64,000 nucleotides of DNA from Daphnia pulex (taxonomy: Eukaryota > Arthropoda > Branchiopoda > Diplostraca > Daphniidae), in NCBI RefSeq assembly GCF_021134715.1, contig NC_060022.1:315001-379000 (forward strand), read 5' to 3'. Positions 1 through 64,000 of the stretch are shown piece by piece (position 1 is the first letter of the stretch; each line of letters opens with the position of its first letter). The notes under the pieces were generated by a model, which was not told the origin of the DNA, searched no databases, and saw nothing but the letters and a program-made list of their open reading frames with translations. The position numbers and the translations under genes were made by a program.

Positions 1-456
1 TTTCTTTTAGTAGCAGCGAGAAATTTCTTCAGAGATGTGCAAAGTAAACGTTATTAAACTGAGTGTAAAATTATCAAAGGCTATGACGTCTAGCGTCAGA
101 AAAAAGAAACTTTTACATGAAAACAATGTCCGCTCTAGCTCGTTGACACTCAATTGAAAGAAGGAACAAACAAAGGCAATTAACTTCGATACTCACGGCA
201 TATACTCCTCTCCAAATTTATATCTCGTCTTCACCAAAAAGTCTCCACTGCAGCATCACATATCACAACAGACAAAATCCCTAAAAGGTAGTATAATGAG
301 AAGGCAGCTTAACAGTTGACATTCGTTTCTGTGCCCTGTCTATGGCATCTTTTAGTGATTCCAGATTGTTGACAAAATATCACTTCGACTTTTAACTTCA
401 TTCCTGTTATTCTGCACTTTGCCTTACTTGTGATGAATCTTTATTTTTCTCTGTAG
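1..456. other. No gene recognised
   Basis: I see no convincing open frame or RNA gene. The stretch is AT-rich and ends in a polypyrimidine tract and AG that could be a splice acceptor for the next entry. Confidence 0.4.
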
Positions 457-504
457 GTTTCAATGGCCGTTGATGTTCAGGCTGTTAATGGAGATGCTGC
501 CTAA
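457..504 (+). CDS. Possible terminal coding exon (partial gene)
   Basis: A good acceptor (polypyrimidine then CTGTAG) precedes a 16-codon frame ending in TAA. Phase 0 gives VSMAVDVQAVNGDAA. If real, it is the C-terminus of a gene whose earlier exons lie upstream of the window. I do not recognise the peptide. It is short enough to be chance, so this is tentative. Confidence 0.2.
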   Translation, partial: VSMAVDVQAVNGDAA

Positions 505-1049
505 TGAAGAGATGTCGAAAGGTGTGCTTAAAGTTGTTGCTGCTGCTGCTGTCTTTGGTGTCACAGTTCAATGTGTTGTTCATTAATTTGTCTGTCATGT
601 CAAATCTCTCCCATCTCTGTCACTCAAATCTCATCCATGCATTTACGATTGAGGTAACCTGATCTTACATGATCTAGGAGTGCTTCAATTGAAAACTGCT
701 AGATCAAGAAACCTTATGCACCAAACAAATAATGACGTTGTGTTATAATCGCGGTTGGGAAAGCAACAGGCCCCCTGCCATCAAATAAAATTATGGGTCT
801 TGTGTTTAATTTAATTGATTAGTGCAGTATGTTATGAAAATGGAAAAAAATGAAGAAAGCAACAGATCATGTGTTGGGATGTTGAAGATATTTATACAGC
901 ACTATATTTTAAAAATATCATAAAGAAAATTAACTGCTGACAATCTTATTGACACTTTTTTATAAATATTTTTATCATCCCTCATCATACATGTTTATAT
1001 TTTACCTTCAATATATTAATTTTATCAATATGAAATTTCCTTGCACAGT

Positions 1050-1184
1050 TCGGTCAATCAAGACAGGGGAGACTATGCCTTGTTTCATTGTGCTCAGGGA
1101 GATTACCTGAAGAAGGAAGAAGAGAGCGAGGCCAGTTTTACTAGGGAGCAATTAGTCATAGTAGGTTTCCGCTGGAGAGGCTGA
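1050..1184 (+). pseudogene. Coding-like exon with EQLVIVGFRWRG motif
   Basis: An acceptor (CCTTGCACAG, ending 1048) opens a 44-codon frame containing DYALFHCAQGDYLKKEEESE and then SFTREQLVIVGFRWRG before TGA. The DNA at 1100-1170 resembles the palindrome arms at about 50,560-50,640 (minus) and 55,360-55,440 (plus), where the same frame gives FYWGDVVILGFRVRL. It is therefore a copy of a dispersed module, either the end of a small gene or a fossil exon. No function is assigned. Confidence 0.25.
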
Positions 1185-1603
1185 GCCAACAACGTTTAAC
1201 GCAGCCTAGACCTTGAAGAACTTTGGATGCTTCCAGGTGAAGAATAAGCTTACATACTTCCTAGAAATGAATTTTTCAATGTTTAATGAGATCTACTATT
1301 TCAATTTATAAAGAAAAATGTTACTTTGAGGGACTTTTCGTTACACCCAACTTCTGAGAAGTTTGTAATAGAAATTGTTTTGTTTTTTTTAACTTTAAAT
1401 TTCACCAGCACTGGAAGTCGAAATGCGTTTCGTTATGTTTTGCATATTGCATTTTCGTGTCCTTCACTTCGGCAGGTGTCACACGACTAAAATTGATAAT
1501 TATTTTAATATTACGGACCATTAAACGTGTTATTTCATTAGGAAAACAACTTCTGTTGAGAAACCAAGTCCATTGGACACGAAAAGTAAATCGTCTATAA
1601 CAG

Positions 1604-1787
1604 TTACTGATAGCAACCGATCCGGAGTACATTGAGCTGAATGATGATCTACCACGAATTTGGAGATGGTCACAACGTCTCATTCATCCAGCAACATCTG
1701 ATTATCATCCGGACACGCTTAGCCGCCGTTTAGTTGACCAAACGACCGCCAGTCTACCCGCTGAGAATTGGGATCAAAATTCTACAG
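1604..1787 (+). pseudogene. Coding-like exon, unrecognised
   Basis: The exon is bounded by TATAACAG and ACAG|GTAAAA. It is open through 61 codons and includes LLIATDPEYIELNDDLPRIW and DYHPDTLSRRLVDQTTASLP. The composition looks like real protein (acidic, Trp, Pro). Together with the exon at 1050 it may belong to one decayed or partly hidden gene. The product is not recognised. Confidence 0.3.
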
Positions 1788-3084
1788 GTAAAACTGCTGA
1801 ATGAGATCACACCTTTTCATAGTAATTCATGAAACAATGTAACATGTGCAATAGATACCTTCGGACTGCGGAGGTTAATATTTCTTTGTCCTGTGAACGA
1901 ATCACAACGTTCGAATCGTCACATTTCCTTTTAAGTTTGCCATTGGAACGTCAAAGTATACATCTCAGTGAAGCGATACTGTATTTTCCAGAAGACATTG
2001 ATCTGTGTAAGGAAATGAATTAAAATTTTTGCGGTCTGGCACGCGAGAGATTTTAATTTTAATAATTACTGGAGTGGCGGAGGCAATGGAGAGCAATTAG
2101 TACAGCCAGGTAGGGGTCCCGAAGCTGAACTCATCATTGCGCGATCAACCTAAAATATGTTTTACCATTTATGGTGGTGAATGAATGGTGATGAATACGC
2201 CGACCCATGGGAATTCCAGTTGTCCCAGCTGCGTGAACACCAATTGAGTTGAACAACATTAGTTTGTGTTGCAGGAGTGGTGTTCTTTAGTGATGGGTTA
2301 GAGAATTACGTAGTGAGCGCAATTGCTATTAGGAATAAGCATTAAGTTTCTTCATGGTCTTAGATTTCGGTTTACCTCCAGTACCAAAATCTAGTGGCCC
2401 TTAAGTCGAGAAAGATGAGGTGGTCGTATTAGCAGCAGCTTTTTCCTTCCTCTTGTTATAATGCAAAATAGTACCTTGCGTTTACGCAATCGTGGACGAG
2501 ATGGGGTGAATTCCTTGTCCAATTTTACTGTCTCTGCCTAGGTTGCCGGCTTTGGTCACCATTTCTTCTCAGCGGGACATGCACAGAGTGTTCGAACTTT
2601 CAAAGATAATTCGCTCAACGATTTGATGTCGTTTGCGTGGAAAACCGAGACATTCTGAACAGAGGTCTAGCCAATGGGAAGTCTTAAACGACATCGTGCT
2701 AGATGCTTTTCGTCGTGATACTGTAGAACTCAATTAATCCTCAAGTCAAATTTCATCAACTTTGGGTTTCTAGATCTGCTGTTGAAAAGAATAAAATGTT
2801 CTTTAGATATGGATTTGAAAAGAAATAAAATTGTTTATCATTACCTGGTACTTTAGGCAATTGGTCTGGGATATGGAAGTAATAAAGGTTTGCTAAAGGG
2901 AACTTGAACAAGTAACTTTTACGATGTCTCTTCTGACGCCAGCATGCTCTTACATACCGCAAACAGATGCCGGCCTTCCATTCCGAACTTAAAAATGATG
3001 TCGGTTGGTGAAGGATTTTGATTTGGTGAGGGTTACCACTGCTTTCCTTCTTGATGACTTCACCAGAACCGTCGTAAGTCATTG
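1788..3084. other. No intact gene
   Basis: Mostly unassigned sequence. Around 2,080-2,140 there is a short stretch (GGAGAGCAATTAGT and the following bases) that echoes the module at 1,140. Open frames here are short and I do not accept them as genes. Confidence 0.4.
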
Positions 3085-3560
3085 TCATGAGTCTGCAAGA
3101 GCACGCCATAATAATGCCGTCTTGGAGCGCATGGAATAAGTTCCGTTGGTTATTGGTATATCGGTAGTAGATGGTTCTTCAAGCTCTACTTTGGGTTCAG
3201 ATTCTTCTCCTTTCTTAACATTGAGGTTCATTTGAAAGACGTCCATAGCAAAATTCCACAAAGGATTGGCTGGTGCCTAAATTATAACAAACCATTAGCA
3301 TGTTTAAGACAAATAGCCTACTAAGTAGTTTTATTGTATGCACCTTCACATTATTTTGTCAACTATATTGGTGGAGTTACCTGTCTCAATTTTTCGGCTT
3401 AGATTGGATTTTTCTCTTGACAAAGGGCCTTTTCTAATTCAGTAGTGGAAAAAACTGCAATCAACTGTTCAAACTGATGAGCAGCACAGCTTGTGTAGTA
3501 CCACATCTTACAGTACTCCACGGCAATAGTTTTTTCTAAACAATCACCACCACCAACAAT
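3085..3560 (-). pseudogene. Decayed two-exon gene fragment
   Basis: Two minus-strand segments join in phase 0 across a normal intron: 3560-3381 (donor CAG|GTAACT) and 3276-3085 (acceptor TTTAG). The first reads IVGGGDCLEKTIAVEYCKMW and onward, the second APANPLWNFAMDVFQMNLNV and onward, ending ALLWRALADS-stop. An in-frame TAA at 3401-3399 interrupts the first segment and another TAA lies directly upstream, so it cannot make the whole protein. I do not recognise the parent family. Coding-like composition and matched splice sites argue against chance. Confidence 0.3.
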
Positions 3561-3709
3561 TTATTCCGGACTGTGCAATCCAAATATTACAGTCTGGGAA
3601 AATAAATGGAGGATTTCATTAAAATATTCAGTAAATATTTAAAAAAAAAACACATACTACACACACTCATACAAACTACATACATTCGCTGTATTTCTAT
3701 TATTAATCT

Positions 3710-3752
3710 GGACGTTCAGGCCCAGGGCCTGAAAGCCGGGGCCTGAACGTCC
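3710..3752. repeat. Perfect 14-bp inverted repeat (hairpin)
   Basis: GGACGTTCAGGCCC at 3710-3723 is matched by GGGCCTGAACGTCC at 3739-3752 around a 15-b loop. It is GC-rich in an AT-rich setting. It could be a transposon end pair, a protein-binding palindrome or an RNA hairpin. Nothing nearby decides. Confidence 0.7.
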
Positions 3753-5828
3753 TACATCCTTACACAACCTAACAGAATAACTATCTTTTGTGTAATTCTA
3801 ATTGTTTTGTGTAATTCTAATTATTCTTTTGTATGTTAAAATTTGGTGGAGGTGGGACAAATAAAACACAGTTCTACCTGTTCTACCACTTAATATCTTT
3901 AATTAAATTGTACTTCCTTTTCTTTATGTTCAGCTTACCGTTTCTCACCTCTTTCAAAAATGACTTAGTATGTAAAAAGGCCTTACACAAAATCAAAGGC
4001 CATTAATAACCAATGCAATATATACCAAATGCACTAGCCACTAGTTATTCAATTTAAGAGAAATTTCTGCAGGAGATAAATTTGAGATTGGCAGCATGGT
4101 GTTGGCAGTCCAAACACTTTACCAATAACTTACAACACAATATTTAAAAATTCTTACTTAACTGTGGAAAACTGTTCTTCTCCCCGACCACAATCCACAT
4201 TTCACGGGACTTTGTACTGCTGTTTTGATGCAGCATTAATTGTAAACCGGTAAATCGCCTCTCGTTACCCGACACCTCGTAACGTGGTCGCCATATCTTT
4301 TTCCAACGTAATGATGAAAGCACTTACGTAGGCTATGGAATATGGATGACAGGATGAAAGAAAAGAATTAAGAAAACGGACAAACGGTAAAGAAAAGAAC
4401 GTCCACATCGTTCACATGAACAATCTCCCATGACTGACGCGAGATGGAGTAAAGCTGGCCGACTTCGCCATCTAGGGTGGGGCATTTGAGTAAAAAGTCA
4501 ATCGTTAACGATTTAACGGACAGTTATTAACCGTTAACGATTTAACGGACAGTTAACAAATAACAACACATTTTTCCCTCGAATACCCCCACCCTAAGTT
4601 GTCGAGCTAATAGTGGTTCAATTAATTAAAAACAGGGCATTAGAAATTATGATTGAATGACCCATTAATTGTGGCATTGAATAAATCTAAATAATGATTA
4701 ACTCCTGCATTTTTAAAAACCAATTTTGCAAACAAAATTTTAATTTTACATTGTTAGTGCAGTGCTTTTTTAAACCTTAACAATTTCAGTGTGAAATGTG
4801 GCTCGAACGGCTTGCCGTACAATTAAGTCACGGGGAATAAGCATCGATATAGAAATAGTGATGAGTAACAATGGCTTTTATTGAAAATATTCATCATCTT
4901 GATATTTCTTTGGTCTTGCATAAACGCAACAAAAGGAATCTACGATGGTCGAGTTGAATTACCTTAGGTAACCCTGAAAACAAGAAAGAAAAAAGGCTCG
5001 GATCGGCCTTGAATTCATGTAAAGATCTGAAATCTGGCAAAACCCATTCGAGCAACACACGTCAAAAGCCTCACGATATAAACCCATTAAATAAAACTAG
5101 ATGGACGAGAGCAAAAAGGTAACCAGAAAAGCAAACACCTTAAAGTTCGGGTGATACGTGTTATAGGCCACTTGGTTGAATGGGTTCAACGTTATTTATC
5201 ATTTAGAAAGATAGTCTATTGAACCTGAATTTTTTTTTTCAACTTCCAGGGTTAAGAACGAACTAGCGCTTACGTAGTACATGTCCCAAGTCTGTAAAAT
5301 TGACCCATATATACGAAATAAAAAATAATCTTTAGTTCACGCACAGATCCAAATTAATTATTATTGATTACTACAAGGCATTTTTCCCATTTACAATTTT
5401 ATTTTGAAAAATTCTGTAACTTTTAGACTAGGTTTTCTTGTTTGTAGATGTAGATTGATCAGAGTGGTGTGACCTTGAAAGGAAACAAGACTTATCCGGA
5501 GCAGATGCTATTCGTTTATATTCTTCGCAAACGCGTAATGAAGTGAAATAGGAGTTGGCCGAAAACAACGAAACTAGTTTTTCAAGAATAAGTCTTCACG
5601 GCCTTGAATGGAAAGATGAGCACGATGGCACGCTGGCCATGAAAGTCACGAAAAACCTAGCCATTGGACTATTTTCCGTGGAAAGACAGACTACCGCAAA
5701 AAAGTGGTTTTCGAAACCAGAACAACAAAAAACAACAACATCAAAAAAAAAATTTGACAACGAAAGTGGGAGGATACCCCCCGGAGATAGGATCAACGAC
5801 CAGCAGCAACACGCCCTGATGTAGTTTG
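3753..5828. other. Intergenic, no gene
   Basis: Apart from the direct repeat at 4503, I see no gene. Open frames at 5555-5850 overlap the upstream region of the 5915 gene on both strands and are not accepted. Confidence 0.5.
4503..4555. repeat. 24-bp tandem direct repeat
   Basis: A 24-mer starting CGTTAACGATTTAACGG occurs at 4503-4526 and again at 4532-4555. Each copy starts with the palindrome CGTTAACG. Possibly a protein-binding pair or a small satellite seed. Confidence 0.7.
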
Positions 5829-5859
5829 TATAAATAGGCTGCAAGCGCACATCTTCAGT
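5829..5859 (+). promoter_or_regulatory. Core promoter of the PAPT-repeat gene
   Basis: TATAAATAG at 5829-5837 is followed by TCAGT at 5855-5859, the arthropod initiator. The presumed start A (5857) lies 28 b after the TATA start, and the ATG is 58 b further on. Confidence 0.75.
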
Positions 5860-5914
5860 ATCGAGCTAATATTCGTAATATCAACACGTAATAAATATAC
5901 CTACGTCTATCATC

Positions 5915-6720
5915 ATGAAGTTTTTGGTATGTTCACCATTCTAAAAATTGGCAAAGTAAATTTTTTTTTAAATTAATCATTATTATTATTACCCTGTAAA
6001 TAGATCATTCTGGCTATGTTTGTTGCCGCTGCCTTTACTGCTCCGGTGTATCCAGCCATCCCCGGAGAGCCCTGTCTCATCCATCCGGCTCCAGTTACTT
6101 ATGACGCATATCCCGAAGCTTGGAATCAAGCAGTTGTACCTCAAATCGGCTACAACTTGCTTGCTGCTCCCAGTCATCAGGCCTCCGCCTTCGCCTCAGC
6201 CCAATACGTTGCTGCTCCTGCCTATCCGTCGTACATCCAGGCTGCTCCCCAAGTTCAGCAGTATGTTCACGCCTTCCCCATTGCCAGTCCGTACGTTCAG
6301 GCTGTTTCATACGATTTGGTTCCCAATGTTGAAGTAGTTACCATTGCCGTTTCTGAACCTGAACCTGTCACAACACCCGCTCCTACCCCTGCCCCAACAC
6401 CCGCTCCTACTCCAGCCCCGACACCTGCTCCTACCCCTGCCCCAACACCCGCTCCTACCCCTGCCCCAACACCCGCTCCGGTTCCCGTTGTTTTTATCCC
6501 TGCTCCCATCCAAGTTCTTGCTCCCGCTCCCGCCCCAGTGCCCTGCCCCGAACCTGCTCCTGCAGTCCCCGCTCCGGCTCCCATTCCCGTTCCGGTTCCA
6601 GCCCCGACTCCAGTTGCTGCACCTGCCCCCGTTGCCCCAGCAGTAGTCGTCTTGCGTCCTTATGACTCTCGGGAATCTATTGAAACTCCCGATTCTCGTG
6701 AATCTAGCGAAGATAAATAA
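5915..6720 (+). CDS. Secreted Pro/Ala-rich protein with PAPT repeats (242 aa)
   Basis: Two exons: 5915-5926 (MKFL) and 6004-6720, phase-0 intron. The joined N-terminus MKFLIILAMFVAAAFTAPVY is a clear signal peptide. The mature protein has an Ala/Tyr/Gln-rich first half, then a run of PAPT tetrapeptides (about residues 120-160), then looser PAP/PVP repeats and an acidic tail RESSEDK. Two cysteines occur, in EPCLIH and VPCPEP. Low-complexity PAP proteins of this kind are typical of arthropod cuticle or extracellular matrix; that role is inference. The start is set by the TATA/initiator and by the signal peptide completed by exon 1. AATAAA lies at 6957-6962. Confidence 0.8.
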
Positions 6721-6962
6721 TAATTATTAGTTTCTTTTTAACATTATTGGCGCTACTATCTTGAAATGTCATAACCGGCAAAATTTCCTTCCAGTTGTCT
6801 TAAAAGTCGTAACATTTTTTGGGTTTTTTTTTTCAAATGTTAGAAAATGGTTGTCTCATACTGGCTCAAATGGTTCTTTTTCCCTCCAATTTCAATGGTT
6901 TGATATGTATTATGTAAACTGTATTATAGGGAAAAGGTACTTTCTCATGATTCCTTAATAAA

Positions 6963-7385
6963 ATTAATGAAGTGTGGCTCAACTCTTATGTTCTCATTCA
7001 GGTTCTTTTTAATATACCTGTGACACATTGGGCAACGCAAAATAACAGAACGATTAACATGCAAGGAAAAACCAAAATTAAAAGTTGCCCAATTTATACC
7101 ATATTATTGAAAAAGTTTTAAGCATTTTTTTTTTCAAATAAGCGCAAAGGCGTTTGCAATTCTGATTCTTACAGCATTTAATACTGAAGTCGTTTTTAAT
7201 CGTTTAAGTGGATTGACAAAAGGAAGAAATAGTGTTCCTATTTGTTAACGTAACGTTTGATCGCTAAGCAGAATATGCGCAATTAGGCTACCTCATCCAA
7301 TCGATAAGTGGGACACTTGTCGCAAAATTGTTGTGCTCCAGTATAGCAACTCAGAACGTTGTGGACAGACGCGATCTAAAAGAAG
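6963..7385. other. Intergenic before receptor pair
   Basis: No gene seen. It must contain the promoter of the first gustatory receptor, but I see no clear TATA box. Confidence 0.5.
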
Positions 7386-9010
7386 ATGCAAATTTTAACA
7401 AAACTTCGACCCTTTTTGGTTTTTTGTCAGTTGTTTGGGGTGATTCCGTATTCCGTGGAAACTGAAGAATACCCAACGAAAACAAAATTCAAAAAATTCT
7501 CTTTCTCCCTACGTCAGCCAGTCGCTTGGTGGTTCTTTTTCCAGTGCACTTTCCAAGTGGTAGTTTCTTGTTGGGACTTTAAAATGATTTGGAACGTACT
7601 ACATGAGGATGATGGAGTCTTACGATCCCATGTTTCTCGCATCATTTCATTCTTCGTTCTCCAGGAGCACATTTTCTATGTTGCATTGATGGTTATGTCT
7701 CGCTACGTCATTATCAAATACGTCTGCTTTCGTCGGACTGTATACTTTCTGCAGAAGATAAACAGCGAGTTGAGGGTGGATGATATGTCTCCAGATGGCA
7801 TTCCGACAGTGACACGGTCTGCAATGTTAAGCATAATATCTGCAATCGTCGGTGTAAGTTCGATTTGGTAGCCTAAATTTTTTAAAAACGATAAAAAAAC
7901 AAATTATTATTTACAGACAATCGCTTTGATAGCTTCAAATACCGCTTTATTCAATCTGAAGGTGGAAAACGAAGGATTGATTCCTGCTGTTATGGTTGTC
8001 GTCGGTCGGTTCTTCATTTCTATAATGCTGATAAGCACTTTTTCAATCATTTATCTTTGCTACAAAATAACTGCTTGTTACATTCAATTCATCATCTTGG
8101 ATATGAAACGACCGTTTCGGCTTTCGCCAACCGAAAACGTCCCGGAAGAAAAACAATTTGCTTGGTACGTATACCGCATTATCCTTCTTTGATCATACAC
8201 TAACCCTATATAATACATGTCATTACTTACTTACTCTTGCAGGATTCAAGTGGTGGACACTAACGCAATATTAAGTTGGAAAAACAAACTCAGACACAGC
8301 AAGCGAATGTTTGGATATTTGTGCGAGGCGATCACAAATTTAAATCAAGTGTTCTCGTATCCCGCGTTAGTCTTCCTGACACTTCGATTAGTTTCATCAG
8401 CTTTTAGTTTATACATCATCATTAATGGACTGATGAACAACAATAATGAATTTTTCCAAGCCCTTATTCCTGCATGTGTCGCAAATTCCATCGTTAGCTT
8501 CTTGAGTGTTTTCGTTGTTCTTAAAGCTACCGAATCTCCGAACGTCCAGGTACGACAAAAAACTAACTCTCTCAAGCATTTTCTTTTACTAGCTTAGTCT
8601 TATTTTTCTCTGTATAGGCACGACATCTCCGTGAGAGAATCTTTACCATTTTGAATGAGGAAACCGATCTTCAAATGGACGATGAGCTTGAGGTAAATAA
8701 ATCCTCATTTCTGTCATTCTTATTATTACGAGAAATACGGGACAAAGTCATTTAATGTACGTTTAACAAAAAGGCATTGTTGTTTCTCAAAAATATCTCC
8801 GAAGAGCGCATTCGATTGTCAGCCGCAGGACTTTTCCATGTTGGCTTGAATCTTATCCCATCGGTGAGTTAGTAGTAATTGCGATTACTTTTGGATATTT
8901 TGTCAATATAGCTGAGACCCTCTGATCGATTTTTGTTATTCCTTTATCCATAGTTAACTGCGTCAATTATTACTTACTTCATTATATTGCTTCAGACCAA
9001 ATTTGACTAG
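7386..9010 (+). CDS. Gustatory receptor, 7TM (414 aa)
   Basis: Six exons: 7386-7853, 7917-8164, 8243-8549, 8618-8692, 8774-8863, 8954-9010, all with GT-AG sites and a continuous frame of 414 codons. The product has several hydrophobic segments (for example residues near 45-65, 80-100, 145-175 and 185-205). It ends with the family signature, a short TM7 containing TY followed by hydrophobics and LLQ (TYFIILLQTKFD). This matches arthropod gustatory receptors, inverted seven-helix ligand-gated cation channels of chemosensory neurons. The next gene is a tandem paralogue with the same exon plan. The ligand is unknown. No damage is visible, so it is probably functional. Confidence 0.85.
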
Positions 9011-9639
9011 TTTTCAAATGGATTACAATTTAAATATTTAATTTCTTTAGTTGATTGCATTCACTGTTTTTACAAAATTAGTTATGTCTGGTTCAATTGG
9101 CTAATACAAGATGTATTATTGCAATTCCTTGGTATTTTCACTGAGTTTATTTGTGTTGGCTAGCGAGGAATTAATAAACTAATAGTAATTCTTTGCGGGT
9201 TTTCAAAATATGCGAAGCGCACCTAATAAGACGAACCAACTTTAATCGTGTAAAGTGGATTGGATGAATACATTGCAAAACAAGTCAATATAAAATAGCA
9301 TTTTCATTTCGTATTTACCAAAGTGCCCTGGTATTTAGTAGCTACATAACGGCTCGTTCGGCCACTTTCCATTTCACTAATTTAAAGTGTATCCCGCTGT
9401 TCTTTTCCAATCAATCAACGAATCTCCCGACAGAAACGACGCATATATGATCCTCTGACATCCTCGCGATAACCTATGGACTTGATATTAACGACTAGTT
9501 CAAATAAACATCCCGTACCTGTCGTTTCCATGGCTACCTAAACCTAACACCTTATATGCAGCATATAGACAAAAAAGCCTTTGCGAGATAGTTTCAATAT
9601 TCGCCCAGTATTTTCGGTTGAAGTTTATAGGTTTCTGTC
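9011..9639. other. Spacer between the receptor paralogues
   Basis: About 630 b without a convincing open frame. It should hold the promoter of the second receptor. Confidence 0.5.
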
Positions 9640-11202
9640 ATGTCGGTCTTTGAACACTTACGCCCATTAGTGAGCCTCTGTCAAGCGTGCGGCATGATCC
9701 CTTTCACGATCGAAGAAAATGTAATTTCCAACAAATTTGTGAGATTTACATTTTCCTTCAGACATCGCACTACCTGGTGGTTTATGGTCATTTTCGTGTT
9801 GCAATTTGGGTTGCAATTCGTGATGGTAAAGCTTTCTGTAAGTATACTTGATGGGTTGATAAACGACGAAAATGTTCCAATGACCGTCACCATTCTGAGC
9901 GGAATAACCATGTTTTCCTACACTGCCCAAATTTTGCTATCCCGCTGGATAGTTTTGAACTACCGGAAACTGCGGAACGCTGTCGAAGCCCTACAAGAAG
10001 TAGAGAGACTTTTCGGGGAGAAATTTATCGAGCAGCACCAGTGCTTTCTTGGGTATCGATTTGTTATCGCTGTTACACTCATCGTCACAACGGTAAGCTT
10101 CAGATAAAATTTAATTAAATTTGTTTTCAGCCATTACATTTTTCAAACAGACGCGTTTGTTATTGACAACAGGTTGTATTTTCCTTCGTTGTGATGGCAT
10201 CTCTCTTTCAAAAATTCTTTACGGCGGATATGGACTTGTTGATAACTGTGGTTTCATACTTCATGCTGTCACTGGTCAACGTAATGATTGAATGCACATT
10301 TTTGCTCATTCACATGTCTTATTACGTCATCAGTCACTACATACAACTTTTATTTCTAAACTCGGGCAAGAGCGATGCTAACGGACTTCCCATGACTTCC
10401 CGAAAAGGGTAAGACATAATCTGAATTATATTTAAAAATTAATTTTGATCTAAGGGTTCGATTCTTGTTGAATGAGGTATGCAGGGCGGAGAACCTAAAA
10501 GAATTAAGACAAAACGCTCTAATCTTTGATTACCTATGCCAAGCCTCATCCGAACTGAACGACCTTTTCTCAGTCCCTGTTCTTTTCATTTTAACTGTGA
10601 AATTCGTCACCGTCGTCAGCGGTGCCTTCACCTATATTTACAGTTTTACTTATTCAAATCTCATACTAGGAAATGTATTGTTTGTTTCTCCTTTCCTTTT
10701 TGTTTGCGACTGGATCCGACTATTGGTCATTTTCGCTGCCGCTGACATGCCCGTTAATCAAGTATAATGTTATCATACATTTTAGATTTATACGAACGCC
10801 ATCACCTTAGTTACCATCCCTTAACTAAATTTATGTTTAACCAGGTTCGAATTCTTCGGGAGCGATTATGTGCACGGTCTTATTCTAGATTTTCCAAAAT
10901 GCTGGCTGAAAATGTTGCAGTATGTTTTATAATTACTCCAGTAACTGCTAAAATCTTATTCTTTCTCACCTAACTACATAAGGAGATGACAATCCTGATG
11001 CAAATGAATGAAGATCGCATCCAAATGTCGGCTGCAGGAGTGTTTAAAGTTGGAGTGCACCTTATTCCGGCTGTAAATTTCACTAACTGTTAGCCTACTG
11101 AAATTTAATTCAAAATCTAACGAGCAATTCTCAATTTGATTTGGTTTGTTATAGTTGGTGGGTGCCGTAGTGACGTACATGGTCATACTCCTTCAGAATT
11201 AG
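9640..11202 (+). CDS. Gustatory receptor, 7TM (402 aa)
   Basis: Six exons: 9640-10092, 10173-10408, 10455-10761, 10845-10919, 10983-11072, 11155-11202, frame continuous for 402 codons. Exons 3, 4 and 5 have exactly the lengths of those in the upstream receptor (307, 75 and 90 b) and every intron phase matches, so the two arose by tandem duplication. Protein similarity is strong at the N-terminus (FEHLRPLVSLCQACGMIPF against TKLRPFLVFCQLFGVIPY) and in exon 5 (ERIRLSAAG/DRIQMSAAG). The C-terminal TM7 signature is VTYMVILLQN. Expected to be a chemoreceptor channel. AATAAA lies at 11326-11331. Confidence 0.85.
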
Positions 11203-11546
11203 TCAGGTACAGTACGAAACCTAGCAGTCTTATAACAACGCGTGCTACATCAATTGGTTAAGTTAAAGGGAAAACTAGTTCAATGAAAATGAAAGTATTT
11301 GAGGATTTGGCATCAAATAAGATCAAATAAACTGAAATCGTGGGTTTTTGTTCAAGAGTAATGGAGATGACCATGAATCCACAAGGTTATCGAGACGAGA
11401 TGGATTGGAGAGCCACGCCAAGATATAGCCGGAAGAGTTAAAATGAGATTTTATGCGGAAAAAGAAAAAGAAATGTGGTAGAAGAGGGTAGAAGAGCGCA
11501 TTCTAGTCGCAAGTCGTTTGTCAAGACCAACGCCCTGTTTTTCTTG

Positions 11547-11586
11547 TATAAATACTGCACACAAATCTCTCCACAATCGAGTCAGT
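11547..11586 (+). promoter_or_regulatory. Core promoter of P0
   Basis: TATAAATA at 11547-11554. A TCAGT initiator lies at 11582-11586, giving a spacing slightly longer than usual (37 b), so the true start may be a few bases upstream. Confidence 0.6.
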
Positions 11587-11618
11587 GTTCCAGCTCAATC
11601 GCAACTAAGAAAACCAAA

Positions 11619-12288
11619 ATGCATTTCTTTGTAGGTTTCAATTCACATTGTCGCTCACTGCTAATAGAATTATTTTGTCATTTAAAAATAATTAATGTTT
11701 TGTTTTCCCCAAAAGGCCGTCCTTCCTCTGTTTTTTGCTGCTGCCATTGCCGCACCAGTTCCCGCTGTACCCTGCGCCCATACTTATGCTGCTACTCCTA
11801 TTGCCTTAGCCGCTCCTGCACCAGTAGCTGTTGCCGCTCCAGCACCCGTCTATGTCGCTGCTGCCCCAGTCCATGTTGTCCCCCAGGCATTCGAGACCAG
11901 GGTCCACTACGCCGAGACTCCCGTCGTCGTCGGACACACTTCCACCATCATGAAGCCCAACTTGGGAGCCGGTGCTCACGTCACCAACTTTGACTTCATG
12001 GGATTGGCCCAGACCAAAACCGTCGGACAGGAATCCTTCGTCCAAAAGTCCAAAGTTTTGGCTCCCGCCCGCACCGTCTCCGAAATCACGCCCCAGGTGA
12101 CCGTCCAACACCCGACCAAAGTCAACGTTGAAAAATTCGCCGTTGAGGTGCCCGTCGCCGCTCCTTACGCCCAGCCCGTCCCAGTTCCAGTTGCTCCCCA
12201 ATACGAAATCCACCAGTATCACGCACCAGCTGCCGTTCCCGCTGTCCATTTCCACAATGGCATCCCGTGCAGCTCCAAGACCCACTAA
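11619..12288 (+). CDS. Ala/Pro-rich secreted matrix protein P0 (194 aa)
   Basis: Exons 11619-11630 (MHFF) and 11716-12288, phase 0. The signal peptide is completed by AVLPLFFAAAIAAP. This is the shortest of four paralogues (P0-P3). It keeps the N-terminal AVPCAH and the conserved C-terminal domain (from [15 protein letters not shown] through [17 protein letters not shown] to NGIPC), with almost none of the [14 protein letters not shown] repeats between. The mature protein has just two cysteines, one near each end, suggesting a disulfide or crosslink. The C-terminal domain is nearly identical in DNA to P1-P3 although P0 lies on the opposite strand. Cuticle or matrix role inferred. AATAAA at 12434-12439. 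Confidence 0.8.
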
Positions 12289-12439
12289 ATGAAATCGACT
12301 GAATATGTCTTTACTGAAACATGATATCTACTCATTCCTGACGTAACCGAACCTGTAATAGTTTTTTTTACTATTGCTGTACTAGTGACGAAAATTACAC
12401 ATTTTTACGAATAGTGACGTATAAAGCCTGATTAATAAA

Positions 12440-12829
12440 AAAGGAGGGAGTTGTCTCCATTATCACGGTGTAACTGTAAGAGGAAAAGTGATAAAAAAAT
12501 GTCCTTCAATTATTCCTCTTGGATAAGGTATACGTTGAAAGTTTAACGGACTTCAAGGATTTATTGCGGTTCTTCTGTGGCTGGGCTTGACGTACAATTT
12601 TTTCTCGGAATCGAGGCCAGTGCCTTGCCTCCAAGGCAAATGTACGCAACCAATCGACCGGAGCGAAAACATGCCTAAGTTGTTCTACAAATGACTTGAA
12701 TTTAATGAACTCTTTGAACTGAGTTAACAAAAATTGCCAAAGCAAACAGTCTCACACCGTCTAGCTTTGGAATAATCGTACTTTCATCAGATAATCAAAA
12801 AGGAAGAATAGAGACAATTGTCCTACCTT
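12440..12829. other. Intergenic
   Basis: Nothing recognised. Short open frames are not supported by splice sites or composition. Confidence 0.4.
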
Positions 12830-13850
12830 TAAGCCTGGGAAATCCACAGCCAGGCATCCACAAGGGCTCATCCATACGTAGAAAAGTCGAATCCAGTACC
12901 AGGCAGGATAGGAAAAAGGGGGTCCTCGTGAATACCCCCACACTCGCATGGGTGTACACGAGGACATTTAAAGAAAGGGGAAGAAGAGATAGGTAACTCG
13001 GCCGACATCGGAAGTTTCTTCAATCATGATGCTGTTTGTCTAAATAAAAAAATAAAATTGGGTTACGAAAAATACTTACAGAAACAACAAGGAAGGAAAA
13101 GTTGAAAATGAGACAGTGGGTAACCCCTACTTGTTAACAAGTGGGAAGGTTTACATGTAATACACTGCATATTTACAATGAATCATTAGAATTTGTAGCA
13201 GATTACAGGTTAATAAAAGTAACGAAAATCATTACCCAAGCAATGATTCTGAGTTTGTTGGTGATGATAGCTGATTGTTTAGAAATCAATACCAGGTCCA
13301 GCACAAACAAAACTGGATGATGTCTTGTGGTTATGATGGCATTCTTAGTTTGTGATGATGGCTCACTCAGGCCTCAAATCTGCACAAAAGAAAAGGTTAT
13401 AAAGTGCAAACAGACTGCCATGTCTCGACAAGAGGCTTTCATGATAAATGCTAGTCAAGCAGGGACATTTCACTAATCTGGAAAATATTTAACTTTTCTA
13501 TTTAAGCTCCCATAATCATTACGTTTGTATTCTTCGTTTTATTTACCTGCCAAACAGCATGGAGAGCATGAAGAACAGCGACACTAGAATTCACACGACG
13601 GTCGATCACATTTTTGTCATTTTAATTATTGTGCTATTTTTCGTGCAGCCACGTAAGTTTGCAAAAAAGTCACCGTTCCATATTGTTCTTAAACTTAAAC
13701 TTAATCTTAAACTTTGTCTCTTTTTGCATGCTTCATGCGAATCATTTAAACAAAAGGAGAGCAGACGACACTAATATTCTAATTAGTCATGTTTTCTTTA
13801 GATATCGATAGAAATTTCAATCGACCCTAAATTCAAACAGCTCAAAAACG
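12830..13850 (-). repeat. Left copy of a 1-kb inverted duplication
   Basis: Read on the minus strand, this region matches 35,490-36,450 read on the plus strand, with moderate divergence. Shared landmarks include GTATTCACGAGGAC near 12,930, GGTAGGACAA just after the exon-like part, CTGTTTGGCAGGTAAATAAA near 13,550 and ATTAGTGTCGTCTGC near 13,770. It behaves like a duplicated transcription unit, with exon-like blocks ending in GT donors. The longest open block (PLWMPGC) is not frame-conserved in the other copy, so non-coding RNA or a decayed gene is likely. Confidence 0.65.
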
Positions 13851-14150
13851 ATATAAATCGCTTATAAATCTCAGCCGCACTTGACATCCGCTGAAGAACG
13901 GATGGGAATTATTTTGAATCCAGGACCCTCTTGAAAGTCAAGAAGGAATAATTTTTTAAATTGAAAAATGCTAAATGCGGCTTATTGGTATTCGCATTAT
14001 GCCGACATAACGACATTCTACTTTATCAAGAACTCGTATCGTCAATAAACCGAAAGACCGAAACTTTATTTTCTGTAAGTATTCCAAAATGATGTTTCCA
14101 ATACGTTGAAGGCGGGAGGTGGGTGGAATGCATAAGAGAACGGAATCATA

Positions 14151-14963
14151 CTAAGCTACTACGGTCAATGCCGGAGCGTGAACATGATGGATCTCGTAAT
14201 GGGGAGCCACTGGAACCGGGACATGGAAAGCGTATGGCGTAGCCACTGGCACTTGGACAGCAACTTTGTCGATGTTGACTTTTGTGGGATGCTGGACGGT
14301 CACCTGGGGAGTCACTTCGGAGATGGCACGGACGGGTGCAAGAACCTTTTCCTTGGTAACAAGAACGTCCATAGGGGGAGCATCACCAGCTGGGACGGAT
14401 GCCTTAACATTCAAGACGGTCGGAGCGACACCATAGCCAATTGGCGAAGCAGCAAAAGTCAGTGGAGCTGGAGCAGCGAAAGCAAACGGATGATGGGCAA
14501 CGTACGTTAATGGAACGGCCTTTTCCGTGGGTTCTTCTTTCTTGGCCTCGGGAATAACATGAGGATCGGCGACAGTCTCATCTGCTTTTTTGGTCTCGAC
14601 GACGACAGAATCGTCCGTGGGAGCGACGGCGACTGTTGGAGCGGCCAGAGGAGCGACGGCGAATGGAGTCAAATTCGGTTTCAGGATTGTGGCAGAATGG
14701 CCGACCACGACGGGAGTGTCAGCGTAGTGAACTCGGGTCTCAACGGCTGGAACAGCGTGAACGACATGTAGGCCCACCGGAGATGGATAGGCTGCTGGAA
14801 ACGGAAATGTGTGCGGGTAGACCAGATGTAGCGGTGCGGATAGACCGGTGGCAACCACTAAAGAGAAAATAGTGATCTGCCGCATAGAAAAACAAAAAGG
14901 ACCTTTCAATATTATTTGATTCCGAAATAGTTATTTCTAAATATAATTTACCAAAAGTTTCAT
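14151..14963 (-). CDS. Ala/Pro/Val-rich secreted matrix protein (245 aa)
   Basis: Exon 1 14963-14952 (MKLL) and exon 2 14876-14151, phase 0. The joined start MKLLITIFSLVVATGLSAPL is a signal peptide; an ATG inside the intron (14909) gives a longer open frame but a poorer start. It is a divergent relative of P0-P3: VETRVHYADTPVVVGHSATI near residue 55, then a VVETKKADETVADPHVIPEA insert, then [19 protein letters not shown] and YEIHHVHAPA near the end. Unlike them it has no cysteine and no YDFPAPI repeats. Probable cuticle or matrix protein. On the minus strand a polyadenylation signal corresponds to TTTATT at 14069-14074. Confidence 0.8.
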
Positions 14964-15037
14964 GTTGTTGCTGGATATTCCTGGTAGGACGACGTGAATT
15001 GGAAGAGTGACTCGTTTGTCGAAGATGTTCGCCAAAG

Positions 15038-15045
15038 TATTTATA
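15038..15045 (-). promoter_or_regulatory. TATA box of the 14.2-kb gene
   Basis: TATAAATA on the minus strand, about 75 b upstream of the ATG. A start about 30 b downstream falls at an AGTCACTC sequence near 15,010. Confidence 0.65.
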
Positions 15046-16670
15046 CTCGGCGCTTGGGCCGTTTCATATTTGTCCAGCGTTTTTACACTTCCAACGCTGG
15101 CAAGGTGAGCCTGGCTCATTTTCTTTCTCAGACAAAATGGTCCGTAAATAATAGTAACATGTGTAGCGCAATAACAATAAAGTATACATAGGAAGACCTC
15201 CTGCGCTTAGCTTTTTTCATTGTCTTGTTTATTATTTTTTCCTCCTTTTTGGGGGGGCGTCGAACGTAAGAATTTTTGTTTCGTTTGCGGTCACATTTCT
15301 CATCTTTATGGCTGTACCGCCGCTTTCGTTTTCCGCGCCAGCGCTATATTATTTACGTCTATAGAAAACCTTGTGAATTTGTGATACTGCTGGACTTGCC
15401 ACAGCCTTGTGAATAACTTGCACCGCGGAGGGGATGATATCTTTCAACATATCTTCGGATCCTACTACCCAACAGCGCCAAACATCCCATTTCTTTGCGC
15501 AGTTTTTGAAAAAGGAAAGAAGCGCGCTCGGCAGACCACACCCTGGTCCTGTACCGGTTTGATGCCGGGAATAACCTTGGCAGTGAAGTGCGTCAGCAAC
15601 TGCCAAGTCTCGTTATTGCATCGTTAAAGTTTCCTAATTTTTTGTTTCAAACGATTTTTCGGCGTCGAGTGACACAAGAATAAGGAGATGGACAGACAAT
15701 AGACAAATAAAACAGAAACGCCAAACAAGTGGGAAAAAGTGAAAGGTGGAAGATCAACTTTTTGATGTTGCGGAGAGCGCCCGCAGGTATGAGCATCCGG
15801 GTGGGTTGTTGCCCAATTTTTCCTCATCAAACAACCAGAGCGTGTTGTGCGTGTTTCAGTAGATATACGTACCTGCTGGGAGATATATAGGAGCATCATA
15901 ATTTACGCTTTGCAAAACCTTCTTCTATTGTTCGGCCTTGAAAACTTTGTTGGATGTTCTCACGTTTCTCCTCCGGTGATATGTTAAAGATTAAGCTGAA
16001 TAAAATAATAAATTCTACTTGTTCTTGTATACTGCTGTGCATAACCAGAATTTCCTGTGCAGTTTTTTTTATAAGTGAATTTTTTTCCCGATTGTATCAA
16101 TATATTAAACGGGTTATAAGAATATAATGGATGGTCCCTTACTATTCATCCTTGGAGGAATCAAACAAAGACTTGCAGCAACTTCCAATTTTGAAAAGAA
16201 TCAGAATGTGAAATGGCTATACGCGCTTTCATGCGGTGGTCAAAATGCTCACCGTCCTTGAAGTAGTCTTCCAAGTCCGGTTCTTCAATCTCTTATACAC
16301 ACGATGGTCATTACGTGCACTTCCTCACGTATATGGCAACGGAGTCTGTAAAAATATTCCAGTGTATAAGAAACACATCGCCGATAATGCCAGCAGTAAT
16401 GAAATGGAGAGTGACCGCCACAATTGTTATAGGCGCCGCCATCAAAACGGCTCATGGTCGCGATGGACGATGGACGAAGACTTCCTGTTCGAGCCCATCA
16501 AAGAGAACTACACCTTTCTATTTCACCTCAATAGACTCATATTGAAGACAAGGCATCACAACTGGACTGGCTGTTCTAGTTTCAACCAGTACTTATAGAA
16601 AATGATTTCCGTAGATGGGAAATGTTTTTCTTTATTTTAAATTTAGCTTTTTTAATAATCATAAGGAGAG
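15046..16670. other. Intergenic, possible decayed coding remnants
   Basis: At 15,350-15,620 (minus) and 16,236-16,598 (plus) there are higher-GC stretches with overlapping open frames in several phases, such as THFTAKVIPGIKPVQDQG on the minus strand near 15,580. None has a start, splice sites and continuous frame together. I read them as old gene fragments at most. Confidence 0.3.
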
Positions 16671-17155
16671 TTAACAGAATAAGCTGGGCCAGTAATAAGA
16701 ATAAATAGGTATCAAGTTGTTATTGGGAGTGAGGAAATAGCTAATAAAATAATAGTCATTATAATAAGAAGAGTCTTGCGGAAGAGTAGTCTCCTCCGGG
16801 GGTTGGTAATCTTCATCCGGCAGAGCTATGACGTTGACAATAGTCGAGTGTCTGAACGCAGATTTTTGCCTTTTGACATCGGCTATTTCCTTGATTAAAT
16901 TTTCAATTCGGATAGGTCGGCGGGAGGATGCCTCGTTGACCTTGGCATTGGCGACGTTCGGATCGCCCACGCCGGAAGGGAAACGTGCTGAGTTCCATCC
17001 AGGCGCTGCAAAGCAAGGTGCGAATAAACACACCAACGATGCAATGACCTGTACACATTTGGTAGTCAATTTTTTTACTTTAGTGAATCGGAAAAATAAA
17101 TAGACTTTGTTGTCAGGAAAGAGTAAATAATAATACTTGCCAAAATCGTTTTCAT
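16671..17155 (-). CDS. Small secreted protein, GC-AG intron (130 aa)
   Basis: Exon 1 17155-17141 (MKTIL) and exon 2 17048-16671. The donor is TTG|GCAAGT, the consensus of the rare GC-AG class, and the acceptor TGTACAG. The joined N-terminus MKTILVIASLVCLFAPCFAA is a good signal peptide, whereas starting inside the intron (17069) gives a weaker one. The mature chain is RRPIRIENLIKEIADVKRQK in its middle, then an acidic Pro stretch (DEDYQPPEETTLPQDS) and an aromatic tail rich in Tyr (YYNDYYFISYF, SYYWPSLFC). No family recognised. Secretion is inferred from the signal peptide. Confidence 0.6.
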
Positions 17156-18224
17156 TGCGGTTTCACTTCCTATGGTCAACAATAACGTATAGGCCAACTG
17201 TATTTATTTCCAAGAGGACCGGAAGAGAGGAATTAGCGAGGCCGACTGAAAGTCTGATGAACATGTAAACCTTATTATATAGGTACCAGTACTGCATTCA
17301 AGCCTATGAACGCATCAGTACCGACAAGGAATTTCAATGTTCAATTTTTAAAGAAAGGCCTTTCTTTCTTTTGAATGTGTTTTTTCCTCTATAGGCGCGG
17401 GACTTTGAAATTTCTTCTATTCCGCTGAAGCGTATCAAATCGATAATCTGTGGCGGGAGGAATTTTTTCCAGTCACGATTATTGAGAAATCACTACAAAT
17501 TTTTTTTTTGTAATCGTCGATAGGCTATGCCTTGCATAAATTGTTACATAAAAGAAGCTGTTGCATAATTTTTAAAATTTATAACTACAGGTCACTGCGA
17601 TCGCAAGATTTTAGGGCGGGAAACTTTAAAAAACTTTATAACTGTTAAAGTTACAAAGTAGGTCAACATGAATACTAGTCTATACAGTCTCCTATGTCTA
17701 GTAGTTCGGGCAATCGTTCCTATAATACGTTCTAAACCTACGAAGCTGCGAAGGCCAACTAATGTAACTTGATGGCAGACTAGCGCATGGACTTGGCTGT
17801 TTGTTTAATACTTTTTTCTATCGCACTTTGTTACATATGCATCAGCCAACTGGTTAGTTGTTACCAAGGCCAACCGGTGCGGTTTACTTGGGTAGCAGCA
17901 GAATTACTGTAAAACTGGTTCTTTGCGTGCAGAAAAAAACGAGTAGGAAACAAAACAATAAAATGCAAATCATTGACAGTTGTTGTCTGCGGGCACAAAG
18001 TTAACAGTATAGATGATAACCAAATCACTGCTCACCCCATCCAATCAAGAATATTTGATTGTCCAACTGAGAAATTAATTGCGTATAGGATTTGAGAGAT
18101 GAAAACATTGAAAAGACAAAATTACAATCAAAAAAAGGTTTTATGTATTTCGGTATTAACATAACACAATCGAAAAATTCGAATAATCAAAGATCAATCT
18201 TGAATAAGAGCTAGTCGATTTGAT
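17156..18224. other. Intergenic
   Basis: AT-rich, no convincing gene. The last 100 b is the 3' flank of P1 and shares a TTTCGGTATTAACA motif with the 3' flanks of P2 and P3. Confidence 0.5.
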
Positions 18225-19568
18225 TTAATAGTGTTTCTTCTCAGAGCACGGGATGCCATTGTGGAAATGGACAGCGGGAACGGCAGCTGCTGCGTGATAC
18301 TGGTGGATTTCGTATTGGGGAGCAACTGGAACTGGGACAGGCTGGGCGTAAGGAGCGGCGACGGGCACCTCAACGGCGAACTTTTCAACGTTGACTTTGG
18401 TCGGGTGTTGGACGGTCACCTGGGGCGTGATTTCGGAGACGGTGCGGGCGGGAGCCAAAACTTTGGACTTTTGGACGAAGGATTCCTGTCCGACGGTTTT
18501 GGTCTGGGCCAATCCCATGAAGTCAAAGTTGGTGACGTGAGCACCGGCTCCCAAGTTGGGCTTCATGATGGTGGAAGTGTGTCCGACGACGACGGGGGTC
18601 TCGGCGTAGTGGACCCTGGTCTCGAAGGCCTGGGGGACAACATGGACTGGGGCAGCAGCGATCTGAACTGGGGCAGGTGCGGCATAGGCAACTGGGGCCG
18701 GGGCAGCGTAGGTAATTGGAGCTGGAGCAGCAACAGCTACTGGTACGGGAGCGGGAGCGGGAGCAGGAGCAGAGATGGGTGCTGGGAAATCGTATTCAAC
18801 TTTGACGGGAGCGGCAACCTGGACGACTGGAGCTGGTGCGGCATAAGCAACGGGAGCAGCAACAGCGACAACTGGGGCTGGAGCCGGGGCGGAGATAGGA
18901 GCGGGGAAGTCGTATTCAACCTTAACTGGTGCAGGTGCGGCGTAGGTGATTGGTGCTGGGGCAGCAACAACAACTGGTGCCGGAGCTGGAGCAGAGATGG
19001 GTGCAGGGAAGTCGTACTCGATCTTGACTGGTGCCGGCAGGGCAACGGGAGCAGCCACCGGGACGACTGGGGCTGGTGCTGGGGCCGAAATGGGAGCGGG
19101 GAAGTCGTATTCAATTTTGACTGGAGCGGCAACAGCTACTGGAGCAGCAGCAACAACAACTGGGGCTGGTGCTGGGGCAGCAATTGGTGCAGGGAAGTCG
19201 TATTCAACCTTAACTGGTGCAGGTACCGCAACAGCTACTGGGGCTGGGGCAGGAGCTGGAGCAGATACTGGAACGGGGAAGTCGTAAGTGATTTGGGGTT
19301 GAACGGCAACCTGGACGGGCTCAGGGACGGCGTAGGTCAGGGCAGCGACTCCATGGGCACACGGGACGGCCGGGTTGACCAAGTTAGTCGGTGCGGCCGA
19401 TGCGGCGGCAACCAATAGAGTGACCAAAATCTGTCAAAAGGATATCAATGTCATCAGTTTGAAATGAAATGAAGACAATAGTTTTTAAAGATTTTTCATT
19501 AATTATAAAAAATGTTAAAGATGAAGATGTTTTTTATCGAAGAAATTGTCTCTTACCAAAGGGTTCAT
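18225..19568 (-). CDS. Ala/Pro-rich secreted matrix protein P1 (405 aa)
   Basis: Exon 1 19568-19557 (MNPL), exon 2 19430-18225, phase 0. Signal peptide [18 protein letters not shown]. Then AVPCAH, and about six tandem units of roughly 30 residues built on [17 protein letters not shown] alternating with [16 protein letters not shown], then the conserved C-terminal domain from [16 protein letters not shown] to NGIPCSEKKHY. Two cysteines only. The repeats look like elastic or scaffold modules of cuticle; this is inference. P1 and P2 are near-identical, including much of the upstream region, so they are recent duplicates or are homogenised. The long open frame on the other strand is a composition artefact. 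Confidence 0.85.
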
Positions 19569-19633
19569 TTTCGACTTGAGACTGAATTGAGAACTTGTCG
19601 GTAACTGACGATTGAACTGGGAGTTACGATCCA

Positions 19634-19641
19634 TTTTTATA
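19634..19641 (-). promoter_or_regulatory. TATA box of P1
   Basis: TATAAAAA on the minus strand, about 70 b before the ATG. P2 has the same box at the same distance. Confidence 0.7.
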
Positions 19642-19839
19642 CGCGAATAGTCGATGGGCGTCGGAGTTTCTTCCTTTGCTAACCTTGAGGACGCAACGAC
19701 TAGATGGTGTTGAACATTCTCTATTCTTCTTGTGCTTCTCAAGATTTCTTCTCCTCCCACAACTCCCCCTACCATCCGTTATCTCCATCGAAGGGAAACG
19801 GGAGGGGGGTGGGGGGAGGAAGGAGGACTCAGGTCCACA

Positions 19840-19930
19840 CCCAATTAATGATATTCGTTCGTCCAAGGCGTCGCCCTTGATCTTGAAGTTGCCGATTCGT
19901 CTCGAAGAGTCTTCCCGTATGGCAAGGTCA
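19840..19930 (-). promoter_or_regulatory. Conserved upstream element of P1
   Basis: About 90 b lying 200-290 b upstream of the TATA box. It is matched almost base for base upstream of P2 (33,365-33,455), while the sequence between it and the TATA box is much less alike. Core words are TTCGTTCGTCCAAGGCG and GATTCGTCTCGAAGAGTC. Candidate enhancer of the P1/P2 pair. Confidence 0.55.
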
Positions 19931-20672
19931 TTTCCCTGACGTGAAATTTAATCATCCTTGTGCCTGCTCTTAATGTTCTTTTTTAGTTTACTCTTGTTTC
20001 TATTTTTATTTTCACGTTGCCCTTCTGCTTTTGAGTAGACAGGAAAAGAGTTACACGTTAGGGAAAGTGAATCCGGTTTTTCTTTTAGGGCGTGTCCCCC
20101 AACTTGTAGATTTTGATCCATCGATCAAAAGCTAAAATTCACTTTGGCTGTCTTTGTTCTGTTGCTAACCATTCAGATGACGAGAGTGGCCATCCCGATT
20201 TCGTCTCCAAACTATTCCAAGTTATTCAGAATAATAAAAATCTTGTGTTTCTTATTTCCGAATTTTTTTTTATTTCGTGTACCAATAAATAATTCTTCGA
20301 TGGAAATAAATATTTAACTTACTTAATCATTGCGAAATAAAATTTCATGACATACGGCATTATCCCGGAAATGGTTATACAAATATAATAATACTACACT
20401 GCGTCTCTTTTTTAAAAATAACCACCGACAGAGACCACACCCAACAACGGAAAAGAAGAATGTTATTTGACAAAATCCGACAAAATCCAAAGTTGCCAAC
20501 CACAGCAGTATACCGGACCACCAGCAAAAATCGCCCGCATACGTGTCGGTCTTGAAATGAAAAGTGTCGTTAGTTATAGTTAAATTACTATTATTAAGTG
20601 GCAAGCAAAGTTTCACAGCAGCCTTGAAGTGGACCGGAAGGACTGTAAATGTGGGTTTCAGTTGAAGCAAAT
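19931..20672. other. Intergenic
   Basis: No gene recognised. Contains the 3' flank of the Tyr-rich gene, with poly-T runs. Confidence 0.45.
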
Positions 20673-21449
20673 TCAGTAATTACCGTACAGGTACTCATCG
20701 TCGGTATAATAATTGAGTGGATAATCGATCGGAAAATAAGACTCATCAACGATAAGATGTTGATCGTAATCCTTTGATGGACGTGAAGATCGGCTTTCGG
20801 CGATCGGCGAAGCGACTCCGATGTACGGCCAATTGGGACCGTCCGGAACCGGAACGTATTGAGCACCACCTCCGGAACTGTATGATTGCGAATCAACACC
20901 GAAGGAGCTGACCTTTGGCCTTCCAAGAAACGGCCAATTGGGACCGTCGATAATGGGAAGGTATTGGGCTCCGGTTGCGGCGCTATTGGTCACCGCACCG
21001 GGACCTCCGTAATGTGCGGGAACGACGGCCAGGGGTCCGGCGAAGGCTCCGTTGACTTTGGCGGGAACTAGAAAAGCTCCGGGAATGGAATTACCTGCTC
21101 GACTGATCCCGTTTTTGGAATTGGCTTTGGTTCTCATCTCAACTCCCTGCCGGTTTTGTCCTTTGCTCTTGGACAATTGGCCGAGGATGTAGTCGGAAAA
21201 CATGTCGTTCAACTGGGACACTTGGTAAGGATCCTGCTGGTAATAATAATCGTCGCTCATCAGCGATCTGGATTGCACCGGAGCAGCCACCATGTAATAA
21301 TACGGATTGTAATATCCCAGCATCCGATCGATTTCTGGCTGGTAGTAGCGGTAATTATTTGTCGGACGGGAATAATAGCGAGACGGATAGGCCGAAGCTG
21401 TCAAACTCATCATGAGGACGAGTCCGATTAACACCGTCATCGTATTCAT
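20673..21449 (-). CDS. Secreted Tyr-rich protein with doubled DGPNWP motif (258 aa)
   Basis: One coding exon. TATAG acceptor bases directly precede the ATG, and a donor at 21649-21648 (AAG|GTAAAA, minus) suggests a 5'-UTR intron of about 200 b. The signal peptide is MNTMTVLIGLVLMMSLTASA. Residues 21-75 are Tyr-rich (RYYSRPTNNYRYYQPEIDRM). A 17-residue motif occurs twice: GAQYLPIIDGPNWPFLG at 160-176 and GAQYVPVPDGPNWPYIG at 195-211. The C-terminus is again Tyr and Asp rich (NYYTDDEYLYGNY). Tyr-rich secreted proteins in arthropods are often crosslinked structural proteins; that role is inferred. Family not recognised. Confidence 0.75.
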   Translation of the reverse strand: MNTMTVLIGLVLMMSLTASAYPSRYYSRPTNNYRYYQPEIDRMLGYYNPYYYMVAAPVQSRSLMSDDYYYQQDPYQVSQLNDMFSDYILGQLSKSKGQNRQGVEMRTKANSKNGISRAGNSIPGAFLVPAKVNGAFAGPLAVVPAHYGGPGAVTNSAATGAQYLPIIDGPNWPFLGRPKVSSFGVDSQSYSSGGGAQYVPVPDGPNWPYIGVASPIAESRSSRPSKDYDQHLIVDESYFPIDYPLNYYTDDEYLYGNY

Positions 21450-21727
21450 CTATAACCGTTGAAATGCAACAGCACCACCGATAAGGGAATGATAAAACAG
21501 AAAACGAATCAAAATGAATCATGGCTAAGTAAGATGTATAGATGTATATGGCGCAGCACAGGAGCCACCACCCAGCAGTGTCTTGGCTAGTGGCCGATAC
21601 AAGACTAAACATGAAAAGTGAAAAAAGACTCGGGTGAATCTGCTTTTACCTTCGAAAATGGTTACGTAGCAGTAGCCGGTTTGACGGAGAAAGCGGACTG
21701 ACAAGGTTCATCTGCCAAGACCGCCAA

Positions 21728-21735
21728 CTTATATA
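21728..21735 (-). promoter_or_regulatory. TATA box of the Tyr-rich gene
   Basis: TATATAAG on the minus strand. Its predicted start near 21,700 falls in the proposed 5'-UTR exon upstream of the UTR intron. Confidence 0.6.
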
Positions 21736-23276
21736 TGCACACGCAAGGGGGGTAGACATGACGTAAGCCAGTGGGTAAAGAATCTTCTTCTTCTTCTTCT
21801 CATAATTTGGTGAAGCGCTGTATCATCACATATAATCAAGCCCATCAAGCCCAAATATGTTGGGCTCCATCTTTGCTGAAGGAATTTACAAGTGTCCATG
21901 GGGCTCAGGTATATAACTCGTTGACTGGACAATGCCCCACGATACTTACAACATATCCCCAGCAAAAATGCCGGACCGAAACTAAACATTTCTCCAACCT
22001 CTTGATGTGCTGATGGGACGGAATGGTGGTCGACGAACTCGGCGAAAAGTGCTGGCCACCGAGAGAGACGTGCGTGATACAAGGAACGTGCGTTATTGTG
22101 TGTCGCGGGTGAAAAGCCAAAGCGCGTCTCTCGTGCTGGTGATGAATGTATACGAAAAAAAGCTTTTGTCATAAATTAGATGATTGCGCGGACATCTCCG
22201 GGACCGAAACGGACAGGCCAAGGTTAAACTGGATATTCGTCTTTAAATAAACTCTATAGAAGAATGTGTAAAGCCATTTTTTCCAGCTTCTGTCACGAAG
22301 ATCAAAAATCGTGAATTATAAACAATTAATTTTTTTAAAAAAAGAAGAATAACTTATAATAATAATGAGTCCAGTGAACCGTGGTGATGACATGGACATT
22401 TTTGACCAGCAACAAAAAAATTCCAAATTAGCTCGGCTTATATTATCGTCTAAACTTTTGTTGGCTGCGTGAGTCTCATGCAAATCAGCAAAGGGAGATG
22501 GCCGACTCTCAAAGGAGCGATAAGTGATGCGGGTCTATTATCATTTCATTCCAGGCAACAGCAAAAAACACTTTCAACTCATCTCCTCGAGGATTGCAGC
22601 AGCGTACTCGGAATACTCGGAAAGTACCACGCAGTAGATTCACGATATCATCACGTATTTTATCAGTAAAAACTCGTTTATTCCCGGAACGTCTTTTTTT
22701 TTGTAAGTTGATGCGCAAAGGGATGCGATTCGTCTTTTTTTTTTTTGTGTATGTTATTGTTGACGACGAAAGCGATGGCCTTGCCGAACCGCGTGATGGG
22801 CCAACTGGATGAGTCGGGTGTGGTCCACTGTCCCCCCCCCCCTTTCGAACAATGTGATCAACGTGGGTTCAAGATTCGGGAAGAATCTGTAAGATTTCTC
22901 AAGGTTGTGGCCATACATGTCATTCTTCTTTTTTCATCTTTCAAAAAGTAGTTTTATTTGTTATATGCTTAAATAGAAGAGGAAAGTTGACGAGGCAATT
23001 GGGAACGCCTTTGGCTTGAATACTAGTCTTTTTATCATTTATATACGTATATAGTTGATGATGAGTCCTTCTATGGTGCAAGTCACGAATAGTGACTTCT
23101 TATACAATCATAAGAATGACTAAGCGACTATCCACACAGGGCTATCTATAAGCCTTATCGAATTGAATGTGCGAATAAACAGAAGCGATGTTTTTTCTTT
23201 TGTATTACAATAAGCGTGAATATGAACATTTCAATCAACAGAATAAGTCTCGATTTGACATCTTGGAATATCTTGT
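21736..23276. other. Intergenic
   Basis: Several short open frames on both strands and poly-C/poly-T runs (22,838; 22,735) but no gene I can support. A TTC microsatellite lies near 21,785. Confidence 0.45.
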
Positions 23277-23682
23277 TTATGCAACCAAAACGGACTCGCC
23301 AGCTTTGGCATCAACGGCAGCGGGGGCGACGAATGAACCGTAAGGGTAGCCGGAATAACCGTATACTGGGTAACCGAAGTATGGGGTGGCAACGGCGTGG
23401 TGGGAGACTCCGACCGGGGTCAGGACGCGCTGGACGACGGGAGTGACGGCGGCGTAGGCGTGGCCCTCAACAGTGGACCAAGCGAAGTTTCCACCAAGAC
23501 GGTCGGACTTGATGATGGCGCTGTCATGGGCCGGAGCACGGACGAAGGTGGTGGCTGGGATGACGAAAGCGTTGGCGGCAGCCAAGCAAACCAAGAGGAC
23601 GGCGACCTAAATTTTAAAATGTGAACATCGTTAATTATCAGCGTGAAATGTAGAATTGATTTGATCAACTTACGACTTGCAT
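23277..23682 (-). CDS. 112-aa secreted Tyr/Gly/Ala protein, copy A
   Basis: Exon 1 23682-23674 (MQV) and exon 2 23606-23277, phase 0. Signal peptide MQVVAVLLVCLAAANA. The mature protein contains HDSAIIKSDRLGGNFAWSTV, then GHAYAAVTPVVQRVLTPVGV, then a Tyr/Gly segment (YFGYPVYGYSGYPYGSF), ending ESVLVA. The central SDRLGGNFA-STVEGHAYAAVTPVV part resembles short crustacean/insect cuticle proteins of the retinin-like type; I infer this from pattern only. Copy A is the most diverged of four (Trp for Tyr at GNFAW; PVYGY for PAYGY). Confidence 0.8.
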
Positions 23683-23761
23683 GTTGATTGAGAATGGAGA
23701 GAGTTGAAAGAGTGCTGAAAGTTAAAACGAGAGTGTTCGTTTTTCCTCCGCTTCGGTTCCA

Positions 23762-23770
23762 CTTTATATA
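23762..23770 (-). promoter_or_regulatory. TATA box of copy A
   Basis: TATATAAAG on the minus strand, about 80 b upstream of the ATG. Confidence 0.7.
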
Positions 23771-25932
23771 GTCTACGGCGACTTCCGGGTGTGGCATTTT
23801 GGGATGTTTTCGCTCTTTCCCTTTTTGCATGAACACGTATTAGATAGCCAAAGAACAACTTGGGTACTAGAGATGAAACGACCTCAGGGCGGAGTTACTC
23901 GGACCTTCACCAATTCGAAAAGATGGGCGATAAGTCCAATACCATCAGGGTGTGGCTCTTCATCTCCGTTTATGTAGAGAGGGGGGGGGGGTGAGCTCGG
24001 GATATTACGTCGTTGCTCCGCTTTGTTCGATGATGCAAAACTGGTGCGCATCCAACGCCCCTACTGGATGTCGTGAGAATAATAAAGCGATGAGTCGATT
24101 GCTGCCTCGATTCTTCTTTTATTTTTCGTCGCATTAGCCGCGTGCCATTTTTTCGTCTTATTCCTTCCCATAAATCCGACTGGTTTTTTCTCATCATTTC
24201 AAACAGAAAAACGAGTTCTCGCATCGTTCACTTTTTCAATGCCACTCGTGTCCCGGAGCGAGACGAGTTGGATGGACGATACAGAAAACTCCCCACGACG
24301 CCGCAGGGCCTTTGCTCGTCTTATAATAATCATACAAGTGCAGCAGAAGGAGCAATCTCGATTGATTATATAATTTCGATTTTGATTCGTTCTTTTTGTT
24401 TCTCGTGGTGGTCAGTCAGATAAAAGGAAAACCCACGAAATATAAAACTACCTTCACGCAAAATACGCTCGTGCGTGCAGTATATTGCCGAAAGGCACCT
24501 TGAATTTGACTTTGCTCTCGGCGGTAACATCTGAACGACATCGTGCAAGTGTGATGCTATATAGTAATGAGACTCGATAAATCTTATCCTCACTCGTCCG
24601 ATTAGGTGCCGCTGTTTCAGTAGATAATCTAATGGAAATTCGTGAAATAATCAAGTCCCAGCATTATCTGGTTTTTCGTGAATTCAGACGCCACGGGCGC
24701 ACGATAGCCTTTTGGAAGGGAGGAGGAGACGGGAGATTTCCTTTTTCTTCTTCGTTTTTTTTTCTTTATTTAAATGCCATTTTTGGTCAAACTGAATTTC
24801 TTGCTACAAGATATAAAAAGCGGATTCAATTCTAGATTTATTTTTTTACTTTTCTGGTTTGTGCAGATGTTCTACCATCAGCAAGGCTATATAAGACTAT
24901 CACAAAAAGCGACGATTGAGAACTCTGATGGATTACTCACGCTTCTTCGAAATGTAAATTTAAAAAAAAAAGTAGATTATAAAAGAATTTCCATTCTGGT
25001 TTCAATTGAGAAGTTTCGGCATCACGGAACTGCTGGTATCTGACATTTTGCGTGAACTTGTCTTCTACTTTGAACGCTGCTGCTGGTTTATTGCTGGACT
25101 GATGAAGAGAAAAAATGTTGCGACTTAATAGACTGGCTTGATTGAGCTTGCTGCAAGGAAAAAATACAAAAAAATATACGGCAGTAAATTATGATTCGGC
25201 GAGATGTAAAAAATAAAAGAGGTCTTGTTGTTTTGTTGTTTAAGCAGTTCGTTGTAGTTCATGCAATCACATTTATTGAGATAAATAGAGAGAATTGTTG
25301 GCCTTAGGAATTATACGATGCGAAATAATAATAGTAAATATATGAACGCCAGAAGCTGATGGTTTTTTAAATGAGGTACACAAATGAAATTATTCTCTTT
25401 ATTAAAAATGGATTAGAGCCTGACAAATGACGAGAATGAAAAAAAAACAAAACAAATATAGATTTTTAAAATTCTTGCTTGTGTCCAATTCAACGTTCCT
25501 AAATGTGTATGGAAATTTTGTATGCAAAAAAATAAAAACTAGAAATACTAAACCGAAAATGCTTGGCATTAGAATTCTACATTCACGGAATAACAAAAAA
25601 TTTTGATTAAAGGAATGAATGCATGTTCCATAATCGACAGGAGACGGTACACACGTGAGCTGATTTTGTTAGCTTTTTTCTCCACATTTGGACTCAATTT
25701 GTAGATGAGTGGAAAACATATTTGTGTTTAACGTTGTTTTTTAAAACTTTTATTGAGACGGTTAGAGTTGCCAAAACCAGATCGAATGATGCGAAAATGT
25801 AGCCTGATTACTAGCTGAAAGGTGGTTAAAGAAAGGGAAAAGACTTGAGAATACCACAGACGAGCGCTGTTAAAATGACAGCCATGGGAATCGGCCTTGG
25901 AAATTCAGGATTCGGGAAGAGATTATTCGACC
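23771..25932. other. Shared upstream region of copies A and B, no gene
   Basis: Two genes diverge from this 2.1 kb. I see no open frame with support; the second half is very AT-rich. Confidence 0.45.
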
Positions 25933-25984
25933 AAGGGTGTGGTTTCCATCTGCATGAAGCGCTCTGCGCTATCGCTATATAAAG
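25933..25984 (+). promoter_or_regulatory. Promoter of copy B
   Basis: TATATAAAG at 25976-25984. AAGGGTGTGG at 25933-25942 recurs at the same kind of position before copy D (34498-34507), each followed by TT and a CCAT word, so it may bind a CACCC-type factor. Confidence 0.6.
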
Positions 25985-26060
25985 CGGAACAAGGGAAAAG
26001 GGAAACAGAACACATTCTCCCATCTTGCCTTTCAGCACTTCTCTTCACTCTCAATTCAAC

Positions 26061-26509
26061 ATGCAAGTCGTAAGTCGATTGAAATCATTTCATACAACTT
26101 CTTGCAACATTGGCTTTCAAATGTTTAATTTGCAACTTCCCAACATTACTTAATTGTTAACTATTAAATGAAATTGCAGATCGCCGTCCTCTTGGTTTGC
26201 TTGGCTGCCGCCAACGCTTTCTACGTTCCAGCCACCACCTTCGTCCGTGCTCCGGCTCATGACAGCGCCATCATCAAGTCCGACCGTCTTGGTGGAAACT
26301 TCGCTTATTCCACTGTTGAGGGCCACGCCTACGCCGCCGTCACTCCCGTCGTCCAGCGCGTCCTCACCCCGGTCGGAGTCTCTCACCACGCCGTTGCCAC
26401 CCCTTACTTCGGTTACCCAGCATACGGTTATTCCGGCTACCCTTACGGTTCATTCGTCGCTCCCGCTGCCGTTGATGCCAAAGCTGGCGAGTCCGTTTTG
26501 GTTGCATAA
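26061..26509 (+). CDS. 112-aa secreted Tyr/Gly/Ala protein, copy B
   Basis: Exon 1 26061-26069 (MQV), exon 2 26180-26509, phase 0. Signal peptide MQVIAVLLVCLAAANA. The mature chain is identical in plan to copies A, C and D: FYVPATTFVRAPAHDSAIIK, GGNFAYSTVEGHAYAAVTPV, YFGYPAYGYSGYPYGSF. It diverges from copy A and converges on copy C. After the stop, the 3' UTR (ACAAGATATTCCAAGATGTA) is shared with all copies. Confidence 0.85.
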
Positions 26510-27483
26510 ACAAGATATTCCAAGATGTACCGATACTTACTTTGTTGAATAAGATTTACATACACGCCTTTTTACAAAATCGAATCAAAATGAAATCTCT
26601 CTCATAATTCTTCGTTCAACAAAAATAGCAGTCCATTATTTTCTACCATTTGTAAAGCAGTTTGAAGTTATTGGTGGCTATCTCTAGATTTTAAATTTCC
26701 CATTCAGTTATCACGCTAGATTTACTTCAATAACACACAAGGACAAAGATGGATCTTTTCTAGTACAGTCACTCTAACGCGTGCATCAGCCCAAATATTA
26801 TAATAACAGGAGCAGTTTATTGAGCTGAACATTATTTTCCCAGATGTTTTTATCACGCAATAACATCTGAAATATTGCATTCATAATTCTGAAAAAAAGA
26901 AAGAAATACATGTGAATATCCCCTACAGCAATAATAACATTTCCCGAACAACAGCGATAGAGCTGTATGCTGATTTTACAACGCAGATAAAATACCCGAT
27001 AGGGAGGATCTAGTTATCACGAAATAATTTCTGCAACCAGTAACTTGGCTGAAGACTGCCGAAGACTGTTCCGCTATAAAATCATAAAACAGGGGATTAC
27101 TATAAAAATCAAGGACATCTATGTAGAATAATAAATGTTTCCTGGCGACTCATCTTGCTTTGTGATTACAACTCACGAAAGGAGACTCTTAAAAAAAAAG
27201 GAAGTGATCATCGGTTGAAGGTGTACGTATATAGATCCCAATGGAATTCAATGAAAGTGGACTTCATTAAAAAGCGAATAATCGCTTAGTCATGCGCATT
27301 ATTCATTTAGGAATTATTTTCTTTCATAAGCGGAGTAGCCTACTCTTTATGTGACGCAAGGAATTTGTGCTGACACAATGAAGTTGGAATAAAATGAACT
27401 TGGCGTTTTCTCACGAATCAGTGAATTGTATAAAAAATTTCGAATCATCTGAATAAGTATCGGTACATCTTGGAATATCTTGT
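26510..27483. other. Region between convergent copies B and C
   Basis: Apart from the two conserved 3' UTR starts, AT-rich sequence without a gene. Confidence 0.5.
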
Positions 27484-27901
27484 TTATGCAACCAAAACGG
27501 ACTCGCCAGCTTTGGCATCAACGGCAACGGGGGCGACGAATGAACCGTAAGGGTAGCCGGAATAACCGTATGCTGGGTAACCGAAGTAGGGGGTGGCAAC
27601 GGCGTGGTGGGAGACTCCGACGGGGGTGAGGACGCGCTGGACGACGGGAGTGACGGCGGCGTAGGCGTGGCCCTCAACAGTGGAATAAGCGAAGTTTCCA
27701 CCAAGACGGTCGGACTTGATGATGGCGCTGTCATGAGCCGGAGCACGGACGAATGTGGTGGCTGGAACGTAGAAAGCATTGGCGGCGGCCAAGCAAACCA
27801 AGAGGACGGCGATCTTGAAATTACAATTTTAAACAAATAATTAAAGAATCTAGTAGAGCAAATAAGAATATGCGCTAACGAATTGAACTTACGACTTGCA
27901 T
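27484..27901 (-). CDS. 112-aa secreted Tyr/Gly/Ala protein, copy C
   Basis: Exon 1 27901-27893 (MQV), exon 2 27813-27484, phase 0. Protein matches copy B except Val for Ala in FVAPVAVDAK. Exon 2 is 330 b in all four copies and the DNA is nearly identical, including third positions and the start of the 3' UTR, which points to recent duplication or gene conversion. Signal peptide present; structural cuticle-type role inferred. Confidence 0.85.
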
Positions 27902-27976
27902 GTTGATTGAGAGTGGAGAGAGGTACTGAAAAGTGAGACGGAAGAGTGTGTTCGAACTTCTCTCATCCCGCCGAGT

Positions 27977-27984
27977 CTTTTATA
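27977..27984 (-). promoter_or_regulatory. TATA box of copy C
   Basis: TATAAAAG on the minus strand, about 76 b upstream of the ATG. Confidence 0.7.
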
Positions 27985-28912
27985 CTGGGACGAGCAATCG
28001 GGCGTGTCTTACAGTTTAGTCTTCGCCAACTTTAACCTTCAACATAACGAAACGCGCTTCTGTACGGGCGTGGCTATCACCTGCAGGCGACTCGGAGTCT
28101 CTGTTACGGGAGACTGGAGCTTCCCTATTAGCGGATCGCACGCCCTTCCGTATATCAAAGTGGCTCCTACCAGCAGAGTTTTGAAACATCATCAATACCG
28201 GTTTCCTTCAAGGTATCCCACTTCCCTTTGTGTGGCAATCTACACCGGATCGTCGGAGTGCTACCCGAGTTAATTTGAGCAAACTTAATTTTGTTGCCAT
28301 CAACATTTATTCACTATATCCAAAATCATTTCAAGTTTGAATTGGGTTGACAACAGTAGGGATGATTAACAATGAGACGCGATGATTCAGTTATAGTCCG
28401 ACAACAAGTTCGAGACATCAAATTAAAATAATCTGTTCAGAATCGTAAAAAGATTTCAGCATTCTTTTATGATGACGTCGGCGCACAAAGCCAAAAAGGA
28501 TGATTCCGCATATTTCATTGCGTTATGTTATGATTACCGACTTATAGGTTCAAAGAAGGACGTCACGTTCAAGACCATTGTATATTTCTTTGTAAATACA
28601 TTACTGCCTCATGAGCGGAGCAAGAAGACAAACGTGAAAGGAGAGCTCGAAAGAATGTGGATGAAACTCGCGTCAGTAATAGAGGTTACACACGTCTCGG
28701 CGCTTCCTTGTTTTCGGTTACCCACTTATTATTCTTCAAGTTCAGGTTCTCTACACAGGCTATAAAACTGATTTGGCCTTGGACTGGTTGGGCATCGGGT
28801 TCCTGTTTCGTCGTCGCTTTTACTCTGTTACACTTATTAGCATTTCAAGTACACCTAGAATCTTAAACCGTAATCGGGAATAGGGTTTTTATTATTTAGG
28901 GCAGAAAGTGAT
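27985..28912. other. Intergenic
   Basis: No supported gene; several short plus-strand open frames lack splice context or recognisable content. Confidence 0.45.
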
Positions 28913-30115
28913 TTAAAGCGCTGATTGGAGTCCTCCGGCAGCCACAATGTTCTCCCCTGTAATGTACGATGAATCATCTGACGCCAGAAACGAGGCTAAA
29001 CCCGCCATCTCTTCGGGTTGCCCATTTCTGCATATTGTATAAAAATGAGAAGAATAACTATCCAATTCAACTTGACTTTTTGTTTTAGCTTATCCCATAA
29101 ATACCTTCGCAACGGACAGTTGTGCTTCATGAATTTGATCGCCCTCTCATCTTTGGTAATCTAAATGTAATTCATTTTGAGAGCCAATTAATTGATGCAT
29201 ATGTTACACGAGAACTTACCGCTTCACCGAATCTTGTTTCAATCAGACCAGGACATATGCAATTAACGCGCACTCCTCTAGGGCCCAATTCCAGGGCCAT
29301 CAACTTGGTCAATCCTAGAAGAGCCGTTTTGCTCAGGGCATACGCTCCCAGAACATCCTTCTAACAATACGAAAAAGGACAATTCAGATTAAATTTTTCT
29401 TTCGAATGCAACTGAAATTTAGCTAACTGCGTAATTGGGAATATATCCCATAAGAGAAGAAACGAATATGACGGAAGCTTTTCCTCTCTTCTCCATGTGC
29501 GGAATCGCTTCTTTGGCTAGGAAGAATGAGGATTTCACGTTGACGTTGAAAATCTTGTCCCAAACGGCTTCAGTACACTGGAAAATAATTCGAAGCTATT
29601 TTAAAATTCATTAGAAGTGTAAGGATCGGTTGTATACGTTCATGATGCGTCCAGGATCTGGATTGACAGCTGCGTTGGATATTAGAATATCGAATCCGCC
29701 GAATTCTGCCACAGTATTTCCAATCAGCCTTTCACGATCTTCTTTCTTGCCGACGTGACACACCACGCCCGAAACGGAAAGGCCCTCCGTTTTCAGCTTT
29801 TCAACAGCAGTATCGACATTTTTCTGTTTCCGGCTACTGATGACAACATGAGCCCCATCCACAGCCAAACGCTGGGCAATGCTAAACCCAATACTTCCAA
29901 TAAATAATAATAATAAAAAAATATCAGACATAACATTTAAAGCAAGAGAAATACTGAAATAGTGATCAAAATATCCAAGTCACGAAAAGTGTAACACACC
30001 CGTCGGTGGATGCCGTGACAACAGCCACTCGACCCTGCAAGGATCTCCGCAGACGAGCCATTTCAGCCACCGACCCGAATTTCCTAGCAAGTTGAATAAT
30101 CAAACTGTTTTGCAT
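28913..30115 (-). CDS. DHRS4-like short-chain dehydrogenase/reductase (277 aa)
   Basis: Six exons (minus): 30115-30000, 29893-29638, 29577-29428, 29360-29220, 29160-29105, 29027-28913; frame continuous for 277 codons. It has the NADP(H) motif TASTDGIG (about residues 31-38), [17 protein letters not shown], the catalytic Ser in FVSSLMGY and the YALSK catalytic Tyr/Lys, then CPGLIETRF and [13 protein letters not shown]. The order and wording follow DHRS4/DHRS2, NADPH-dependent carbonyl/retinal reductases. The last three residues, SAL, are a plausible peroxisomal targeting signal like the SRL/SKL ends of DHRS4. An upstream in-frame ATG ([20 protein letters not shown]) is used as start; the second ATG at codon 19 is possible. 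Donor of exon 3 (GCA|GTTAGC) is weak. Confidence 0.9.
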
Positions 30116-31750
30116 GTTCAGGAATTTGGTTTGTTAGGGTCCCTTGTAAAAGCTTCACAAAAATTTGGCAGCTGTCAAATCTGAATAAATAGAAAAAAAG
30201 ACTCTTTTCCTATTGCTGCTTTGGGAAAGCTTAGAAAATAATACAAAGAAAAAAGGGGGAGTATTACTCACTTGTTTTTTTTTCTGTTTAATCCCTTTGT
30301 TACCTCTAATTAGTTTGCTTATTCTCTCCACTATTCAGGACGAACTTATCCACAGGTGCCTGCTAGTATTAAAGATACTACCTACAAACAACGACGACTG
30401 TTCGAAAAGGTTCTCTCCCGTACCAGCGCATTCTAATGGGCAGTTTCGTAAGTTGCTGTACAATTCAGTTCGAATGTTGGCCATCAGCATCCGGGCATCC
30501 GGCTACTAGGCGTCCGGCGGATTTTTCGAAATGAGCGATGAGCACTAGCGCTACAAATCTAGTTTTGCAGTTTGATTGTATTAACCGAATAACCGGTTTA
30601 TTCGATTTATTTAGTTTTATTTACTTTTAGTTTATTTTATTATTTTACCCGATCGTTTTTATTGAATAGTATTTGTTTGTTTTAAGACAAATTCAATAAA
30701 AACTGGATAAGAAAAAAACTTCTGAGTCAATTTTTGACTCATTTTCGCAATCTGGCATAGGCAAAACCGGGCCATCCCAGATTGCAGACTACAATTTAGG
30801 GAAAGACACTTTACGAAATGTCAATTTTTAGAAAGAGTGAGAAAATACTAGAAATTATAGATAAAAGTCATAAAACAATATGCAAGGAAATAGTTTGTGT
30901 GTACTTCACAAACACATTCTTCTATTTTGGCAGGTATGTGTGTCTTAATTTTGTAAACCTTAGTGTGAATTATTTTGTAGTGTAGAAAGCTGGCAGAGGC
31001 AGTCATCACAGGCATAACTTTTTTCTTGTCAGAGGCCAATATGAGGATTGGCTGAATCAGAAGAAAACTCGTGAAAATGATGGTCATCATTTCAGGCATC
31101 TCAGAGTTTTCTTGTCCAACATCATCCATGTGAATCACTTGGTGGTTCTCGTTGGTGAAGCAACTTAAACACTTAGAACTACTTACAGGTTTTACAGAGT
31201 ACATCTTTTAATGCTCTGAAATTGCCGAATTGGGTCATCAATAGAAGTTCTTATTACATAACATTGAATAGATTTTTTGCTTTAAAGGAAAGAGGCAGTC
31301 GACAGAGCTGTGAAGGTCGAACACACACGCACGACTGCCTTTCACTAGTTCTCTACGTGAAACAACAAAAAGTCAACATTACGGTCTATAATAGTATACA
31401 GACGCACAACATTTCCACGTGCTTTCTGATTTGATAAGCACTTTTGGGGTTGTTGCCAAGGCCAAAAAGTGGAATTCGCTAATTGCCGTTATTACCCAAA
31501 ATTTAGTAACGTGACGTATTATTGATTGATTTCATGAGTCATCAAACTAATAAAATTTTCAGATTAGATTGTCATACTCTAATTTGTAAAACAGACATCA
31601 TTACCCACCTTTTTAACATTTGTAATGAAAACAAATATGTTACAATCAGGTTTCGTATATTTCCGGTATTAACAATTCGTTTAAGTCTTTTATCAACGCT
31701 TCTGAGCCATTGTCAAAGATATTTAAAGTATTCAAGTTAGTCGATTTGAT
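30116..31750. other. Intergenic
   Basis: No supported gene. A short hairpin GAGTCAATTTTTGACTC near 30,724 and an inverted pair GCAATCTGG/CCAGATTGC at 30,748-30,785 are present. The last 100 b is the P2 3' flank. Confidence 0.45.
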
Positions 31751-33108
31751 TTAATAGTGTTTCTTGTCAGCGCACGGGATGCCATTGTGGAAATGGACAG
31801 CGGGAACGGCAGCTGGTGCGTGATACTGGTGGATTTCGTATTGGGGAGCAACTGGAACTGGGACGGGCTGGGCGTAAGGAGCGGCGACGGGCACCTCAAC
31901 GGCGAACTTTTCAACGTTGACTTTGGTCGGGTGTTGGACGGTCACCTGGGGCGTGATTTCGGAGACGGTGCGGGCGGGAGCCAAAACTTTGGACTTTTGG
32001 ACGAAGGATTCCTGTCCGACGGTTTTGGTCTGGGCCAATCCCATGAAGTCGAAATTGGTGACGTGAGCACCGGCTCCCAAGTTGGGCTTCATGATGGTGG
32101 AAGTGTGTCCGACGACGACGGGGGTCTCGGCGTAGTGGACCCTGGTCTCGAATGCCTGGGGGACAACATGGACTGGGGCAGGTGCGGCATAGGCAACTGG
32201 GGCCGGGGCAGCGTAGGTAATTGGAGCTGGAGCAGCAACAGCTACTGGTACGGGAGCGGGAGCGGGAGCAGGAGCAGAGATGGGTGCTGGGAAATCGTAT
32301 TCAACTTTGACGGGAGCGGCAACCTGGACGACTGGAGCTGGTGCGGCATAAGCAACGGGAGCAGCAACAGCGACAACTGGGGCTGGAGCCGGGGCGGAGA
32401 TAGGAGCGGGGAAGTCGTATTCAACCTTAACTGGTGCAGGTGCGGCATAGGTGATTGGTGCTGGGGCAGCAACAACAACTGGTGCCGGAGCTGGAGCAGA
32501 GATGGGTGCAGGGAAGTCGTACTCGATCTTGACTGGTGCCGGCAGGGCAACGGGAGCAGCAACCGGGACGACTGGGGCTGGTGCTGGGGCCGAAATGGGA
32601 GCGGGGAAGTCGTATTCAATTTTGACTGGAGCGGCAACTGGAGCTGGAGCAGTAGCAACAACAACTGGGGCTGGTGCTGGGGCAGCAATTGGTGCAGGAA
32701 AGTCGTATTCAACCTTAACTGGTGCAGGTACGGCAACAGCTACTGGGGCTGGGGCAGGAGCTGGAGCAGATACTGGAACGGGGAAGTCGTAAGTGATTTG
32801 GGGTTGAACGGCAACCTGGACGGGCTCAGGGACGGCGTAGGTCAGGGCAGCCGGGTAAGGGACTGGGGCAGCGGCGGCGTAGGCCACGGCAGCGACTCCA
32901 TGGGCACACGGGACGGCCGGGTTGACCAAGTTAGTCGGTGCGGCCGATGCGGCGGCAACCAATAGAGTGACCAAAATCTGTCAAAAGGAAATTAATTTAA
33001 TCGGTTTATGAAATTAAAAACATTTTTAAAGAGCGTTCATCAATTATAAAAATGTTAAAGATGAAGAAATTTTTTATCGAAGAAGTTGTCTCTTACCAAA
33101 GGGTTCAT
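31751..33108 (-). CDS. Ala/Pro-rich secreted matrix protein P2 (412 aa)
   Basis: Exon 1 33108-33097 (MNPL), exon 2 32977-31751, phase 0. Same signal peptide, AVPCAH, tandem [14 protein letters not shown] units and C-terminal domain as P1, ending [11 protein letters not shown]. Compared with P1 it has an extra [20 protein letters not shown] stretch after the first cysteine and lacks one VQIAAAPV unit before the C-terminal domain, so repeat slippage has occurred. Two cysteines only. Most likely cuticle or matrix scaffold protein (inference). Confidence 0.85.
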
Positions 33109-33173
33109 TTTCGACTTGAGACTGAATTGAGAACTTGTCGGTAACTGACGATTGAACTAGGAGCTACGATCCA

Positions 33174-33181
33174 TTTTTATA
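33174..33181 (-). promoter_or_regulatory. TATA box of P2
   Basis: TATAAAAA on the minus strand, in the same context as P1 (CCATTTTTATACG). Confidence 0.7.
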
Positions 33182-33364
33182 CGGTAGAAGTCGTTGGGCG
33201 TTGGACTAACCTTGGAGACGCAAATGCTAGCAGAGATGTTGCCGGACATTCTTCGTCTTCTCTTTCTTATTTCATTTGGTTTGCTTCTTTACCTGGCTAT
33301 AACTCCCCCACAATTCCAATTTCTTTGATTCAGGTGGAAAAGGAGGAAAACTGGTCTCCCACCC

Positions 33365-33455
33365 AATTAATGGTATTCGTTCGTCCAAGGCGTCGCCCTT
33401 GATCTGAAAGTTGCCGATTCGTCTCGAAGAGTCTTCCCGTGTGGCAAGGTCACTA
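33365..33455 (-). promoter_or_regulatory. Conserved upstream element of P2
   Basis: Nearly identical to 19,840-19,930 upstream of P1, while the DNA on both sides differs more. Candidate shared enhancer. Confidence 0.55.
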
Positions 33456-34497
33456 CCTGGCGGCTACACTGCACAGCCATCCCATAATTTTCTTTTATTG
33501 CTATTTCCAGTTCCTCTTTTCTTTTTAATTTGAAAGAGAAGAGATAGGCAGCGAAGTGGCTATCCGGTTTTTTTTCTTCTTTGGGCGTGCCCCAGACACC
33601 AACATATACCAAATTTCATAGGTACTGTCCATCAATCAAGCTCTCCAAAATGCAGGCTCCTATACAAATTATTTCGGTTGGCTTTTACTTGCATCACAGA
33701 TACGTGAATAGAGATATCACATTTGAAATTCTTTACAGAAGGTAAACGACCCAAAAACATTATTGAGTAAGGACCTTTTTGTGTATTTAAAATTCGATTG
33801 TTAAGAGAGTTAAAAGAGAATTAAAAAACAATCCTAAAAGTTATCCTTAACCAAGTTAATTTCCCAATTGTTGCATGGTAAACCACACCCAATTTTCAAC
33901 CCGTGGAATAGAGAATTCTTAAAATCCCGTTTCTTTTGGTTTAGAAAATTTCGTTTCAGTTACTAATTGCAAAATCTGTGCTTTAATTGTTTTGCGTGAT
34001 TCTTTTCAAGAGACGAAGGACGATCCGTTCAGTGATGCACTGATGGGTTGGGCGAGTTTGGGCGTTTTCTTCTATACGCACGGTCACAAAAAACTCACGA
34101 CAAGGTTCTGATCTGGAAGATCTTTCAAGGCTATGGCGCAACACGTGTGACATTCTGTTATTCGCATTTACGGGGGAAACAAACTGGCAACATGAAGCCC
34201 AACGAATGTGATTATTAATTAGTGATGCGACAGTTAGAGAAATTTCGAATGAAATTTTAACTATTCAAGTATTACCAGACTTATAATATTATCAGAGTGC
34301 GTAATATTTTATTGGTTTTAGTGTTATTTTTTCTGCTTATTTACAATAACGAGATACGGTTGATCTAAATTGAAAGTTTGTTTAATGCCTGTCTTGCTTA
34401 GAAAGAATAGGTAATCCCTGGATGATGTAAAAAGAAAGGAAGGTTTAAGGACATTGGTGCCTTTGTAAGTCCAGGAATTGGAGGACGACACCAAAGT
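33456..34497. other. Intergenic
   Basis: Nothing recognised; AT-rich, upstream of copy D. Confidence 0.45.
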
Positions 34498-34546
34498 AAG
34501 GGTGTGGTTGTTCCATATGCACGTAGTAACTCTGAGCTATATAAAA
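34498..34546 (+). promoter_or_regulatory. Promoter of copy D
   Basis: TATATAAAA at 34538-34546, with AAGGGTGTGG at 34498-34507 as before copy B. Confidence 0.6.
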
Positions 34547-34618
34547 TGGAACACAAAAACCAGAAACAGTACACACTCTTCTCATCTTAGCTTCTACGAC
34601 TCCTCTTTCAACTTCAAC

Positions 34619-35027
34619 ATGCAAGTCGTAAGTCGATCAAATGATTTAATTGATTTCACGCTAATATCTATACTAATTTTTTTTAATAATTTTCAAGATC
34701 GCCGTCCTCTTGGTTTGCTTGGCTGCCGCCAACGCTTTCTACGTTCCAGCCACCACATTCGTCCGTGCTCCGGCTCATGACAGCGCCATCATCAAGTCCG
34801 ACCGTCTTGGTGGAAACTTCGCTTATTCCACTGTTGAGGGCCACGCCTACGCCGCCGTCACCCCCGTCGTCCAACGCGTCCTGACCCCGGTCGGAGTCTC
34901 CCACCACGCCGTTGCCACCCCTTACTTCGGTTACCCAGCATACGGTTATGCCGGCTACCCTTACGGTTCATTCGTCGCTCCCGCTGCCGTTGATGCCAAA
35001 GCTGGCGAGTCCGTTTTGGTTGCATAA
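34619..35027 (+). CDS. 112-aa secreted Tyr/Gly/Ala protein, copy D
   Basis: Exon 1 34619-34627 (MQV), exon 2 34698-35027, phase 0. Differs from copy B by one residue in the Tyr/Gly segment (YGYAGYPYG for YGYSGYPYG). The 3' UTR again starts ACAAGATATTCCAAGATGTA. Separated from copies A-C by the DHRS4-like gene and P2, so the family spread with the cluster rather than as a simple tandem array. Confidence 0.85.
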
Positions 35028-35489
35028 ACAAGATATTCCAAGATGTACCCAGACTTTTTGTGTTGACTGAGATGTTCTTAATACACGCAATTTTTTCAAT
35101 CGCTTTTAAAACGATTCGTAAAGATTTCTTAGTACAAGCATAAGCTACGGATTTGGTTTGTAAAAAATTTTTTCCTACTTGCTACGACCGTACGACGGCT
35201 CTTTTTGCGATTATTGTCGCAAATGTCCGCAAGTAAGGATTCAGTTGCGACAGTTGTTGCAAAATAAATCGGGTGGTGATGGTGATTTGGATATAACATC
35301 GCGGTATTAAGACTCGGCAACATTGTCATTCTCAAAACCCAATATGTGTGGGCTTGCAGAAAACAAACTAGAGATATAATCATATGCCTCAATAAAAATT
35401 ATTATTTTTTAAATTAAATTTTTAACCGCTTTTATCGTTTGATTATTTTAGAGGTTTGAATTGTTTTTAGGAGGAGGGGAGCGATTTTC
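35028..35489. other. Intergenic
   Basis: No gene. A short stretch near 35,310 (CATTGTCATTCTCAAAACCC and the following TGTGTGGGC) recurs at about 43,070-43,100. Confidence 0.45.
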
Positions 35490-36450
35490 AATTATATCGA
35501 TTATCGATATCTTAAACAAAGCATGACAAAATGGCTAAATAGAATATTAGTGTCGTCTGCTGCTTTCGGTGTTTGAAACTCGAAAGTTTCGAAAAAGAGA
35601 CAAAACTATAATTCTTCTGAAGAAAACTGAGTCATCACTTTTTTGGAAACCTACCGTGGCTGCACGGAAAACAGCACAACAAATTATTATAGCTTAAATG
35701 TGGTCGTCGTTCAACTCTGATGTCAAGTTTCTTTATAGTTCCGCTTAATTACTCACTCCTTGCTGTTTAACAGGTAAATTAAACCAATAATACAAATGGG
35801 ATGATTACAGGAATATGGGATCGTAAACAAGAGTTAAAATCTGTTCCATCACATTTGTGAAATTTTAGTGTATGACTAGCATCTTTCATGTAAGCTCTCT
35901 GTCGATGCAGTACAGTTTGTTTTCACTATCATTTTCATTGTGGAGATTTGAGGCCTGAGCCAATCTTTGTAACAACAAGATTTGCTAGTTTTGTTTGTGC
36001 TAGCATTGATCTGACATCACAACAATTTCAGTGTCATCGTAAGGATAGCTAATGATTTTTCTTACTTTTATTCCTGTGACCTGCTAGATATTTTAATGAT
36101 TCATTACTTGAACAAATGCAGTGCATTACATGGAAACCTTTGATTCTCACATTTATTAAAATAAGAGTTTACCCACTATCTCGTTTTCAACTTTTCCTCA
36201 TTTGTTGTTTCTGTAAATATTTTTCCTAATACATTTTTAATTTTTCATTTAGATAAACCGAGACAAACAGCATCCTGATTGGAGAATCCAATGTCGATCG
36301 AGTTACGTCATGTGAATGTGGGTGTATTCACGAGGACTCCCTTTTTCCTAGCCTGCCTGGTGGATTCAACTTCTCTTCGAAAGGAGCACTTGTGGATGCC
36401 TGGCTGTATTTCCCAGGCTTTAAAGGTAGGACAAATTTATCTCTATTCTT
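35490..36450 (+). repeat. Right copy of a 1-kb inverted duplication
   Basis: Plus-strand counterpart of 12,830-13,850 read on the minus strand. Shared blocks: ATTAGTGTCGTCTGCT near 35,550, CGTGGCTGCACGGAAAA near 35,655, TGCTGTTTAACAGGTAAATT near 35,760, GGTGTATTCACGAGGAC near 36,320, GGTAGGACAA near 36,425. Exon-like blocks keep GT donors in both copies. The two copies bracket most of the structural-protein cluster. Small indels break the reading frame between copies, so a protein product is doubtful. Confidence 0.65.
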
Positions 36451-36885
36451 TGTCTTTGACTGTTTGGTGGCGTTGAATCGTAAAGTACGGAGTACGATTA
36501 CAGAGTTTACAGAGCTAGGCTTTTGACTGGAACTGTTTTCTCTTGCCGTTTTCGTTTACTCAGTCGGGGATCATTAAATTAGTCATTTGTAGAACGTATG
36601 TTGATCAGGCCTGTTTTTGTTACCTATGTCTTTGGGTAAACAATCAAATTTGAAAATATTTTCACTTTTACTAGTTTACTAGTTGGACTTAAAATGTTAT
36701 GACTAAGAGGACTGCAGTCCTGCACCGGCACTTCCTGGTTTTTGTTAGTACAACAGACAAGAGGTAGTCGTATGCAACAGAAATAAAAACGAGTTATTCT
36801 TTTTGTTTTATGAAATGTTTATTATCAGAATGAAATCTTGATCAATCAGGACAGAAATTTAAGTTAAGGAGATTTTTGTTTGGTA

Positions 36886-37713
36886 TCAGGCGGTGAACCA
36901 GTGATCCTCGTGCTTCAGGGAAAGAGTTCCGAGGTGTTCGTTGATGCGGAACTGTCGACCGCGACGGATCCAGCGGATTTTCAGGTTTTCGTAAAAGATG
37001 TTCCATTCGTTGTGATCGTAGTTCATGTCGACGTAAGCGTCCACCATCAAGTCCGGATAGGTGCGATCGCAATGCTCGCGTATCTTTTTGACGTCACGAT
37101 CGAATAGGATCAGATCCACCAAAATCGGGTCAAAGAGAAGCACTTCTGTCGGATACGAACGAGTCCAGGGCCACGGGCGAACTGGGCAATAAATGACGGC
37201 CACTCGATTACCTCGAATCACTTTGGAGAATCCGGTATTATCGGCCGTTTCAATCTTGAGTGTCAAGTAATTGTTCGACAACTCTTCCACCAGCTGGAGT
37301 AGTTCGCGGCGGAATTCCCCGACATCCGGAATATTAATGCTGTCGCACGGCCCTCGAGTCAGAATCTTTTTGCTTTGCGACATCTCCAAGTTTTGTCGGT
37401 ATTCCTTGACGCTGAAATCCAATTTGTAAGTCGAGTCTTGTTCAACAATTTCCTCATAGTGGAGCTGGCTATTGCGCGGAAGAGGGTGGGATTCTCGGTA
37501 AAGGTGTTCCAGCGCGTTGAGTCGTTCGCAAAGTTCAGTGGCGACATCGAGATTGGCGTAGATTTTGTTAACTACCATTTTACCACCAGGTGCTCCAGCA
37601 GTCGCTTGGGTGATTTTGAGGATGGCTCCGTGATGCGCATCTGGTTTGCAGTAAATGCTGAAGTCTTTCGAGCGAATCGTAAATTTTCTGAAGAAAGTGA
37701 AGTAAGGCGACAT
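36886..37713 (-). CDS. Single-exon protein with a possible Pur-alpha-like domain (275 aa)
   Basis: Intronless. The open frame extends to 37779, but that ATG lies only about 15 b past the TATA box (37794-37801), so it should not be in the mRNA; MSPYFTFFRK at 37713 is the better start. Residues 10-75 (SKDFSIYCKPDAHHGAILKI, then TQATAG, MVVNKIYANLDVATELCERL) resemble one PUR repeat, as in FYLDVKQN-KGRFLKI of Pur-alpha, a single-stranded DNA/RNA-binding fold. This is a pattern judgement. The rest (VRPWPWTRSYPTEVLLFDPI, MNYDHNEWNIFYENLKIRWI) is unrecognised. No signal peptide, so it stands out among secreted neighbours. Confidence 0.7.
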   Translation of the reverse strand: MSPYFTFFRKFTIRSKDFSIYCKPDAHHGAILKITQATAGAPGGKMVVNKIYANLDVATELCERLNALEHLYRESHPLPRNSQLHYEEIVEQDSTYKLDFSVKEYRQNLEMSQSKKILTRGPCDSINIPDVGEFRRELLQLVEELSNNYLTLKIETADNTGFSKVIRGNRVAVIYCPVRPWPWTRSYPTEVLLFDPILVDLILFDRDVKKIREHCDRTYPDLMVDAYVDMNYDHNEWNIFYENLKIRWIRRGRQFRINEHLGTLSLKHEDHWFTA

Positions 37714-37793
37714 TTTTCGGACAGTGAGTTTGTTTTGAAGTTGAAAGGGTTCGAACAACGACAACATTTGGAATTGCACAAGCTATAGCGAAG

Positions 37794-37801
37794 CTTATAT
37801 A
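37794..37801 (-). promoter_or_regulatory. TATA box of the Pur-like gene
   Basis: TATATAAG on the minus strand. A start about 30 b downstream falls near 37,770, which decides between the two candidate ATGs. Confidence 0.65.
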
Positions 37802-38124
37802 GACTGTGGTGGTGTTGCTCGAGTGTGCAAATCAATTTTCCCGATGTATTTCATTTTTAACTTTATAGGCTTGTTTTTAATTCATTTCAATTTTGTTGGG
37901 ATAATAGTATCGTAATTAAACCAAAGTTGTTCAGTTATACCTGATTTTATTAGGTTCCCGCAAATTTTTAAATTTCAAGTTTTCATCGATCGTTACTGGA
38001 TTACAGTATTAGACTTGTGCTTTGTGCTATATGACGCATTTTCAGACATCAATCCGGAGTCAATCCGATACTCGGAATCCCATAATTACATAGCGTTATA
38101 GAGAAAATACGATCATACGATATT

Positions 38125-39559
38125 TTAAATAATTTTATTTCGTTTAAATATGATTGAATAGACTGGGCCTTTAATCAGATGGGTTGAACCAGTTTTCGTC
38201 GGCAACCCAGTTGACGGCGGTGTTATCGAGAATGGAGTCCGAGTAAGATTCGCGGTTAACATTGCCAATATCCTTTGGTTTCGGTCCAACTTGTCTTTGG
38301 CTGCCACTCTTGGAAAAGCTGCTATTATTTATAACTAACAAAAGTTTGAAATGATTTATAAAAATATTATTTGTTACCTGAAAGAGTAACTACCGTCGTC
38401 TCTTTTCTCGATGACTGAGTCATCGCCATCTATTGGATTCATCTCGTATTTTAGTTTGTGCTCGGGCATTGGGAGAGGAGTGGGCAAATGGTCACCGGTG
38501 GCCTGAAAACCGTTTTCATCGGCAACCCAGTTGACAGTCAAGACGACGCCATCGGAAGTAGTGAAGGAGTAAGATTTGTAGGAAACTGTGTCGATATCTT
38601 CAGGCTTAGGTCCAACTTGTTTCTGGCTGCCTCTCTCGCAGAGTTTTTTGGTGCCATCCTCACTCTTGAAACTGTCGAGTATTTTAGACGATTTAGTTAG
38701 AAGATGATACATATGTACGTGCACTAGAAATGAGTAAATGAACTTACTCGAAAGAGTTGCGGCCATCAGCGTTCATTTTGCTGACACAAAAATAGGATCG
38801 TTTGAGAGCAGCGAAGAAACCAGCGTTCTTTAATGCGGTGAGAAGACGGTGAAGTTTGTGCTCGGGCATAGGAGGAGGTGTGGGCAAATGATCGCTGATT
38901 GACCTGTTTGTTTTCGCTGCAACAACGACTTTTGTACCGTTGGTGCCATCTAGATTTTTGCGTAATATATTTTTGTGATTATCAGTCTTCATTCGTTTGT
39001 GGGCCCGAATCAGATTAGGATGAGGCTCAGGGTCTCCCCTTTTCCAAGGCGGAAATATATTACCAACCGTACCGCTACTAGCGCTGTAAGAGTGAAATTT
39101 TATCGGCACGCTTCCGACATCTTCGTATTTTCGTTCGATGTGTTTTTGACTTCCTTCCTTCTCCTGCTTGGTACCGTCTTCTGTAATAACCGCGTATTAA
39201 TCGTTAAGTGATTTACCTTTGCTGTAACTTTTTAGTTTTTACCACTTTCAAATCTAAGTGTCTGGCTGTCGCTCTCATCTAATTCGACCGGGGCAGTGTA
39301 AGTGACGACCAGCAGACCCAAAAGTAAAACAATTTTGCTGAACTAAATGCAACCATTAAACGTGCGTTAAAAATGGGTGTCAATATTTTTCAGAATAAAG
39401 GAGAAAACGTAAAGTAAAAAAAAACAAAAAACAAAACAGAGTTAGTAGTATGTTCTCGGAACGAAAATGATTTACGGTACCATTCTCAATGTCTTTCTCT
39501 CCATTTTTTCGTATGTTGTTGATTAGTCGCAGACTTTTGGGATACTTGTTGATTTTCAT
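38125..39559 (-). CDS. Multi-domain R&R cuticular protein, last domain frameshifted (about 343 aa)
   Basis: Exons (minus): 39559-39546 (MKINN, tentative), 39337-39243, 39180-38748, 38671-38378, 38320-38125. Signal peptide KIVLLLGLLVVTYTAP. Each domain begins FESEDGTK or similar plus GSQK. Exon 4 carries a good RR-1 domain (SYSFTTSDGVVLTVNWVADE followed by NGFQATGDHLP), which in this family binds chitin. The exon 3 domain is degenerate (no ADENGF) and carries an unusual HPNLIRAHKRMKTDNHKNIL insert. In exon 5, a one-base deletion in the GPKPEDI region (near 38,280) shifts the frame, so ADENW and the end of the domain are lost and translation runs to a foreign tail. Exons 4 and 5 join with a TAGCAG tandem acceptor. 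It is possibly decaying. Confidence 0.6.
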
Positions 39560-40057
39560 TACTTACTCTTCGTATTTATGTACATGATGGTATACTCTGT
39601 GTGCCAGTCGAATTAATACGGTGCAAATATTAATACGGCAGTATATTTGGAATGCCCTGTGTTTTGCTGCGTTTGTTCAGGTGTTGGGAGACTAACAGAG
39701 TCGATGACATAAGGTTCGATAAACTGACCTCATTATACAATCCGCTTCTATTCATCAAACCAACTGAAACAACACGGCTGTTACCGATGACTCAGTATAT
39801 TCAGATATACATTCATTATTCTATGCGAGTTCAACGTTACATTCTGTAGTTTACTACTTTGTTTATTTAAAATCTAATTCTCTGGAGATTATTTACTTCT
39901 TGCCGATATTAGATTTACTGCCAAAATTCAAATACATAACACAAACAAAAAATTCTTAACGATCAGGTTTCATATATTTCCGGTATTAACAAAGCAGTTA
40001 TTAACACTTCTGAGCCATGCCGAAGATATAATTTAAAGTAATCAAATCGTCAATTTT
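39560..40057. other. Intergenic; P3 3' flank
   Basis: No gene. 39,963-40,050 (AGGTTTCATATATTTCCGG and onward) matches the 3' flank of P2 at about 31,648-31,735, so the P duplication included flanking DNA. Confidence 0.55.
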
Positions 40058-41881
40058 TTAAATGGGTCTTATAGTCGCAGTAGTATGAGACGCCGAATTG
40101 TAGAAATGGACAGCAAGATAGACAGCTGCTGGTGCGTGATACTGGTGGATTTCGTATTGGGGAGCAACTGGAACTGGGACGGGCTGGGCGTAAGGAGCGG
40201 CGACGGGCACCTCAACGGCGAACTTTTCAACGTTGACTTTGGTCGGGTGTTGGACGGTCACCTGGGGCGTGATTTCGGAGACGGTGCGGGCGGGAGCCAA
40301 AACTTTGGACTTTTGGACGAAGGATTCCTGTCCGACGGTTTTGGTCTGGGCCAATCCCATGAAGTCAAAGTTGGTGACGTGAGCACCGGCGCCCAAGTTG
40401 GGCTTCATGATGGTGGAAGTGTGTCCGACGACGACGGGAGTCTCGGCGTAGTGTACCCTGGTCTCGAAGGCCTGGGGGACAACATGGACTGGGGCAGGTG
40501 CGGCATAAGCGACCGGGGCAGGTGCGGCATAGGCAACTGGGGCCGGGGCAGCGTAGGTAATTGGGGCTGGAGCAGCAACAGCTACTGGTACGGGAGCGGG
40601 AGCGGGAGCAGAGATGGGTGCGGGGAAGTCGTATTCAACTTTGACGGGAGCGGCAACCTGGACGACTGGAGCTGGTGCGGCATAAACAACGGGAGCAGCA
40701 ACAGCGACAACTGGGGTTGGAGCCGGGGCGGAGATAGGAGCGGGGAAGTCGTATTCAACCTTAACTGGTGCAGGTGCGGCATAGGTGATTGGTGCTGGGG
40801 CAGTTACAACAACTGGTGCCGGAGCTGGAGCAGAGATGGGTGCAGGGAAGTCGTACTCGATCTTGACTGGTGCAGCAACCCGGATGACTGGGGCTGGTGC
40901 TGGGGCAGCAATCGGTCCTAAAATGTCGTATTCTACTTTAACTGGTGTTGGGGCTGGTTTTGCTATTACAGCGGGGAAATCGTAAGTGATTTGGGGTTGA
41001 ACGGCATTGGCGACGGGCTCAGGGACGGCGTAGGTCAGGGCAGCCGGGTAAGGGACTGGGGCAGCGGCATAGGCCACGGCAGCAACTACATGGGCATACT
41101 GTACGGCCGAGTTGACCAAGTTAAGCGGTGCGGCCGATGCGGCGGCAACAAAAAGAGTGACTAAAATCTGTCAAAAGGAAATCAATGTCATCAGTTTATA
41201 AAATTAAAGCAATATTTTTTAAGAGTGTCAGTGTTGTGACCGATCTTAATTTTTTTTACCGCGATTCCGGTCCCGATCACAGAAAAAAAAACAATCTTGG
41301 TAGCGATTGCGATTCCACTTGAAGATCGCGGTCGCGGTTGATTTCTTTATTTTATTTATTTTCTTTCTTAATCGCGGTACAAATTTTACCTATGTCATAT
41401 CCGGTTTTCATTGCTACTTAAAACTAGAATCGCTACGTATAAAAACATCTGCTAATAATTCAACGAAACAGTCTGCAAAATATTTCGGGTTCACACATAT
41501 ATCAGATTATTATGGTCTTTCTTGGGCTTGGATTTACAACACAGATGTGAATTTCACAATTAATTGAAAATCAAAAGCTTAATATCGACTGCTCGAGTAT
41601 AATAAGTATGTATTGAATAACAAAAACATAATGAGAATAATAAGAATAACAATGTCCACCAGGCAGGTAACATTCGCCTTGGCGAATCCTTTATAAAAAA
41701 AAAAAAATGTCCACCACGAATATGCTAGGACAGATTAATATACTTGAGAATCCAAGCGCGGTATAAAAGTTGTTTTGTTTCCTTTCCTTTTAACTTAGCA
41801 ACTTCTATCAGGCCTAGTATAACAATAACAATACAAATACTCACAACAAAATCGACTTACCATCCTTAATTCCCAGTTCAT
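40058..41881 (-). CDS. Ala/Pro-rich secreted matrix protein P3, with replaced first exon (376 aa)
   Basis: Exon 2 41167-40058 is a P-family body with signal core [28 protein letters not shown] units and the conserved C-terminal domain. No MNPL exon is found at the usual distance; homology to P1/P2 stops in the intron near 41,225. The nearest usable exon is 41881-41861 (MNWELRM, donor GTAAGT, phase 0), which is the first exon of the R&R gene family (MNWEPRL at 45286). The joined start MNWELRMILVTLFVAAASAA is a good signal peptide. Both family cysteines are gone: AVQYAH instead of AVPCAH, and the C-terminus reads HFYNSASHTT instead of HFHNGIPC. Transcription from a cuticular-gene promoter is inferred. 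Confidence 0.65.
41396..41640 (+). repeat. Promoter-upstream repeat, copy 1
   Basis: Diverged copy lying inside the proposed P3 intron. It starts ATCCGGTTTTCATTGCTA and shares TATGGTCTTTCTTGGGC and AATATCGACTGCTCGAGTAT with the other copies. Confidence 0.6.
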
Positions 41882-41922
41882 GTTTTTTTTTCGGATGTTG
41901 TTGAATATGTAACAGTCCGTTA

Positions 41923-42031
41923 CTGTGTAATAAAGAGTATACAAATGGAATGTATAAATGCTGTCTGCTCAATAGGGTACATATACAGCGGTAGCATAAC
42001 AAGTGGGGTGCTTGCTCCTCTTTTATATATA
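41923..42031 (-). promoter_or_regulatory. Promoter of P3, shared with the R&R gene
   Basis: Read on the minus strand, ACAGTAACGGACTG near 41,920 looks like an initiator, with a TATA-like CATTTATACATTCC about 30 b upstream; both are also present at 45,329-45,365. A stronger box TATATATAAAAG is at 42031-42020 and is missing in the other copy. Confidence 0.5.
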
Positions 42032-42221
42032 CCTCTATGTATCTGCAGTTCTGCATGCCATACAATTTGATATAATTAGTCGCGATCGTCATACTTCTTC
42101 AACAACTGGTTCACAGTTGTCAATTGTATCGAATTGTATAGCAACGGGTTGCTTTGAAGTTCTAGTGCTAGTGACGCGCGGACGTTATCAGCAACCATTC
42201 AATGTTTATTGGCTCCCGTAT

Positions 42222-42500
42222 GCCGTATCCGGTTTTCAGTGCTAGTTAGAACTGGAATTGTATTAAAGTATACAAACATCTGCGGGGTTAACGACACAGT
42301 CTGCGCAACACTCCGGGTTGACACATTTTACAGGGTGTTATGGTCTTTCTTGGGCATTTCCAACACAGTCGAAAGCGACTGAAGGTGTATTCCAAAGTCG
42401 CTTATTAAGAATTAAAGCTTTATATCGACTGTTCAAATATAATTAGGATACGAATTGAATAATAAAACAATGAGAATAATAACATTAACAATATGTCCTC
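42222..42500 (+). repeat. Promoter-upstream repeat, copy 2
   Basis: Starts GTATCCGGTTTTCAGTGCTA. Very close to copy 4 (45,615), and sits the same distance upstream of a MNWE exon. Confidence 0.7.
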
Positions 42501-44199
42501 CACGAATTTGCTAGTGCAGAAAATAGACTTGAGAATCCAAGCACGGTGGAAATGTTTGTTTTTTTGTTTGTTTTTTTTACTGAAAAGTCATCTAAAGATA
42601 ACCTTTCCCCTTGATTTCTGCAATGTCTTTCCATCACTTTCCAGGTCCTATTTCAATATCCAGTCGTGTTATTTTTTTCTCTTTGGTTTATTGCGTTGTA
42701 ACCTGCCTGTCAACGCATCGCTACTTAATTTTCAGTTCGCCTACACTCTCTTTTTGTTTTTACTTGGGATTTTTTTGTGTGACATGCAAGGCGCGTTACG
42801 TGTGCCAGTCGATTGGAGATGATTATACTTCCGAATTACTTTTGCCGCTCATTCTACTAACACCAATACCAGTAGTACACGTATAAGACTTAAGGTTAGC
42901 GTTCTCTCCATTTGGTTCTTTTGCCGTTCTCCATCTTTTTGTTTCTCCATTGAATGACGCCTCTCTGGTTAATTGCCTATGCATGCTGAGCTTTGCAGCA
43001 GTCAAACCAAATCCGTATTATATGATGATTCGCATATAAAATTGCGGTAAACTAAGACTCGCTATGCCTATCATTGTCATTCTCAAAACCCCGGATGTGT
43101 GGGCATGCTATAGAAATGAGGTCAGCACGTATGTCATAGCTGTCATACTGCTGCATACTTATTTTTCAACTGGGCAACAGTAGCTATAGTATCTTAGTAA
43201 CTTGTTGATTGTATACAACCTTATTATTAAGTTATTGACCCGTTCGCAATAAGTGGCACGTAAACTTCTAGTGAGAACACAGATGTTGGTTTACAAACAA
43301 ACCTGTGTTTGTTTATCCGGTTTTCAGTATACTATGGTTAAAACTGGAACACCAGCATACAAACATATGTGAGTTCAACATTCTGGTACACATTCTGTGC
43401 AACATTCTAGGTTTACTCATATTTACGGGTTGTTGCTATGACATATTTTATTTTATGACGATGTATTTTTCGTATTTTGTAATTTTTTTAAAACCTGGGG
43501 ATACGTGTACCGCGCTATGATAAGTGCACATCTCGATGTGAATGGACCACAAAGATATTCGATCACCGAGCGTCACCGAGCCATACAATCAGAGCCGAAG
43601 CCACTTCTAAATGAGCCCTAACATGAAATTATTAAAAATTTAAATTAATTTTAATGAAGAACGAAACAGAGATGAAAGTGAGGAAAAGTTAGGCATCCTA
43701 TTATACAGGGAATAAGCAAACTGATGTAAAAAATAAAATTAGGTTCAGTTAGGACGATTCAGGATTAAAACCGATTACCACAATGTCGATGCACTGCTGC
43801 TATATCTTTATTTCGGGAGAGGAGGGATCCAGCAAGTAACGAATAACAGTTTTTATCAAGGTTCAATCTATTTTTGAACGCTGTTTGAGAACACTATGTA
43901 AGTTAATTGTTAGATAGGGCGAGACTTGAATCGTGGGTACCGGTTGGTACAAAACGGATCCTGTAAATATTTGTCCGGATTCTCGAATCATGCTGGATGA
44001 ACAATGATTTCGACGTAAAAGAACTTGCAAGAAAATTTACATATCAAGTGAAAGTGAAACAAAGAAACGCGAATTACCTTAAGTTTAGCGACCCTCTACA
44101 ACAATAATTCAAAGATAATTCTTTTTACCCGCAGGTAAATTGCTGTGTATTTTATTTATGATTTCTGCCAATAGTTGCGGGTTATGTATAAGAACAAGT
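42501..44199. other. Intergenic
   Basis: Apart from repeat copy 3, no gene. Open frames at 42,493-42,886 overlap in several phases and are not accepted. Confidence 0.45.
43313..43470 (+). repeat. Promoter-upstream repeat, copy 3 (partial)
   Basis: Starts ATCCGGTTTTCAGTATAC and keeps only the first half of the unit. No MNWE exon follows, so it is an orphan fragment. Confidence 0.55.
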
Positions 44200-45286
44200 T
44201 CACAGGAGACGGGCAGCCTTTAAGTCGGCGAGCATCCTGACGACGTGCTCGGGCATGGGGGGAGGAGTGGGCAAATGGTCACCGGTGGCCTGGAATCCGT
44301 TCTCATCGGCGACCCAGTTGACAGTGATGACGACGCCATCGGGAGTGGTGAAGGAGTAAGATCCCTTGGGAGCAGCCAATAGACCAGCGTTATTCGCACC
44401 AGCGAGGAGGCGGAGAAGCCTCTGCTGGGGCATGCGAGGAGTGGGCAAACGATTACCGGTGTCCTGGATTCCGTTTGCCTTGGCAACCCAGTTGACGGTC
44501 AATGTGACGCCTTCGGGAGATATGTAGGAGTAAGATCCTTTGGGAGGAGCTTTGCGACCAACGTTGTTCGCACCAGAAGTCAGAAGGCGGAGAAGCCTGT
44601 GTTCGGGCATGGGAGGAGGAGTGGGCAAATGGTCGCCGGTGGCCTGGAAACCGTTTTCATCGGCGATCCAGTTGACGGTGATGACGACGCCATCGGGAGA
44701 GGTGTACGAGTAAGATCCGCGGGAAACGGTGCCGATATCCTCGGGTTGAGGTCCGACTTGATTCTGGCTGCCGCTCTCTGAGACTTTGGTGTCATCCTCA
44801 CTCTCGAAACTGTAGAAACCCGTCACAATTAGTTGTGCGTCATCATTTAAATTAAATTGTCAATTGTCAAACTACACATGTCGGTCGCATTGACAACTTA
44901 CTCAAATGAGTAGCTTCCATCAGCGTTCATTTCATGGATGGATGAAACGAAGTCAATTAGCTCCTTCTCTCCTTGTGGTGCAGCAAAAGCCACGATCAAG
45001 AAAGCGAGAGCAACGATCTAGTATAATGCAAGGTATTAAAAAAGAAGGGATTGAGAAAAAAGCCGAGCAATAAAAAAAAAGCTGACAATGCACGAAAGCA
45101 AAAAGTAAAACGTACAATTTACAAATTGAACTATGCAAACATTAAACGAATTTGTTTCAATAATTTGTCCAAATTGCCATACAAGGGAAAACAATTTATA
45201 GATTTGGCCTAATTTTAAAAGAATAACAATACAAATACTCGGAAGTCGGAACAATATAAACTTACCAATCTTGGTTCCCAGTTCAT
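44200..45286 (-). CDS. R&R cuticular protein with three RR-1-like domains (248 aa)
   Basis: Exons (minus): 45286-45266 (MNWEPRL), 45017-44902, 44809-44200; phases 0 and 2. Signal peptide MNWEPRLIVALAFLIVAFAA. Domain 1: MNADGSYSFDFESEDDTK, GSQNQVGPQPEDIG, then SYSYTSPDGVVITVNWIADE followed by NGFQATGDHLP, a full Rebers-Riddiford RR-1 consensus. Domains 2 and 3 repeat the second half: SYSYISPEGVTLTVNWVAKA (degenerate, lacking DENGF) and SYSFTTPDGVVITVNWVADE. PTPPPMPEH linkers separate them. R&R domains bind chitin, so this is a cuticle matrix protein with possibly two working sites. Neighbour at 38.1 kb is a relative. Confidence 0.85.
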
Positions 45287-45328
45287 GTTTTTTTTTCGTA
45301 CGTTGTTGAATATGTAACAGTCCGTTAC

Positions 45329-45365
45329 TGTGTTATAGGGAGTATACAAATGGAATGTATAAATG
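45329..45365 (-). promoter_or_regulatory. Promoter of the R&R gene
   Basis: Initiator-like ACAGT at about 45,331-45,327 and TATA-like TTTATACA about 30 b upstream. The region is duplicated upstream of P3. Confidence 0.5.
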
Positions 45366-45614
45366 CCGTCTATTGCCAACTAGGGTAGAGTTAAAGTGTT
45401 AGTTTGTTAGTGTAACAAGTGTAGAGTGCTCGCTCCACTTATGTATCTGCAGTTCTCCATGCCATACAGTTAGTCACGAACGTCATACTTCTTCAACAAC
45501 TGGTTCACAGTTGTCGATTGTATCGAATTGTATAGCAATAGGTTGTTTTGAAGTCCTTACGATAGTGACGCGCGGATGTTATCAGCAACCATTCAATGTT
45601 TATTGGCTCCCGTA

Positions 45615-45870
45615 TGCCGTATCCGGTTTTCAGTGCTAGTTAAAACTGGAACCGTTTTTAAGCATAGAAACAGCTGTGGGGTCAACAAAACAGTCCGCCC
45701 AACAGCAGTCCGGGTTGACACTTTTTTTTTCAGGTATAGTAATGGTCTTTCTTGGGCATTTCCAACACAGCCGAAAGCGATTGCATGTATATTCCACAAT
45801 CGTTTTAGAATTAAAAGTTATAATATCGACTGATCGAGTATAATAAGTGTACAAATTGAATGATAAAAAC
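45615..45870 (+). repeat. Promoter-upstream repeat, copy 4
   Basis: GTATCCGGTTTTCAGTGCTA start, then TATGGTCTTTCTTGGGC-like and AATATCGACTGATCGAGTAT blocks; lies upstream of the R&R gene. Confidence 0.7.
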
Positions 45871-46189
45871 TCAGTTATAGTATGCTCTTTACTCACTACA
45901 CGACTGTATTCGCTGGCAAACAGTAGCCTGCAAACTGCCTTTAGCTATAATAAGATAGCCTATGTTAACATTTGGTTTTCTGTTCACGATTCATTTTTTC
46001 AGGAAATAGGAGTGACTCTATATTCCGTGGTTTATTTTCTTTCGTGTTTGAGGACCAGACGTCCTTTAAGTGAAAACCAAACAGGTAAGTTTTCACTAGA
46101 ATAATCTCGCATGTCTACTAAAGTCATCAATCTAACTTTTTGGGCATTTAATTAATCATTATTAATTTTTTAGGAATTCACGGCCATCC

Positions 46190-46354
46190 ATGTCGCTTCG
46201 TTTTTGGATAATTTTGCTGATGCTGGCTAATACCGGTTCATCATCCCTGCAGAATAATGTTTCATGCGACTTTGCAGAAAACGAATTTGGGCAAAACTGC
46301 ATCAGCAAACCCCTATCGCCACTGATTTTGCTACATTATTTAATTAATTGTTAA
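46190..46354 (+). CDS. Short secreted-type frame cut by a MITE (54 aa)
   Basis: ATG directly follows a good acceptor (TTTTTTAG at 46173) and an upstream donor (ACAG|GTAAGT near 46084) exists. MSLRFWIILLMLANTGSSSL is a convincing signal peptide. From codon 35 the frame runs into the foldback element at 46292, so the tail (KPLSPLILLHYLINC) is transposon sequence. Probably the front end of a broken secreted-protein gene. Confidence 0.3.
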   Translation: MSLRFWIILLMLANTGSSSLQNNVSCDFAENEFGQNCISKPLSPLILLHYLINC

Positions 46355-46741
46355 ACGAAAATTTTTTAAATTAGATAATATCAACACTTCATTTTTTGCA
46401 ACAATGTTCATTCATATTTAAAAGAATTAACCAATTTAAACTTAATTTTAATTTAACATTAAATACTTAAATATGATTCCAGTTCTAACCGGTTCTAACT
46501 AGCAACTATAACCGGTTCTAACTAGTCGTTTTTTTCTTATTTCCTCGAATTTCCCCGAACAATGAAAACTAATTTCAGATAAAAATTAAGCTTGAATAGA
46601 TTAATTCTTTTAAATATGATTGAACATTGTTTCTAAAATAGTAATCGTTGATATTTTCTAATTTAAAACGATTTTCGTTAAACAATTGATTAAAAAATTT
46701 AGCAAAACCAGTGGCGACAGGGGTTCGCCGATGCCATTTTG
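46292..46741. mobile_element. 450-bp foldback MITE
   Basis: The two halves are inverted copies: CAAAACTGCATCAGC at 46292 matches the reverse complement of the end at 46741 (CAAAATGGCATCGGC), and CCCCTATCGCCACTG matches CCCCTGTCGCCACTG. Homology continues inward about 200 b on each side to a centre of CCGGTTCTAACTAG repeats near 46,500. No open frame of its own. Target-site duplication is not obvious. Confidence 0.75.
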
Positions 46742-46753
46742 GGATGGCTAGGT

Positions 46754-46762
46754 TATAAGTAG
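46754..46762 (+). promoter_or_regulatory. TATA box of the 572-aa orphan gene
   Basis: TATAAGTAG, 12 b beyond the MITE end and 77 b before the ATG. The MITE therefore forms the immediate upstream region of this promoter. Confidence 0.6.
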
Positions 46763-46830
46763 GGGCTCTCCACCCACCTCAATCATCTACGTTCTGTATT
46801 AACCTACGAATACGAACTCAAAAAACGGGA

Positions 46831-48549
46831 ATGAATACTCAACCAATTCGAAAACTCCCTGGAGCTAAGAAAGAATTTCCTTTTGTCAAATCCACCATTG
46901 ACAATAGGAGACCGGTCAAATTGGCAAAACCAACAGTCAATGCGACCAAACCAACGACTTTGAATCCGGATAAAATCCACTTAGTACCAGCTAATTCCAC
47001 CATGGCTGATGGGGCCCCACAAATGCCCAAAGTTGGATTCCGTTTTCAAGGATTTGGCTCGACCTCAATCACGGCCGCCATTCCCAAATCCCAGACTATC
47101 CGTCCATTACCAACTCATTTGGACAAAAAGATCCATCCACGGGATTGGACTTTTTCCCCGAAACCTGAATTGACAAGCGCTATTAAGAAGACTGATGGGA
47201 CAGATTTGAAACCGAAACCTTTCAAAGCCAACCCTGTTCCCAGCAGTCACTATAACGTGCCTTACCAGACTCCTAAGAAAAGCAAGACTGTAATGGCCAA
47301 GAAACCTGACGCTAAGAATACGGACGGGACAGATTTGAAACCTTTCAAAGCCAACAACCCTGTTCCCGGCAGAGAGGAACTTTACCCACCGTTCTCGACT
47401 CCCAAAATAAACAAGACTGAAGTGGCCAAGAAAGTCAACGCTCCCGGACTTGTAAACCGAATGTGGCACTCGATGATCGACCCGATTTTGCACCCGCACA
47501 ATGAAGCATCCCCTGAAACAGTTCCTTTACCCGACAAGAAGAAATCTTTGGACCACGTCATGAGCAAGCAATTCCGAGCCAAACCTGCTCCTCCCACCAC
47601 TTACAAACAGTCGATCCCAGTAGCGCCCCAAAAACGCCTTCCTGTCAGGAATGTAAAAATCGTGAAACATTTGGATCCGGCTGAAAAGGCTGAGCTGCAG
47701 GAGTTTGAGTTGACTGAAAAGGCAATTCTTCAAAAAGTGGATGCCCAGAAAGATGAGATGACTCCGTCTCTTTCCCTGAAGAAAATTGGATCCGGAGAAG
47801 AAGATGTTGTCCACAACGCTGACTTACCCGACCATCCCGGATTGGCAAACCGAATGTGGCATTCAATGGTCGATCCGATTTGGCATTCTAAGAAACCGGA
47901 ACCGGATGAGAAGTCGATTGCAGGAAACGACGATGAAGAAAAACCGGATGTGAAGAAGTCAGATGTCCAGGGCGAGGTCGAAGTTCATGAGGATCCCCAA
48001 GCATCGGAAGTAGATACCTCAGACAAATTAAGCCTGGAAGCTTTAATGCAGTTAGTTCCGGAAGCCTTCCATGTCCAACCGGAAGCAAAGAAGATGGAGA
48101 CTGTACCAGTACCGGATGTAAATGAGGTAGCATCAAATCCAGACGTTCTAAATCCAATACGAGAAGCTGTTGAGATTTCGCCATTCACTCGGACTGTTGA
48201 ATCTCGGTTGGAGACGGAAGCCGCTGGTATCCCGAAGTTAAGGAGGCGACATGTCAAGAAACGGCGTCATTCTGACAGTCAATTGCCTAGACCACAACAC
48301 TCTGAAGAGCATCTCGAAAAGCCCGAGGAACTCGTCCGCCCTGGACTACTAAGACGCGCTGTGGTGGGAATAGGTTCGACTGCGCTGTCCGCCGGTAGAT
48401 CGGTGTTGTCGGGTGTTGGATCGGTGGTCGGTTTCGGGAGAAACAGGACCCTAGTTAGCACTCCCAAAGAACCGGCTGCCAAACTCGACAAGAAGCATCG
48501 TCATCACAAGAAAAAGTCTCATCAGAAACGTACAGGAAAGGATCTTTGA
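46831..48549 (+). CDS. Orphan basic Lys/Pro-rich protein with duplicated modules (572 aa)
   Basis: Single exon, first ATG after the TATA box. No signal peptide or known domain recognised. Two kinds of internal duplication: TDGTDLKP-FKAN-PVP units at about 119-158 and 162-200, and PGLVNRMWHSMIDPI (205-219) repeated as PGLANRMWHSMVDPI (336-350). The middle (354-450) is acidic. Residues 466-480 are very basic (LRRRHVKKRRH). 505-536 is a Gly/Val/Ser-rich hydrophobic stretch (AVVGIGSTALSAGRSVLSGV) that could insert in or coat a membrane. The tail 551-572 is His/Lys rich (KKHRHHKKKSHQKR). Good coding composition across the whole length argues for a real gene. Function unknown. Confidence 0.7.
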   Translation: MNTQPIRKLPGAKKEFPFVKSTIDNRRPVKLAKPTVNATKPTTLNPDKIHLVPANSTMADGAPQMPKVGFRFQGFGSTSITAAIPKSQTIRPLPTHLDKKIHPRDWTFSPKPELTSAIKKTDGTDLKPKPFKANPVPSSHYNVPYQTPKKSKTVMAKKPDAKNTDGTDLKPFKANNPVPGREELYPPFSTPKINKTEVAKKVNAPGLVNRMWHSMIDPILHPHNEASPETVPLPDKKKSLDHVMSKQFRAKPAPPTTYKQSIPVAPQKRLPVRNVKIVKHLDPAEKAELQEFELTEKAILQKVDAQKDEMTPSLSLKKIGSGEEDVVHNADLPDHPGLANRMWHSMVDPIWHSKKPEPDEKSIAGNDDEEKPDVKKSDVQGEVEVHEDPQASEVDTSDKLSLEALMQLVPEAFHVQPEAKKMETVPVPDVNEVASNPDVLNPIREAVEISPFTRTVESRLETEAAGIPKLRRRHVKKRRHSDSQLPRPQHSEEHLEKPEELVRPGLLRRAVVGIGSTALSAGRSVLSGVGSVVGFGRNRTLVSTPKEPAAKLDKKHRHHKKKSHQKRTGKDL

Positions 48550-49614
48550 GTGACGGAGGTGACTGATGGAATCAGGAAGGACCGGAGTAGGATGACGCGC
48601 TACACTTGAGGAGATGTTTGGGAAATGTTTGGTTTATTTTTTCAGCTTGTCTATCTTAAAAAAAATTCTTATCAGTTCAATACAATACTATTGAATCAAA
48701 ATTCAAATTTTTCTCGATTTATTTAGTAAGTCAGGTAAAAATAGTGATATAAAATACTGGCAGTTAATTAGACTTTATCTTTTGTTGCTTTATGAGAAAT
48801 GAATTGTTTATTTTTGTTTGCGTGATTATACCAATATCCCGACAAGAGGTATGGCAATCTGTTTGCGTTGTGTTTCACGAAAAACGTTTAAGTAAGTTTA
48901 AGTCGTGCCAGTAAAGAAAGACTTGACGAATTGCGTGCTGTCTGCAAGCAAGCAATCCAATTGGCTCTCGCTAGGTGGCTAAAATGATGTCCACCAGGTA
49001 GCGCTATGTTGTATTGTTGTTTCTAATTCTAACAGACGCAGCCGAAATGAGTGTTGAATGTTTATCATGACGTTTCCCATGCTGAAAATGAAAAGGTATA
49101 TTTCTTGTTTATATCTTAGGGATATTTAATGAAAAATTTTGATGTGTATCATTTACAGGTGATTTAGCATGTAAACATATGGGCAAATTTGTTCGTATCT
49201 TAAGTGCCTGTACATTTCGAAAAAATGTCGTGCCTCGAGCGTCTTGCTGCCTGTAGATTTCCGTAAGTTATACTTCAGAGCAATTAATGTAAATTTAAAT
49301 TTGTTGATTAATTTTCCTGCAATAATGCTGGCGTATGTTCAGGTGGGAGATCCATTTGCTTGTATATCAAATAATTTGAGATCAGTCATCACAACAAAAT
49401 CTGAGCTTCATTGCTGTCATGCAGATGGTTTCGTTGCAGCCACCGGCCACCCGGTGAAAAGGGAGTTCAAGTTGAGCTGCAGCTACTGCAAGAAGTGTAG
49501 CGGTGATGTCATCCTAAAGTGTTCTCAATGTGTCAGTCTAGGCTGAAGCTAATTAAAGTGTGCTGTTCAAGTCTTGTGAGTGTTAAAAGTGTTAATTTGC
49601 ACTCAAGTTTATCT
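48550..49614. other. Intergenic, possible exon at 49,224
   Basis: A frame MSCLERLAACRF followed by GTAAGT at 49,224-49,261 resembles MSSLFPVPAVCK at 53,508 in layout, and the 49,370-49,500 stretch resembles 53,840-53,930. These look like diverged copies of the palindrome material rather than a gene. Confidence 0.3.
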
Positions 49615-50414
49615 ATGTTTAAGAGACTATGTGGAGTGTATACTAATAACTGTTTAATTAATCTTTTACATCATAGGCATCAAGCATATTGAGAGCTATA
49701 AAGATAAAGTTTCCACATTTTGAATTCGTCTGTACCAACACGTCCGAACAGCCAGCTGTCGGCACCGCTGACAACGCACACAAACCAGAGGATGTGATTG
49801 ACGTCCATGAGACAAACAAACAAGGTATTGTTGAAATCCACTGACCTAATCAAAGATAGTTTTATATACTTGAATAAGCTTTACGATTTACATGGTAACA
49901 GATTCCTGTTGACTGAATAACAAATTATAAACAAAGTGAGATGTCAAGCACATTTACAACAAATTATAAACAAGATGGCTTTCTTTTTTTTATATATTTG
50001 CAGGGTTTAAACTACATGTTTCTAAATTTGCATACCAGACTTTATGAGAAGTCATGTCCTTTGAAGAAAAAGGACGATGACTACACAGTCAACAAGGTCC
50101 CTTGTTTGAAAACCTGTTGGCTGCTACCTGTGAATCTCCCTTTTTAATTCCTTAAACGGGCCCTCTTAATTGAGGTATTGCTTTCTGTCGCTAAAATCTT
50201 ATTGAAAATTATTGTTACCCAAATAAATGTTCATTCTGCTTACAGGGTAACTCCTTCGATACTGATCATCCACTGGACCCGACTTCATCCATTGGTGAAA
50301 GCTGACGGGAGAATGCTGTAACTGTAATTCAAGATTGATAAATTGTTCAATCGTTAGATTAAATTATAAGTGCATATCTGGGTTCCCTTCTTTTCTGTGG
50401 CCCCGTTTCCCTAA

Positions 50415-50690
50415 TTAACTACTAACCAACGCCCGCCGGTGGTCACTCACCCGCTGTGAAACCAGGAGGAGGGGAGGGCTCTGGTCGAACGGGGACTTGG
50501 AAGGCGCATGATCCGATGAAAACTTTTGGAGGGTCATGAGTCTAACCCGGAAGCCTAGTATGACTACATCTCCCCAGTAAAACTTGCCTCGTACTTCTCT
50601 CTTCTTCTCGGTCCAGATAAATATCTCTGGGGGCCGTAGACATATCCTATAACAGCATGTGCGAGTTAAACAAAGCAACCCACTACCCAA
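50415..50690 (-). other. Palindrome-arm open frame (91 aa), left copy
   Basis: MGSGLLCLTRTCCYRICLRP start, core FYWGDVVILGFRVRLMTLQK. Repeated with only two residue changes near the C-terminus in the right arm at 55,279-55,554 (plus). The GFR core also appears at 1,140-1,180. It is conserved because the arms are near-identical, so coding status is unproven. Confidence 0.3.
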
Positions 50691-51056
50691 TGAAACAAAA
50701 AGCCATGGTTTATTATTTGCGCAAATCTCCGTCAGTCAAGTTACAAATTTTTCTAATTCAACAACTCGCGTAAAATTTTGCACTAGTCTATTAGTGCAAA
50801 TCGCGATTCCATCATGTGTTTGGTAGTTAAGAAAACGGTTGTTTAAAAAACAAACAATGGGGTGTTCTGTGTAGCCAAAAAAACTCACCATTGTTTGTTT
50901 TTTAAACAACCATCTTCTTAACTACCAAACACATAGGATCGCTATTTGCACCAGTAGACTAGATGCAAAATTCGACAGAAGTGATGAGTTTGAAAAATTT
51001 GTAACCTGACTGACGCAGATTTCCGCAAAACTAAACCATCGCTTTTTGTCTCATTG
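50688..51056. mobile_element. 369-bp foldback MITE in left arm
   Basis: Ends CAATGAAACAAAAAGCCATGG and the inverse CCATCGCTTTTTGTCTCATTG; inside, TGTTTGTTTTTTAAACAACC and its inverse face each other. Almost the whole element is one hairpin. The same element sits at the mirror position 54,913-55,281. Confidence 0.75.
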
Positions 51057-52324
51057 CCGCAGCGGTGGTGGCGGGTTGCGTTTAAACTCGTGCAGAAGAA
51101 AAACGTCTTGAACCGGACGCTCTGTTAATTGAATTATTTCAGTTTAGAAAAAAAAGAAAGATAATAAAAGTCGGTTGAAATTATGTTTATTAATTATTTT
51201 TTACAGATGTTACATAGTTAAGGTTCAACATTAGTTTAGGGGTTAAGGGTGTAAATTTGAGGGTTGGTAGGTGTATGTTTCTGGGGTTTGAAGAACTGGA
51301 AGGTATAAGTTTGTGGGGTTTGGAGATTAATTGGTAAGGATATGTATGTAGGGTTATAGATTAACTGAATTTTTATCCAAACTTGAAATATCCTCCCTCC
51401 CCTCTCCAACATCCTCCACTTTCCTTTCCCAATCCCGAAAACATGTTTATTATTTGTTGACATAAACATCCCATATTTGTTTTTGTTGCTTCTTAACTTA
51501 TTAACGGTAAACTGCAGTCACGATGACAATTTAACAAAATAATGATGCAATTTCGGTAACACGACACCAAGGAACGGCCAATTGAACTTGATGTAGGACG
51601 ATCTTTTACGAGCACAGGCTGAAACAATGTGCCACATCGGACAGCAACTACGCGAACATAAACGCGAAACCTATAGCCATAATGAAATGAATAAATGTCA
51701 CTTTATGATATTTACAAGAGTTAACACAAATCATTTGCTTACCATTGAGAAAATTGTACATGTCAAATTCAAAATGCTGGCTGAAAAAATCCATGTGTTA
51801 ATTAGACTGGCCGAAGAAGAAGGTGAAGCTAAGACTTCAACTAGCTATTAATCACTTAATCCTTGTAAAAATAATTACTATTGAGGAATTTAGTCTCATA
51901 TGATGCTCACAAAAATGACAAGTATATAGCTTAACTACGCATCCTCTCAGAACTATTCTTAGAACTGTTACAAAAGAATCTACAGTTCACAAGCTTTACC
52001 AATGAGTAATACAATTAAAAAATTTTTCAAGGGAAAAAAAAATATTTCTTCAAAGGACTGAGCACACAGCAGTACAGGAAGCAAGAGAAAAACCATTACC
52101 TGACGCTTATGTCAAATTCATGTGAACATTGGGCAGCAACAAAGAAGCTCATACTTCACCAGGCTGTTAATCCTATTAAGAAAAAAAAATACCAACAGAA
52201 AACAGTAAGTGACAGCATAGTTACAGAAGATAAGTTTATACAATCCTTCAGAATTACTTTCAAAGGAATTACAGTTGGCAAGTTTTTCCTTTGTAAACTA
52301 GACTGAAAATTCTACAACAGATGA

Positions 52325-52553
52325 GCAAAGAACTAGTCATCAACTAACAATATCGGTAGCATTTAAATTAGAAAGCTGATCAACATAGTTACCTTCATTG
52401 TTCTGAAGTATGTCATACAAAAACACTTAACAGAATGAATGATATTACCATCATAAAAAGCAAGCATCAGCAAAGAACTAGTCATCAACTAATAATATTG
52501 GTAGCATTCAAGTTAGAAAGCTGTTCAACATAATTACCTTCATTCTTCTGTAG
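52325..52553. repeat. Two 85-b direct repeats
   Basis: GCAAAGAACTAGTCATCAAC and the following 65 b occur at 52,325 and again at 52,470. The related block with AAAGAAGCTCA near 52,140 and 52,683 shows the inner region grew by local duplication. Confidence 0.65.
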
Positions 52554-54912
52554 TTCAGTTCATTCTGTTCAGTGTTTTTTACAATATGAAACATACAGCT
52601 GGTACAGGTAGCAAGAAGAGCACCTATCACCGGCTGGCTGCAACAAACCCATCTGCACATAGCACATATTGGACTGACACAAAGAAGCTCAGAATTCACC
52701 AGCCTGTTCTAAGAAATATATGAAAAAAAAAAAAATGATTCAATGAGTTAAATGCTCATCACAACAGTTAACTGCAAAATTACCTCAGGTGCGAGTGACA
52801 ATTTGTCAGCGTCCAGCTATTAATGTGCATTACTTGACATTGAAAACATCACGAAAGGGGATGGCAGCAAATTAGCACCAACTCCACATCAACAGTTAGG
52901 GCTAAATTCTTCATCTTAAGTGTTGTCATATCTGCAAAAGTCAATAAAATTTCATTAGATATGGATTTGGAAAGAGATGAAAATGTTTCCTTTTAACTTG
53001 ATATATATGATGTTTTATGTTGTTGAACCCTCTTCAGGATAGTCCTGGGCTATTTCAAACATTTAGAAGATTGCCTGCTTTGTTTTAACCACATTGTTGA
53101 AGGACGGGAGGATCCTACGAGGCTACGATTGAGCAATCGATAAAACTGAGAGCTCTTCTTCTTTAGCAGACTAAAATACAAAATTCATCGCCATCTATGA
53201 TTCACATTTACAACTACTGATATGGAACAATAAGTCTTCGTTACGCAAGCTAGCCGCCATTTTTTTCGAGCACTGATTGAAAGCGTATCGTTATCCGTAT
53301 CCGTACGGCGTATTTTCCTTCCTCACATTTTTGTTCATAAAAATGGTATTTCCCGTTTGGATTGTTAGATGTTACGAAGTCTTAATTATTTGTGTGTGAA
53401 TTTAGTAATTTGTGTGGTAACCTAGCCTATAATTTCTACTTGGAAATTTCAGCTGATCATGAGGCCTGAGCAGAGCCTGAGCATTTTGCCCTGCACATTT
53501 TGCCAAGATGTCGTCTCTTTTTCCTGTACCGGCTGTTTGTAAGAATCACTTCAGAACAAATCAGGTAAATATGTTCAACTTTCTAACTGTGAGACTTAGT
53601 AGTTCAGACTTAGTAGTTGGTGACTACTGACTGTGTCTTAACTTGCCTGTTGTAGAACTTTAAGTTGTCTACCTTGGAAAAGCTTGCTAGCTGTAGGCTG
53701 TAGGTTCCTTTGCAACGTTTTTTCTGAAGGATTGTGTAGTTAACTTTAACTTCTGTCATTTTTGTTTTTTGTCATTTGAGATGCTGTGTCCTTGACATTG
53801 AAGTTTGTGTAATTGAGTTTTTTTATGATTAACAGTCTGGGAAAGTCTGAGCTTCGTCGTTGCTGCCAATGTACACATGGATTCAATGCAGCCAGTTGTT
53901 CCTCTTGCTACCTGTACTGCTGTGTGTTTCGTCAAATGAAGAAACATGAACAACTGGATTTAATGATCCATTATTGTCTGGCGGTTTCAAAAAGCTTGCT
54001 AACTGACAACGAGAGATGTTTAGTTGTACTTGTGTCATTTTTGTTATCGTCGCATGAGAATTCATTGCTTGATGGTAATTAATTTTTTTAAAGCAGGAAT
54101 AACATAACATATTCGTTGTTGCAGTCAAAATCACACATTTTGTTTTTGTGTAAACAATAGCTATCAGATATTGTTTTCTGAATATTTGGTATAACTAAAA
54201 CCATATAAAGTGACATTTATTCATCTTTTCATTGACAGCATTTCCATTGATGCTGAAAATTAATTCATTTCATTATGGTTACAGGTTTATCGTGTTTGTT
54301 CGCGTTGTTGCTGTCCGCTGTGGTACGTTGTTTCAGCCTCTGCTGGTGATAGATCTTTCTGCATCAAATTCAATTAGCCGTTCCTTGGTGCTGGACTGCT
54401 GGTGTCGTGTTACCGAAATTGTATCATTATTTTGTTAAATTGTCATCGTGACTGCAGTTTACCGTTAATAAGTTCAGAAGCAACAAAAACAAATATGGGA
54501 TGTTTATGTCAACAAATAATAAACATGTTTTCGGGATTGGGAAAGGAAAGTGGAGGATGTTGGAGAGGGGAGGGAGGATATTTCAAGTTTGGATAAAAAT
54601 TCAGTTAATCTATAACCCTACATACATATCCTTACCAATTAATCTCCAAACCCCACAAACTTATACCTTCCAATTCTTCAAACCCCAGAAACATACACCT
54701 ACCAACCCTCAAATTTACACCCTTAACCCCTAAACTAATGTTGAACCTTAACTATGTAACATCTGTAAAAAATAATTAATAAACATAATTTCAACCGACT
54801 TTTATTATCTTTCTTTTTTTTCTAAACTGAAATAATTCAATTAACAGAGCGTCCGGTTCAAGACGTTTTTCTTCTGCACGAGTTTAAACGCAACCCGCCA
54901 CCACCGCTGCGG

Positions 54913-55281
54913 CAATGAGACAAAAAGCGATGGTTTAGTTTTGCGGAAATCTGCGTCAGTCAGGTTACAAATTTTTCAAACTCATCACTTCTGTCGAATT
55001 TTGCATCTAGTCTACTGGTGCAAATAGCGATCCTATGTGTTTGGTAGTTAAGAAGATGGTTGTTTAAAAAACAAACAATGGTGAGTTTTTTTGGCTACAC
55101 AGAACACCCCATTGTTTGTTTTTTAAACAACCGTTTTCTTAACTACCAAACACATGATGGAATCGCGATTTGCACTAATAGACTAGTGCAAAATTTTACG
55201 CGAGTTGTTGAATTAGAAAAATTTGTAACTTGACTGACGGAGATTTGCGCAAATAATAAACCATGGCTTTTTGTTTCATTG
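54913..55281. mobile_element. 369-bp foldback MITE in right arm
   Basis: Inverted, equal-length copy of the element at 50,688-51,056, at the exact mirror position. This shows the element was present before the arm was duplicated, or that the arms are converted. Confidence 0.75.
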
Positions 55282-55554
55282 GGTAGTGGGTTGCTTTGTT
55301 TAACTCGCACATGCTGTTATAGGATATGTCTACGGCCCCCAGAGATATTTATCTGGACCGAGAAGAAGAGAGAAGTACGAGGCAAGTTTTACTGGGGAGA
55401 TGTAGTCATACTAGGCTTCCGGGTTAGACTCATGACCCTCCAAAAGTTTTCATCGGATCATGCGCCTTCCAAGTCCCCGTTCGACCAGAGCCCTCCCCTC
55501 CTCCTGGTTTCACAGCGGGCGAGTGACCACCGGCGGGCGTTGGTTAGTGGTTAG
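55279..55554 (+). other. Palindrome-arm open frame (91 aa), right copy
   Basis: Mirror of 50,415-50,690; ends SQRASDHRRALVSG where the left copy has SQRVSDHRRALVSS. See that entry. Confidence 0.3.
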
Positions 55555-56777
55555 TTAGGGAAACGGGGCCACAGAAAAGAAGGGAGCCCAGATATGCACT
55601 GATAATTTTATCTAATTAACTACACAATTTATCAGTCTTGAATTACAGCATTCACTTGTCGGTTTTCACCAGTGGATGAAGTCCATGATCAGAAGCGAAG
55701 GATTACTCTGTTAGGAGAATGAACATTTTTTTTACGAAAATAATATTCAAACAAGATTTTAGTGGCGGTAAGTAATACCTCAAATCATGAGGTCCCGTGT
55801 AAAGAAGTAAATAAAGGAGATTCAAGGGTAGTAAACAAGGGACCTTGTTGACTGTCCTTGTCCTTTTCTTGAAAAGACATGACTTCTCATAAAGTCTTCC
55901 ATGCAAATTTAGAAACCTGGAGTTCAGAACCTGTAAATTAAAAAAATATATATGATAAGTCAACTTGTTTATAATTTGTGTCATCAATGTGCTTGACATC
56001 TATGATCTAAAAGAATAATTTAACAGTTATCACTTATCAGTATACACTCGAAATCCTCTCTTAAACATTAGAAAGACGTAAGTGGAGATCATTACTTTTA
56101 ATACATAAGACTGCAACGGAAAAAGTTCAGTGACATGATAACTGATAAGTGAACTTACACATGAAACCACCGATCAGTTATCCAATCTTCTCTCGAGAAG
56201 ATGAAATGAGAGATTGGTCTATGCTGGGGTGGTGAGATAGCAATTCCAATCAAACAGCTGATAATTAAGATGAATCATAATCAAACAAGAGAAGAATATA
56301 TGTTTCTGAAATGCTGTAATAAAGCTAGTGTAAGTTGTTACCTGTATCATTTCGATGGCACATTCAGTAGAATACAATCAGTTTGAACAAAATAGTTGAC
56401 GGTAGGCTGCACGACTTTCACGTTTCCTCAGACCAACATGGTCTGCAACATGGTCTCCGCGAGACGTCTCACCCATATTACCTGCCACCTCTCTTCGGCT
56501 AAAAAAATCAAAATAGCATATGACCTATAAAAGTTTGGAAAATAAAAAAATTATATTACATTAAATCTACAGACGACAAGTATCCTTTTCATTAAGGACT
56601 TAAGGATTAGTTCAAATTAAAATACCTAGCCCGAGTGTGCTTCAACAGCATCACACTTGGTCTCTGAATTTCGAATTTTAAAAAACAAACTCAATACAAA
56701 ATAACACTGCACCACTGCTTGTCAACAACCTTCAATAGATCGATATAAGCAACAAGAATGAAGAGTAGGTATTTTAC

Positions 56778-56942
56778 CCGGGAAGTTTTCTTTATTTTGC
56801 GTGGTGCCGTGGTTGACTCTGGTCGTTGCCTGGGTTTTGTCAACGACTTTTCCTCTTCTTTTTCGCTGATCAACGGTGGAGTAGAAATTGTGATTTGTTA
56901 GTTGACGTTGGTAGTTAGAACGATTTTTTTAGACGGTGGCAT
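56778..56942 (-). CDS. Possible first exon of a small basic protein, with in-frame stop
   Basis: From ATG 56942 the minus strand reads MPPSKKIVLTTNVN, then TAA, then stays open: QITISTPPLISEKEEEKSLT and KPRQRPESTTAPRKIKKTSR, ending at a donor CGG|GTAAAA. Composition after the stop is that of a basic nuclear protein. Either the gene starts in an exon I have not found, or the stop is read through, is a sequence error, or marks a dead gene. Confidence 0.25.
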
Positions 56943-56981
56943 CAGGATTCAGGAGTGGCAGATGCAATTAGGATTAGTTCT

Positions 56982-57286
56982 ATGCCTAGCTCGACACGCG
57001 CGAGCTATTTTTTTCTTCTAACACCTCGTTCACCGATTCGGCTGCTCGTTTTCGATGGGACGAAGTTTTTTAGTATCCAGTCTTGCACCGATTTGGCATT
57101 CTCCCCTTTTTCTTCACTCGACGATGAAGAACATTTGGATGAGGAATTAATGTAAGATATATAGTGTCAATAGTTTGCCAATGAACCAGGATTCGCGCCA
57201 ATGTCGGTCGTTGACTTTTTTTTAGTTCCTATCACGATTTCCAAACAGACAACCCTGAAAGGAAAAGTAGATTAATTATATTTTAA
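56982..57286 (+). CDS. Possible two-exon acidic-tailed small protein
   Basis: ATG 56982 lies 40 b from the minus-strand ATG, a divergent layout. Exon 1 ends 57151 (AT|GTAAGA) after FSSLDDEEHLDEEL; exon 2 from 57226 adds ISYHDFQTDNPERKSRLIIF and a stop at 57286. Splice sites fit in phase 2. No family recognised, and the frame is short. Confidence 0.25.
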
Positions 57287-58312
57287 TTTATTAATTTTTC
57301 TTCTTAGTATAATTTAATTTATGCCTTTTTGTGTTCTGAACTGGATAGTGAAGAACTGCTAGATGGTAATGACAATTTTTGTGCCAATTCTCAGGATTAA
57401 CTCTTCAGGCACTGTTTGCAGGCAAATAGATCACTGTGATAAACCTGATGGAGTACTCTTGCACTTTTTTCTTCTTATGGTTTATAGAGTCTTCCAATAA
57501 GTCGCATAAGCAGCTGGCTAATTCCTGTAGCTGAAAAAAAAAAATCAATCATAAACTAGACGACTAGAGTAGACATGCTTAAAATTACTTTTAAACAGCT
57601 GTTAAACTAGGTATGAAACCATGAAACATGATAGGTACTTTTCGCAATTCTTTTTTTTTTTTTTTGGTTGAATTCTAACAGTTAACTGACACGGCTTTAA
57701 TTAATTAAGCTTATTTTCAACAAAATACAAATTCAAATATTCAAAGAATTACGAATTACCATAAGCCATAACCAGAAGCCAGAGCCATAGAACTAGTTTC
57801 ATGGCTTGTCTGCCCTAACCACAACATGACTACCAACAACATGACTAAACATAATACTGAATGGTAGGGGACCGAATGACTGGGCCCGAATGACGTCCAC
57901 CCCTAAACATAGACATAAAAATACATAAATTACTTCGATCTACTCTTTGAGCTAACTTTAATTTTTTTTATCACCTCTGCTCAATGAGTCAATGAGACAA
58001 ACAATGACGAATGACTCAGTAAGTAAAAACTAAGAAGTAAGAATCAATCCAAAACCAAAAACAAATATGTTCGCTTGACTTGAATCTTGAATGGCCCAAG
58101 AACATCATGAACCAATCTCGCCATCTGTTGAAAAACACCGACACTAATCCTCCTCCTTTTAATCGGAAAAAAAACCTTCGGGCTTTGGTTTCCAGGGAAG
58201 CAGACAGAAAAACAAGTGTCAAATAGTCAAATAAATGAGCTGCTTGTTTTCTTGAGTAAACTTAGCTACAGATTCAAATCTGGGACTTACATCTAACTTA
58301 CATATTAAAATT
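57287..58312. other. Intergenic
   Basis: No gene supported. Should contain the ALG9 promoter; no clear TATA, as usual for housekeeping genes. Confidence 0.5.
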
Positions 58313-60937
58313 ATGGGGCCAAAAGCAAGAACGAAATCTATCCAGAATCGAAAATTAAGTGGAAAAAACGAACATTTAACTTGTGAAAAATTGCCTGAAA
58401 AAGTTAATGTCAGGTAATAAATTTACATTTAAACTCTTTTTCAAAACATAATATGGATCTCAAAATAAAATAAGGTTGTTTACCTTTTAGGGCTATACAA
58501 AAAGGACATAGTACAAACAATGATCTCCATGATGATTGGTCCCCAAATGTTCAAACGGTTTTCAAAGCATTAGCATCTGCACGATTGTGTGCTGCTGTTT
58601 GGAACAACATCACAGACTGTGATGAAACCTACAACTATTGGGAACCTGTAAATATATCACTTAAATCAAGACATTTTTCATTTAATATTATCTTTCATAT
58701 AATATTTCTAGTTACATTACCTGTTGTTTGGCTCTGGATTTCAAACATGGGAATACTCCCCAGTTTATGCCTTACGTTCATACATGTTTCTTCTCATACA
58801 TGCCCTTCCAGCTTGGATTTATGGTCTTGTTCTTCATTCTAACCAAGTTCTTGTTTTCTACTTTTTGAGATGGCTTCTAGGCTTTGCTTCAACCACTTCT
58901 GAGACTTACTTTTATAAGTATATAACAGATCAATTTTGAAAAACTCATGAAGGCTTGAATGCTACTTACAGAATTTTTTTGTAGGGGTGTTGTACAACAG
59001 TTTGGACCAAAAGTTGGAAGATTGACTTTTGTATTCCTTTTATTTAGTGCTGGGATGTTTCAATCCTCATCAGCATTTCTCCCATCCACATTTTCCATGT
59101 AGTTCTTTAACAATAACCATTGCTTAATTAAGTAAATAAAGTTAATGAAATTTGTTTAACTTTTTTCAGGTATATGTGTCTCATCTCAATGGGAGCATGG
59201 TTTCAAGGAAACTGTATTTTGGCGATTCTAACTACAGCTATTTCTGCATTTTTGAGTTGGCCGTTTGCTGGTATTATTGGGTAACAGCAATAATCGCAAC
59301 AGTCCTTCCCACTCTCGCTTACTAATATTCCAATGAATATTTTGCGTTTTGTTCCAGAATTGGTATCGCAGTGGACGTTTTAATCCTCAAAAAGAAATGG
59401 CGAATGTTTATCGGTTGGTGCATTACATCGGTTCTCATCGTTTTGGTATGTTCGTTCACAATTATCTTATCGCATTATTACAAAAAACTTTGATTGTTCC
59501 TTAATTCGTATTTGTGTGCTTATAGGTTCCTATAATTCTAGTCGATTCCTACTATTATGGGCGACTGGTGGTTGCGCCCTTAAATATAGTTTTGTACAAC
59601 ATATTTTCTAACCATGGGCCTGACTTGTACGGGACATCTCCATTGAGTTTTTATTTTCTCAATGGGTTTCTTAATTTCAATTTCATATTCCCATTGGGGC
59701 TTATTGCCCTTCCCACCATTTTGATTACGAGAAAACTGAAACCCATCAGAAATCAGTCTATCCCACTTTGGTTAGCACTCTTGCCCCTTTACATTTGGAT
59801 CCTCATATTCTTCACTCAGCCTCACAAGGTTAGATAAGCATTGACTGTTAGATTCCTCAATTTTACTTAATTATTCGTCTTTCCAGGAGGAGAGATTCTT
59901 GTACCCGATCTACCCATTGGTAAAGCCTTAAATACTGTTCGCCGCATTCAAATTTTGTTTGTAGTAAGATTGAACCTCTTTTATAGTTTGGCCTTGCAGC
60001 AGCTTTCACTTGGACTTGTTTTGAATCCTGTGTTAGAGCTTTGAAGCTACCAGAAAAGTTCACTCAGTATTTGACATTGGCATTGATAGTTTCATCATCC
60101 GGCATCTCTGTCAGCCGTGTTATCGGCCAATATAGAGGTTTGTAATCTTAAACTTTACGATTTAGCAGATTCAATTAAACGAAACATCACCTTTATTTTT
60201 TCGTTTGGATGATAGGATACCATGCTCCAATGGACGTTTTTCTAGAGTTGAACCGTTTGTCGTGGGAAAACGAGGGAGACTCAATGAAATATAACATCTG
60301 CGTGGGCAAGGAATGGCACCGGTACCCTTCAAGTTTCTTTCTTCCAAACAAGTGGGTCCATATCTATAGAATCGTTGAAAACTGTTGGAATAAGTTGCAT
60401 TACAATGTTTTTCTTTTTCAGCATGAAGCTGCTTTTCATAGCATCTGAATTTCGTGGTCAATTGCCACGTCCGTTCGATCCGGCACCCAACGGAGCTTGG
60501 ACAATACCGCCGTACATGAATGATCTCAATAAAGAAGAGACAACACGATACGTAAATGTCTTACAAAATTTACAGTGTGTTATTGTGATAACCCTTTTGG
60601 TTATTTTAGGCAGCGTTGAAGGATTGTGATTATTTAGTGGATTTGGAAACTGGTGTAACGACTGAACGCGAACCACAATACAGCCAAATGACAGAATGGG
60701 AGACTATTTTTCAAGTCGATTTCCTTGACAATGCTGGGTAAATTAGAGGAAGTTTGCAACAAATTTAGTTTTGACATTGATAATTGTATCCACCTTACGA
60801 CTGGTCCATTTAGATCGCCTCAACTTTTGAGAGCTTTCTACATTCCGTGGTTTAGTGAGACTTACTGCAAGAAGATTCCTTACGTGCTGCTGAAAAGGAA
60901 GCCCAGCTCTAATAATAAGAAGAAACGGCAGCGTTAG
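58313..60937 (+). CDS. ALG9: ALG9, dolichyl-P-mannose alpha-1,2-mannosyltransferase (593 aa)
   Basis: Thirteen exons: 58313-58413, 58491-58647, 58712-58917, 58985-59098, 59170-59280, 59358-59445, 59526-59828, 59887-59919, 59987-60137, 60216-60351, 60422-60551, 60610-60737, 60814-60937; all GT-AG and in frame. ALG9 adds alpha-1,2-mannoses to the lipid-linked oligosaccharide in the ER lumen during N-glycan assembly (GT22, GT-C fold). Seen: DCDETYNYWEP luminal motif after a short cytosolic N-terminus, then GFQTWEYSPVYALRSY, IILVDSYYYGRLVVAPLNIV, LYNIFSNHGPDLYGT, QPHKEERFLYPIYPL, CVGKEWHRYPSSFFLP, ASEFRGQLPRPF and SPQLLRAFYIPWFS, in family order, with many hydrophobic segments. Length matches the usual near-600 aa. 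Basic end KKKRQR. No defects seen. Confidence 0.95.
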
Positions 60938-61720
60938 TAACATTATCCAACGGGCTTGTATTCTGTTGTTTTCTCATCATTGTTTTCGTGGTTTGTTTTA
61001 AATGGAGTGAAACAGTGACAATGGAACTTTCAAATAGAATTAAAAGGTCTGGTGAGATTAAAACAATCTTGAATGCATACTGTACAGTGTAAATTCATTC
61101 TCGACGATTGGCGCGCTACGTATTGACAGCGGTGGATGGATACCGGTGGTATCGTAACAATGTTTTTTCGAATCAAATTTTTTAGCTGAAAGATCTATTG
61201 AAGGTAGAGGAAAGAGTGAGGCTATGAATGGCAGACTAGGAGTCAAACAGGGACAGTGTGGTATAGTAAAAAGCAAGAAGAAAATCTAACGTAACGGTTC
61301 GGGAAATATAGCATGAATACGGAGGAGAAATCTTACGTGGCCAGGAGAAACTGAATCAAACGCAACAAAACCGAAGGGGGCGGGTCCATCACGGCAAGGA
61401 GATCATAGTCGCACACAAACGATCATTGCGGACTGCCCCGGTTGCTGGTGATATAGTGGCGGCTATTGTGCACTGTGAACAAAACAACAATCCTTGAAGT
61501 AATAACATTTTTGGAATTTCGGCGTCACTTTAACACACTTTATAGAAATTATCAACGAAGAGGAAAATTTCTTTGCAGTTTCAATGAATGTTTGTCATAT
61601 CTTTTCTGTTCGCATTTGTACACAAGCAAAACAACGAAAAGAGCACAATGGAGCATTGCAACACTTCTATTAAATTGTCACAGCTCACGCAGGTGTAAGA
61701 CTCGATTTGATGGAACTCCA
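60938..61720. other. Intergenic between convergent genes
   Basis: No gene; holds the 3' ends of ALG9 and of the coiled-coil gene. Confidence 0.5.
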
Positions 61721-62013
61721 TTAAATAGCCGATTCGAAATTGCGTTCGTTGTCATCGGTGGCACTGTCAGCAGGACTTCCGGCCCCACAGATTTGCATTT
61801 CGATCTCGGCCAGGCGATTTTCCACTTCCCATTGCTGTCGGTTGAGTTTTGCACTGAGAGAAGTATTCTCCGACTCGAGCATAAGCAACCTTTCACGTAA
61901 CCGATTGATCTCGGCCACTAGTGCGTCGGCCGGAGGTAAGGTCTTCAGCACTGATGGTGGCTCTGTTGCCGCCAAATCTCTAGCCGGAGAAGTACTCCGG
62001 CTGCTTACACCTC
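61721..62013 (-). CDS. Terminal exon of a coiled-coil protein (partial)
   Basis: Acceptor TTTCCAG at 62014, phase 1 or 2 junction, open to TAA at 61721. Starts GVSSRSTSPARDLAATEPPS, then PADALVAEINRLRERLLMLE followed by SENTSLSAKLNRQQWEVENR and LAEIEMQICG, a heptad-rich helix of about 45 residues. The tail is acidic and disordered (SPADSATDDNERNFESAI). Upstream exons must lie beyond 62,013, possibly outside the window. Leucine-zipper-like dimerisation is likely; the parent protein is not recognised. Confidence 0.6.
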
Positions 62014-64000
62014 CTGGAAATTAATACAAAATAACAAAAGCGTTAGTTTATAGGTGACGGGTTTCTGTTACATCACCAAGAATAATAATTTGTTGTTTGT
62101 TCATCATTGCGTTCAAGTAGCTAGTTTCACAAAGGGAATGACACTTGTAATAAACGGAAACGTTGAAGTAGGACCAATTTACATTGCCGGAAGTTGCGTT
62201 CAAGTGGGGTGCTACTTCGCTGAGAACTGGGAGACGAAAACAGCCAAAAACGAACACGCAACCCAGTCATACCCACCTGATTCTCCTAATAATAAAACTT
62301 TCGATTGTGTGCGTTTGTCTGCCGTTCTGACCGACTCCCTTTCGTGTCTCTTGGATGCATTTCATTGCACAGTCAGCCGACGAATATATCGAGGATCAGA
62401 TCAAACAACAGCAGTGCAACAAATCCCGAAATCTTTTGGCGTGTTCTTATACGCTTGCACCATCTTCTCGTAGGGATACATCTGTATGTTTATATGCATA
62501 CATAGTATACAATCTGAGAAGGATTGGTGCATTATTCATAAGAAGGTTGCGTTGAATACACACACTTGAAAAGGAGAACGAGAGAGATAGTCAACTCTGC
62601 TTTCTATCGTTCTATCCGTTTCTCACTGCGTCTGTCGGCTCTAGTTCTTTACGGGTGACGTGAGCCAGCTCCAGTTTCTTTTGCACACTCTTTACCCGTT
62701 ACGTGATATTTCAACGATAACAACAAACTGGAAGGCAGATATGGGAACCGAGGGAACGACCCTTCCTTTTTTTACTCCGCTCCTTTTTTTTCCCAAGTTT
62801 TATTACGTTTCGGGATAATGAAGAATTGTGCTGCAACGCTTGACAAAGTATAAGCCATGGCGGAATGAATGATTAAAACAGAAAAAATGTTGTAGGAACG
62901 ATTTCCATTATTGCCCTACGCGGTAATGCACTAATACTGGTAATTGAGTTAGAATTTAGTTTGAAATCAACATTAGCCCTTTCGTGTATAAGTGCATTCG
63001 CGGGTTTTCTCATCTTTTTCTTGGAAACAGTAAGAGTATATAAGGACGCGTCAAAACCGCCTCTGAGCGACAACTATTGATGGTGTCTGATTCTCTCGGT
63101 TTTCCTGAGTGGTCGACCATTTGCTGGTTGTCGGGACTGTCGTGAATGCGGGCAAAGAATTTGATTAGACGCCATATATATCGTCAACTTGCAGGCCTTG
63201 CTAGAAGATTGGCGTCATGGTGCCCATCGACCATCGTAGACAGCCGTATTACTCTGTACTGCAGCCCCTGGTCCTTTGAAGCTATAAAATGTCGTCCATC
63301 TAGTATATCAAGGCGTCGGCCGTCTCACTTTTCATCCTCAACTTGACACGTAAGTGGAATCGGTGACTCCCTCGTATCCACTCAACTTTGTCCTTCTTCA
63401 ACACGATCCCAGGTTCCTATTAGCGTTCGTCTCCTGCGAAGTTTCAATATCCTACGAGACTTGAAAGTTGGTTGCCTTTTGTTTTTATCGTTACAGCGGC
63501 GCAGGCCCTACATACAGTACCACTTATGAAAGCGTGAGATGAACGAATTCTACCATCTAAATACCCCAATATACACAACACTCGTGTAATTGGTGCGCTT
63601 GGTCCATTTCTTTCGTCTGTTGCCCGAAAAAAGGAAAAATATAGACTCTAGAACAATAAAAGGAAAGGCCTGCCACTGGGGAAATCTAACAGAGAGGCTT
63701 TTCAGTTTGGCTGCTTCATTTTGTGTTGCCATTTGCGCATCCCTGGTTCCTCATTAGACAATCCATTTCCACTCTTGTACGCATAGCACAGTAGTCCGCC
63801 AAGAAGCACCAGAGCAATATGCCAGCTCCATATGTCATTATTTAACATGTAGAATAACAGTAGAATATCTCTTAAATATAACGAGCCAGATTATGTTTCC
63901 CACATGAGTGAGTCCGTCCGATTGACCGCGTCCGTTCTCGTCGACCCAGAAACTTGCACACAAAAAAAACTGCACACTTTCGGACTTGTTAATAATCACT
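62014..64000. other. Probable intron or upstream region of the coiled-coil gene
   Basis: No further exon is convincing. A minus-strand frame starting MATQNEAAKLKSLSV at 63,732 could be a first exon but lacks a good donor. Confidence 0.35.

Follow-up and report, generated by a model that had tools for sequence, protein, structure and literature searches.

We analysed a window of 64,000 nucleotides of Daphnia pulex DNA (contig NC_060022.1, positions 315,001 to 379,000), in which copies of a cuticle-like gene, P, lie near genes of the R&R type of cuticular protein. Positions below are those of the window. Exon 2 of the copy P3 (40058-41167, minus strand) is a 369-codon open reading frame plus stop, made up of A/P/V-rich repeats and a conserved core, and it aligned with P1 (18225-19430) and P2 (31751-32977). 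Across 119 P3 core codons there were no nonsynonymous differences from P0 or P2 and one from P1. No Pfam family matched P3 at E 0.001, so that P3 falls outside the CPR (R&R) family as judged by its Chitin_bind_4 (PF00379) domain. In a search for relatives elsewhere, three stretches in viral contigs and 53 in genome contigs fit a peptide pattern, none of them confirmed; neither collection was meant for animals.

P1 and P2 start with a short exon encoding MNPL, ATGAACCCTTTG followed by GTAAGA, at 19557-19568 and 33097-33108. It lies 126 nt (P1) and 119 nt (P2) from the start of exon 2, consistent with the distance of about 125 nt given in a first-pass annotation. That annotation also had the homology of P3 ending in the intron near 41,225 with no MNPL exon beyond, and the end was found at 41228: P3-P2 homology spans 39959-41228 and stops within the first intron, and no MNPL exon is present upstream of this point, so that the MNPL exon and promoter of P1/P2 type are absent. 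Left over from the original P-type first intron is its 3' part, 61 bp on the minus strand (41168-41228) with the acceptor TTTTGACAG, which differs from P2 at 8 of 56 aligned sites (last CAG excluded). The 3' flank of P3 (39959-40057, minus strand) is homologous to P2 31642-31750, with 12 of 96 aligned sites differing. Because the intron remnant, its acceptor and the 3' flank were retained, P3 formed at the DNA level, and retroposition is ruled out as its origin. The expected MNPL position is occupied by a junction filler rich in CGCGATC-type words (41229-41390, no strand assigned); no second copy was found within the window. P3 requires a 5' exon, since an in-frame stop (TGA CAG) immediately precedes exon 2 and the first Met inside exon 2 comes only deep within the core.

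Upstream of P3, at 41861-41881 on the minus strand, lies an orphan first exon of the R&R type (exon B), homologous to 45266-45286; it encodes MNWELRM and is followed by the donor GTAAGT. Start exons were scanned for over 2.5 kb upstream of P3 as phase-0 exons of 2-15 codons with GTRAG[TAG] donors. Exon B was the sole candidate of this type in 41168-43700; shuffles gave 0.63 by chance. Splicing exon B to exon 2 of P3 would remove a phase-0 intron of 693 nt, and the joined reading frame is open. The proposal that both first introns are phase 0 thus held, as did the description of this exon as lying about 700 nt upstream and matching an R&R gene that starts with MNWEPRL.

Exon B is part of a whole duplicated R&R 5' segment, copy B (41818-42467, minus strand), comprising distal upstream sequence, promoter, exon 1 and the start of intron 1. 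The same segment, copy A (45216-45868, minus strand), forms the 5' end of the R&R gene located at 44.2-45.3 kb and includes its exon 1, MNWEPRL (45266-45286), with donor GTAAGT. The body of that gene (44200-45017, minus strand) consists of exon 2 (44902-45017) and an exon with three Chitin_bind_4 stretches, found in the open reading frame 44200-44859 (PF00379, 2e-42). An alignment of the two regions, proposed in the first-pass annotation, matched the 650 bp of B to A with 79% identity over 680 columns (E 1.9e-169), and 85 of 623 aligned sites differed. Upstream of exon 1 the homology continues for about 590 bp, farther than had been noted. Copy C, also new (41391-41779, minus strand), lies between exon B and P3 and repeats only some of the distal upstream part. 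It is 71% identical to 42219-42502 and 69% to 45613-45870; within it, 41714-41779 is 82% identical to 42500-42565. A further distal fragment, D (43314-43434, minus strand), is 69% identical to 42226-42339 (E 1.7e-5). Both C and D are fragments without exon 1.

Jukes-Cantor divergence between A and B was 0.15 over the whole segment; it was 0.19 in the distal part and 0.115-0.126 in two blocks free of gaps. The noncoding flanks of P2 and P3 diverged by 0.14-0.16, which is of the same order and compatible with events of similar age. The idea that copy C is clearly older than B was dropped: its divergence from A and B (0.20, 0.23) barely exceeds that of A from B in the same part.

The 5' UTR and core promoter of copy B (41882-41968, minus strand) include CACAGTA (from 41927), which we take to be initiator-like, and TTTATAC (from 41958), presumably TATA-like. 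A and B agree at every position of a 30-nt stretch that covers presumed initiator and 5' UTR sequence. With up to 3 mismatches allowed, this stretch, which was taken from the two copies themselves, occurred nowhere else in the window (0.00 expected in shuffles). Conservation of the 5' UTR and core promoter above the rest of the segment was not significant: 6 of 87 sites differed between A and B, compared with 79 of 536 elsewhere (P = 0.06). The conserved ATG and GTAAGT were rejected as proof of function, as at this level of divergence they would be intact by chance with a probability of about 0.27 (0.864 to the 9th power, estimated by hand). The earlier proposal that P3 borrows an R&R promoter stands in that a promoter-exon segment homologous to A is present; its use draws no support from conservation.

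A second, partly degenerate R&R gene lies downstream of P3 (38180-39342, minus strand). It matches PF00379 (8e-12) in 38374-38772, and 38744-39196 is without a PF00379 match. Exon B could splice as well to the phase-0 acceptor of exon 2 of this gene (39243-39342), reading in frame as MNWELRM-FSKIVLLLGLLVVTYTAP. The probable first exon of its own, MERKTLRM (39481-39504, minus strand), shares a 5' UTR block at the ATG with A and B. It represents a third related exon 1, downstream of P3, that the first-pass annotation did not hold. Its donor, GTACCG, is weak, matching 4 of 9 consensus positions, compared with 7 of 9 in A and B and 6 of 9 in P1 and P2. Support for homology of this exon to A and B is mixed. 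In comparisons of the region with A and with B, 1 of 1000 shuffles reached the score against each, and a longer stretch scored 74, where 200 shuffles reached at most 54. A narrower comparison with B gave a score of 37, below the best of 1000 shuffles (40). The three exon-1 sites were also searched by a 5' UTR pattern that was itself derived from them. Insertion of P3 into the promoter of this second gene, with copy C as its distal part, was considered and gained no support: 39540-39958 and 41229-41390 are unlike the A promoter, with 975 and 972 of 1000 shuffles scoring at least as high as observed.

The P3 sequence is not uniformly diverged. In the centre, 13 of 722 sites differ from P2, compared with 70 of 509 in the flanks (Fisher 1e-16), suggesting that the centre was probably homogenised later with P1/P2 by gene conversion. 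Because of this homogenisation the identical core protein was rejected as proof of selection on P3, and only P3-private changes were used. These numbered 7 synonymous and 3 nonsynonymous in the nucleotide alignment (P = 0.005 against a per-site neutral split); a protein-guided count had given 8 to 3 (P = 0.002), and that alignment misplaced repeats, for which reason its dN/dS values for the centre were set aside as well. P3-private changes might also derive from an unseen donor. Outside the centre, the first 60 codons gave dN 0.095 and dS 0.116 against P2 and 0.123 and 0.124 against P1, a dN/dS of 0.8-1.0. Indels of 3, 2, 4, 1 and 1 nt relative to P2 occur in the last 20 or so codons, with the overall frame kept; the conserved ...FHNGIPC... 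end is replaced in this scrambled tail, and both cysteines common to P0, P1 and P2 are missing. The non-homogenised parts of P3 look to be under relaxed constraint.

These features somewhat favour reading the P3 locus as an exon-shuffled chimeric gene structure, a candidate hybrid gene of a known kind. It has two parental sources, the 5' segment B from an A-type R&R gene and a body of P1/P2 type; it formed at the DNA level, and its junction is compatible with one open phase-0 frame. The two-source structure itself, with its intronic breakpoints, is held with high confidence. P3 would be a 5'-truncated duplicate of a P1/P2-type gene, having lost the MNPL exon together with the promoter. It would have come to lie 693 nt downstream of an orphan promoter and first exon, with which it shares its orientation and which are most likely a remnant of duplication of a neighbouring R&R gene. 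As both first introns are in phase 0 inside the signal peptide, a transcript starting in copy B (about 41925) could splice from 41861 to 41167 and yield a secreted chimera under R&R-type control. Whether this predicted transcript is used we judge to be an even question; firing of the promoter, use of the splice and importance of the protein are inferences, as is gene conversion in the P3 centre. The first-pass annotation described P3 as having captured a promoter and first exon. The two sources, intronic breakpoints, shared phase and sole start exon of the scanned type in 2.5 kb agree with this; the direction is probably the reverse. In the window, R&R 5' copies A and B, fragments C and D and the related exon 1 at 39481-39504 all sit in one interval, and the remaining P copies are elsewhere, at 11.7-33.1 kb; the P3 body therefore probably entered R&R territory as a newcomer to a resident R&R-type start. 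As regards origin by a single tandem duplication, P2 (31.7-33.1 kb) and A (44.2-45.9 kb) lie on either side of P3, but copies C and D and the junction filler hint at two or more events.

The main rival is that both pieces are relics, an R&R exon without a body and a promoterless P pseudogene with its centre rewritten by conversion. The contrast between centre and flanks, the scrambled tail, relaxed first 60 codons and lost cysteines, and the presence of C and D as fragments are all consistent with this; gene conversion might keep the centre of a dead gene intact-looking, which we counted against the chimera. However, all 369 codons are free of stops, the P3-private changes lean synonymous, and splice acceptor and donor are intact, and we consider two relics rather unlikely. 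Improbable, in our estimate, is that exon B serves the downstream R&R gene at 38.2-39.3 kb, with P3 nested in an enlarged first intron and skipped or alternatively spliced. The in-frame junction with exon 2 of that gene, the weak donor of MERKTLRM and the lack of a candidate with a GTRAG-type donor in 39347-41167 would fit, but the exon-1 relative with the common 5' UTR block lies only 138 nt before that exon 2, and the P3 acceptor is the first that a transcript from B would meet.

A first exon for P3 elsewhere, whether longer, more distant, UTR-only in another phase or with a non-consensus donor, would lie beyond the donors, lengths and distance of the scan; the phase and the need for a signal peptide fit B exactly, though, and with no other candidate from the scan we hold it very improbable. 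Least credible is an assembly misjoin placing P3 beside the R&R segment. The genes are repetitive and partly homogenised and a single assembly was used, but the window has no N, and the A-B and P2-P3 flank divergence of about 11-16% indicates that the copies are distinct loci.

The favoured chimeric structure can be set beside known systems. In Drosophila yakuba, 24 of 76 chimeric genes formed via tandem duplication were upregulated by RNA-seq (Rogers et al. 2017, PMC5460883). As there, one gene supplies the 5' end and another the 3' part, and regulatory elements are shuffled; a related case in that study is a gene fragment from duplication and secondary deletion. Unlike in those segregating tandem duplications, the parts here are more than 10% diverged, the parents are non-adjacent and the structure is known from DNA alone. 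In Stewart and Rogers 2019 (PMC6776367), rearrangement likewise let an existing gene's 5' end supply start signals, there to a previously untranscribed 3' part, here to a copy of another gene's body. In a Schistosoma japonicum family (PMC3434034), the duplicated common part is likewise core promoter plus signal sequence; its source locus dispersed to many loci, with flanking repeats and expression evidence, whereas here the copies are local and a foreign body stands behind one of them. Among Anopheles gambiae CPR (R&R) genes, 86% of intron-bearing ones are interrupted in the signal peptide, the coding part of exon 1 is 3-36 nt (median 12), and TATA and INR occur in 93% of genes (PMC2259329); this is the same split-signal-peptide architecture, and no cross-family exon swap was found in the text available. 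Some conversion tracts in Drosophila cuticular protein genes begin near repeats inside coding regions (PMC2793513), which the repeat-rich P3 centre may resemble; that study concerns insect families, one converting array lacks such repeats, and the terms chimeric and exon shuffling are absent from its text. Our search found no paper combining cuticular protein, chimeric, exon shuffling and promoter, which is not proof of absence.

If P3 is not transcribed, it would be an ordinary relic of array turnover. If it is, the locus would be a clean case in which one structural family lends its promoter and signal-peptide exon to drive a gene body from a second family, and both parental types would be found within the same 64 kb, together with broken copies. 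One could then test the idea that the tiny-first-exon design of cuticle genes makes regulatory swaps easier. Tentatively, unrelated cuticle families may exchange tiny phase-0 signal-peptide exons and their promoters as cassettes, P3 being transcribed from the R&R promoter with its expression rewired in one step and its body maintained by conversion with P1/P2. In that case the control part of a gene would evolve within one family network and its coding part within another.

By its sequence, the P3 locus draws on two sources, a body of the A/P/V-rich, cuticle-like P1/P2 type and a 5' end of R&R type. The window is eukaryotic-looking, contains no N and has a G+C content of 0.41. Pfam identified two R&R (PF00379) genes, at 38.2-39.3 kb and 44.2-45.3 kb (the latter termed gene A). 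The P family (P1, P2 and P3) has two shorter relatives, P0 (11.7-12.3 kb, plus strand) and P4 (14.2-14.9 kb, minus strand). Pfam returned no matches for P1 and P3 at E 0.001 or for P0 and P4 at E 0.1.

Other features were also observed. A small cuticle-like gene (FYVPATTFVRAPAHDSAIIKSDRLGGN...) occurs four times on both strands (23198-23703, 26168-26509, 27484-27828 and 34677-35027; 82-92% identical), one copy being perhaps shortened. Plus-strand segments 8214-8597 and 9631-10107 have 7tm_7 matches (E 4e-3 and 4e-5) that fall short of the curated cut-off, and are probably pieces of two adjoining chemosensory-receptor-like genes. An inverted duplication of 1.78 kb (49939-51696 and 54259-56001, 91% identity) has an internal palindrome in each arm (50688-51056 and 54913-55281). 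Just upstream of gene A lies a 450-bp palindromic segment (46292-46741, 73% to its own reverse complement), which we take to be MITE-like.

P1 and P2 begin with the exon MNPL|GTAAGA, which the first-pass annotation had placed close before exon 2; the distance is 126 nt in P1 and 119 nt in P2. The exon is preceded by motifs that we take to be TATAAAA and TCAGT-type sites. As had also been proposed, P3 homology stops within the intron: the P3-P2 match covers 39959-41228 and retains the acceptor TTTTGACAG. Exon 2 of P3 (40058-41167, minus strand) has an in-frame stop immediately upstream and its first internal Met far into the core, and is therefore unable to start alone.

Region 41168-43700 was scanned for start exons (ATG, 2-15 codons, phase-0 donor GTRAG[TAG]), and the sole candidate was MNWELRM|GTAAGT at 41881-41861, exon B. 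Because shuffles yield 0.63 such candidates by chance, its presence alone says little; homology is what counts. Alignment bore out the suggested resemblance to the R&R 5' end, with 41818-42467 (B) matching 45216-45868 (A) at E 1.9e-169 across part of intron 1, exon 1, the 5' UTR, the promoter and about 500 bp farther upstream. Exon B differs from exon 1 of gene A (MNWEPRL, 45266-45286) at 4 of 21 sites, and the core promoter plus 5' UTR at 6 of 87, not clearly below the remainder (P 0.06). The best-conserved stretch, 42184-42248, lies distal to the promoter and includes at least 60 consecutive sites without a difference; it and its match in A are possibly an enhancer or a mobile-element end.

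Transcription would start near 41925 with a first exon encoding MNWELRM, and a splice across 693 nt would join exon B to P3 exon 2. On hydropathy, the product would begin with a plausible signal peptide: over the best 10 residues the join averaged 2.8, P1/P2 3.1, A 3.5, and P3 read from its first internal Met 0.9. The arrangement of the DNA is shown directly; transcription, splicing and function of this chimera are inferences from it.

The R&R 5' end was duplicated more than once in the window, beyond what had been described earlier. Copy C (41391-41779), between exon B and P3, holds the distal upstream part only; its JC substitution distance is 0.20 to A and 0.23 to B, with A-B only slightly lower across that stretch (0.19). 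Another fragment, D, lies at 43314-43434. Words near 42184-42248, such as GAAAACCGGATA, reappear in C and D. The 18-base pattern TCAACAACRTMCGAAAAA, derived from the same three sites, has three zero-mismatch matches, one before each of three start exons, and one other with 3 mismatches (shuffle mean 0.40; 0 of 100 shuffles reached four matches). The second R&R gene (38180-39342, minus strand) has an exon-1 relative, MERKTLRM (39481-39504). In pattern-free local alignment, 1 of 1000 shuffles reached its score against each of A and B; in a narrower comparison with B the observed score was 37 and the best of 1000 shuffles 40. The donor, GTACCG, is weak (it fits 4 of 9 consensus positions, while those of A and B fit 7 and those of P1 and P2 fit 6), and the upstream region showed no resemblance to that of A. 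This gene looks like a fusion of parts from several R&R units. Its first R&R copy is disrupted, and the gene contains an internal ...MNADGRNSFE|GTAAGT end resembling exon 2 of gene A. Counting A, B and this exon-1 relative, the window appears to contain three starts of R&R type against two R&R bodies, B being a start with no R&R body of its own. P3 had been said to have captured an R&R promoter and first exon; the two-source structure stood, and the direction was probably the reverse. Since the remaining P genes all lie at 11.7-33.1 kb, it is the body of P3 that seems to have arrived among R&R sequence.

A and B differ at 85 of 623 sites (JC 0.115-0.126 over two ungapped blocks), and P2 and P3 diverge to a similar degree, at 8 of 56 sites of the intron piece and 12 of 96 of the 3' flank. 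The P3 centre (40130-40875) differs from P2 at 13 of 722 sites and the flanks at 70 of 509 (Fisher 1e-16), and from P1 at 19 of 740 and 68 of 449 (2e-15); these P values are descriptive, because the borders were set after the alignment was viewed and coding constraint also reduces divergence. Silent sites of the 119-codon core are also low (dS 0.07-0.10, P3 versus P0-P2). The low divergence of the centre relative to the flanks, together with the low silent divergence of the core, indicates homogenisation of the centre at a time later than the duplication, with gene conversion as the most likely cause. The N-terminal part of P0 is very diverged, and its segment 11797-12258 (plus strand) is 92-96% identical to P1-P3 on the opposite strand (31739-32192, 18213-18729 and 40097-40564), which points to one exon segment having been homogenised among the four genes. 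In Drosophila, some cuticle genes are reported to undergo conversion near coding repeats (PMC2793513).

In favour of a living P3, its frame stays open for 369 codons, and its private changes in the centre are 7 synonymous and 3 nonsynonymous (P = 0.005, assuming equal rates per site with no transition bias). Against it, the first 60 codons gave dN 0.095 and dS 0.116 to P2 (0.123 and 0.124 to P1), and dN/dS over the entire unconverted 5' part was ~0.57 to P2 and ~0.55 to P1. The tail is scrambled through several small length changes, and both cysteines common to P0, P1 and P2, in PCAH near the N-terminus and C-terminal GIPC, are lost. P4 likewise lacks both, and the two behave as if a pair, both present in P0-P2 and neither in P3 or P4. 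The longer in-frame indels of P3, apparently changes of repeat units, count for little as evidence.

Chimeric genes from DNA-level duplication have been described in Drosophila, where shuffled 5' ends often alter expression (24 of 76 chimeras upregulated versus 5 of 66 whole-gene duplicates; PMC5460883). In a literature search over a subset of journals, no cuticular example of such a chimera appeared in the titles and abstract beginnings of the papers listed. P3 with B is a new example of this class. It brings together two unrelated cuticle-type families, an unusual combination, and its body seems still to be exchanging sequence with its parents. Of intron-bearing CPR genes in Anopheles, 86% are interrupted in the signal peptide, and the coding part of exon 1 has a median length of 12 nt (PMC2259329); the first-exon design that would permit the B-P3 join is a general one.
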